A stretch of DNA of 64,000 nt from NCBI GenBank assembly GCA_002189035.1, contig NEEC01000011.1:3348001-3412000 (forward strand), written 5' to 3'. Positions 1 to 64,000 of this stretch are shown piece by piece. The notes under the pieces are model-generated. The model made no database searches and was not told the origin of the DNA. It worked only from the letters and a program-made list of their open reading frames with translations. This DNA is from Utricularia gibba. Lineage: Eukaryota; Streptophyta; Magnoliopsida; Lamiales; Lentibulariaceae. The first letter of the stretch is position 1; each line of letters begins with the position of its first letter. The position numbers and the translations under genes were made by a program.

Positions 1-335
1 GTGTGAAATTTTTGTTTTTGAGGCGACCCTTACAATGCCACGGTGTGTTCCAACCCACACCTGATGCAGGCCTCGTGCACCATTCGTATTTTGTCGATAT
101 CTTGAAAACCGTGATGAGCCTTGTTGCACACGACACACCGTTTCGAAGCTCATTCCGAGGCGGTCATCTTCCGTTTTGAAGCTTTGTCGTCCGACGATGT
201 ATCAGAGCTCGAATTATTGCCTTATATTAGCCTTCAATTGTGCCACAAAGTGGCCACGACGTTCGCGATGATGCGACTCGGACTTCCGATTCGACGCGAA
301 TGGGATTTCTCGCTTTCAAACATATGGATTTCATT
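1..335 (+). repeat. Partial monomer at the left edge
   Basis: The window begins at the GTGTGAAAT part of a monomer, so only the first five or so bases (GGAAG) of the unit are missing. The copy has the GTCGATATC box, the CCTTGTTGCACACG box and the GAGGCGG box, and ends with the tail GCGAATGGGATTT...CATATGG. It shows that the array extends to the left of the window. Confidence 0.9.
42..61. other. Inverted repeat GGTGTG-8-CACACC (representative copy)
   Basis: In monomers with the short form ACGGTGTGTTCC, GGTGTG at 42-47 pairs exactly with CACACC at 56-61 across the spacer TTCCAACC. In monomers with ACGGTTGTG the extra T interrupts the left arm. Both forms are common across the array, so if the structure matters it is polymorphic. 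Confidence 0.55.
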
Positions 336-583
336 GGAAGGTGTGAAATTTTTGTTTTAGAGGCGATCCCTTACAATGCCACGGTTGTGTTCCAACCCAC
401 ACCTGATGCAGGCCTCGTGCACCATTCCGTATTTTATCGATATCTTGAAAACCGTGATGAGCCACGTTGCGCACGACACACCGTTTCGAAGCTCATTCCA
501 GGCGGTCATCTTCCGTTTTGAAGCTTCGTCGTCCGACAATATATCAGAGCTCGAATTATTGCCTTATATTAGCCTTCAATTGT

Positions 584-596
584 GCCACAAAGTGGC
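584..596. other. Dyad GCCAC-AAA-GTGGC (representative copy)
   Basis: A perfect 5-bp inverted repeat with a 3-base centre, overlapping the 8-bp palindrome GTGGCCAC. It is present in nearly every monomer, within the best-conserved stretch of the unit (CTTCAATTGTGCC through GATGATGCGAC). A few copies lose one base of the centre or left arm, for example near 14560 and 60070. Such short dyads are typical binding sites for dimeric proteins, but no protein can be named. Confidence 0.7.
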
Positions 597-631
597 CACG
601 ACGTTCGCGATGATGCGACCTCGGACTTCCG

Positions 632-644
632 ATTCGACGCGAAT
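632..644. other. Dyad ATTCG-ACG-CGAAT (representative copy)
   Basis: A perfect 5-bp inverted repeat with a 3-base centre, 36 bp to the right of the GCCAC dyad. It is intact in monomers with the CGATTCGACGCGAATGG tail. In K-tailed monomers the right arm is CAAAT and the left flank becomes CAATTCG, so the dyad is broken. The two monomer classes thus differ in this potential site. Confidence 0.65.
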
Positions 645-3406
645 GGATTTCTCGCTTTCAAAAAACATATGATTTCATTGGAAGGTGTGAAATTTTTCGT
701 TTTTGAGGCGATCCCTTACAATGCCACGGTTGTGTTCCAACCCACACCTGATGCAGGCCTCGTGCACCATTCCGTATTTTGTCGATATCTTGAAAACCGT
801 GATGAGCCACGTTGCACACGACACACCGTTTCGAAGCTCATTCCAGGGTCATCTTCCGTTTTGAAGCTTCGTCGTCCGACAATATATCAGAGCTCGAATT
901 ATTGCCTTATATTAGCCTTCAATTGTGCCACAAAGTGGCCACGACGTTCGCGATGATGCGACCTCGGACTTCCGATTCGACGCGAATGGGATTTCTCGCA
1001 TTCAAGACATATGGATTTCATTGGAAGGTATGAAATTTTTGTTTTAGAGGCGAACCCTTACAATGCCACGGTTGTGTTCCAACCCACACCTGATGCAGGC
1101 CTCGTGCACCATTCCGTATTTTGTAAATATCTTGAAAACCGTGATGAGCCTTGTTGCACACGACACACCGTTTCGAAGCTCATTCCAGAGCGGTCATCTT
1201 CCGTTTTTGAAGCTTCGTCGTCCGACGATGTATCAGAGCTCGAATTATTGCCTTATATTAGCCTTCAATTGTGCCACAAAGTGGCCACGACGTTCGCGAT
1301 GATGCGACTCGGGCTTCCAATTCGACGCAAATGGATTTCTCGCTTGCAAAACATATGCATTTCATTGGAAGGTGTGAAATTTTTGTTTTTGAGGCGATCC
1401 CTTACAATGCCACGGTTGTGTTCCAACCCACACCTGATGCAGGCCTCGTGCACCATTCCGTATTTTATCGATATCTTGAAACCGTGATGAGCCACGTGCG
1501 ACGACACACGTTTCAAAGCTCATTTCAGGCGGTCATCTTCCGTTTTGGAAGCTTCGTCGTCCGACAATATATCAGAGCGAATTATTGCCTTATATTACCC
1601 TTCAATTGTGCCAAAAGTGGCCACGACGTTCGCGATGATGCGACCTCGGACTTCCGATTCGACGCGAATTGGATTTCTCGCTTCAAAACATATGATTTCA
1701 TTGGAAGGTGTGAAATTTTCGTTTTAGAGGCGATCCCTTACAATGCCACGTTGTGTTCCAACCCACACCTGATGCAGGCCTCGTGCACCATTCCGTATTT
1801 TGTCGATATCTTGAAAACCGTGATGAGCCACGTTGCGCACGACACACCGTTTCGAAGCTCATTCCAGGCGGTCATCTTCCGTTTTTGAAGCTTCGTCGTC
1901 CGACGATGTATCAGAGCTCGAATTATTGCCTTATATTAGCCTTCAATTGTGCCACAAAGTGGCCACGACGTTCGCGATGATGCGACTCGGGGCTTCCGAT
2001 TCGACGCAAATGTGATTTCTCGCTTGCAAAACATATGCATTTCATTGGAAGGTGTGAAATTTTTGTTTTTGAGGCGATCCCTTACAATGGCACGGTTGTG
2101 TTCCAACCCACACCTGATGCAGGCCTCGTGCACCATTCCGTATTTTATCGATATCTTGAAAACCGTGATGAGCCACGTTGCGCACGACACACCGTTTCGA
2201 AGCTCATTCAGGGCGGTCATCTTCCGTTTTGAAGCTTCGTCCGACAATATATCAGAGCTCGAATTATTGCCTTATATTACCCTTCAATTGTGCCACAAAG
2301 TGGCCACGACGTTCGCGATGATGCGACCTCGGACTTCCGATTCGACGCGAATGGGATTTCTCGCTTTCAAAACATATGGATTTCATTGGAAGGTGTGAAA
2401 TTTTTGTTTTGAGGCGATCCCTTACAATGCCACGGTGTGTTCCAACCACACCTGATGAAGGCCTCGTGCACCATTCCGTATTTTGTCGATATCTTGAAAA
2501 CCGTGATGAGCCTTGTTGCACACGACACACCGTTTCGAAGCTCATTCCGAGGCATCTTCCGTTTTGAAGCTTCGTCGTCCGACAATATATCAGAGCTCGA
2601 ATTATTGCCTTATATTAGCCTTCAATTGTGCCACAAAGTGGCCACGACGTTCGCGATGATGCGACTCGGACTTCCGATTCGACGCGAATGGATTTCTCGC
2701 TTCAAACATATGGATTTCATTGGAAGGTGTGAAATTTTTGTTTTAGAGGCGATCCCTTACAATGCCACGGTTGTGTTCCAACCCACACCTGATGCAGGCC
2801 TCGTGCACCATTCCGTATTTTGTCGATATCTTGAAAACCGTGATGAGCCACGTTGCACACGACACACCGTTTCGAAGCTCATTCCGAGGCGGTCATCTTC
2901 CGTTTTGAAGCTTCGTCGTTCGACAATATATCAGAGCTCGAATTATTGCCTTATATTAGCCTTCAATTGTGCCACAAAGTGGCCACGACGTTCGCGATGA
3001 TGCGACCTCGGACTTCCGATTCGACGCGAATGGATTTCTCGCTTCAAACATATGGATTTCATTGGAAGGTGTGAAATTTTTGTTTTAGAGGCGATCCCTT
3101 ACAATGCCACGGGTGTGTTCCAACCCACACCTGATGCAGGCCTCGTGCACCATTCCGTATTTTGTCGATATCTTGAAAACCGTGATGAGCCGTTGCACAC
3201 GACACACCGTTTCGAAGCTCATTCCAGAGCGGTCATCTTCCGTTTTTGAAGCTTCGTCGTCCGACGATGTATCAGAGCTCGAATTATTGCCTTATATTAG
3301 CCTTCAATTGTGCCACAAAGTGGCCACGACGTTCGCGATGATGCGACTCGGGCTTCCAATTCGACGCAAATGTGATTTCTCGCTTGCAAAACATATGCAT
3401 TTCATT

Positions 3407-4432
3407 GGAAGGTGTGAAATTTTTGTTTTGAGGCGATCCCTTACAATGGCACGGTTGTGTTCCAACCCACACCTGATGCAGGCCTCGTGCACCATTCCGT
3501 ATTTTATCGATATCTTGAAACCGTGATGAGCCACGTTGCGCACGACACACCGTTTCGAAGCTCATTCCAGGGCGGTCATCTTCCGTTTTGGAAGCTTCGT
3601 CGTCCGACAATATATCAGAGCTCGAATTATTGCCTTATATTAGCCTTCAATTGTGCCACAAAGTGGCCACGACGTTCGCGATGATGCGACCTCGGACTTC
3701 CGATTCGACGCGAATGGATTTCTCGCTTTCAAAACATATGCATTTCATTGGAAGGTGTGAAATTTTTCGTTTTGAGGCGATCCCTTACAATGCCACGGTT
3801 GTGTTCCAACCCACACCTGATGAAGGCCTCGTGCACCATTCCGTATTTTCTCGATATCTTGAAACCGTGATGAGCCACGTTGCGCACGACACACCGTTTC
3901 GAAGCTCATTCCAGGGCGGTCATCTTCCGTTTTTGAAGCTTCGTCGTCCGACAATATATCAGAGCTCGAATTATTGCCTTATATTACCTTCAATTGTGCC
4001 ACAAAGTGGCCACGACGTTCGCGATGATGCGACTCGGACTTCCGATTCGACGCAAATGGATTTCTCGCTTCAAAACATATGATTTCATTGGAAGGTGTGA
4101 AATTTTCGTTTTAGAGGCGATCCCTTACAATGCCACGTGTGTGTTCCAACCCACACCTGATGAAGGCCTCGTGCACCATTCCGTATTTTGTCGATATCTT
4201 GAAAACCGTGATGAGCCACGTTGCGCACGACACACCGTTTCGAAGCTCATTCCAGGCGGTCATCTTCCGTTTTGAAGCTTCGTCGTCCGACGATGTATCA
4301 GAGCTCGAATTATTGCCTTATATTAGCCTTCAATTGTGCCACAAAGTGGCCACGACGTTCGCGATGATGCGACTCGGGCTTCCGATTCGACGCAAATGTG
4401 ATTTCTCGCTTGCAAAACATATGCATTTCATT
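3407..4432 (+). repeat. Three-monomer higher-order unit (copy a)
   Basis: Three consecutive monomers (starts 3407, 3750, 4090; 1026 bp together) carry the boxes ATCGATATC, then CTCGATATC with GATGAAGG, then GTCGATATC ending in the K tail (CGCAAATGTG, TTGCAAAACATATGC). The same order and linked variants appear at 6472, 14651 and 15673, which supports a shared higher-order unit rather than a chance order. Confidence 0.65.
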
Positions 4433-6471
4433 GGAAGGTGTGAAATTTTTTGTTTTTGAGGCGATCCCTTACAATGCCACGGTTGTGTTCCAACCCACAC
4501 CTGATGCAGGCCTCGTGCACCATTCCGTATTTTATCGATATCTTGAAAACCGTGATGAGCCACGTTGCGCACGACACACCGTTTCGAAGCTCATTCCAGG
4601 GCGGTCATCTTCCGTTTTGAAGCTTCGTCCGACAATATATCAGAGCTCGAATTATTGCCTTATATTAGCCTTCAATTGTGCCACAAAGTGGCCACGACGT
4701 TCGCGATGATGCGACCTCGGACTTCCGATTCGACGCGAATGGATTTCTCGCATTCAAGACATATGATTTCATTGGAAGGTATGAAATTTTTGTTTTAGAG
4801 GCGAACCCTTACAATGCCACGGTGTGTTCCAACCCACACCTGATGCAGGCCTCGTGCACCATTCCGTATTTTGTAAATATCTTGAAAACCGTGATGAGCC
4901 TTGTTGCACACGACACACCGTTTCGAAGCTCATTCCAGAGCGGTCATCTTCCGTTTTTGAAGCTTCGTCGTCCGACGATGTATCAGAGCTCGAATTATTG
5001 CCTTATATTAGCCTTCAATTGTGCCACAAAGTGGCCACGACGTCGCGATGATGCGACTCGGGCTTCCAATTCGACGCAAATGTGATTTCTCGCTTGCAAA
5101 AGATATGCATTTCATTGGAAGGTGTGAAATTTTTGTTTTGAGGCGATCCCTTACAATGGCACGGTTGTGTTCCAACCCACACCTGATGCAGGCCTCGTGC
5201 ACCATTCCGTATTTTTCGATATCTTGAAACCGTGATGAGCCACGTTGCACGACACACCGTTTCGAAGCTCATTCAGGGCGGTCATCTTCCGTTTTGAAGC
5301 TTCGTCCGACAATATATCAGAGCTCGAATTTATTGCCTTATATTAGCCTTCAATTGTGCCAAAAAGTGGCCACGACGTTCGCGATGATGCGACCTCGGAC
5401 TTCCGATTCGACGCGAATGGATTTCTCGCTTTCAAAACATATGCATTTCATTGGAAGGTGTGAAATTTTTTTGTTTTTGAGGCGATCCCTTACAATGCCA
5501 CGGTGTGTTCCAACCCACACCTGATGCAGGCCTCGTGCACCATTCCGTATTTTGTCGATATCTTGAAACCGTGATGAGCCACGTTGCGCACGACACACCG
5601 TTTCGAAGCTCATTCCAGGGCGGTCATCTTCCGTTTTGAAGCTTGTCGTCCGACAATATATCAGAGCTCGAATTATTGCCTTATATTAGCCTTCAATTGT
5701 GCCACAAAGTGGCCACGACGTTCGCGATGATGCGACTCGGGGCTTCCGATTCGACGCAAATGTGATTTCTCGCTTGCAAAACATATGCATTTCATTGGAA
5801 GGTGTGAAATTTCGTTTTTAGAGGCGATCCCTTACAATGCCACGGTTGTGTTCCAACCCACACCTGATGCAGGCCTCGTGCACCATTCCGTATTTTATAT
5901 CTTGAAAACCGTGATGAGCCGTTGCACACGACACACCGTTTCGAAGCTCATTCCAGGGCGGTCATCTTCCGTTTTTGAAGCTTCGTCGTCCGACAATATA
6001 TCAGAGCTCGAATTATTGCCTTATATTAGCCTTCAATTGTGCCACAAAGTGGCCACGACGTTCGCGATGATGCGACTCGGACTTCCGATTCGACGCGAAT
6101 GGATTTCTCGCTTCAAAACATATGGATTTCATTGGAAGGTGTGAAATTTTGTTTTAGAGGCGATCCCTTACAATGCACGGTGTGTTCCAACCCACACCTG
6201 ATGAAGGCCTCGTGCACCATTCCGTATTTTGTCGATATCTTGAAAACCGTGATGAGCCCGTTGCGCACGACACACCGTTTCGAAGCTCATTCCAGAGCGG
6301 TCATCTTCCGTTTTTGAAGCTTCGTCGTCCGACGATGTATCAGAGCTCGAATTATTGCCTTATATTAGCCTTCAATTGTGCCACAAAGTGGCACGACGTC
6401 GCGATGATGCGACTCGGGGCTTCCGATTCGACGCAAATGGATTTCTCGCTTCAAAACATATGCATTTCATT

Positions 6472-7498
6472 GGAAGGTGTGAAATTTTTGTTTTTGAGGC
6501 GATCCCTTACAATGCCACGGTTGTGTTCCAACCCACACCTGATGCAGGCCTCGTGCACCATTCCGTATTTTATCGATATCTTGAAAACCGTGATGAGCCA
6601 CGTTGCGCACGACACACCGTTTCGAAGCTCATTTCAGGGCGGTCATCTTCCGTTTTGGAAGCTTCGTCGTCCGACAATATATCAGAGCTCGAATTATTGC
6701 CTTATATTAGCCTTCAATTGTGCCACTGGCCACGACGTTCGCGATGATGCGACCTCGGACTTCCGATTCGACGCGAATGGATTTCTCGCTTTCAAAACAT
6801 ATGCATTTCATTGGAAGGTGTGAAATTTTTCGTTTTTTGAGGCGATCCCTTACAATGCCACGGTTGTGTTCCAACCCACACCTGATGAAGGCCTCGTGCA
6901 CCATTCCGTATTTTTCGATATCTTGAAACCGTGATGAGCCACGTTGCGCACGACACACCGTTTCGAAGCTCATTCCAGGCGGTCATCTTCCGTTTTTGAA
7001 GCTTCGTCGTCCGACAATATATCAGAGCTCGAATTATTGCCTTATATTAGCCTTCAATTGTGCCACAAAGTGGCCACGACGTTCGCGATGATGCGACCTC
7101 GGACTTCCGATTCGACGCAAATGGATTTCTCGCTTCAAAACATATGCATTTCATTGGAAGGTGTGAAATTTTCGTTTTAGAGGCGATCCCTTACAATGCC
7201 ACGGTGTGTTCCAACCCACACCTGATGCAGGCCTCGTGCACCATTCCGTATTTTGTCGATATCTTAAAACCGTGATGAGCCACGTTGCGCACGACACACC
7301 GTTTCGAAGCTCATTCCAGAGCGGTCATCTTCCGTTTTTGAAGCTTCGTCGTCCGACGATGTATCAGAGCTCGAATTATTGCCTTATATTAGCCTTCAAT
7401 TGTGCCACAAAGTGGCCACGACGTTCGCGATGATGCGACTCGGGCTTCCAATTCGACGCAAATGTGATTTCTCGCTTGCAAAACATATGCATTTCATT
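6472..7498 (+). repeat. Three-monomer higher-order unit (copy b)
   Basis: Monomers starting at 6472, 6813 and 7156 (1027 bp) repeat the order ATCGATATC, shortened TTCGATATC with GATGAAGG and a CGTTTTT tract, then GTCGATATC. The third monomer has the rare CTTAAAACC form (normally CTTGAAAACC) near 7264, the AGAGCGG box and the K tail. The CTTAAAACC marker is shared with the third members of the copies at 14651 and 15673. Confidence 0.7.
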
Positions 7499-10400
7499 GG
7501 AAGGTGAAATTTTTGTTTTTGAGGCGATCCCTTACAATGCCACGGTTGTGTTCCAACCCACACCTGATGCAGGCCTCGTGCACCATTCCGTATTTTATCG
7601 ATATCTTGAAACCGTGATGAGCCACGTTGCGCACGACACACCGTTTCGAAGCTCATTCCAGGCGGTCATCTTCCGTTTTGAAGCTTCGTCGTCCGACAAT
7701 ATATCAGAGCTCGAATTATTGCCTTATATTACCCTTCAATTGTGCCACAAAGTGGCCACGACGTTCGCGATGATGCGACTCGGACTTCCGATTCGACGCG
7801 AATGGGATTTCTCGCTTTCAAAACATATGGATTTCATTGGAAGGTGTGAAATTTTTGTTTTGAGGCGATCCCTTACAATGCCACGGTGTGTTCCAACCAC
7901 ACACCTGATGCAGGCCTCGTGCACCATTCCGTATTTTGTCGATATCTTGAAAACCGTGATGAGCCTGCACACGACACGTTTCGAAGCTCATTCCGAGGCG
8001 GTCATCTTCCGTTTGAAGCTTTTGTCGTTCGACAATATATCAGAGCTCGAATTATTGCCTTATATTAGCCTTCAATTGTGCCACAAAGTGGCCACGACGT
8101 TCGCGATGATGCGACCTCGGACTTCCGATTCGACGCGAATGGGTTTTCTCGCATTCAAGACATATGGATTTCATTGGAAGGTATGAAATTTTTGTTTTAG
8201 AGGCGAACCCTTACAATGCCACGGTGTGTTCCAACCCACACCTGATGCAGGCCTCGTGCACCATTCCGTATTTTGATATCTTGAAAACCGTGATGAGCCA
8301 CGTTGCACACGACACACCGTTTCGAAGCTCATTCCAGGCGGTCATCTTCCGTTTTTGAAGCTTCGTCGTCCGACGATGTATCAGAGATCGAATTATTGCC
8401 TTATATTAGCCTTCAATTGTGCCACAAAGTGGCCACGACGTTCGCGATGATGCGACCTCGGACTTCCGATTCGACGCGAATGGTTTTCTCGCTTCAAACA
8501 TATGATTTCATTGGAAGGTGTGAAATTTTGTTTTAGAGGCGCCTTACAATGCCACGGTTGTGTTCCAACCCACACCTGATGCAGGCCTCGTGCACCATTC
8601 CGTATTTTGTAAATATCTTGAAAACCGTGATGAGCCTTGTTGCACACGACACACCGTTTCGAAGCTCATTCCAGAGGGTCATCTTCCGTTTTTGAAGCTT
8701 CGTCGTCCGACGATGTATCAGAGCTCGAATTATTGCCTTATATTAGCCTTCAATTGTGCCACAAAGTGGCCACGACGTCGCGATGATGCGACTCGGGCTT
8801 CCAATTCGACGCAAATGTGATTTCTCGCTTGCAAAACATATGCATTTCATTGGAAGGTGTGAAATTTTTGTTTTGAGGCGATCCCTTACAATGCCACGGT
8901 TGTGTTCCAACCCACACCTGATGCAGGCCTCGTGCACCATTCCGTATTTTATCGATATCTTGAAAACCGTGATGAGCCACGTTGCACGACACACCGTTTC
9001 GAAGCTCATTCCAGGGCGGTCATCTTCCGTTTTGAAGCTTCGTCGTCCGACGATGTATCAGAGCTCGAATTATTGCCTTATATTAGCCTTCAATTGTGCC
9101 ACAAAGTGGCCACGACGTTCGCGATGATGCGACCTCGGACTTCCGATTCGACGCGAATGGGATTTCTCGCTTTCAAAACATATGATTTCATTGGAAGGTG
9201 TGAAATTTTTGTTTTTGAGGCGATCCCTTACAATGCCACGGTTGTGTTCCAACCCACACCTGATGCAGGCCTCGTGCACCATTCCGTATTTTGTCGATAT
9301 CTTGAAAACCGTGATGAGCCACGTTGCGCACGACACACCGTTTCGAAGCTCATTCCAGGGCGGTCATCTTCCGTTTTTGAAGCTTCGTCGTCCGACGATG
9401 TATCAGATCGAATTATTGCCTTATATTAGCCTTCAATTGTGCCACAAAGTGGCCACGACGTCGCGATGATGCGACCTCGGACTTCCGATTCGACGCGAAT
9501 GGGTTTTCTCGCTTCAAGACATATGGATTTCATTGGAAGGTATGAAATTTTTGTTTTAGAGGCGAACCCTTACAATGCACGGTGTGTTCCAACCCACACC
9601 TGATGCAGGCCTCGTGCACCATTCCGTATTTTGTCGATATCTTGAAAACCGTGATGAGCCTTGTTGCACACGACACACCGTTTCGAAGCTCATTCCAGGC
9701 GGTCATCTTCCGTTTTGAAGCTTCGTCGTTCGACAATATATCAGAGCTCGAATTATTGCCTTATATTAGCCTTCAATTGTGCCACAAAGTGGCCACGACG
9801 TTCGCGATGATGCGACCTCGGACTTCCGATTCGACGCGAATGGGATTTCTCGCTTCAAACATATGGATTTCATTGGAAGGTGTGAAATTTTTGTTTTAGA
9901 GGCGATCCCTTACAATGCCACGGTTGTGTTCCAACCCACACCTGATGCAGGCCTCGTGCACCATTCCGTATTTTATCGATATCTTGAAAACCGTGATGAG
10001 CCACGTTGCACACGACACACCGTTTCGAAGCTCATTCCGAGGCGGTCATCTTCCGTTTGAAGCTTCGTCGTTCGACAATATATCAGAGCTCGAATTATTG
10101 CCTTATATTAGCCTTCAATTGTGCCACAAAGTGGCCACGACGTTCGCGATGATGCGACCTCGGACTTCCGATTCGACGCGAATGGGTTTTCTCGCTTCAA
10201 ACATATGGATTTCATTGGAAGGTATGAAATTTTGTTTTAGAGGCGATCCCTTACAATGCCACGGTTGTGTTCCAACCCACACCTGATGCAGGCCTCGTGC
10301 ACCATTCCGTATTTTGGATATCTTGAAAACCGTGATGAGCCTTGTTGCACACGACACACCGTTTCGAAGCTCATTCCGAGCGGTCATCTTCCGTTTTTGA

Positions 10401-13400
10401 AGCTTCGTCGTCCGACGATGTATCAGAGCTCGAATTATTGCCTTATATTAGCCTTCAATTGTGCCACAAAGTGGCCACGACGTTCGCGATGATGCGACTC
10501 GGGGCTTCCAATTCGACGCAAATGTGATTTCTCGCTTGCAAAAAACATATGCATTTCATTGGAAGGTGTGAAATTTTTGTTTTAGAGGCGATCCCTTACA
10601 ATGCCACGGTGTGTTCCAACCCACACCTGATGCAGGCCTCGTGCACCATTCCGTATTTTCGATATCTTGAAAACCGTGATGAGCCGTTGCACACGACACA
10701 CCGTTTCGAAGCTCATTCCAGGCGGTCATCTTCCGTTTTTGAAGCTTCGTCGTCCGACGATGTATCAGAGCTCGAATTATTGCCTTATATTAGCCTTCAA
10801 TTGTGCCACAAAGTGGCCACGACGTTCGCGATGATGCGACTCGGGCTTCCGATTCGACGCGAATGTGATTTCTCGCTTCAAACATATGCATTTCATTGGA
10901 AGGTGTGAAATTTTTGTTTTGAGGCGATCCCTTACAATGCCACGGTTGTGTTCCAACCACACCTGATGCAGGCCTCGTGCACCATTCCGTATTTTATCGA
11001 TATCTTGAAAACCGTGATGAGCCACGTTGCACACGACACACCGTTTCGAAGCTCATTCAGGGGTCATCTTCCGTTTTGAAGCTTCGTCGTCCGACGATGT
11101 ATCAGAGCTCGAATTATTGCCTTATATTAGCCTTCAATTGTGCCACAAAGTGGCCACGACGTTCGCGATGATGCGACCTCGGACTTCCGATTCGACGCGA
11201 ATTGGATTTCTCGCTTTCAAAAACATATGCATTTCATTGGAAGGTGTGAAATTTTTCGTTTTTGAGGCGATCCCTTACAATGCCACGGTTGTGTTCCAAC
11301 CCACACCTGATGCAGGCCTCGTGCACCATTCCGTATTTTTCTCGATATCTTGAAACCGTGATGAGCCACGTTGCGCACGACACACCGTTTCGAAGCTCAT
11401 TCCAGGGCGGTCATCTTCCGTTTTTGAAGCTTCGTCGTCCGACGATGTATCAGAGCTCGAATTATTGCCTTATATTAGCCTTCAATTGTGCCACAAAGTG
11501 GCCACGACGTTCGCGATGATGCGACTCGGACTTCCGATTCGACGCGAATGGGTTTTCTCGCTTTCAAGACATATGGATTTCATTGGAAGGTGTGAAATTT
11601 TTGTTTTAGAGGCGAACCCTTACAATGCCACGGTGTGTTCCAACCCACACCTGATGCAGGCCTCGTGCACCATTCCGTATTTTGTAAATATCTTGAAAAC
11701 CGTGATGAGCCTTGTTGCACACGACACACCGTTTCGAAGCTCATTCCGAGGCGGTCATCTTCCGTTTTGAAGCTTCGTCGTCCGACAATATATCAGAGCT
11801 CGAATTATTGCCTTATATTAGCCTTCAATTGTGCCACAAAGTGGCCACGACGTTCGCGATGATGCGACCTCGGACTTCCGATTCGACGCGAATGGGTTTT
11901 CTCGCTTCAAAACATATGGATTTCATTGGAAGGTGTGAAATTTTTGTTTTAGAGGCGAACCCTTACAATGCCACGGTTGTGTTCCAACCCACACCTGATG
12001 CAGGCCTCGTGCACCATTCCGTATTTTCGATATCTTGAAAACCGTGATGAGCCGTTGCACACGACACACCGTTTCGAAGCTCATTCCAGGCGGTCATCTT
12101 CCGTTTTTGAAGCTTCGTCGTCCGACGATGTATCAGAGCTCGAATTATTGCCTTATATTAGCCTTCAATTGTGCCACAAAGTGGCCACGACGTTCGCGAT
12201 GATGCGACTCGGGCTTCCGATTCGACGCGAATGGATTTCTCGCTTGCAAAACATATGCATTTCATTGGAAGGTGTGAAATTTTTGTTTTAGAGGCGACCC
12301 TTACAATGCCACGGTTGTGTTCCAACCCACACCTGATGCAGGCCTCGTGCACCATTCCGTATTTTGTCGATATCTTGAAAACCGTGATGAGCCTTGTTGC
12401 ACACGACACACCGTTTCGAAGCTCATTCCGAGGCGGTCATCTTCCGTTTTGAAGCTTTGTCGTCGACAATATATCAGAGCTCGAATTATTGCCTTATATT
12501 AGCCTTCAATTGTGCCACAAAGTGGCCACGACGTTCGCGATGATGCGACCTCGGACTTCCGATTCGACGCGAATGGGATTTCTCGCTTCAAACATATGGA
12601 TTTCATTGGAAGGTGTGAAATTTTTGTTTTGAGGCGATCCCTTACAATGCCACGGTTGTGTTCCAACCCACACCTGATGCAGGCCTCGTGCACCATTCCG
12701 TATTTTATCGATATCTTGAAAACCGTGATGAGCCTTTGCACACGACACACCGTTTCGAAGCTCATTCCAGCGGTCATCTTCCGTTTTTGAAGCTTCGTCG
12801 TCCGACGATGTATCAGAGCTCGAATTATTGCCTTATATTAGCCTTCAATTGTGCCACAAAGTGGCCACGACGTTCGCGATGATGCGACCTCGGACTTCCG
12901 ATTCGACGCGAATGGGTTTTCTCGCTTCAAACATATGGATTTCATTGGAAGGTATGAAATTTTTGTTTTAGAGGCGAACCCTTACAATGCCACGGTTGTG
13001 TTCCAACCCACACCTGATGCAGGCCTCGTGCACCATTCCGTATTTTGTATATCTTGAAAACCGTGATGAGCCGTTGCACACGACACACCGTTTCGAAGCT
13101 CATTCCAGAGCGGTCATCTTCCGTTTTTGAAGCTTCGTCGTCCGACGATGTATCAGAGCTCGAATTATTGCCTTATATTAGCCTTCAATTGTGCCACAAA
13201 GTGGCCACGACGTCGCGATGATGCGACTCGGGCTTCCAATTCGACGCAAATGTGATTTCTCGCTTCAAAACATATGCATTTCATTGGAAGGTGTGAAATT
13301 TTTGTTTTTTGAGGCGATCCCTTACAATGCACGGTTGTGTTCCAACCCACACCTGATGCAGGCCTCGTGCACCATTCCGTATTTTATCGATATCTTGAAA

Positions 13401-14650
13401 ACCGTGATGAGCCACGTTGCACGACACACCGTTTCGAAGCTCATTCCAGGCGGTCATCTTCCGTTTTTGAAGCTTCGTCGTCCGACGATGTATCAGAGCT
13501 CGAATTATTGCCTTATATTAGCCTTCAATTGTGCCACAAAGTGGCCACGACGTTCGCGATGATGCGACCTCGGACTTCCGATTCGACGCGAATGGATTTC
13601 TCGCTTTCAAAACATATGCATTTCATTGGAAGGTGTGAAATTTTCGTTTTTGAGGCGATCCCTTACAATGCCACGGTTGTGTTCCAACCCACACCTGATG
13701 AAGGCCTCGTGCACCATTCCGTATTTTGTCGATATCTTGAAAACCGTGATGAGCCACGTTGCGCACGACACCGTTTCGAAGCTCATTCCAGGGCGGTCAT
13801 CTTCCGTTTTTGAAGCTTCGTCGTCCGACGATGTATCAGAGCTCGAATTATTGCCTTATATTAGCCTTCAATTGTGCCACAAAGTGGCCACGACGTTCGC
13901 GATGATGCGACTCGGACTTCCGATTCGACGCGAATGGGATTTCTCGCTTCAAACATATGGATTTCATTGGAAGGTGTGAAATTTTTGTTTTGAGGCGACC
14001 CTTACAATGCCACGGTGTGTTCCAACCCACACCTGATGCAGGCCTCGTGCACCATTCCGTATTTTGTCGATATCTTGAAAACCGTGATGAGCCACGTTGC
14101 ACACGACACACCGTTTCGAAGCTCATTCCGAGGCGGTCATCTTCCGTTTTGAAGCTTTGTCGTTCGACAATATATCAGAGCTCGAATTATTGCCTTATAT
14201 TAGCCTTCAATTGTGCCACAAAGTGGCCACGACGTTCGCGATGATGCGACCTCGGACTTCCGATTCGACGCGAATGGGTTTTCTCGCTTCAAGACATATG
14301 GATTTCATTGGAAGGTATGAAATTTTTGTTTTAGAGGCGACCCTTACAATGCCACGGTTGTGTTCCAACCCACACCTGATGCAGGCCTCGTGCACCATTC
14401 CGTATTTTGTAAATATCTTGAAAACCGTGATGAGCCTTGTTGCACACGACACACCGTTTCGAAGCTCATTCCAGGCGGTCATCTTCCGTTTTTGAAGCTT
14501 CGTCGTCCGACGATGTATCAGAGCTCGAATTATTGCCTTATATTAGCCTTCAATTGTGCCAAAGTGGCCACGACGTTCGCGATGATGCGACTCGGGCTTC
14601 CAATTCGACGCAAATGTGATTTCTCGCTTGCAAAACATATGCATTTCATT

Positions 14651-15672
14651 GGAAGGTGTGAAATTTTTGTTTTGAGGCGATCCCTTACAATGCCACGGTT
14701 GTGTTCCAACCCACACCTGATGCAGGCCTCGTGCACCATTCCGTATTTTATCGATATCTTGAAAACCGTGATGAGCCACGTTGCGACGACACACCGTTTC
14801 GAAGCTCATTCCAGGCGGTCATCTTCCGTTTTGAAGCTTCGTCGTCCGACGATATATCAGAGCTCGAATTATTGCCTTATATTAGCCTTCAATTGTGCCA
14901 AAAGTGGCCACGACGTTCGCGATGATGCGACCTCGGACTTCCGATTCGACGCGAATGGATTTCTCGCTTTCAAAACATATGCATTTCATTGGAAGGTGTG
15001 AAATTTTCGTTTTTGAGGCGATCCCTTACAATGCCACGGTTGTGTTCCAACCCACACCTGATGCAGGCCTCGTGCACCATTCCGTATTTTCTCGATATCT
15101 TGAAACCGTGATGAGCCACGTTGCGCACGACACACCGTTTCGAAGCTCATTCCAGGCGGTCATCTTCCGTTTTTGAAGCTTCGTCGTCCGACAATATATC
15201 AGAGCTCGAATTATTGCCTTATATTAGCCTTCAATTGTGCCACAAAGTGGCCACGACGTTCGCGATGATGCGACTCGGACTTCCGATTCGACGCGAATGG
15301 ATTTCTCGCTTCAAAACATATGATTTCATTGGAAGGTGTGAAATTTTCGTTTTAGAGGCGATCCCTTACAATGCCACGGTGTGTTCCAACCCACACCTGA
15401 TGCAGGCCTCGTGCACCATTCCGTATTTTGTCGATATCTTAAAACCGTGATGAGCCACGTTGCGCACGACACACCGTTTCGAAGCTCATTCCAGAGCGGT
15501 CATCTTCCGTTTTTGAAGCTTCGTCGTCCGACGATGTATCAGAGCTCGAATTATTGCCTTATATTAGCCTTCAATTGTGCCACAAAGTGGCCACGACGTT
15601 CGCGATGATGCGACTCGGGGCTTCCAATTCGACGCAAATGTGATTTCTCGCTTGCAAAATATGCATTTCATT
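14651..15672 (+). repeat. Three-monomer higher-order unit (copy c)
   Basis: Monomers starting at 14651, 14991 and 15331 (1022 bp) have the order ATCGATATC; CTCGATATC with CGTTTTTGAGG and a tail ending CATATGATTT; then GTCGATATC with CGTTTTAGAGG, the rare CTTAAAACC, AGAGCGG and a K tail. It directly abuts a second copy with the same order. Confidence 0.8.
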
Positions 15673-16695
15673 GGAAGGTGTGAAATTTTTTTTTTGAGGC
15701 GATCCCTTACAATGCCACGGTTGTGTTCCAACCCACACCTGATGCAGGCCTCGTGCACCATTCCGTATTTTATCGATATCTTGAAAACCGTGATGAGCCA
15801 CGTTGCGCACGACACACCGTTTCGAAGCTCATTCCAGGCGGTCATCTTCCGTTTTGAAGCTTTCGTCCGACAATATATCAGAGCTCGAATTATTGCCTTA
15901 TATTACCCTTCAATTGTGCCACAAAGTGGCCACGACGTTCGCGATGATGCGACCTCGGACTTCCGATTCGACGCGAATGGATTTCTCGCTTCAAAACATA
16001 TGCATTTCATTGGAAGGTGTGAAATTTTTCGTTTTTGAGGCGATCCCTTACAATGCCACGGTTGTGTTCCAACCCACACCTGATGAAGGCCTCGTGCACC
16101 ATTCCGTATTTTTCGATATCTTGAAACCGTGATGAGCCACGTTGCGCACGACACACCGTTTCGAAGCTCATTCCAGGGCGGTCATCTTCCGTTTTTGAAG
16201 CTTCGTCGTCCGACAATATATCAGAGCTCGAATTATTGCCTTATATTAGCCTTCAATTGTGCCACAAAGTGGCCACGACGTTCGCGATGATGCGACTCGG
16301 ACTTCCGATTCGACGCGAATGGATTTCTCGCTTCAAAACATATGATTTCATTGGAAGGTGTGAAATTTTCGTTTTAGAGGCGATCCCTTACAATGCCACG
16401 TGTGTGTTCCAACCCACACCTGATGCAGGCCTCGTGCACCATTCCGTATTTTGTCGATATCTTAAAACCGTGATGAGCCACGTTGCGCACGACACACCGT
16501 TTCGAAGCTCATTCCAGAGCGGTCATCTTCCGTTTTTGAAGCTTCGTCGTCCGACAATGTATCAGAGCTCGAATTATTGCCTTATATTAGCCTTCAATTG
16601 TGCCACAAAGTGGCCACGACGTTCGCGATGATGCGACTCGGGGCTTCCGATTCGACGCAAATGGATTTCTCGCTTCAAAACATATGCATTTCATT
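15673..16695 (+). repeat. Three-monomer higher-order unit (copy d, tandem to copy c)
   Basis: Monomers starting at 15673, 16012 and 16353 (1023 bp) repeat copy c in order and in linked variants, including CATATGATTT at the end of the second monomer and CTTAAAACC plus AGAGCGG in the third. The length differs from copy c by one base. Differences include GATGAAGG in the second monomer and a third-monomer tail that is only partly K-type (CGCAAATGG, CTTCAAAACATATGC). Confidence 0.8.
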
Positions 16696-17713
16696 GGAAG
16701 GTGTGAAATTTTGTTTTTGAGGCGATCCCTTACAATGCACGGTTGTGTTCCAACCCACACCTGATGCAGGCCTCGTGCACCATTCCGTATTTTATCGATA
16801 TCTTGAAAACCGTGATGAGCCACGTTGCGCACGACACACGTTTCGAAGCTCATTCAGGGCGGTCATCTTCCGTTTTGGAAGCTTCGTCGTCCGACAATAT
16901 ATCAGAGCTCGAATTATTGCCTTATATTACCCTTCAATTGTGCCACAAAGTGGCCACGACGTTCGCGATGATGCGACCTCGGACTTCCGATTCGACGCGA
17001 ATGGGATTTCTCGCTTTCAAAACATATGGATTTCATTGGAAGGTGTGAAATTTTTGTTTTTTGAGGCGATCCCTTACAATGCCACGGTGTGTTCCAACCC
17101 ACACCTGATGCAGGCCTCGTGCACCATTCCGTATTTTGTCGATATCTTGAAAACCGTGATGAGCCACGTTGCACACGACACACCGTTTCGAAGCTCATTC
17201 CAGGCGGTCATCTTCCGTTTTGAAGCTTCGTCGTCCGACGATGTATCAGAGCTCGAATTATTGCCTTATATTAGCCTTCAATTGTGCCACAAAGTGGCCA
17301 CGACGTTCGCGATGATGCGACCTCGGACTTCCGATTCGACGCGAATGGGATTTCTCGCTTCAAACATATGGATTTCATTGGAAGGTGTGAAATTTTTTTT
17401 TAGAGGCGAACCCTTACAATGCCACGGTTGTGTTCCAACCCACACCTGATGCAGGCCTCGTGCACCATTCCGTATTTTGTAAATATCTTGAAAACCGTGA
17501 TGAGCCTGTTGCACACGACACACCGTTTCGAAGCTCATTCCAGAGCGGTCATCTTCCGTTTTGAAGCTTCGTCGTCCGACGATGTATCAGAGCTCGAATT
17601 ATTGCCTTATATTAGCCTTCAATTGTGCCACAAAGTGGCCACGACGTCGCGATGATGCGACTCGGGCTTCCAATTCGACGCAAATGTGATTTCTCGCTTG
17701 CAAAAATGATATT

Positions 17714-17961
17714 GGAAGGTGTGAAAATTTTGTTTTTGAGGCATTTCATGCACGGTTTGGAAGGCCTGTGCAATTCCGTATTTTTGTTTTTGATGAGCCA
17801 CGATTTCGAAGCTCATTCAGGCGGTCATCTTCCGTTTGGATGGTCCGACGATGTATGTGAATTATTGCCTTAACCCAATTGTGCACCTTCGCGATGATGC
17901 GACCTCGGACTTCCGATTCGACGCGAATGATTTCTCGCTTTCAAAACATATGCATTTCATT
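17714..17961 (+). repeat. Deleted, diverged monomer (248 bp)
   Basis: The unit starts with a normal GGAAGGTGTG, but the middle is rebuilt. GAGGC joins a CATTTCATGCACGG segment, a second GGAAGGCCTG-like box appears at about 17758, and the GATATCTTGAAAACC stretch is replaced by TTTTTGTTTTTGATGAGCC. Further deletions remove most of the CAGAGCTCGAATTATT-to-GTGGCCACG stretch, leaving GTGAATTATTGCCTTAACCC. Pieces are still recognisable in their normal order. The left join, at about 17705, also lacks the usual CATATGCATTTC. Confidence 0.85.
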
Positions 17962-18302
17962 GGAAGGTGTGAAATTTTTCGTTTTTGAGGCGATCCCTTA
18001 CAATGCCACGGTTGTGTTCCAACCCACACCTGATGAGGCCTCGTGCACCATTCCGTATTTTTCGATATCTTGAAAACCGTGATGAGCCACGTTGCGCACG
18101 ACACACCGTTTCGAAGCTCATTCCAGGGCGGTCATCTTCCGTTTTGAAGCTTCGTCGTCCGATATATATCAGAGCTCGAATTATTGCCTTATATTAGCCT
18201 TCAATTGTGCCACAAAGTGGCCACGACGTTCGCGATGATGCGACTCGGACTTCCGATTCGACGCGAATGGGTTTTCTCGCATTCAAACATATGGATTTCA
18301 TT
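17962..18302 (+). repeat. Near-normal monomer inside the rearranged zone
   Basis: This 341-bp copy has the usual order of boxes, with a CGTTTTTGAGG tract, GATGAGG instead of GATGCAGG, a shortened TTCGATATC box, AGGGCGG and an unusual GATATATATC in place of GACAATATATC. It ends with GGGTTTTCTCGCATTCAAACATATGG. It lies between strongly damaged monomers. Confidence 0.88.
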
Positions 18303-19038
18303 GGAAGGTATGAAATTTTGTTTTGAGGCCCCTTACAATGCCACGGTGTGTTCCAACCCACACCTGATGCAGGCCTCGTGCACCATTCCGTATTTTTGTA
18401 TCTTGAAAACCGTGATGAGCCTTGTTGCACACGACACACCGTTTCGAAGCTCATTCCAGGCGGTCATCTTCCGTTTTGAAGCTTCGTCGTCCGACGATGT
18501 ATCAGAGCTCGAATTATTGCCTTATATTAGCCTTCAATTGTGCCACAAAGTGGCCACGACGTTCGCGATGATGCGACCTCGGACTTCCGATTCGACGCGA
18601 ATGGGTTTTCTCGCTTCAAACATATGGGCGGGAAGATGCATTTGTATTTGAAGAAGTTGTTAAGAGGCGAAATATATCAGAGCTCGAATTATTGCCTTAT
18701 ATTAGCCTTCAATTGTGCCACAAAGTGGCCACGACGTTCGCGATGATGCGACTCCTTCCGATTCGACGCCACACCTGATGCAGGCCTCGTGCACCATTCC
18801 GTATTTTTCGATATCTTGAAACCGTGATGAGCCACGTTGCACGACACACCGTTTCGAAGCTCATTCCAGGGCGGTCATCTTCCGCTTCGTCGTCCGACGA
18901 TGTATCAGAGCTCGAATTATTGCCTTATATTAGCCTTCAATTGTGCCACAAAGTGGCCACGACGTTCGCGATGATGCGACTCGGACTTCCGATTCGACGC
19001 GAATGGATTTCTCGCTTTCAAAACATATGCATTTCATT
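18303..19038 (+). repeat. Rearranged segment with two internal deletions
   Basis: A monomer starting at 18303 is normal up to CATATGG at about 18627. There GCGGGAAGATGC and a short A/G/T-rich filler (about 18628-18670) replace roughly 200 bp of the next unit, and the sequence resumes at AATATATCAGAGC. At about 18770 the unit is broken again: ATTCGACGC joins directly to CACACCTGATG, removing about 110 bp. At about 18884 CTTCCG joins CTTCGTCG. The joins leave little or no filler except for the first. I see this as stacked deletions in satellite DNA. Confidence 0.82.
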
Positions 19039-19751
19039 GGAAGCGTTTTGAGGCGATCCCTTACAATGCCACGGTTGTGTTCCAACCCACACCTGATTCG
19101 TGCACCATTCCGTAATATCTTGAAACCGTGATGAGCCACGTTGCGCACGACACACCGTTTCGAAGCTCATTCCACGGTCATCTTCCGTTTTTGAAGCTTC
19201 GTCGTCCGACGATCAGAGCTCGAATTATTGCCTTATATTAGCCTTCAATTGTGCCACAAAGTGGCCACGACGTTCGCGATGATGCGACTCGGACTTCCGA
19301 TTCGACGCGAATGGTTTCTCGCTTCAAGACATATGGATTTCATTGGAAGGTGTGAAATTTTTTTTAGAGGCGAACAAATGTGAACGATGTCGTGCGCGAG
19401 CAAAACGATTTCGATGCATTTCAAGCTTCGTCGTCCGACGATGTATCAGAGCTCGAATTATTGCCTTATATTAGCCTTCAATTGTGCCACAAAGTGGCCA
19501 CGACGTTCGCGATGATGCGACCTCGGACTTCCGATTCGACTTAAACAATGCACGATCCCTTAAATGTGTGTGTCTCACCATTCCGTATTTTGTCGATATC
19601 TTGAAAACCGTGATGAGCCACCTGATGCATTTCATTTGGACATGCACCATAATTTTGTGCCACAAAGTGGCCACGACGTTCGCGATGATGCGACTCGGAC
19701 TTCCGATTCGACGCGAATGGGTTTTCTCGCTTCAAACATATGGATTTCATT
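19039..19751 (+). repeat. Rearranged segment with scrambled fillers
   Basis: The unit at 19039 lacks the GTGTGAAATTTTT stretch after GGAAG and has small gaps near CACACCTGATTCG and CCGTAATATC. The unit at 19345 stops at AGGCGAAC (about 19376). About 50 bp of reassorted sequence follows (with CGTGCGCGAGCAAAACG), and it resumes at AAGCTTCGTCG (about 19430). A second scramble at about 19540-19660 joins ATTCGAC to TTAAACAATGCACGATCCC and later inserts CATTTCATTTGGACATGCACC before TTTTGTGCCACAAAG. The fillers look like short reshuffled pieces of the monomer itself and not foreign DNA. Confidence 0.8.
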
Positions 19752-22700
19752 GGAAGGTGTGAAATTTTTTTTTGAGGCGAACCCTTACAATGCCACGGTT
19801 GTGTTCCAACCCACACCTGATGCAGGCCTCGTGCACCATTCCGTATTTTGATATCTTGAAAACCGTGATGAGCCGTTGCACACGACACACCGTTTCGAAG
19901 CTCATTCCAGGCGGTCATCTTCCGTTTTTGAAGCTTCGTCGTCCGACGATGTATCAGAGCTCGAATTATTGCCTTATATTAGCCTTCAATTGTGCCACAA
20001 AGTGGCCACGACGTTCGCGATGATGCGACTCGGACTTCCAATTCGACGCAAATGGATTTCTCGCTTCAAACATATGCATTTCATTGGAAGGTGTGAAATT
20101 TTTGTTTTAGAGGCGAACCCTTACAATGCCACGGTGTGTTCCAACCCACACCTGATGCAGGCCTCGTGCACCATTCCGTATTTTGTAAATATCTTGAAAA
20201 CCGTGATGAGCCGTTGCACACGACACACCGTTTCGAAGCTCATTCCGCGGTCATCTTCCGTTTTTGAAGCTTCGTCGTCCGACGATATATCAGAGCTCGA
20301 ATTATTGCCTTATATTAGCCTTCAATTGTGCCACAAAGTGGCCACGACGTTCGCGATGATGCGACTCGGGGCTTCCGATTCGACGCGAATGGATTTCTCG
20401 CTTCAAAACATATGCATTTCATTGGAAGGTATGAAATTTTTGTTTTAGAGGCGAACCCTTACAATGCCACGGTGTGTTCCAACCCACACCTGATGCAGGC
20501 CTCGTGCACCATTCCGTATTTTGTAAATATCTTGAAAACCGTGATGAGCCTTGTTGCACACGACACACCGTTTCGAAGCTCATTCCGAGCGGTCATCTTC
20601 CGTTTTGAAGCTTCGTCGTTCGACAATATATCAGAGCTCGAATTATTGCCTTATATTAGCCTTCAATTGTGCCACAAAGTGGCCACGACGTTCGCGATGA
20701 TGCGACTCGGACTTCCGATTCGACGCGAATGGGATTTCTCGCTTCAAACATATGCATTTCATTGGAAGGTGTGAAATTTTTGTTTTTTGAGGCGATCCCT
20801 TACAATGCCACGGTTGTGTTCCAACCCACACCTGATGCAGGCCTCGTGCACCATTCCGTATTTTATCGATATCTTGAAAACCGTGATGAGCCACGTTGCG
20901 CACGACACACCGTTTCGAAGCTCATTCAGGGCGGTCATCTTCCGTTTTGAAGCTTCGTCCGACAATATATCAGAGCTCGAATTATTGCCTTATATTACCC
21001 TTCAATTGTGCCACAAAGTGGCCACGACGTTCGCGATGATGCGACCTCGGACTTCCGATTCGACGCGAATGGATTTCTCGCTTCAAAACATATGCATTTC
21101 ATTGGAAGGTGTGAAATTTTTGTTTTAGAGGCGATCCCTTACAATGCCACGGTGTGTTCCAACCCACACCTGATGCAGGCCTCGTGCACCATTCCGTATT
21201 TTGTCGATATCTTGAAAACCGTGATGAGCCACGTTGCGCACGACACACCGTTTCGAAGCTCATTCCAGAGCGGTCATCTTCCGTTTTTGAAGCTTCGTCG
21301 TCCGACGATGTATCAGAGCTCGAATTATTGCCTTATATTAGCCTTCAATTGTGCCACAAAGTGGCCACGACGTTCGCGATGATGCGACTCGGGGCTTCCA
21401 ATTCGACGCAAATGTGATTTCTCGCTTGCAAAACATATGCATTTCATTGGAAGGTGTGAAATTTTTGTTTTTGAGGCGATCCCTTACAATGCCACGGTTG
21501 TGTTCCAACCCACACCTGATGCAGGCCTCGTGCACCATTCCGTATTTTATCGATATCTTGAAACCGTGATGAGCCACGTTGCGCACGACACACCGTTTCG
21601 AAGCTCATTCAGGCGGTCATCTTCCGTTTTGAAGCTTCGTCGTCCGACAATATATCAGAGCTCGAATTATTGCCTTATATTACCCTTCAATTGTGCCACA
21701 AAGTGGCCACGACGTTCGCGATGATGCGACCTCGGACTTCCGATTCGACGCGAATGGGATTTCTCGCTTTCAAACATATGGATTTCATTGGAAGGTGTGA
21801 AATTTTTCGTTTTGAGGCGATCCCTTACAATGCCACGGTGTGTTCCAACCCACACCTGATGCAGGCCTCGTGCACCATTCCGTATTTTGTCGATATCTTG
21901 AAAACCGTGATGAGCCTTGTTGCACACGACACACCGTTTCGAAGCTCATTCCGAGGCGGTCATCTTCCGTTTTGAAGCTTCGTCGTCCGACAATATATCA
22001 GAGCTCGAATTATTGCCTTATATTAGCCTTCAATTGTGCCACAAAGTGGCCACGACGTTCGCGATGATGCGACCTCGGACTTCCGATTCGACGCGAATGG
22101 GTTTTCTCGCTTCAAACATATGGATTTCATTGGAAGGTGTGAAATTTTTGTTTTAGAGGCGAACCCTTACAATGCCACGGTTGTGTTCCAACCCACACCT
22201 GATGCAGGCCTCGTGCACCATTCCGTATTTTATCGATATCTTGAAAACCGTGATGAGCCACGTTTCACACGACACACCGTTTCGAAGCTCATTCCGAGGC
22301 GGTCATCTTCCGTTTTGAAGCTTTGTCGTTCGACAATATATCAGAGCTCGAATTATTGCCTTATATTAGCCTTCAATTGTGCCACAAAGTGGCCACGACG
22401 TTCGCGATGATGCGACCTCGGACTTCCGATTCGACGCGAATGGGTTTTCTCGCATTCAAGACATATGGATTTCATTGGAAGGTATGAAATTTTTGTTTTA
22501 GAGGCGAACCCTTACAATGCCACGGTTGTGTTCCAACCCACACCTGATGCAGGCCTCGTGCACCATTCCGTATTTTGTAATATCTTGAAAACCGTGATGA
22601 GCCTTGTTGCACACGACACACCGTTTCGAAGCTCATTCCAGAGCGGTCATCTTCCGTTTTTGAAGCTTCGTCGTCCGATGTATCAGAGCTCGAATTATTG

Positions 22701-25700
22701 CCTTATATTAGCCTTCAATTGTGCCACAAAGTGGCCACGACGTCGCGATGATGCGACTCGGGCTTCCAATTCGACGCAAATGTGATTTCTCGCTTGCAAA
22801 ACATATGCATTTCATTGGAAGGTGTGAAATTTTTGTTTTTGAGGCGATCCCTTACAATGCCACGGTTGTGTTCCAACCCACACCTGATGCAGGCCTCGTG
22901 CACCATTCCGTATTTTATCGATATCTTGAAACCGTGATGAGCCACGTTGCGCACGACACACCGTTTCGAAGCTCATTCCAGGGCGGTCATCTTCCGTTTT
23001 GGAAGCTTCGTCGTCCGACGATGTATCAGAGCTCGAATTATTGCCTTATATTAGCCTTCAATTGTGCCACAAAGTGGCCACGACGTTCGCGATGATGCGA
23101 CCTCGGACTTCCGATTCGACGCGAATGGATTTCTCGCTTTCAAAACATATGCATTTCATTGGAAGGTGTGAAATTTTTCGTTTTTGAGGCGATCCCTTAC
23201 AATGCCACGGTTGTGTTCCAACCCACACCTGATGCAGGCCTCGTGCACCATTCCGTATTTTTCGATATCTTGAAAACCGTGATGAGCCACGTTGCGCACG
23301 ACACACCGTTTCGAAGCTCATTCCAGGGCGGTCATCTTCCGTTTTTGAAGCTTCGTCGTCCGACAATATATCAGAGCTCGAATTATTGCCTTATATTACC
23401 CTTCAATTGTGCCACAAAGTGGCCACGACGTTCGCGATGATGCGACTCGGGCTTCCAATTCGACGCAAATGGATTTCTCGCTTGCAAAACATATGCATTT
23501 CATTGGAAGGTGTGAAATTTTGTTTTAGAGGCGATCCCTTACAATGCCACGGTGTGTTCCAACCCACACCTGATGCAGGCCTCGTGCACCATTCCGTATT
23601 TTGTAAATATCTTGAAAACCGTGATGAGCCTTGTTGCACACGACACACCGTTTCGAAGCTCATTCCAGGGCGGTCATCTTCCGTTTTGAAGCTTCGTCGT
23701 CCGACAATATATCAGAGCTCGAATTATTGCCTTATATTACCCTTCAATTGTGCCACAAAGTGGCCACGACGTTCGCGATGATGCGACTCGGGGCTTCCAA
23801 TTCGACGCAAATGTGATTTCTCGCTTGCAAAACATATGCATTTCATTGGAAGGTGTGAAATTTTTGTTTTAGAGGCGATCCCTTACAATGCCACGGTTGT
23901 GTTCCAACCCACACCTGATGCAGGCCTCGTGCACCATTCCGTATTTTGTCGATATCTTGAAAACCGTGATGAGCCACGTTGCGCACGACACACCGTTTCG
24001 AAGCTCATTCCAGGCGGTCATCTTCCGTTTTTGAAGCTTCGTCGTCCGACGATGTATCAGAGCTCGAATTATTGCCTTATATTAGCCTTCAATTGTGCCA
24101 CAAAGTGGCCACGACGTCGCGATGATGCGACTCGGACTTCCGATTCGACGCAAATGGATTTCTCGCTTCAAAACATATGCATTTCATTGGAAGGTGTGAA
24201 ATTTTCGTTTTAGAGGCGATCCCTTACAATGCCACGGTGTGTTCCAACCCACACCTGATGCAGGCCTCGTGCACCATTCCGTATTTTGTCGATATCTTGA
24301 AAACCGTGATGAGCCACGTTGCGCACGACACACCGTTTCGAAGCTCATTCCAGAGCGGTCATCTTCCGTTTTGAAGCTTCGTCGTCCGACGATGTATCAG
24401 AGCTCGAATTATTGCCTTATATTAGCCTTCAATTGTGCCACAAAGTGGCCACGACGTTCGCGATGATGCGACTCGGGCTTCCAATTCGACGCAAATGTGA
24501 TTTCTCGCTTCAAAACATATGCATTTCATTGGAAGGTGTGAAATTTTTGTTTTTGAGGCGATCCCTTACAATGCCACGGTTGTGTTCCAACCCACACCTG
24601 ATGCAGGCCTCGTGCACCATTCCGTATTTTATCGATATCTTGAAACCGTGATGAGCCACGTTGCACGACACACGTTTCGAAGCTCATTCCAGGCGGTCAT
24701 CTTCCGTTTTGAAGCTTCGTCGTCCGACGATGTATCAGAGCTCGAATTATTGCCTTATATTAGCCTTCAATTGTGCCACAAAGTGGCCACGACGTTCGCG
24801 ATGATGCGACCTCGGACTTCCGATTCGACGCGAATGGGTTTTCTCGCTTCAAACATATGGATTTCATTGGAAGGTGTGAAATTTTTGTTTTAGAGGCGAA
24901 CCCTTACAATGCCACGGTTGTGTTCCAACCCACACCTGATGCAGGCCTCGTGCACCATTCCGTATTTTATCGATATCTTGAAAACCGTGATGAGCCACGT
25001 TGCACGACACACCGTTTCGAAGCTCATTCCAGGCGGTCATCTTCCGTTTTGAAGCTTCGTCGTCCGACGATGTATCAGAGCTCGAATTATTGCCTTATAT
25101 TAGCCTTCAATTGTGCCACAAAGTGGCCACGACGTTCGCGATGATGCGACCTCGGACTTCCGATTCGACGCGAATGGGATTTCTCGCTTTCAAAACATAT
25201 GGATTTCATTGGAAGGTGTGAAATTTTTCGTTTTTGAGGCGATCCCTTACAATGCCACGGTTGTGTTCCAACCCACACCTGATGAAGGCCTCGTGCACCA
25301 TTCCGTATTTTGTCGATATCTTGAAACCGTGATGAGCCACGTTGCGCACGACACACCGTTTCGAAGCTCATTCCAGGGCGGTCATCTTCCGTTTTTGAAG
25401 CTTCGTCGTCCGACAATATATCAGAGCTCGAATTATTGCCTTATATTACCCTTCAATTGTGCCACAAAGTGGCCACGACGTTCGCGATGATGCGACCTCG
25501 GACTTCCGATTCGACGCGAATGGGATTTCTCGCTTCAAAACATATGATTTCATTGGAAGGTGTGAAATTTTCGTTTTAGAGGCGATCCCTTACAATGCCA
25601 CGGTGTGTTCCAACCCACACCTGATGAAGGCCCTCGTGCACCATTCCGTATTTTGTCGATATCTTGAAAACCGTGATGAGCCCGTTGCGCACGACACACC

Positions 25701-27261
25701 GTTTCGAAGCTCATTCCAGAGCGGTCATCTTCCGTTTTTGAAGCTTCGTCGTCCGACGATGTATCAGAGCTCGAATTATTGCCTTATATTAGCCTTCAAT
25801 TGTGCCACAAAGTGGCCACGACGTTCGCGATGATGCGACTCGGGGCTTCCAATTCGACGCAAATGTGATTTCTCGCTTGCAAAACATATGCATTTCATTG
25901 GAAGGTGTGAAATTTTTGTTTTTGAGGCGATCCCTTACAATGGCACGGTTGTGTTCCAACCCACACCTGATGCAGGCCTCGTGCACCATTCCGTATTTTA
26001 TCGATATCTTGAAACCGTGATGAGCCACGTTGCGCACGACACACCGTTTCGAAGCTCATTCCAGGGCGGTCATCTTCCGTTTTGAAGCTTCGTCGTCCGA
26101 CAATATATCAGAGCTCGAATTATTGCCTTATATTAGCCTTCAATTGTGCCACAAAGTGGCCACGACGTTCGCGATGATGCGACCTCGGACTTCCGATTCG
26201 ACGCGAATGGATTTCTCGCTTTCAAAACATATGCATTTCATTGGAAGGTGTGAAATTTTTGTTTTTGAGGCGATCCCTTACAATGCACGGTTGTGTTCCA
26301 ACCCACACCTGATGCAGGCCTCGTGCACCATTCCGTATTTTTCGATATCTTGAAACCGTGATGAGCCACGTTGCGCACGACACACCGTTTCGAAGCTCAT
26401 TCCAGGGCGGTCATCTTCCGTTTTGAAGCTTCGTCGTCCGACGATGTATCAGAGCTCGAATTATTGCCTTATATTAGCCTTCAATTGTGCCACAAAGTGG
26501 CCACGACGTTCGCGATGATGCGACTCGGACTTCCGATTCGACGCGAATGGGATTTCTCGCTTCAAACATATGGATTTCATTGGAAGGTGTGAAATTTTTG
26601 TTTTAGAGGCGATCCCTTACAATGCCACGGTTGTGTTCCAACCCACACCTGATGCAGGCCTCGTGCACCATTCCGTATTTTATCGATATCTTGAAAACCG
26701 TGATGAGCCACGTTGCCACGACACACCGTTTCGAAGCTCATTCAGGGCGGTCATCTTCCGTTTTGAAGCTTCGTCGTCCGACGATGTATCAGAGCTCGAA
26801 TTATTGCCTTATATTAGCCTTCAATTGTGCCACAAAGTGGCCACGACGTTCGCGATGATGCGACCTCGGACTTCCGATTCGACGCGAATGGGATTTCTCG
26901 CTTTCAAAACATATGGATTTCATTGGAAGGTGTGAAATTTTTTGAGGCGATCCCTTACAATGCCACGGTTGTGTTCCCCCACACCTGATGAAGGCCTCGT
27001 GCACCATTCCGTATTTTCTCGATATCTTGAAACCGTGATGAGCCACGTTGCGCACGACACACCGTTTCGAAGCTCATTCCAGGGCGGTCATCTTCCGTTT
27101 TTGAAGCTTCGTCGTCCGACAATATATCAGAGCTCGAATTATTGCCTTATATTAGCCTTCAATTGTGCCACAAAGTGGCCACGACGTTCGCGATGATGCG
27201 ACCTCGGACTTCCGATTCGACGCAAATGGATTTCTCGCTTTCAAAACATATGCATTTCATT

Positions 27262-28218
27262 GGAAGGTGTGAAATGAGGCGATCCCTTACAATGCACGGT
27301 TGTGTTCCAACCCACACCTGATGAAGGCCTCGTGCACCATTCCGTATTTTGTCGATATCTTAAAACCGTGATGAGCCACGTTGCGCGACACACCGTTTCG
27401 AAGCTCATTCCAGTCATCTTCCGTTTTTGAAGCTTCGTCGTCCGACGATGTATCAGAGCTCGAATTATTGCCTTATTAGCCTTCAATTGTGCCACAAAGT
27501 GGCCACGACGTTCGCGATGATGCGACTCGGGGCTTCCAATTCGACGCAAATGTGATTTCTCGCTTGCAAAACATATGCATTTCATTGGAAGGGTGAAATT
27601 TTTGTTTTTGAGGCGATCCCTTACAATGCCACGGTTGTGTTCCAACCCACACCTGATGCAGGCCTCGTGCACCATTCCGTATTTTGATATCTTGAAACCG
27701 TGATGAGCCACGTTGCGCACGACACACGTTTCGAAGCTCATTCAGATCTTCCGTTTTGAAGCTTCGTCGACAATATATCAGAGCTCGAATTATTGCCTTA
27801 TATTACCCTTCAATTGTGCCACCACGACGTTCGCGATGATGCGACCTCGGACTTCCGATTCGACGCGAATTCTCGCTTTCAAAAACATATGCATTTCATT
27901 GGAAGGTGTGAAATTTTTGTTTTTGAGGCGATCCCTACAATGCCACGGTTGTGTTCCAACCCACACCTGATGCAGGCCTCGTGCACCATTCCGTATTTTA
28001 TCGATATCTTGAAACCGTGATGAGCCATTTCGAAGCTCATTCCAGGCGGTCATCTTCCGTTTTGAAGCTTCGTCGTCCGACAATGTATCAGAGCTCGAAT
28101 TATTGCCTTATATTAGCCTTCAATTGTGCCACAAAGTGGCCACGACGTTCGCGATGATGCGACTCGGACTTCCGATTCGACGCGAATTTTCTCGCTTTCA
28201 AAACATATGGATTTCATT
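27262..28218 (+). repeat. Three consecutive shortened monomers
   Basis: Starts 27262, 27587 and 27901 give lengths of 325, 314 and 318 bp, each losing about 20-30 bp through several separate small gaps. Examples are GTGAAATGAGGCG (loss of the T tract) near 27271, CCAGTCATC near 27411, TTTTGATATC near 27683, CATTCAGATCTTCC near 27740, GTGCCACCACGACG near 27818 and GAGCCATTTCGAAG near 28023. The gaps fall at different places in each copy, so they are independent losses and not one amplified short variant. Confidence 0.85.
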
Positions 28219-28560
28219 GGAAGGTGTGAAATTTTTGTTTTGAGGCGATCCCTTACAATGCCACGGTTGTGTTCCAACCCACACCTGATGAAGGCCTCGT
28301 GCACCATTCCGTATTTTCTCGATATCTTGAAACCGTGATGAGCCACGTTGCGCACGACACACCGTTTCGAAGCTCATTCCAGGGCGGTCATCTTCCGTTT
28401 TTGAAGCTTCGTCGTCCGACAATATATCAGAGCTCGAATTATTGCCTTATATTACCCTTCAATTGTGCCACAAAGTGGCCACGACGTTCGATGATGCGAC
28501 CTCGGACTTCCGATTCGACGCGAATGGGATTTCTCGCTTTCAAAACATATGGATTTCATT

Positions 28561-28906
28561 GGAAGGTGTGAAATTTTCGTTTTTGAGGCGATCCCTTACA
28601 ATGCCACGGTTGTGTTCCAACCCACACCTGATGAAGGCCTCGTGCACCATTCCGTATTTTGTCGATATCTTGAAAACCGTGATGAGCCACGTTGCGCACG
28701 ACACACCGTTTCGAAGCTCATTCCAGGGCGGTCATCTTCCGTTTTTGAAGCTTCGTCGTCCGACAATATATCAGAGCTCGAATTATTGCCTTATATTAGC
28801 CTTCAATTGTGCCACAAAGTGGCCACGACGTTCGCGATGATGCGACTCGGGGCTTCCAATTCGACGCAAATGTGATTTCTCGCTTGCAAAACATATGCAT
28901 TTCATT
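28561..28906 (+). repeat. Reference monomer (346 bp, full length)
   Basis: This copy shows no obvious deletion and serves as a landmark map. It starts with GGAAGG, then an A/T tract (AAATTTT, CGTTTTT) at about residues 11-24, then GAGGCGATCCCTTACAATG. The conserved block CCAACCCACACCTGATG follows, then AGGCCT and GTGCAC palindromes, and GATATC at 28664-28669. Next come the variable CCACGTTGCGCACG box and the variable AGGGCGG box. AAGCTT lies at 28748-28753, GAGCTC at 28774-28779 and CAATTG at about 28804-28809. The dyad GCCAC-AAA-GTGGC lies at 28811-28823, followed by TCGCGA. The unit closes with the K-type tail: GGGGCTTCCAATTCG, CGCAAATGTG and TTGCAAAACATATGC. Most other monomers differ from this copy by one-base indels and by a small set of linked variants in these boxes. 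Confidence 0.93.
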
Positions 28907-29931
28907 GGAAGGTGTGAAATTTTTGTTTTTGAGGCGATCCCTTACAATGCCACGGTTGTGTTCCAACCCACACCTGATGCAGGCCTCGTGCACCATTCCG
29001 TATTTTATCGATATCTTGAAACCGTGATGAGCCACGTTGCACGACACACCGTTTCGAAGCTCATTCAGGGCGGTCATCTTCCGTTTTGAAGCTTCGTCGT
29101 CCGACAATATATCAGAGCTCGAATTATTGCCTTATATTACCCTTCAATTGTGCCACAAAGTGGCCACGACGTTCGCGATGATGCGACCTCGGACTTCCGA
29201 TTCGACGCGAATGGGATTTCTCGCTTTCAAAACATATGCATTTCATTGGAAGGTGTGAAATTTTTCGTTTTTGAGGCGATCCCTTACAATGCCACGGTTG
29301 TGTTCCAACCCACACCTGATGAAGGCCTCGTGCACCATTCCGTATTTTCGATATCTTGAAACCGTGATGAGCCACGTTGCGCACGACACACCGTTTCGAA
29401 GCTCATTCCAGGGCGGTCATCTTCCGTTTTGAAGCTTCGTCGTCCGACAATATATCAGAGCTCGAATTATTGCCTTATATTACCCTTCAATTGTGCCACA
29501 AAGTGGCCACGACGTTCGCGATGATGCGACCTCGGACTTCCGATTCGACGCGAATGGGATTTCTCGCTTTCAAAACATATGCATTTCATTGGAAGGTGTG
29601 AAATTTTTGTTTTGAGGCGATCCCTTACAATGCCACGGTTGTGTTCCAACCCACACCTGATGAAGGCCTCGTGCACCATTCCGTATTTTTCGATATCTTG
29701 AAACCGTGATGAGCCACGTTGCGCACGACACACCGTTTCGAAGCTCATTCCAGGGCGGTCATCTTCCGTTTTTGAAGCTTCGTCGTCCGACAATATATCA
29801 GAGCTCGAATTATTGCCTTATATTACCCTTCAATTGTGCCACAAAGTGGCCACGACGTTCGCGATGATGCGACTCGGGCTTCCAATTCGACGCAAATGGA
29901 TTTCTCGCTTGCAAAACATATGCATTTCATT

Positions 29932-30229
29932 GGAAGGTGTGAAATTTTCGTTTTTGAGGCGATCCCTTACAATGCCACGGTTGTGTTCCAACCCACACCT
30001 GATGCAGGCCTCGTGCACCATTCCGTATTTTTCGATATCTTGAAACCGTGATGAGCCACGTTCGCACGACACACCGTTTCGAAGCTCATTCCAGGGCGGT
30101 CATCTTCCGTTTTTGAAGCTTCGTCGTTCCGACAATATATCAGAGCTCGAATTATTGCCTTATATTACCCTTCAATTGTGCCACAAAGTGGCCACGACGT
30201 TCTCGCATTCAAGACATATGGATTTCATT
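29932..30229 (+). repeat. Truncated monomer (298 bp), single clean deletion
   Basis: The copy is normal until GGCCACGACGTT at about 30200 and then continues directly as CTCGCATTCAAGACATATGG. About 45 bp spanning CGCGATGATGCGAC through GAATGGG is missing. Both sides of the break carry a TTC or TTCTC-like stretch (GTTCGCG and TTTCTCGC), so a short-homology deletion is plausible. The sequence to its right follows the GTATG/GAACCC/GTAAATATC type. Confidence 0.88.
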
Positions 30230-33200
30230 GGAAGGTATGAAATTTTTGTTTTAGAGGCGAACCCTTACAATGCCACGGTGTGTTCCAACCCACACCTGAT
30301 GCAGGCCTCGTGCACCATTCCGTATTTTGTAAATATCTTGAAAACCGTGATGAGCCTTGTTGCACACGACACACCGTTTCGAAGCTCATTCCAGAGCGGT
30401 CATCTTCCGTTTTTGAAGCTTCGTCGTCCGACGATGTATCAGAGATCGAATTATTGCCTTATATTAGCCTTCAATTGTGCCACAAAGTGGCCACGACGTT
30501 ACGCGATGATGCGACTCGGGCTTCCAATTCGACGCAAATGTGATTTCTCGCTTGCAAAACATATGCATTTCATTGGAAGGTGTGAAATTTTTGTTTTTGA
30601 GGCGATCCCTTACAATGCCACGGTTGTGTTCCAACCCACACCTGATGCAGGCCTCGTGCACCATTCCGTATTTTATCGATATCTTGAAAACCGTGATGAG
30701 CCACGTTGCACACGACACACCGTTTCGAAGCTCATTCCGAGGCGGTCATCTTCCGTTTTGAAGCTTCGTCGTCCGACAATATATCAGAGCTCGAATTATT
30801 GCCTTATATTAGCCTTCAATTGTGCCACAAAGTGGCCACGACGTTCGCGATGATGCGACCTCGGACTTCCGATTCGACGCGAATGGGTTTTCTCGCATTC
30901 AAACATATGGATTTCATTGGAAGGTATGAAATTTTTGTTTTGAGGCGAACCCTTACAATGCCACGGTTGTGTTCCAACCCACACCTGATGCAGGCCTCGT
31001 GCACCATTCCGTATTTTGTCGATATCTTGAAAACCGTGATGAGCCACGTTTCACACGACACACCGTTTCGAAGCTCATTCCGAGGCGGTCATCTTCCGTT
31101 TGCAAGCTTTGTCGTTCGACAATATATCAGAGCTCGAATTATTGCCTTATATTAGCCTTCAATTGTGCCACAAAGTGGCCACGACGTTCGCGATGATGCG
31201 ACCTCGGACTTCCGATTCGACGCGAATGGTTTCTCGCTTTCAAGACATATGGATTTCATTGGAAGGTATGAAATTTTTTTTTAGAGGCGAACCCTTACAA
31301 TGCCACGGTGTGTTCCAACCCACACCTGATGCAGGCCTCGTGCACCATTCCGTATTTTGTAAATATTCTTGAAAACCGTGATGAGCCTTGTTGCACACGA
31401 CACACCGTTTCGAAGCTCATTCCAGAGCGGTCATCTTCCGTTTTTGAAGCTTCGTCGTCCGACGATGTATCAGAGCTCGAATTATTGCCTTATATTAGCC
31501 TTCAATTGTGCCACAAAGTGGCCACGACGACGCGATGATGCGACTCGGGCTTCCAATTCGACGCAAATGGATTTCTCGCTTGCAAAATATGCATTTCATT
31601 GGAAGGTGTGAAATTTTTGTTTTTGAGGCGATCCCTTACAATGCACGGTTGTGTTCCAACCCACACCTGATGCAGGCCTCGTGCACCATTCCGTATTTTT
31701 CGATATCTTGAAACCGTGATGAGCCACGTTGCACGACACACCGTTTCGAAGCTCATTCCAGGGCGGTCATCTTCCGTTTTGGAAGCTTCGTCGTCCGACG
31801 ATGTATCAGAGCTCGAATTATTGCCTTATTTAGCCTTCAATTGTGCCACAAAGTGGCCACGACGTTCGCGATGATGCGACCTCGGTTCCGATTCGACGCG
31901 AATGGGATTTCTCGCTTTCAAAACATATGCATTTCATTGGAAGGTGTGAAATTTTTGTTTTTGAGGCGATCCCTTACAATGCCACGGTTGTGTTCCAACC
32001 CACACCTGATGAAGGCCTCGTGCACCATTCCGTATTTTGATATCTTGAAACCGTGATGAGCCACGTTGCGCACGACACACCGTTTCGAAGCTCATTCCAG
32101 GGCGTCATCTTCCGTTTTGAAGCTTCGTCGTCCGACAATATATCAGAGCTCGAATTATTGCCTTATATTACCTTCAATTGTGCCACAAAGTGGCCACGAC
32201 GTTCGCGATGATGCGACCTCGGACTTCCGATTCGACGCGAATGGATTTTTCGCTTTCAAAACATATGGATTTCATTGGAAGGTGTGAAATTTTTGTTTTA
32301 GAGGCGATCCCTTACAATGCCACGGTTGTGTTCCAACCCACACCTGATGCAGGCCTCGTGCACCATTCCGTATTTTGTAAATATTGAAAACCGTGATGAG
32401 CCTTGTTGCACACGACACACCGTTTCGAAGCTCATTCCAGAGGCGGTCATCTTCCGTTTTTGAAGCTTCGTCGTCCGACGATGTATCAGAGCTCGAATTA
32501 TTGCCTTATATTAGCCTTCAATTGTGCCACAAAGTGGCCACGACGTTCGCGATGATGCGACTCGGGTTCCAATTCGACGCAAATGTGATTTCTCGCTTGC
32601 AAAACATATGCATTTCATTGGAAGGTGTGAAATTTTGTTTTTGAGGCGATCCCTTACAATGCCACGGTTGTGTTCCAACCCACCTGATGCAGGCCTCGTG
32701 CACCATTCCGTATTTTCGATATCTTGAAAACCGTGATGAGCCACGTTCACACGACACACCGTTTCGAAGCTCATTCCGAGGCGGTCATCTTCCGTTTTAA
32801 GCTTTCGTTCACATATATCAGAGCTCGAATTATTGCCTTATATTAGCCTTCAATTGTGCCACAAAGTGGCCACGACGTTCGATGATGCGACCTCGGACTT
32901 CCGATTCGACGCGAATGGGTTTTCTCGCATTCAAACATATGGATTTCATTGGAAGGTATGAAATTTTTGTTTTAGAGGCGAACCCTTACAATGCCACGGT
33001 TGTGTTCCAACCCACACCTGATGCAGGCCTCGTGCACCATTCCGTATTTTGTAAATATCTTGAAAACCGTGATGAGCCTTGTTGCACACGACACACCGTT
33101 TCGAAGCTCATTCCAGAGCGGTCATCTTCCGTTTTTGAAGCTTCGTCGTCCGACGATGTATCAGAGCTCGAATTGCCTTATATTAGCCTTCAATTGTGCC

Positions 33201-35329
33201 ACAAAGTGGCCACGACGTTCGCGATGATGCGACTCGGGGCTTCCATTCGACGCAAATGTGATTTCTCGCTTGCAAAATATGCATTTCATTGGAAGGTGTG
33301 AAATTTTTGTTTTTGAGGCGATCCCTTACAATGCACGGTTGTGTTCCAACCCACACCTGATGCAGGCCGTGCACCATTCCGTATTTTATCGATATCTTGA
33401 AACCGTGATGAGCCACGTTGCACGACACACCGTTTCGAAGCTCATTCCAGGCGGTCATCTTCCGTTTTGGAAGCTTCGTCCGACAATATATCAGAGCTCG
33501 AATTATTGCCTTATATTACCCTTCAATTGTGCCAAAAAGTGGCCACGACGTTCGCGATGATGCGACCTCGGACTTCCGATTCGACGCGAATGGGATTTCT
33601 CGCTTCAAAATATGGATTTCATTGGAAGGTGTGAAATTTTTGTTTTTGAGGCGATCCCTTACAATGCCACGGTTGTGTTCCAACCCACACCTGATGAAGG
33701 CCTCGTGCACCATTCCGTATTTTGTCGATATCTTGAAAACCGTGATGAGCCACGTTGCGCACGACACACCGTTTCGAAGCTCATTCCAGGGCGGTCATCT
33801 TCCGTTTTTGAAGCTTCGTCGTCCGACAATATATCAGAGCTCGAATTATTGCCTTATTTACCCTTCAATTGTGCCACAAGTGGCCACGACGTTCGCGATG
33901 ATGCGACTCGGGGCTTCCAATTCGACGCAAATGTGATTTCTCGCTTGCAAAACATATGCATTTCATTGGAAGGTGTGAAATTTTTGTTTTAGAGGCGATC
34001 CCTTACAATGCCACGGTTGTGTTCCAACCCACACCTGATGAGGCCTCGTGCACCATTCCGTATTTTATCGATATCTTGAAAACCGTGATGAGCCACGTTG
34101 CACACGACACACCGTTTCGAAGCTCATTCCGAGGCGGTCATCTTCCGTTTTAAGCTTCGTTCGACAATATATCAGAGCTCGAATTATTGCCTTATATTAG
34201 CCTTCAATTGTGCCACAAAGTGGCCACGACGTTCGCGATGATGCGACTCGGACTTCGATTCGACGCGAATGGGTTTTCTCGCATTCAAACATATGGATTT
34301 CATTGGAAGGTGAAATTTTTGTTTTAGAGGCGATCCTTACAATGCCACGGTGTGTTCCAACCCACACCTGATGCAGGCCTCGTGCACCATTCCGTATTTT
34401 GTAAATATCTTGAAAACCGTGATGAGCCTTGTTGCACACGACACACCGTTTCGAAGCTCATTCCAGAGCGGTCATCTTCCGTTTTTGAAGCTTCGTCGTC
34501 CGACGATGTATCAGAGATCGAATTATTGCCTTATATTAGCCTTCAATTGTGCCACAAAGTGGCCACGACGTTCGCGATGATGCGACTCGGGGCTTCCATT
34601 CGACGCAATGTGATTTCTCGCTTGCAAAACATATGCATTTCATTGGAAGGTGTGAAATTTTTGTTTTTGAGGCGATCCCTTACAATGCCACGGTTGTGTT
34701 CCAACCCACACCTGATGCAGGCCTCGTGCACCATTCCGTATTTTATCGATATCTTGAAAACCGTGATGAGCCACGTTGCACACGACACACCGTTTCGAAG
34801 CTCATTCCAGGCGGTCATCTTCCGTTTCAAGCTTTGTCGTTCGACAATATATCAGAGCTCGAATTATTGCCTTATATTAGCCTTCAATTGTGCCACAAAG
34901 TGGCCACGACGTTCGCGATGATGCGACCTCGGACTTCCGATTCGACGCGAATGGGTTTTCTCGCATTCAAGACATATGGATTTCATTGGAAGGTATGAAA
35001 TTTTTGTTTAAGAGGCGAACCCTTACAATGCCACGGTTGTGTTCCAACCCACACCTGATGCAGGCCTCGTGCACCATTCCGTATTTTGTAAATATCTTGA
35101 AAACCGTGATGAGCCTTGTTGCACACGACACACCCGTTTCGAAGCTCATTCCAGAGCGGTCATCTTCCGTTTTTGAAGCTTCGTCGTCCGACGATGTATC
35201 AGAGATCGAATTATTGCCTTATATTAGCCTTCAATTGTGCCAAAGTGGCCACGACGTACGCGATGATGCGACTCGGGGCTTCCAATTCGACGCAAATGTG
35301 ATTTCTCGCTTGCAAAAATGCATTTCATT

Positions 35330-35632
35330 GGAAGGTGTGAAATTTTTGTTTTTGAGGCGATCCCTTACAATGCACGGTTGTGTTCCAACCCACACCTGAT
35401 GGGCCTCGTGCACCATTCCGTATTTTATCGATATCTTGAAACCGTGATGAGCCACGTAACGACACAAAAGCTCATTCCGGTCATCTTCCGTTTTGGAAGC
35501 TTGTCCGACAATTATCAGAGCTGAATTATTGCCTTATATTACCTTCAATTGTGCCACAAAGTGGCCACGACGTTCGCGATGATGCGACATTCGACGAATG
35601 GATTTCTCGCTTTCAAACATATGCATTTCATT
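35330..35632 (+). repeat. Truncated monomer (303 bp), multiple gaps
   Basis: Losses include GATGGGCC for GATGCAGGCC near 35398, a CACGTAACGACACAAAAGC box near 35456, GGAAGCTTGTCCGACAATTATC near 35500 and GCGACATTCGACGAATGG near 35585, which removes the CTCGGACTTCCG stretch. The ATCGATATC box is retained. It starts a stretch of generally short monomers. Confidence 0.85.
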
Positions 35633-38600
35633 GGAAGGTGTGAAATTTTTGTTTTTGAGGCGATCCTTACAATGCCACGGTTGTGTTCCAACCCACACCT
35701 GATGAGGCCTCGTGCACCATTCCGTATTTTTCGATATCTTGAAACCGTGATGAGCCACGTTGCGCACGACACACCGTTTCGAAGCTCATTCCAGGCGGTC
35801 ATCTTCCGTTTTTGAAGCTTCGTCGTCCGACGATATATCAGAGCTCGAATTATTGCCTTATATTACCTTCAATTGTGCCACAAAGTGGCCACGACGTTCG
35901 CGATGATGCGACTCGGACTTCCGATTCGACGCGAATGGATTTCTCGCTTTCAAACATATGCATTTCATTGGAAGGTGTGAAATTTTTGTTTTTGAGGCGA
36001 TCCCTTACAATGCCGGTGTGTTCCAACCCACACCTGATGCAGGCCTCGTGCACCATTCCGTATTTTAAATATCTTGAAAACCGTGATGAGCCACGTTGCA
36101 CACGACACACCGTTTCGAAGCTCATTCCAGGCGGTCATCTTCCGTTTTGAAGCTTCGTCGTCCGACAATGTATCAGAGCTCGAATTATTGCCTTATATTA
36201 GCCTTCAATTGTGCCAAAAGTGGCCACGACGTTCGCGATGATGCGACTCGGCTTCCATTCGACGCGAATGGATTTCTCGCTTCAAGATATGCATTTCATT
36301 GGAAGGTGTGAAATTTTTTTTGAGGCGATCCCTTACAATGCCACGGTGTGTTCCAACCCACACCTGATGCAGGCCTCGTGCACCATTCCGTATTTTCGAT
36401 ATCTTGAAAACCGTGATGAGCCACGTTGCACACGACACACCGTTTCGAAGCTCATTCCGAGGCGTCATCTTCCGTTTTGAAGCTTCGTCGTCGACAATAT
36501 ATCAGAGCTCGAATTATTGCCTTATATTAGCCTTCAATTGTGCCACAAAGTGGCCACGACGTTCGCGATGATGCGACTCGGACTTCCGATTCGACGCGAA
36601 TGGGTTTTCTCGCTTCAGACATATGGATTTCATTGGAAGGTGTGAAATTTTTGTTTTAGAGGCGATCCCTTACAATGCCACGGTGTTTCCAACCCACACC
36701 TGATGCAGGCCTCGTGCACCATTCCGTATTTTAATATCTTGAAAACCGTGATGAGCCTTGTTGCACGACACACCGTTTCGAAGCTCATTCCAGGCGGTCA
36801 TCTTCCGTTTTTGAAGCTTCGTCGTCGACAATATCAGAGCTCGAATTATTGCCTTATATTAGCCTTCAATTGTGCCACAAAGTGGCCACGACGTTCGCGA
36901 TGATGCGACTCGGGCTTCCAATTCGACGCAAATGTGATTTCTCGCTTGCAAAACATATGCATTTCATTGGAAGGTGTGAAATTTTGTTTTAGAGGCGATC
37001 CCTTACAATGCCACGGTGTGTTCCAACCCACACCTGATGCAGGCCTCGTGCACCATTCCGTATTTTGTAAATATCTTGAAAACCGTGATGAGCCACGTTG
37101 CACGACACACCGTTTCGAAGCTCATTCCAGGGCGGTCATCTTCCGTTTTTGAAGCTTCGTCGTCCGACAATATATCAGAGCTCGAATTATTGCCTTATAT
37201 TAGCCTTCAATTGTGCCACAAAGTGGCCACGACGTTCGCGATGATGCGACCTCGGACTTCCGATTCGACGCGAATGGATTTTCGCTTCAAAACATATGGA
37301 TTTCATTGGAAGGTGTGAAATTTTTGTTTTTGAGGCGATCCCTTACAATGCACGGTTGTGTTCCAACCCACACCTGATGCAGGCCTCGTGCACCATTCCG
37401 TATTTTGTCGATATCTTGAAAACCGTGATGAGCCACGTTGCACACGACACACCGTTCGAAGCTCATTCAGGCGGTCATCTTCCGTTTTGAAGCTTTGTCG
37501 TCGACATGTATCAGAGCTCGAATTATTGCCTTATATTAGCCTTCAATTGTGCCACAAAGTGGCCACGACGTTCGCGATGATGCGACTCGGACTTCCGATT
37601 CGACGCGAATGGGTTTTCTCGCTTCAACATATGGATTTCATTGGAAGGTGTGAAATTTTTGTTTTAGAGGCGATCCCTTACAATGCCACGGTTTCCAACC
37701 CACACCTGATGCAGGCCTCGTGCACCATTCCGTATTTTGTAAATATCTTGAAAACCGTGATGAGCCGTTGTCACGTTTCGAAGCTCATTCCAGAGCGGTC
37801 ATCTTCCGTTTTGAAGCTTCGTCGTCCGACATGTATCAGAGCTCGAATTATTGCCTTATATTAGCCTTCAATTGTGCCACAAAGTGGCCACGACGTTCGC
37901 GATGATGCGACTCGGGGCTTCCGATTCGACGCGAATGGATTTCTCGCTTCAAACATATGCATTTCATTGGAAGGTGTGAAATTTTGTTTTTAGAGGCGAT
38001 CCCTTACAATGCCACGGTGTGTTCCAACCCACACCTGATGCAGGCCTCGTGCACCATTCCGTATTTTGTAAATATCTTGAAACCGTGATGAGCCTTGTTG
38101 CCACACACACCGTTTCGAAGCTCATTCCAGGGCGGTCATCTTCCGTTTTTGAAGCTTCGTCGTCCGACAATATATCAGAGCTCGAATTATTGCCTTATAT
38201 TAGCCTTCAATTGTGCCACAAAGTGGCCACGACGTTCGCGATGATGCGACTCGGGGCTTCCAATTCGACGCAAATGTGATTTCTCGCTTGCAAAACATGC
38301 ATTTCATTGGAAGGTGTGAAATTTTGTTTTGAGGCGATCCCTTACAATGCCACGGTTGTGTTCCAACCCACACCTGATGCAGGCCTCGTGCACCATTCCG
38401 TATTTTATCGATATCTTGAAAACCGTGATGAGCCACGTTGCACACGACACACCGTTTCGAAGCTCATTCCAGGCGGTCATCTTCCGTTTTGAAGCTTCGT
38501 CGTCCGACGATGTATCAGAGCTCGAATTATTGCCTTATATTACCTTCAATTGTGCCACAAAGTGGCCACGACGTTCGCGATGATGCGACCTCGGACTTCC

Positions 38601-41600
38601 GATTCGACGCGAATGGGTTTTCGCATTCAAGAATATGGATTTCATTGGAAGGTATGAAATTTTTTTTGAGGCGAACCCTTACAATGCCACGGTTGTGTTC
38701 CAACCCACACCTGATGCAGGCCTCGTGCACCATTCCGTATTTTAATATCTTGAAACCGTGATGAGCCTTGTTGCACACGACACACCGTTTCGAAGCTCAT
38801 TCCAGAGCGGTCATCTTCCGTTTTGAAGCTTCGTCGTCCGACGATGTATCAGAGCTCGAATTATTGCCTTATATTAGCCTTCAATTGTGCCACAAAGTGG
38901 CCACGACGTTCGCGATGATGCGACTCGGGGCTTCCAATTCGACGCAAATGTGATTTCTCGCTTGCAAATATGCATTTCATTGGAAGGTGTGAAATTTTTG
39001 TTTTTGAGGCGATCCCTTACAATGCACGGTTGTGTTCCAACCCACACCTGATGCAGGCCTCGTGCACCATTCCGTATTTTGTCGATATCTTGAAACCGTG
39101 ATGAGCCGTTGTTGAAGCTCATTCAGGCGGTCATCTTCCGTTTTGGAAGCTTCGTCGTCCGACGATGTATCAGAGCTCGAATTATTGCCTTATATTAGCC
39201 TTCAATTGTGCCACAAAGTGGCCACGACGTTCGCGATGATGCGACCTCGGACTTCCGATTCGACGCGAATGGGTTTTCTCGCTTCAAACATATGGATTTC
39301 ATTGGAAGGTATGAAATTTTTTTTAGAGGCGATCCCTTACAATGCCACGGTGTGTTCCAACCCACACCTGATGCAGGCCTCGTGCACCATTCCGTATTTT
39401 GTAAATATCTTGAAAACCGTGATGAGCCGTTGCACACGACACACCGTTTCGAAGCTCATTCCAGAGCGGTCATCTTCCGTTTTTGAAGCTTCGTCGTCCG
39501 ACGATGTATCAGAGCTCGAATTATTGCCTTATATTAGCCTTCAATTGTGCCACAAAGTGGCCACGACGTTCGCGATGATGCGACTCGGACTTCCGATTCG
39601 ACGCAATGGATTTCTCGCTTGCAAAACATATGCATTTCATTGGAAGGTGTGAAATTTTTGTTTTTGAGGCGATCCCTTACAATGCCACGGTTGTGTTCCA
39701 ACCCACACCTGATGCAGGCCTCGTGCACCATTCCGTATTTTTCGATATCTTGAAAACCGTGATGAGCCACGTTGCACACGACACACCGTTTCGAAGCTCA
39801 TTCCGAGGCGGTCATCTTCCGTTTTGAAGCTTCGTCGTCCGACGATGTATCAGAGCTCGAATTATTGCCTTATATTAGCCTTCAATTGTGCCACAAAGTG
39901 GCCACGACGTTCGCGATGATGCGACTCGGGACTTCCGATTCGACGCAAATGTGATTTTCGCTTGCAAAAATATGCATTTCATTGGAAGGTGTGAAATTTT
40001 TGTTTTGAGGCGATCCCTTACAATGCACGGTGTGTTTCCAACCCACACCTGATGCAGGCCTCGTGCACCATTCCGTATTTTGTCGATATCTTGAAAACCG
40101 TGATGAGCCGTTGCACACGACACACCGTTTCGAAGCTCATTCCAGAGCGGTCATCTTCCGTTTTTGAAGCTTCGTCGTCGACATGTATCAGAGCTCGAAT
40201 TATTGCCTTATATTAGCCTTCAATTGTGCCACAAAGTGGCCACGACGTTCGCGATGATGCGACTCGGGGCTTCCGATTCGACGCGAATGTGGATTTCTCG
40301 CTTTCAAACATATGCATTTCATTGGAAGGTGTGAAATTTTTGTTTTTGAGGCGATCCCTTACAATGCCACGGTTGTGTTCCAACCCACACCTGATGCAGG
40401 CCTCGTGCACCATTCCGTATTTTGTCGATATCTTGAAAACCGTGATGAGCCGTTGCGCACGACACACCGTTTCGAAGCTCATTCCAGGCGGTCATCTTCC
40501 GTTTTTGAAGCTTCGTCGTCCGACGATGTATCAGAGCTCGAATTATTGCCTTATATTACCTTCAATTGTGCCACAAAGTGGCCACGACGTTCGCGATGAT
40601 GCGACCTCGGACTTCCGATTCGACGCGAATGGGTTTCTCGCTTCAAACATATGGATTTCATTGGAAGGTGTGAAATTTTTGTTTTGAGGCGATCCCTTAC
40701 AATGCCACGGTTGTGTTCCAACCCACACCTGATGCAGGCCTCGTGCACCATTCCGTATTTTGTCGATATCTTGAAAACCGTGATGAGCCGTTGCACACGA
40801 CACACCGTTTCGAAGCTCATTCCGAGCGGTCATCTTCCGTTTTGAAGCTTCGTCGTCCGACGATGTATCAGAGCTCGAATTATTGCCTTATATTAGCCTT
40901 CAATTGTGCCACAAAGTGGCCACGACGTTCGCGATGATGCGACTCGGACTTCCGATTCGACGCGAATGGGTTTCTCGCATTCAAGAATATGCATTTCATT
41001 GGAAGGTGAAATTTTTTTTAGAGGCGAACCCTTACAATGCCACGGTTGTGTTCCAACCCACACCTGATGCAGGCCTCGTGCACCATTCCGTATTTTGTAA
41101 ATATCTTGAAAACCGTGATGAGCCTTGTTGCACACGACACACCGTTTCGAAGCTCATTCCAGAGCGGTCATCTTCCGTTTTTGAAGCTTCGTCGTCCGAC
41201 GATGTATCAGAGCTCGAATTATTGCCTTATATTAGCCTTCAATTGTGCCACAAAGTGGCCACGACGTACGCGATGATGCGACTCGGGGCTTCCAATTCGA
41301 CGCAAATGTGATTTCTCGCTTGCAAAAGATATGCATTTCATTGGAAGGTGTGAAATTTTTGTTTTGAGGCGATCCCTTACAATGCCGGTTGTGTTCCAAC
41401 CCACACCTGATGCAGGCCTCGTGCACCATTCCGTATTTTATCGATATCTTGAAACCGTGATGAGCCACGTTGCACACGACACACCGTTTCGAAGCTCATT
41501 CCAGGGCGGTCATCTTCCGTTTTGGAAGCTTCTCGTCCGACAATATATCAGAGCTCGAATTATTGCCTTATATTACCCTTCAATTGTGCCACAAAGTGGC

Positions 41601-42355
41601 CACGACGTTCGCGATGATGCGACCTCGGACTTTCGATTCGACGCGAATGGGATTTCTCGCTTTCAAAACATATGGATTTCATTGGAAGGTGTGAAATTTT
41701 TGTTTTTGAGGCGATCCCTTACAATGCCACGGTTGTGTTCCAACCCACACCTGATGCAGGCCTCGTGCACCATTCCGTATTTTCGATATCTTGAAACGTG
41801 ATGAGCCACGTTGCACACGACACACCGTTTCGAAGCTCATTCCAGGCGGTCATCTTCCGTTTTTGAAGCTTCGTCGTCCGACGATGTATCAGAGCTCGAA
41901 TTATTGCCTTATATTAGCCTTCAATTGTGCCACAAAGTGGCCACGACGTTCGCGATGATGCGACTCGGGCTTCCAATTCGACGCAAATGTGATTTCTCGC
42001 TTGCAAAACATGCATTTCATTGGAAGGTGTGAAATTTTTGTTTTTGAGGCGATCCCTTACAATGCCACGGTTGTGTTCCAACCCACCTGATGCAGGCCTC
42101 GTGCACCATTCCGTATTTTATCGATATCTTGAAACCGTGATGAGCCACGTACACGAACACCCGTTTCGAAGCTCATTCCGAGGCGGTCATCTTCCGTTTT
42201 CAAGCTTTGTCGTTCGACAATATATCAGAGCTCGAATTATTGCCTTATATTAGCCTTCAATTGTGCCACAAAGTGGCCACGACGTTCGCGATGATGCGAC
42301 CGGACTTCGATTCGACGCGAATGGTTTTCTCGCTTCAAGACATATGGATTTCATT

Positions 42356-45105
42356 GGAAGGTATGAAATTTTTGTTTTAGAGGCGAACCCTTACAATGCC
42401 ACGGTGTGTTCCAACCCACACCTGATGCAGGCCTCGTGCACCATTCCGTATTTTGTAAATATCTTGAAAACCGTGATGAGCCTTGTTGCACACGACACAC
42501 CGTTTCGAAGCTCATTCCAGAGCGGTCATCTTCCGTTTTTGAAGCTTCGTCGTCCGACGATGTATCAGAGATCGAATTATTGCCTTATATTAGCCTTCAA
42601 TTGTGCCACAAAGTGGCCACGACGTACGCGATGATGCGACTCGGGGCTTCCAATTCGACGCAAATGTGATTTCTCGCTTGCAAAAGATATGCATTTCATT
42701 GGAAGGTGTGAAATTTTTTTTTTGAGGCGATCCCTTACAATGCACGGTTGTGTTCCAACCCACACCTGATGAAGGCCTCGTGCACCATTCCGTATTTTAT
42801 CGATATCTTGAAAACCGTGATGAGCCACGTTTGCACACGACACACCGTGTCGAAGCTCATTCCGAGGCGGTCATCTTCCGTTTTGCAAGCTTTGTCGTTC
42901 GACGATGTATCAGAGCTCGAATTATTGCCTTATATAGCCTTCAATTGTGCCACAAAGTGGCCACGACGTTCGCGATGATGCGACCTCGGACTTCCGATTC
43001 GACGCGAATGGGTTTTCTCGCATTCAAGACATATGGATTTCATTGGAAGGTATGAAATTTTTTTTTAGAGGCGAACCCTTACAATGCCACGAGTGTGTTC
43101 CAACCCACACCTGATGCAGGCCTCGTGCACCATTCCGTATTTTGTAAATATCTTGAAAACCGTGATGAGCCTTGTTGCAGACACACAAACTTTCATCATT
43201 CCAGAGCGGTCATCTTCCGTTTTTGAAGCTTCGTCGTCCGACGATGTATCAGAGATCGAATTATTGCCTTATATTAGCCTTCAATTGTGCCACAAAGTGG
43301 CCACGACGTACGCGATGATGCGACTCGGGGCTTCCAATTAGACGCAAATGTGATTTCTCGCTTGCAAAAGTTATGCATTTCATTGGAAGGTGTGAAATTT
43401 TTGTTTTTGAGGCGATCCCTTACAATGGCACGGTTGTGTTCCAACCCACACCTGATGCAGGCCTCGTGCACCATTCCGTATTTTATCGATATCTTGAAAC
43501 CGTGATGAGCCACGTAGCGTACGACACACGTTTAAAAGCTCATTCTAGGGCGGTCATCTTCCGTTTTGGAAGCTTCATTGTCCGACAATATATCAGAGCT
43601 GGAATTATTGCCTTATATTACCCTTCAATTGTGCCAAAAAAAGTGGCCACGACGTTCGCGATGATGCGACCGGGACTTCCGATTCGACGCGAATGGGATT
43701 TCTCGCTTTCAAAACATATGCATTTCATTGGAAGGTGTGAAATTTTTCGTTTTTGAGGCGATCCCTTACAATGCCACGGTTGTGTTCCAACCCACACTGA
43801 TGAAGGCCTCGTGCACCATTCCGTATTTTCTCGATATCTTGAATACCGTGATGAGCCTTGTTGCACACGACACCGTTTCGAAGCTCATTCCAGAGCGGTC
43901 ATCTTCCGTTTTTGAAGCTTCGTCGTCCGACGATGTATCAGAGATCGAATTATTGCCTTATATTAGCCTTCAATTGTGCCACAAAGTGGCCACGACGTAC
44001 GCGATGATGCGACTCGGGGCTTCCAATTCGACGCAAATGTGATTTCTCGCTTGCAAAAGATATGCATTTCATTGGAAGGTGTGAAATTTTTGTTTTGAGG
44101 CGATCCCTTACAATGCCACGGTTGTGTTCCAACCCACACCTGATGAAGGCCTCGTGCACCATTCCGTATTTTATCGATATCTTGAAAACCGTGATGAGCC
44201 ACGTTGCACACGACACACCGTGTCGAAGCTCATTCCGAGGCGGTCATCTTCCGTTTTGCAAGCTTTGTCGTTCGACGATGTATCAGAGCTCGAATTATTG
44301 CCTTATATTAGCCTTCAATTGTGCCACAAGTGGCCACGACGTTCGCGATGATGCGACCTCGGACTTCCGATTCGACGCGAATGGGTTTTCTCGCATTCAA
44401 GACATATGGATTTCATTGGAAGGTATGAAATTTTTGTTTTAGAGGCGAACCCTTACAATGCCACGGTTGTGTTCCAACCCACACCTGATGCAGGCCTCGT
44501 GCACCATTCCGTATTTTGTAAATATCTTGAAAACCGTGATGAGCACACACACGACACACCGTTTCGAAGCTCATTCTAGAGCGGTCATCTTCCGTTTTTG
44601 AAGCTTCGTCGTCCGACGATGTATTAGAGCTCGAATAATTTCCTTATATTACCCTTCAATTGTGCCACAAAGTTGCCACACGACGTTCGCGATGATGCGA
44701 CTCGGGGCTTCCAATTCGACGCAAATGTGATTTCTCGCTTGCAAAACACATGCATTTCATTGGAAGGTGTGAAATTTTCGTTTTAGAGGCGATCCTTACA
44801 ATGCCACGGTTGTGTCCAACCCACACCTGATGTAGGCCTCGTGCACCATTCCGTATTTTATCGATATCTTGAAAACCGTGATGAGCCACGTTTCACACGA
44901 CACACCGTTTCGAAGCTCATTCCAGGGCGGTCATCTTCTGTTTTTGAAGCTTCGTCGTTCGACAATATATCAGAGCTCGAATAATTTCCTTCTATTACCC
45001 TTCAATTGTGCCACAAAGTGGCCACGACGTTCGCGATGATGCGACCTCGGACTTCCGATTCGACGCGAATTGGATTTCTCGCTTTCAAAACATATGCATT
45101 TCATT
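42356..45105 (+). repeat. Eight-monomer segmental duplication, left copy
   Basis: These eight monomers (2750 bp) include four-monomer block copy 1 and correspond in order to 49226-51977. The shared flanking markers are two K/T-type members with GAGATCG and CACCGTGTCG on the left. On the right are a member with TCTAGAGCGG, GATGTATTAGAGC, AATAATTTCC and CAAAACACATGC (start 44418) and a member with GATGTAGG and CGTTTCACACG (start 44762). The offset between the copies is about 6.87 kb. Confidence 0.75.
43045..44417 (+). repeat. Four-monomer higher-order block, copy 1
   Basis: The four members start at 43045, 43385, 43730 and 44074 (1373 bp). Member 1 has GTAAATATC, AGAGCGG, GAGATCG, ACGTACGCG, ATTAGACGC and a tail with CAAAAGTTATGC. 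Member 2 has GGCACGG, ATCGATATC, CGTAGCGTACG, TCTAGGGCGG, TTCATTGTCCG and GAGCTGG. Member 3 has the shortened CACACTGATGAAGG, CTCGATATC and CTTGAATACC. Member 4 has ATCGATATC, CACCGTGTCG, GAGGCGG, TTTGCAAGCTTTG and a tail GGGTTTTCTCGCATTCAAG. In member 1 the GCACACGACACACCG box is locally garbled near 43180-43200. Confidence 0.88.
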
Positions 45106-47849
45106 GGAAGGTGTGAAATTTTCGTTTTAGAGGCGATCCCTTACAATGCCACGAGTGTGTTCCAACCCACACCTGATGCAGGCCTCGTGCACCATTCCGT
45201 ATTTTGTAAATATCTTGAAAACCGTGATGAGCCTTGTTGCACACGACACACCGTTTCGAAGCTCATTCCAGAGCGGTCATCTTCCGTTTTTGAAGCTTCG
45301 TCGTCCGACGATGTATCAGAGATCGAATTATTGCCTTATATTAGCCTTCAATTGTGCCACAAAGTGGCCACGACGTACGCGATGATGCGACTCGGCTTCC
45401 AATTCGACGCAAATGTGATTTCTCGCTTGCAAAAGATATGCATTTCATTGGAAGGTGTGAAATTTTTGTTTTTGAGGCGATCCCTTACAATGGCACGGTT
45501 GTGTTCCAACCCACACCTGATGCAGGCCTCGTGCACCATTCCGTATTTTATCGATATCTTGAAACCGTGATGAGCCACGTTGACACACCACCGCCGTTTC
45601 GAAGCTCATTCCGAGGCAGTCATCTTCCGTTTCGCAAGCTTTGTCGTTCGACAATATATCAGAGCTCGAATTATTGCCTTATATTAGCCTTCAATTGTGC
45701 CACAAAGTGGCCACGACGTTCGCGATGATGCGACCTCGGACTTCCGATTCGACGCGAATGGGTTTTCTCGCATTCAAGACATATGGATTTCATTGGAAGG
45801 TGTGAAATTTTTGTTTTAGAGGCGAACCCTTACAATGCCACGAGTGTGTTCCAACCCACACCTGATGCAGGCCTCGTGCACCATTCCGTATTTTGTAATA
45901 TCTTGAAACCGTGATGAGCCTTGTTGCACACGACACACCGTTCGAGCTCATTCCAGAGCGGTCATCTTCCGTTTTTGAAGCTTCGTCGTCCGACGATGTA
46001 TCAGAGCTCGAATTATTGCCTTATATTAGCCTTCAATTGTGCCACAAAGTGGCCACGACGTACGCGATGATGCGACTCGGGGCTTCCAATTCGACGCAAA
46101 TGTGATTTCTCGCTTGCAAAACACATGAATTTCATTGGAAGGTGTGAAATTTTCGTTTTAGAGGCGATCCCTTACAATGCCACGAGTGTGTTCCAACCCA
46201 CACCTGATGCAGGCCTCGTGCACCATTCTGTATTTTGTAAATATCTTGAAAACGTGATGAGCCTTGTTGCACGCACGTTTCGAAGCTCATTCCAGGGCGG
46301 TCATCTTCTGTTTTTGAAGCTTCGTCGTCCGACAATATATCAGACCTCGAATTATTGCCTTATATTACCCTTCAATTGTGCCACAAAGTGGCCACGACGT
46401 TCGCGATGATGCGACTCGGGGCTTCCAATTCGACGCAAATGTGATTTCTCGCTTGCAAAACATGCATTTCATTGGAAGGTGTGAAATTTTTGTTTTTGAG
46501 GCGATCCCTTACAATGGCACGGTTGTGTTCCAACCCACACCTGATGCAGGCCTCGTGCACCATTCCGTATTTTATCGATATCTTGAAAACCGTGATGAGC
46601 CACGTTTCACACGACACACCGTTCGAAGCTCATTCCGAGGCGGTCATCTTCCGTTTTGCAAGCTTTGTCGTTCGACGATGTATCAGAGCTCGAATTATTG
46701 CCTTATATTAGCCTTCAATTGTGCCACAAAGTGGCCACGACGTTCGCGATGATGCGACCTCGGACTTCCGATTCGACGCGAATGGGTTTTCTCGCATTCA
46801 AGACATATGGATTTCATTGGAAGGTATGAAATTTTGTTTTTAGAGGCGAACCCTTACAATGCCACGAGTGTGTTCCAACCCACACCTGATGCAGGCCTCG
46901 TGCACCATTCCGTATTTTGTAAATATCTTGAAAACCGTGATGAGCCTTGTTGCACACGACACACCGTTTCGAAGCTCATTCCAGAGCGGTCATCTTCCGT
47001 TTTTGAAGCTTCGTCGTCCGACGATGTATCAGAGCTCGAATTATTGCCTTATATTAGCCTTCAATTGTGCCACAAAGTGGCCACGACGTACGCGATGATG
47101 CGACTCGGGGCTTCCAATTCGACGCAAATGTGATTTCTCGCTTTCAAAACATATGCATTTCATTGGAAGGTGTGAAATTTTTCGTTTTTGAGGCGATCCC
47201 TTACAATGCCACGGTTGTGTACCAACCCACACCTGATGAAGGCCTCGTGCACCATTCCGTATTTTCTCGATATCTTGAATACCGTGATGAGCCACGTTGC
47301 GCACGACACACCCGTTTCGAAGCTCATTTTGAGGCAGTCATCTTCCGTTTTGGAAGCTTCGTCGTCCGACGATGTATTAGAGCTCGAATTATTGCCTTAT
47401 ATTACCCTTCAATTGTGCCAAAGTGGCCACGCGTGCGCGACGACTCGGACTTCCGATTCGACGCGAATGGGTTTTCTCGCATTCAAGACATATGGATTTC
47501 ATTGGAAGGTATGAAATTCTTGTTTTAGAGGCGAACCCTTACAATGCCACGAGTGTGTTCCAACCCACACCTGATGCAGGCCTCGTGCACCATTCCGTAT
47601 TTTGTAAATATCTTGAAAACCGTGATGAGCCTTGTTGCACACGACACACCGTTTCGAAGCTCATTCCAGAGCGGTCATCTTCCGTTTTGAAGCTTCGTCG
47701 TCCGACGATGTATCAGAGCTCGAATTATTGCCTTATATTACCCTTCAATTGTGCCACAAAGTGGCCACGACGTTCGCGATGATGCGACCTCGGACTTCCG
47801 ATTCGACGCGAAATGGGTTTTCTCGCATTCAAGACATATGGATTTCATT

Positions 47850-49225
47850 GGAAGGTATGAAATTTTTGTTTAAGAGGCGAACCCTTACAATGCCACGGTT
47901 GTGTTCCAACCCACACCTGATGCAGGCCTCGTGCACCATTCCGTATTTTGCAAATATCTTGAAAACCGTGATGAGCCTTGTTGCACACTTTCGCCAAAGC
48001 TCATTCCAGAGCGGTCATCTTCCGTTTTTGAAGCTTCGTCGTCCGACGATGTATCAGAGATCGAATTATTGCCTTATATTAGCCTTCAATTGTGCCACAA
48101 AGTGGCCACGACGTACGCGATGATGCGACTCGGGGCTTCCAATTAGACGCAAATGTGATTTTCTCGCTTGCAAAAGTTATGCATTTCATTGGAAGGTGTG
48201 AAATTTTTGTTTTTGAGGCGATCCCTTACAATGGCACGGTTGTGTTCCAACCCACACCTGATGCAGGCCTCGTGCACCATTCCGTATTTTATCGATATCT
48301 TGAAAACCGTGATGAGCCACGTAGCGTACGACACACTGTTTAAAGCTCATTCTAGGGCGGTCATCTTCCGTTTTGGAAGCTTCATTGTCCGACAATATAT
48401 CAGAGCTGGAATTATTGCCTTATATTACCCTTCAATTGTGCCAAAAAGTGGCCACGACGTTCGCGATGATGCGACCTCGGACTTCCGATTCGACGCGAAT
48501 GGGATTTCTCGCTTTCAAAACATATGGATTTCATTGGAAGGTGTGAAATTTTTCGTTTTTGAGGCGATCCCTTACAATGCCACGGTTGTGTTCCAACCCA
48601 CACTGATGAAGGCCTCGTGCACCATTCCGTATTTTCTCGATATCTTGAATACCGTGATGAGCCACGTTGCGCACGACACACCGTTTCGAAGCTCATTCCA
48701 GGGCGGTCATCTTCCGTTTTTGAAGCTTCGTCGTCCGACAATATATCAGAGCTCGAATAATTTCCTTATATTACCCTTCAATTGTGCCACAAAGATGCCA
48801 CGACGTTCGCGATGATGCGACTCGGGGCTTCCAATTCGACGCAAATGTGATTTCTCGCTTGCAAAACATATGCATTTCATTGGAAGGTGTGAAATTTTTG
48901 TTTTTGAGGCGATCCCTTACAATGCCACGGTTGTGTTCCAACCCACACCTGATGAGGCCTCGTGCACCATTCCGTATTTTATCGATATCTTGAAAACCGT
49001 GATGAGCCACGTTTGACACGACACACCGTTCGAAGCTCATTCCGAGGCGGTCATCTTCCGTTTTGCAAGCTTTGTCGTTCGACGATGTATCAGAGCTCGA
49101 ATTATTGCCTTATATTAGCCTTCAATTGTGCCACAAAGTGGCCACGACGTTCGCGATGATGCGACCTCGGACTTCCGATTCGACGCGAATGGGTTTTCTC
49201 GCATTCAAGACATATGGATTTCATT
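47850..49225 (+). repeat. Four-monomer higher-order block, copy 2
   Basis: Members start at 47850, 48191, 48536 and 48882 (1376 bp). They show the same marker order as copy 1: ATTAGACGC plus CAAAAGTTATGC, then CGTAGCGTACG plus GAGCTGG, then CACACTGATGAAGG plus CTTGAATACC, then TTTGCAAGCTTTG plus the GCATTCAAG tail. Member 3 differs from copy 1 in its second half: it has AGGGCGG, AATATATC, GAATAATTTCC and AAAGATGCC, where copy 1 has AGAGCGG, GATGTATC and GAGATCG. This looks like gene-conversion-like patching or a separate branch. Confidence 0.87.
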
Positions 49226-51977
49226 GGAAGGTATGAAATTTTTGTTTTAGAGGCGAACCCTTACAATGCCACGTGTGTTCCAACCCACACCTGATGCAGG
49301 CCTCGTGCACCATTCCGTATTTTCTCGATATCTTGAATACCGTGATGAGCCTTGTTGCACACGACACACCACCGTTTCGAAGCTCATTCCAGAGCGGTCA
49401 TCTTCCGTTTTTGAAGCTTCGTCGTCCGACGATGTATCAGAGATCGAATTATTGCCTTATATTAGCCTTCAATTGTGCCACAAAGTGGCCACGACGTACG
49501 CGATGATGCGACTCGGGGCTTCCAATTCGACGCAAATGTGATTTCTCGCTTGCAAAAGATATGCATTTCATTGGAAGGTGTGAAATTTTTGTTTTTGAGG
49601 CGATCCCTTACAATGCCACGGTTGTGTTCCAACCCACACCTGATGAAGGCCTCGTGCACCATTCCGTATTTTATCGATATCTTGAAAACCGTGATGAGCC
49701 ACGTTTGACACGACACACCGTGTCGAAGCTCATTCCGAGGCGGTCATCTTCTGTTTTGCGCTTTGTCGTTCGACGATGTATCAGAGCTCGAATTATTGCC
49801 TTATATTAGCCTTCAATTGTGCCACAAAGTGGCCACGACGTTCGCATGATGCGACCTCGGACTTCCGATTCGACGCGAATGGGTTTCTCGCATTCAAGAC
49901 ATATGGATTTCATTGGAAGGTATGAAATTTTTGTTTTAGAGGCGAACCCTTACAATGCCACGAGTGTGTTCCAACCCACACCTGATGCAGGCCTCGTGCA
50001 CCATTCCGTATTTTGTAAATATCTTGAAAACCGTGATGAGCCTTGTTGCACACGACACACACACCGTTTCGAAGCTCATTCCAGAGCGGTCATCTTCCGT
50101 TTTTGAAGCTTCGTCGTCCGACGATGTATCAGAGATCGAATTATTGCCTTATATTAGCCTTCAATTGTGCACAAAGTGGCCACGACGTACGCGATGATGC
50201 GACTCGGGGCTTCCAATTAGACGCAAATGTGATTTCTCGCTTGCAAAAGTTATGCATTTCATTGGAAGGTGTGAAATTTTTGTTTTTGAGGCGATCCCTT
50301 ACAATGGCACGGTTGTGTTCCAACCCATGCAGGCATGCACCTTCCGTATTTTATCGATATCTTGAAACCGTGATGAGCCACGTAGCGTACGACACACTGT
50401 TTAAAAAGCTCATTCTAGGGCGGTCATCTTCCGTTTTGGAAGCTTCATTGTCCGACAATATATCAGAGCTGGAATTATTGCCTTATATTACCCTTCAATT
50501 GTGCCAAAAGTGGCCACGACGTTCGCGATGATGATGCGACCTCGGACTTCCGATTCGACGCGAATGGGATTTCTCGCTTTCAAAACATATGCATTTCATT
50601 GGAAGGTGTGAAATTTTTCGTTTTTGAGGCGATCCCTTACAATGCCACGGTTGTGTTCCAACCCACATCTGATGAAGGCCTCGTGCACCATTCCGTATTT
50701 TCTCGATATCTTGAATACCGTGATGAGCCTTGTTGCACACGACACACCGTTTCGAAGCTCATTCCAGAGCGGTCATCTTCCGTTTTTGAAGCTTCGTCGT
50801 CCGACGATGTATCAGAGATCGAATTATTGCCTTATATTAGCCTTCAATTGTGCCACAAAGTGGCCACGACGTACGCGATGATGCGACTCGGGGCTTCCAA
50901 TTCGACGCAAATGTGATTTCTCGCTTGCAAAAGATATGCATTTCATTGGAAGGTGTGAAATTTTTGTTTTTGAGGGCGATCCCTTACAATGCCACGGTTG
51001 TGTTCCAACCCACACCTGATGAAGGCCTCGTGCACCATTCCGTATTTTATCGATATCTTGAAAACCGTGATGAGCCACGTTTGACACGACACACCGTGTC
51101 GAAGCTCATTCCGAGGCGGTCATCTTCCGTTTTGCAAGCTTTGTCGTTCGACGATGTATCAGAGCTCGAATTATTGCCTTATATTAGCCTTCAATTGTGC
51201 CACAAAGTGCCACGACGTTCGCGATGATGCCTCGGACTTTCCGATTCGACGCGAATGGGTTTTCTCGCATTCAAGACATATGGATTTCATTGGAAGGTAT
51301 GAAATTTTTGTTTTAGAGGCGAACCCTTACAATGCCACGGTTGTGTTCCAACCCACACCTGATGCAGGCCTCGTGCACCATTCCCGTATTTTGTAATATC
51401 TTGAAAACCGTGATGAGCCTTGTTGCACACGACACACACGCACCGTTTCGAAGCTCATTCTAGAGCGGTCATCTTCCGTTTTTGAAGCTTCGTCGTCCGA
51501 CGATGTATTAGAGCTCGAATAATTTCCTTATATTACCTTCAATTGTGCCACAAAGTGCCACGACGTTCGCGATGATGCGACTCGGGGCTTCCAATTCGAC
51601 GCAAATGTGATTTCTCGCTTGCAAAACACATGCATTTCATTGGAAGGTGTGAAATTTTTGTTTTAGAGGCGATCCCTTACAATGCCACGGTTGTGTTCCA
51701 ACCCACACCTGATGTAGGCCTCGTGCACCATTCCGTATTTTATCGATATCTTGAAAACCGTGATGAGCCACGTTTCACACGACACACCGTTTCGAAGCTC
51801 ATTCCGAGGCGGTCATCTTCCGTTTTCAAGCTTTGTCATTCGACAATATATCAGAGCTCGAATTATTGCCTTATTTAGCCTTCAATTGTGCCACAAAAAC
51901 GACGTTCGCGATGATGCGACCTCGGACTTCCGATTCGACGCGAATGTTTTCTCGCATTCAAACATATGGATTTCATT
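49226..51977 (+). repeat. Eight-monomer segmental duplication, right copy
   Basis: This 2752-bp segment is the partner of 42356-45105, two bases longer in total. The TCTAGAGCGG/GATGTATTAG/CAAAACACATGC member starts at 51292 and the GATGTAGG member at 51642. The first member differs from its partner in having CTCGATATC with CTTGAATACC instead of GTAAATATC, so the similarity is weaker at the left end. The GCACACGACACACCG box is expanded by a few CA or ACC units in three members here. Confidence 0.75.
49915..51291 (+). repeat. Four-monomer higher-order block, copy 3
   Basis: Members start at 49915, 50264, 50601 and 50948 (1377 bp). The marker order is that of copies 1 and 2. Member 2 has a private local defect near 50330 (CCCATGCAGGCATGCACC, with the CACACCTG stretch lost). 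Member 3 has CACATCTGATGAAGG and CTTGAATACC, and like copy 1 has AGAGCGG and GAGATCG. Copies 1 and 3 therefore look closer to each other than to copy 2, although copies 2 and 3 are physically nearer. Confidence 0.87.
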
Positions 51978-52322
51978 GGAAGGTATGAAATTTTTGTTTA
52001 GAGGCGAACCCTTACAATGCCACGGTGTGTTCCAACCCACACCTGATGCAGGCCTCGTGCACCATTCCGTATTTTGTAAATATCTTGAAAACCGTGATGA
52101 GCCTTGTTGCACACGACACACCGTTTCGAAGCTCATTCCAGAGCGGTCATCTTCCGTTTTTGAAGCTTCGTCGTCCGACGATGTATCAGAGCTCGAATTA
52201 TTGCCTTATATTAGCCTTCAATTGTGCCACAAAGTGGCCACGACGTTACGCGATGATGCGACTCGGGGCTTCCAATTCGACGCAAATGTGATTTCTCGCT
52301 TGCAAAACATATGCATTTCATT

Positions 52323-53343
52323 GGAAGGTGTGAAATTTTTGTTTTTGAGGCGATCCCTTACAATGCCACGGTTGTGTTCCAACCCACACCTGATGCAGGC
52401 CTCGTGCACCATTCCGTATTTTATCGATATCTTGAAAACCGTGATGAGCCACGTTTGCACACGACACACCGTTTCGAAGCTCATTCCAGGCGGTCATCTT
52501 CCGTTTTGGAAGCTTTCGTCCGACGATGTATCAGAGCTCGAATTATTGCCTTATATTAGCCTTCAATTGTGCCACAAAGTGGCCACGACGTTCGCGATGA
52601 TGCGACCTCGGACTTCCGATTCGACGCGAATGGATTTCTCGCTTCAAACATATGATTTCATTGGAAGGTGTGAAATTTTTGTTTTAGAGGCGAACCCTTA
52701 CAATGCACGGTGTGTTCCAACCCACACCTGATGCAGGCCTCGTGCACCATTCCGTATTTTGTCGATATCTTGAAAACCGTGATGAGCCGTTGCACACGAC
52801 ACACCGTTTCGAAGCTCATTCCAGAGCGGTCATCTTCCGTTTTTGAAGCTTCGTCGTCCGACGATGTATCAGAGCTCGAATTATTGCCTTATATTAGCCT
52901 TCAATTGTGCCACAAAGTGGCCACGACGTTCGCGATGATGCGACTCGGGGCTTCCGATTCGACGCGAATGGATTTCTCGCTTTCAAAAACATATGCATTT
53001 CATTGGAAGGTGTGAAATTTTTCGTTTTTGAGGCGATCCCTTACAATGCCACGGTTGTGTTCCAACCCACACCTGATGAAGGCCTCGTGCACCATTCCGT
53101 ATTTTGTCGATATCTTGAAACCGTGATGAGCCACGTTGCGCACGACACACCGTTTCGAAGCTCATTCCGGCGGTCATCTTCCGTTTTGAAGCTTCGTCGT
53201 CCGACAATGTATCAGAGCTCGAATTATTGCCTTATATTACCCTTCAATTGTGCCACAAAGTGGCCACGACGTTCGCGATGATGCGACTCGGACTTCCGAT
53301 TCGACGCGAATGGATTTCTCGCTTCAAACATATGGATTTCATT
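52323..53343 (+). repeat. Three regular monomers right of subarray III
   Basis: Starts 52323, 52663 and 53005. Variants typical of subarray III (CACGAGTG, CTTGAATACC, GTACGCG) are no longer present. The copies have ATCGATATC, GTCGATATC with GAACCC, and GTCGATATC with GATGAAGG and a CGTTTTTGAGG tract, resembling subarray I and II copies. The block is normal in length (340, 342, 339 bp). Confidence 0.85.
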
Positions 53344-53946
53344 GGAAGGTGTGAAATTTTCGGTTAGAGGCGATCCCTTACAATGCCACGGTGTGTTCCA
53401 ACCCACACCTGATGCAGGCCTCGTGCACCATTCCGTATTTTATATCTTGAAAACCGTGATGAGCCTTTGCCACGACACACCGTTTCGAAGCTCATTCCGA
53501 GGCGGTCATCTTCCGTTTTGAAGCTTCGTCGTCCGACGATGTATCAGAGCTCGAATTATTGCCTTATATTACCTTCAATTGTGCCACAAAGTGGCCACGA
53601 CGTCGCGATGATGCGACGACTTCGACGACAAATGACATGGATTTCTCGCTTCAAACGGTTGTGTTCCAACCCACACCTGATGCAGGCCTCGTGCACCATT
53701 CCGTATTTTGAATATCTTGAAAACCGTGATGAGCCGTTGCAACGACACACCGTTTCGAAGCTCATTCCAGAGCGGTCATCTTCCGTTTTTGAAGCTTCGT
53801 CGTCCGACGATGTATCAGAGCTCGAATTATTGCCTTATATTAGCCTTCAATTGTGCCACAAAGTGGCCACGACGTTCGCGATGATGCGACTCGGGGCTTC
53901 CATTCGACGCAAATTGATTTCTCGCTTGCAAAATATGCATTTCATT
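53344..53946 (+). repeat. Truncated pair of monomers with an internal join
   Basis: The first unit (start 53344) has CGGTTAGAGG in place of the T tract and a shortened TTTTATATC box. Near 53617-53640 its tail is replaced by GACTTCGACGACAAATGACATGG. At about 53656 CTCGCTTCAAAC joins GGTTGTGTTCC, so the next unit lacks the start from CATATG through GCCAC, about 60 bp. The second unit then runs normally to a K-like tail at about 53930. Confidence 0.83.
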
Positions 53947-54274
53947 GGAAGGTGTGAAATTTTTTTTGAGGCGATCCCTTACAATGCACGGTTGTGTTCC
54001 AACCCACACCTGATGCAGGCTCGTGCACCATTCCGTATTTTATCGATATCTTGAAAACCGTGATGAGCCACGTTGCCACGACACACGTTTCGAAGCTCAT
54101 TCGGCGGTCATCTTCCGTTTGAAGCTTTCGTCCGACAATATATCAGAGCTCGAATTATTGCCTTATATTAGCCTTCAATTGTGCCACAAAGTGGCCACGA
54201 CGTTCGCGATGATGCGACTCGGACTTCCGATTCGACGCGAATGGGTTTCTCGCTTTCAAAACATGGATTTCATT
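53947..54274 (+). repeat. Short monomer (328 bp)
   Basis: An ATCGATATC copy with many one-base losses: a run TTTTTTTGAGG, GCACGG, GCAGGCTCG, GTTGCCACG, ACACACGTTTCG, TTCGGCGG and GAAGCTTTCGTCCG. The order of boxes is normal. Confidence 0.88.
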
Positions 54275-54832
54275 GGAAGGTGAAATTTTTCGTTTTTGAG
54301 GCGATCCCTTACAATGCCACGGTTGTGTTCCAGAGAAGGCTCGTGCAATTATTGCCCGTGATGATTGCGCATTAGCTCATTCCGGGCGGTCATCTTCCGT
54401 TTCGAAGCTTGTCGTCCGACATATATCAGAGCTCGAATATTGCCTTATATTAGCCTTCAATTGTGCCACAAAGTGGCCACGACGTTCGCGATGATGCGAC
54501 TCGGGCTTCCAATTCGACGCAAATGGATTTCTCGCTTCAAAACATATGATTTCATTGGAAGGTGTGAAATTTTCGTTTTTGAGGCGATCCCTTACAATGC
54601 CACGGTTGTGTTCCAACCCACACCTGATGAGGCCTCGTGCACCATTCCGTATTTTTAATATCTTGAAAACCGTGATGAGCCTTTGCGCACGACACACCGT
54701 TTCGAAGCTCAGGCGGTCATCTTCCGTTTTGAAGCTTTGTCGTTCGACAATGAAATTTTTTATTAAATTGTGCCAGGGCGAATGATGCCTCGGACTTCCG
54801 ATTCGACGCGAATGCCACATATGGATTTCATT
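54275..54832 (+). repeat. Two internally deleted monomers (282 and 276 bp)
   Basis: In the first (start 54275), TGTTCCA at about 54331 joins GAGAAGGCTCGTGC, and a reshuffled stretch with AATTATTGCCCGTGATG runs to about 54372 before AGCTCATTCC resumes. In the second (start 54557), GAAGCTC joins AGGCGG near 54710. At about 54750 the ACAATG of the GTCGTTCGACAATG box runs into AAATTTTTTATTAAATTGTGCCAGGGCG, which skips most of the CAGAGCTCG-to-GATGATG region. Pieces come from the monomer itself. Confidence 0.83.
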
Positions 54833-56183
54833 GGAAGGTGTGAAATTTTTTTTTAGAGGCGATCCCTTACAATGCCACGGTGTGTTCCAACCCACACCTG
54901 ATGCAGGCCTCGTGCACCATTCCGTATTTTGTATATCTTGAAAACCGTGATGAGCCGTTGCACACGACACACCGTTTCGAAGCTCATTCCAGCGGTCATC
55001 TTCCGTTTTTGAAGCTTCGTCGTCCGACGATGTATCAGAGCTCGAATTATTGCCTTATATTAGCCTTCAATTGTGCCACAAAGTGGCCACGACGTTCGCG
55101 ATGATGCGACTCGGGGCTTCCATTCGACGCAATGGATTTCTCGCTTCAAAACATATGCATTTCATTGGAAGGTGTGAAATTTTTGTTTTGAGGCGATCCC
55201 TTACAATGCCACGGTTGTGTTCCAACCCACACCTGATGCAGGCTCGTGCACCATTCCGTATTTTTCGATATCTTGAAAACCGTGATGAGCCACGTCACGA
55301 CACACCGTTTCGAAGCTCATTCCGGCGGTCATCTTCCGTTTTGAAGCTTCGTCGTTCGACAATGTATCAGAGCTCGAATTATTGCCTTATATTACCCTTC
55401 AATTGTGCCACAAAGTGGCCACGACGTTCGCGATGATGCGACCTCGGACTTCCGATTCGACGCGAATGGTTTTCTCGCTTCAAAACATATGGATTTCATT
55501 GGAAGGTATGAAATTTTTGTTTTAGAGGCGAACCCTTACAATGCCACGGTGTGTTCCAACCCACACCTGATGCAGGCCTCGTGCACCATTCCGTATTTTG
55601 TAAATATCTTGAAAACCGTGATGAGCCTTGTTGCACACGACACACCGTTTCGAAGCTCATTCCAGAGCGGTCATCTTCCGTTTTTGAAGCTTCGTCGTCC
55701 GACGATGTATCAGAGCTCGAATTATTGCCTTATATTAGCCTTCAATTGTGCCACAAAGTGGCCACGACGTCGCGATGATGCGACTCGGGCTTCCAATTCG
55801 ACGCAAATGTGATTTCTCGCTTGCAAAACATATGCATTTCATTGGAAGGTGTGAAATTTTTGTTTTTGAGGCGATCCCTTACAATGCACGGTTGTGTTCC
55901 AACCCACACCTGATGCAGGCCTCGTGCACCATTCCGTATTTTTCGATATCTTGAAAACCGTGATGAGCCACGTTGCACACGACACACCGTTTCGAAGCTC
56001 ATTCCGAGCGGTCATCTTCCGTTTTGAAGCTTCGTCGTCCGACGATGTATCAGAGCTCGAATTATTGCCTTATATTAGCCTTCAATTGTGCCACAAAGTG
56101 GCCACGACGTTCGCGATGATGCGACCTCGGACTTCCGATTCGACGCGAATGGTTTCTCGCTTTCAAAACATATGCATTTCATT
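54833..56183 (+). repeat. Four near-regular monomers between damaged ones
   Basis: Starts 54833, 55167, 55501 and 55844 (lengths 334, 334, 343, 340). The copy at 55501 has GTATG, GAACCC, GTAAATATC, CCTTGTTGCACACG, AGAGCGG, ACGTCGCG and a K tail, closely resembling the GTAAATATC copies at 4774 and 22477. The others carry scattered one-base losses. Confidence 0.86.
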
Positions 56184-57437
56184 GGAAGGTGTGAAATTTT
56201 TGTTTTTGAGGCGATCCCTTACAATGCCACGGTTGTGTTCCAACCCACACCTGATGAAGGCCTCGTGCACCATTCCGTATTTTTATCGATATCTTGAAAA
56301 CCGTGATGAGCCACGTTGCGCACACGTTTCGACTCATTCCACCGTTTCGACGAGCTCATTCCGAATTGTGCCACAAAGTGGCCACGACGTTCGCGATGAT
56401 GCGACTCGGGCTCCGTTTTCGAAGCATTTCATTGTCGTTCAATGACAATGATGATCAGTAGCTCTTGAATGATGATTTGCCTTATATTAGCGGTCATCTT
56501 CCGTTTTGAAGCTTGTGTCCACGAATCAGTGCCTTACGACGTTTCGCGATGATGCGACCTCGGACTTCCGATTCGACGCGAATGGGTTTTCTCGCATTCA
56601 AAACATATGGATTTCATTGGAAGGGTGAAATTTTGTTTTAGAGGCGCCCTTACAATGCCACGGTTGTGTTCCAACCCACACCTGATGCAGGCCTCGTGCA
56701 CCATTCCGTATTTTGTAAATATCTTGAAAACCGTGATGAGCCGTTGCACACGACACACCGTTTCGAAGCTCATTCCAGGCGGTCATCTTCCGTTTTTGAA
56801 GCTTCGTCGTCCGACGATGTATCAGAGCTCGAATTATTGCCTTATATTAGCCTTCAATTGTGCCACAAAGTGGCCACGACGTTCGCGATGATGCGACTCG
56901 GACGTCCGACGATGACAGAGCGATCGAATTATTGCATTCATATTAGCCTATGGATTTTGTGGAAAGGTGTGAAATGTGGCCACGACGTTCGCGATGATGC
57001 GACCTCGGACTTCCAATGCGACGGAATGTGATTTCCGAACAATGCCACACCTGATGCAGGCCTCGTGCACCATTCCGTATTTATCGAAGTATGTTGAAAA
57101 CCGTTTTGAGCCACGTTTCACACGATCCCTTACCGTGCCACGTTTCGTGAGCTCATTCGACGCCACACCATCAGGCCTCAACCATTCCGTATTTTTCGAT
57201 ATCTTGAAAACCGTGATGAGCCACGTTCACACGACACACCGTTTCGAAGCTCATTCCGAGCGGTCATCTTCCGTTTTGAAGCTTTGTCGTCCGACAATAT
57301 ATCAGAGCTCGAATTATTGCCTTATATTAGCCTTCAATTGTGCCACAAAGTGGCCACGACGTTCGCGATGATGCGACCTCGGACTTCCGATTCGACGCGA
57401 ATGGGTTTTCTCGCATTCAAGACATATGGATTTCATT
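56184..57437 (+). repeat. Mosaic zone of shuffled monomer fragments
   Basis: The anchor boxes at 56184, 56619, 56961 (GGAAAGG) and 57438 are 435, 342 and 477 bp apart. From about 56320, the GTTTCGA.CTCATTCC segment is repeated in altered form, then joins AATTGTGCCACAAAG. From about 56410 to 56540 a run of short pieces includes a hairpin, GATGATCAGTAGCTC and TCCACGAATCAGTGCC. At about 56903, CTCGGACGTCCGACGATG joins the GATGATGCG and TCGTCCGACGATG segments. From 56961 to 57190 fragments of several parts of the unit are interleaved (GAAATGTGGCCACG, CCGAACAATGCC, TTATCGAAGTATGTTG, CACGATCCCTTACCG, CACCATCAGGCC). Regular sequence resumes at about 57180 with AACCATTCCG. Very little looks foreign. 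Confidence 0.82.
56429..56451. other. Perfect 8-bp inverted repeat (hairpin) in the mosaic zone
   Basis: TCATTGTC at 56429-56436 is separated by the 7-base spacer GTTCAAT from its exact reverse complement GACAATGA at 56444-56451. The normal monomer has no such structure at this place. The arms resemble pieces of ATTTCATTG and GACAATAT from two different parts of the unit, or a local fold-back copy. It lies at the centre of the most scrambled stretch. Confidence 0.85.
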
Positions 57438-58374
57438 GGAAGGTATGAAATTTTTGTTTAAGAGGCGAACCCTTACAATGCCACGGTTGTGTTCCAACCC
57501 ACACCTGATGCAGGCCTCGTGCACCATTCCGTATTTTGTATATCTTGAAAACCGTGATGAGCCCGTTGCACACGACACACCGTTTCGAAGCTCATTCCAG
57601 GCGGTCATCTTCCGTTTTGAAGCTTCGTCGTCCGACGATGTATCAGAGCTCGAATATTGCCTTATATTAGCCTTCAATTGTGCCACAAAGTGGCCACGAC
57701 GTACGCGATGATGCGACTCGGGGCTTCCAATTCGACGCAAATGTGATTTCTCGCTTGCAAAACATATGCATTTCATTGGAAGGTGTGAAATTTTTGTTTT
57801 TGAGGCGATCCCTTACAATGCCACGGTTGTTCCAACCCACACCTGATGCAGGCCTCGTGCACCATTCCGTATTTTATCGATATCTTGAAAACCGTGATGA
57901 GCCACGTTTCGCACGACACACCGTTTCGAAGCTCATTCCGAGGCGGTCATCTTCCGTTTTGAAGCTTTGTCGTCCGACAATATCAGAGCTCGAATTATTG
58001 CCTTATATTAGCCTTCAATTGTGCCACAAAGTGGCCACGACGTTCGCGATGATGCGACCTCGGACTTCCGATTCGACGCGAATGGTTTTCTCGCATTCAA
58101 ACATATGGATTTCATTGGAAGGTGTGAAATTTTTGTTTTAGAGGCGAACCCTTACAATGCCACGGTGTGTTCCAACCCACACCTGATGCAGGCCTCGTGC
58201 ACCATTCCGTATTTTGTCGATATCTTGAAAACCGTGATGAGCCGTTGCACACGACACACCGTTTCGAAGCTCATTCCAGAGCGGTCATCTTCCGTTTTGA
58301 AGCTTCGTCGTCCGACGATGTATCAGAGCTCGAATTATTGCCTATATTAGCCTTCAATTGTGCCACAAAGTGGC

Positions 58375-58460
58375 CACGACGTCGCGATGATGCGACTGTG
58401 CAAATTTCGGATGAGGTGTTCCGATTCGACGCGAATTTTTCTCGTTTATGGATTTCATTG
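58375..58460 (+). repeat. Small scrambled join in an otherwise regular monomer
   Basis: After ACGTCGCGATGATGCGACT at about 58397, the stretch GTGCAAATTTCGGATGAGGTG replaces the usual CGGACT before TCCGATTCGACGCG. The tail is shortened to AATTTTTCTCGTTTATGG. The insert of about 20 bp is not an obvious piece of the unit. The rest of the monomer (start 58117) is normal. Confidence 0.75.
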
Positions 58461-60841
58461 GAAGGTATGAAATTTTTTTTAGAGGCGATCCCTTACAATG
58501 CCACGGTGTGTTCCAACCCACACCTGATGCAGGCCTCGTGCACCATTCCGTATTTTGATATCTTGAAAACCGTGATGAGCCTTGTTGCACACGACACACC
58601 GTTTCGAAGCTCATTCCAGGCGGTCATCTTCCGTTTTGAAGCTTCGTCGTCCGACGATGTATCAGAGCTCGAATTATTGCCTTATATTAGCCTTCAATTG
58701 TGCCACAAAGTGGCCACGACGTCGCGATGATGCGACTCGGACTTCCGATTCGACGCAATGGATTTCTCGCTTGCAAGATATGCATTTCATTGGAAGGTGT
58801 GAAATTTTTGTTTTTGAGGCGATCCCTTACAATGCCACGGTTGTGTTCCAACCCACACCTGATGCAGCCTCGTGCACCATTCCGTATTTTTCGATATCTT
58901 GAAAACCGTGATGAGCCACGTTTACACGACACACCGTTTCGAAGCTCATTCCGAGGCGGTCATCTTCCGTTTTCGAAGCTTTGTCGTCGACAATATATCA
59001 GAGCTCGAATTATTGCCTTATATTAGCCTTCAATTGTGCCACAAAGTGGCCACGACGTTCGCGATGATGCGACCTCGGACTTCCGATTCGACGCGAATGG
59101 GTTTTCTCGCATTCAAGACATATGGATTTCATTGGAAGGTATGAAATTTTTGTTTAGAGGCGAACCCTTACAATGCCACGGTGTGTTCCAACCCACACCT
59201 GATGCAGGCCTCGTGCACCATTCCGTATTTTGTAAATATCTTGAAAACCGTGATGAGCCTTGTTGCACACGACACACCGTTTCGAAGCTCATTCCAGAGC
59301 GGTCATCTTCCGTTTTTGAAGCTTCGTCGTCCGACGATGTATCAGAGATCGAATTATTGCCTTATATTAGCCTTCAATTGTGCCACAAAGTGGCCACGAC
59401 GTACGCGATGATGCGACTCGGGGCTTCCAATTCGACGCAAATGTGATTTCTCGCTTGCAAAAGATATGCATTTCATTGGAAGGTGTGAAATTTTTGTTTT
59501 TGAGGCGATCCCTTACAATGGCACGGTTGTGTTCCAACCCACACCTGATGCAGGCCTCGTGCACCATTCCGTATTTTATCGATATCTTGAAAACCGTGAT
59601 GAGCCACGTTTCACACGACACACCGTTTCGAAGCTCATTCCGAGGCGGTCATCTTCCGTTTCGAAGCTTGTCGTTCGACAATATATCAGAGCTCGAATTA
59701 TTGCCTTATATTAGCCTTCAATTGTGCCACAAAGTGGCCACGACGTTCGCGATGATGCGACCTCGGACTTCCGATTCGACGCGAATGGGTTTTCTCGCAT
59801 TCAAGACATATGGATTTCATTGGAAGGTATGAAATTTTTGTTTTAGAGGCGAACCCTTACAATGCCACGGTTGTGTTCCAACCCACACCTGATGCAGGCC
59901 TCGTGCACCATTCCGTATTTTGTAATATCTTGAAAACCGTGATGAGCCACGTTGCGCACGACACACCGTTTCGAAGCTCATTCCAGGGGTCATCTTCCGT
60001 TTTGAAGCTTCGTCGTCCGACAATATATCAGAGCGAATTATTGCCTTATATTACCCTTCAATTGTGCCAAAAGTGGCCACGACGTTCGCGATGATGCGAC
60101 CTCGGACTTCCGATTCGACGCGAATGGATTTCTCGCTTTCAAAACATATGCATTTCATTGGAAGGTGTGAAATTTTTTTTGAGGCGATCCCTTACAATGC
60201 CACGGTTGTGTTCCAACCCACACCTGATGCAGGCCTCGTGCACCATTCCGTATTTTCGATATCTTGAAAACCGTGATGAGCCACGTTCGCACGACACACG
60301 TTTCGAAGCTCATTCCAGGGCGGTCATCTTCCGTTTTTGAAGCTTCGTCGTCCGACGATGTATCAGAGATCGAATTATTGCCTTATATTAGCCTTCAATT
60401 GTGCCACAAAGTGGCCACGACGTTCGCGATGATGCGACTCGGGGCTTCCGATTCGACGCAAATGTGATTTCTCGCTTGCAAAACATATGCATTTCATTGG
60501 AAGGTGTGAAATTTTCGTTTTAGAGGCGATCCCTTACAATGCACGGTGTGTTCCAACCCACACCTGATGAAGGCCTCGTGCACCATTCCGTATTTTGTCG
60601 ATATCTTGAAAACCGTGATGAGCCGCGTTGCGCACGACACACCGTTTCGAAGCTCATTCCAGAGCGGTCATCTTCCGTTTTTGAAGCTTCGTCGTCCGAC
60701 GATGTATCAGAGATCGAATTATTGCCTTATATTAGCCTTCAATTGTGCCACAAAGTGGCCACGACGTTCGCGATGATGCGACTCGGGCTTCCAATTCGAC
60801 GCAAATGTGATTTCTCGCTTGCAAAAGATATGCATTTCATT

Positions 60842-61183
60842 GGAAGGTGTGAAATTTTTGTTTTGAGGCGATCCCTTACAATGCCACGGTGTGTTCCAAC
60901 CCACACCTGATGCAGGCCTCGTGCACCATTCCGTATTTTATCGATATCTTGAAACCGTGATGAGCCACGTAGCGTACGACACACTATTTCGAAGCTCATT
61001 CTAGGGCGGTCATCTTCCGTTTTGGAAGCTTCATCGTCCGACAATATATCAGAGCTGGAATTATTGCCTTATATTACCCTTCAATTGTGCCAAAAGTGGC
61101 CACGACGTTCGCGATGATGCGACCTCGGACTTCCGATTCGACGCGAATGGGATTTCTCGCTTTCAAAACATATGGATTTCATT
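60842..61183 (+). repeat. Isolated copy of a subarray III monomer type
   Basis: This ATCGATATC monomer carries CACGTAGCGTACG, TTCTAGGGCGG, TTCATCGTCCG and GAGCTGG, the linked marker set otherwise seen only in member 2 of the three four-monomer blocks (starts 43385, 48191, 50264). Here the neighbours are not the usual members 1 and 3, although the preceding unit ends in CAAAAGATATGC. It sits about 10.6 kb from the nearest relative. Confidence 0.8.
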
Positions 61184-64000
61184 GGAAGGTGTGAAATTTT
61201 TCGTTTTTGAGGCGATCCCTTACAATGCCACGGTTGTGTTCCAACCCACACCTGATGAAGGCCTCGTGCACCATTCCGTATTTTTCGATATCTTGAAAAC
61301 CGTGATGAGCCACGTTGCGCACGACACACCGTTTCGAAGCTCATTCCAGGCGGTCATCTTCCGTTTTTGAAGCTTCGTCGTCCGACAATATATCAGAGCT
61401 CGAATATTTCCTTATATTAGCCTTCAATTGTGCCACAAAGTGGCCACGACGTTCGCGATGATGCGACTCGGGCTTCCAATTCGACGCAAATGTGATTTCT
61501 CGCTTGCAAAACATATGCATTTCATTGGAAGGTGTGAAATTTTCGTTTTAGAGGCGATCCCTTACAATGCCACGGTGTGTTCCAACCCACACCTGATGCA
61601 GGCCTCGTGCACCATTCCGTATTTTGTAAATATCTTGAAAACCGTGATGAGCCTTGTTGCACACGACACACCGTTTCGAAGCTCATTCCAGGCGGTCATC
61701 TTCCGTTTTTGAAGCTTCGTCGTCCGACAATATATCAGAGCTCGAATTATTGCCTTATATTAGCCTTCAATTGTGCCACAAAGTGGCCACGACGTTCGCG
61801 ATGATGCGACTCGGGGCTTCCAATTCGACGCAAATGTGATTTCTCGCTTGCAAAACATATGCATTTCATTGGAAGGTGTGAAATTTTCGTTTTAGAGGCG
61901 ATCCCTTACAATGCACGGTGTGTTTCCAACCCACACCTGATGCAGGCCTCGTGCACCATTCCGTATTTTGTCGATATCTTAAAACCGTGATGAGCCGTTG
62001 CGCACGACACACCGTTTCGAAGCTCATTCCAGAGCGGTCATCTTCCGTTTTGAAGCTTCGTCGTCCGACGATGTATCAGAGCTCGAATTATTGCCTTATA
62101 TTAGCCTTCAATTGTGCCACAAAGTGGCCACGACGTTCGCGATGATGCGACTCGGGCTTCCAATTCGACGCAAATGGATTTCTCGCTTGCAAAACATATG
62201 CATTTCATTGGAAGGTGTGAAATTTTTCGTTTTTGAGGCGATCCCTTACAATGCCACGGTTGTGTTCCAACCCACACCTGATGAAGGCCTCGTGCACCAT
62301 TCCGTATTTTTCGATATCTTGAAACCGTGATGAGCCACGTTGCGCACGACACACCGTTTCGAAGCTCATTCCAGGCGGTCATCTTCCGTTTTTGAAGCTT
62401 CGTCGTCCGACAATATATCAGAGCTCGAATTATTGCCTTATATTACCCTTCAATTGTGCCACAAAGTGGCCACGACGTTCGCGATGATGCGACTCGGGCT
62501 TCCAATTCGACGCAAATGTGATTTCTCGCTTGCAAAACACATGCATTTCATTGGAAGGTGTGAAATTTTCGTTTTAGAGGCGATCCCTTACAATGCCACG
62601 GTGTGTTCCAACCCACACCTGATGCAGGCCTCGTGCACCATTCCGTATTTTGTAAATATCTTGAAAACCGTGATGAGCCTTGTTGCACACGACACACCGT
62701 TTCGAAGCTCATTCCAGGCGGTCATCTTCCGTTTTTGAAGCTTCGTCGTCCGACGAATATATCAGAGCTCGAATTATTGCCTTATATTAGCCTTCAATTG
62801 TGCCACAAAGTGGCCACGACGTTCGCGATGATGCGACTCGGGGCTTCCAATTCGACGCAAATGTGATTTCTCGCTTGCAAAACATATGCATTTCATTGGA
62901 AGGTGTGAAATTTTTTTTTTGAGGCGATCCCTTACAATGCCACGGTTGTGTTCCAACCCACACCTGATGAAGGCCTCGTGCACCATTCCGTATTTTTCGA
63001 TATCTTGAAAACCGTGATGAGCCACGTTGCGCACGACACACCGTTTCGAAGCTCATTCCAGGCGGTCATCTTCCGTTTTGAAGCTTCGTCGTCCGACGAT
63101 GTATCAGAGCTCGAATTATTGCCTTATATTAGCCTTCAATTGTGCCACAAAGTGGCCACGACGTTCGCGATGATGCGACTCGGGGCTTCCAATTCGACGC
63201 AAATGTGATTTCTCGCTTGCAAAACATATGCATTTCATTGGAAGGTGTGAAATTTTCGTTTTTGAGGCGATCCCTTACAATGCCACGGTTGTGTTCCAAC
63301 CCACACCTGATGAAGGCCTCGTGCACCATTCCGTATTTTCGATATCTTGAAAACCGTGATGAGCCACGTTGCGCACGACACACCGTTTCGAAGCTCATTC
63401 CAGGGCGGTCATCTTCCGTTTTTGAAGCTTCGTCGTCCGACAATATATCAGAGCTCGAATATTGCCTTATATTACCCTTCAATTGTGCCACAAAGTGGCC
63501 ACGACGTTCGCGATGATGCGACTCGGGCTTCCAATTCGACGCAAATGTGATTTCTCGCTTCAAAACATATGCATTTCATTGGAAGGTGTGAAATTTTCGT
63601 TTTAGAGGCGATCCCTTACAATGCCACGGTGTGTTCCAACCCACACCTGATGCAGGCCTCGTGCACCATTCCGTATTTTGATATCTTGAAAACCGTGATG
63701 AGCCACGTTGCACACGACACACCGTTTCGAAGCTCATTCCAGGCGGTCATCTTCCGTTTTTGAAGCTTCGTCGTCCGACAATATATCAGAGCTCGAAAAT
63801 TGCCTTATATTACCTTCAATTGTGCCACAAAGTGGCCACGACGTTCGCGATGATGCGACTCGGACTTCCATTCGACGCAAATGTGATTTCTCGCTTCAAA
63901 ACATATGCATTTCATTGGAAGGTGTGAAATTTTCGTTTTAGAGGCGATCCCTTACAATGCACGGTGTGTTCCAACCCACACCTGATGAGGCCTCGTGCAC

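What the first reader, a model, noticed from the sequence alone, without database searches (positions are those of the whole stretch)
42356..51977. Four-monomer block present three times, nested in an eight-monomer duplication
Blocks at 43045, 47850 and 49915 (1373, 1376 and 1377 bp) share an ordered series of rare linked variants: ATTAGACGC, CGTAGCGTACG with GAGCTGG, CTTGAATACC, and TTTGCAAGCTTTG. Flanking monomers extend the first and third into a duplication of about 2.75 kb, offset by 6.87 kb. This suggests recent unequal exchange on a longer period than in the rest of the array.
Basis: seen in the sequence. Interest (0 to 1): 0.65.

Follow-up and report, generated by a model that had tools for sequence, protein, structure and literature searches.

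The report
Local duplications inside a plant satellite
A stretch of eight 346-bp repeat units in a plant satellite array was copied about 6.9 kb along the array, and half of it once more in between; this is the ordinary way such arrays turn over, and a draft assembly with many deletion errors partly blurs it.

Summary
The duplication is real at the level of substitutions. Monomers 42016-44755 and 48876-51635 (eight each, 20 monomers apart, 6.86 kb) differ by 12 substitutions in all, 0-4 per monomer. Random window pairs differ by 10.7 and neighbours by 12.6; no shuffle in 2000 gave such a run. The four-monomer block occurs a third time (47844-49219), but its third monomer matches only over its first 134 bp. 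One marker (TCCAATTAGACGCAAATG) occurs exactly three times in the 100-Mb assembly, once per block. The claim of a period longer than elsewhere is not supported. This stretch is an A/B dimer array, so all good offsets are even. The same 130-kb array holds 492 block pairs of three or more monomers, five of them eight or longer. The strongest is a tandem octamer outside the window (C255:3323717-3331560). Most 1-10 bp length differences are consensus errors: deletions do not track relatedness and nearly vanish at the unique edge. Ordinary satellite turnover (local duplication plus conversion-like patches) is the best reading. An assembler duplication is not excluded without reads. The host is a plant, probably Utricularia gibba.

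The parts
42016..44755 (+). Copy 1 of the eight-monomer duplication (break points lie between 41940 and 42220 on the left and between 44755 and about 44924 on the right)
   Evidence: lag-20 diagonal: 2,4,1,1,2,0,2,0 substitutions per monomer, flanks 9-15
48876..51635 (+). Copy 2 of the eight-monomer duplication, 6.86 kb downstream
43039..44411 (+). Four-monomer block 1 (two A/B dimers)
   Evidence: marker ATTAGACGC at 43337
47844..49219 (+). Four-monomer block 2, mosaic: third monomer matches the others only over its first 134 bp
   Evidence: marker at 48142
48664..48870 (+). Patch in block 2 with 14 substitutions against blocks 1 and 3, sharp edges; conversion-like
   Evidence: nearest relatives elsewhere still differ by 3 or more
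49909..51285 (+). Four-monomer block 3
   Evidence: marker at 50216
34982..35626 (+). Two-monomer fourth relative of the first half of the block
   Evidence: 2.1-4.2 substitutions to blocks 1-3; flanking pairs mostly 11-18 apart, one (34639 vs 42695) at 6
40995..51971 (+). Dimeric (A/B) stretch of unusually diverse monomers that holds all copies
   Evidence: mean differences at odd lags 26.2, at even lags 18.3 (40900-52000)
1..64000 (+). 346-bp satellite array, all head to tail; part of a 130-kb array that runs from C255:3294177 to the contig end

Best explanation
The window lies inside a 130-kb array of a 346-bp plant satellite. In a stretch where two monomer types alternate (dimers of about 690 bp), one recent event copied eight monomers (four dimers, about 2.8 kb) to a place 20 monomers away, by out-of-register recombination between sister chromatids or homologues, or by an equivalent break-repair copying event. 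A related earlier or parallel event placed two of these dimers 14 monomers away. A short conversion-like patch then replaced the end of one monomer in that middle copy, and two further groups of linked variants changed near the left end of the long duplication. Shown here: the copies, their limits, their closeness, the even register, the mosaic patch. Inferred: the recombination mechanism, the order of events, that the assembly is right at this place.
For: Low substitution on one diagonal with sharp edges. Marker of 18 bases found three times in the whole assembly, once in each block. Even register of all good offsets (6, 14, 20, 26, 28 monomers). Many other block duplications in the same array, 492 pairs against about 210-220 in shuffles, so the process is general. 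Deletions in the two copies are independent: 6 shared and 64 private positions, the same ratio as for random local pairs.
Against: No reads, no second assembly: read depth and spanning reads were not examined. The array holds stretches of scrambled consensus (17.7-19.7, 53.3-57.4 kb), so the assembly is weak nearby. With shuffles over the whole array, which include its homogeneous parts, runs of eight or nine pairs also arise by chance (maximum 9-10); only the shuffle confined to this stretch is decisive.
Confidence: 0.75

Rival explanations
1. Assembly artefact: reads from one genomic block were laid down twice (or a correction step mixed reads of different places), giving an apparent duplication and an apparent mosaic monomer.
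For: Draft consensus with 3-7 deletion events per monomer inside the array against about 1 at the unique edge; scrambled segments nearby; if this is the published assembly, mean read length was 10.4 kb (PMC5793159), barely the 9.6 kb needed to span both copies.
Against: Error patterns of the two copies are independent. The left end of the duplication carries linked real variants (positions 106/108/109/120 and 204/207 of two monomers) that differ between copies. Flanks on both sides are different sequences. This stretch has more real variants and fewer deletions than most of the interior, so reads are easier to place here.
Confidence: 0.2
2. Gene conversion, not unequal exchange, copied the block from one place of the array to the other without change of array length (a sub-case of the best explanation: the duplication is real, the mechanism differs).
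For: Patches inside monomers with sharp edges are present (48664-48870; four linked variants in monomer 49220).
Against: The main tract is about 2.8 kb and in register over eight monomers, long for an ordinary conversion tract (general knowledge). Not excluded.
Confidence: 0.3
3. Chance similarity among monomers of a homogeneous family.
For: Low-variation parts of the array do give long runs by chance (null maximum 9-10 in whole-array shuffles).
Against: The local background is the most diverse of the array interior (lag 1 mean 26 differences, lag 20 mean 7) and no local shuffle in 2000 reaches the run; a three-times-only marker tracks it.
Confidence: 0.02

Closest known systems
Block-pair higher-order repeats of Arabidopsis CEN178 as annotated by TRASH (PMC10199239)
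   Same: Pairs of blocks of three or more consecutive monomers with at most five differences per monomer, at many different offsets, within a mostly monomeric array; meets that working definition.
   Different: Monomer 346 bp instead of 178; no evidence of CENH3; assembly quality far lower; only substitutions were counted here.
AB-dimer higher-order repeats of plant satellites, e.g. Sorghum bicolor (Melters et al. 2013, PMC4053949)
   Same: Two monomer types alternate, so even offsets are closer than odd ones.
   Different: Only local here (clearest at 41-52 kb), mixed with irregular order elsewhere.
Human alpha-satellite higher-order repeats
   Same: Multi-monomer blocks more alike than neighbouring monomers.
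   Different: No single period homogenised over the array; the three blocks are isolated local copies.

Membership tests
Tandem satellite DNA | Long head-to-tail array of a monomer of fixed length without coding function | tested here: met
   365 anchors over 130 kb, one orientation, base period 346; no Rfam or tRNA match in the window; two chance frames in edge monomers have no Pfam match
Higher-order repeat block pair (TRASH definition: >=3 monomers, <=5 differences each) | Same-order blocks with high monomer-by-monomer similarity | tested here: met
   eight monomers with 0-4 substitutions
Regular higher-order repeat array (alpha-satellite type) | One multi-monomer unit repeated in tandem over the array | tested here: not met
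   copies are 6, 14 and 20 monomers apart with unrelated flanks; no common period in lag spectra except the dimer
Centromeric satellite | Occupied by CENH3 nucleosomes or at the primary constriction | not testable with these tools
   no chromatin or cytology; exact 24-mer not listed on any contig before C239, among them C3, which has telomere repeats at its start and near 5.35 Mb
Recent duplication by unequal exchange | Copy number supported by reads and array length changed by the event | not testable with these tools
   no reads or second individual available

The most novel reading that the evidence does not exclude
If the genome is Utricularia gibba, whose centromeric regions are described as lacking satellite repeats (PMC8333044), then roughly half a megabase of a 346-bp satellite confined to one large contig end and a few pure-satellite contigs could mark a satellite-based centromere or heterochromatic block on one or a few chromosomes only, that is, a species with mixed centromere types.
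Probability: 0.12. Interest if true: 0.5.

Novelty: new member of a known kind. Interest (0 to 1): 0.17.

Why it matters
The duplication is a clean small example of how satellite arrays grow and stay alike, with a marker that occurs three times in the genome. The same analysis gives a caution: inside this array most indels are consensus errors, so block lengths, percentages that include indels, and 'indel evolution' from this draft should not be trusted; substitutions can be.

Tried and rejected
Plain percent identity with indels: rejected as a measure, since pairs with at most one substitution have nearly as many private deletion positions (7.5) as pairs with fifteen or more (8.3). MAFFT-only distances: replaced by pairwise alignments because misplaced gaps made false substitutions. 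Search for the eight-monomer block in other satellite contigs: none; best run four monomers (only parts of those contigs were read). Donor for the patch in the middle block: none closer than three differences. Relation to the tandem octamer upstream: single monomers alike, order different. A 173-bp half-repeat inside the 346-bp monomer: best ungapped self-shift 30% identity, no support. Small-subunit rRNA search for species identity: the service failed twice. The assembly paper itself is not in the library.

Full report
WHERE IT IS. The window is bases 3,348,001-3,412,000 of a contig (C255) of 3,424,836 bp in an assembly of 100.09 Mb and 516 contigs. A satellite of about 346 bp, all in one orientation, runs from C255:3,294,177 to the contig end, 130 kb. 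The unique flank holds a dirigent gene and pectinesterase exons, and TTTAGGG telomere repeats are at contig ends, so this is a land plant. The exact 24-mer TTTCATTGGAAGGTRTGAAATTTT occurs 1261 times; a 104-base variant is on C239, C255, C265, C274, C282, C287 and C306 only. All stretches of C239, C265, C274, C282 and C287 that I read are pure satellite.

INDELS ARE MOSTLY ERRORS. At the unique edge the spacing is 345-347 almost without exception, although those monomers carry 24-26 substitutions against the consensus; inside, spacing falls to about 334-345, with 3-7 deletions against 0.2-1.4 insertions per monomer, mostly in runs of one base. Pairs of monomers with at most one substitution have 7.5 private deletion positions on average, pairs with fifteen or more have 8.3, edge pairs 2.1. 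Deletions thus do not follow descent.

THE OBSERVATION. Pairwise alignments of the window's monomers give a mean of 10.7 substitutions for random pairs and 12.6 for neighbours. On the diagonal 20 monomers off, eight consecutive pairs (42016-44755 vs 48876-51635) have 2, 4, 1, 1, 2, 0, 2, 0; the two pairs before have 9-10 and the pair after 15. The four-monomer block is found again at 47844-49219 with 4, 2, 14, 2 substitutions to block 1. The fourteen all lie after position 134 of the third monomer, and the next monomer matches again: a patch with sharp edges. A shorter relative, two monomers, is at 34982-35626. The 18-mer TCCAATTAGACGCAAATG occurs three times in the assembly, once per block; the other markers also occur elsewhere. 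In 2000 shuffles of the local monomers that keep the A/B parity, no run reached five pairs at four or fewer, or eight at seven or fewer, differences.

STRUCTURE AROUND IT. The stretch 41-52 kb is an alternation of two monomer types: mean differences 26 at odd and 18 at even offsets, and all good offsets are even. It is the most diverse part of the array interior and has fewer deletions than most of the rest, as expected if reads can be placed better where variants are denser.

IS THE PERIOD SPECIAL? No. With the block-pair rule of TRASH (PMC10199239; three or more monomers, five or fewer differences, here substitutions only) the C255 array has 492 block pairs, against 209-222 in shuffles. Five runs are of eight or more monomers, at offsets 8, 16, 20, 27 and 57. 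The longest is a tandem octamer at C255:3,323,717-3,331,560, just outside the window, sixteen pairs with 0-4 differences. The present case stands out because its background is diverse, not because its scale is unique.

MECHANISM. Out-of-register recombination or break-repair copying of four dimers, plus conversion-like patches, explains copies, register and mosaics. It is the general account of satellite turnover (slippage, unequal crossing-over, conversion; cited in PMC10199239). What is shown is the sequence pattern; the mechanism is inferred. An assembler duplication is less likely, since the two copies carry independent errors (6 shared, 64 private deletion positions), but only reads can settle it.

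VERDICT. A real, recent, ordinary local duplication in a plant satellite array, with corrected limits; new as a sequence, not as a kind.

Noticed in passing
C255:3323717-3331560 (loci L014, L015), upstream of the window: A tandem octamer higher-order repeat: eight-monomer unit of about 2.74 kb, about three copies in a row with 0-4 substitutions per monomer, closer than the duplication given to me.
   Followed up: partly
window 17742-19655, 53338-54816, 56178-57431: Scrambled, shortened satellite monomers with pieces out of order; looks like poor consensus or mis-joined reads rather than biology.
   Followed up: partly
whole assembly; C239, C255, C265, C274, C282, C287, C306: The 346-bp satellite (1261 exact 24-mer hits, roughly half a megabase by extrapolation) is not listed by exact 24-mer on C1-C238; if this is Utricularia gibba, its centromeric regions have been described as lacking satellite repeats (PMC8333044).
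   Followed up: partly
C255:3288001-3300000 (loci L011, L012): The unique edge of the array: monomers become more diverged towards the flank while spacing stays near 346 bp, a gradient of homogenisation and a built-in control for assembly errors.
   Followed up: yes
C255:1-2000 (locus L027): The other end of the contig is a different GC-rich tandem repeat of about 160 bp with an A-rich tract, possibly a ribosomal spacer repeat.
   Followed up: no
window, every monomer: The 13-base word TTCATTGGAAGGT, used as the monomer anchor, is kept exactly in nearly every monomer of the array.
   Followed up: no
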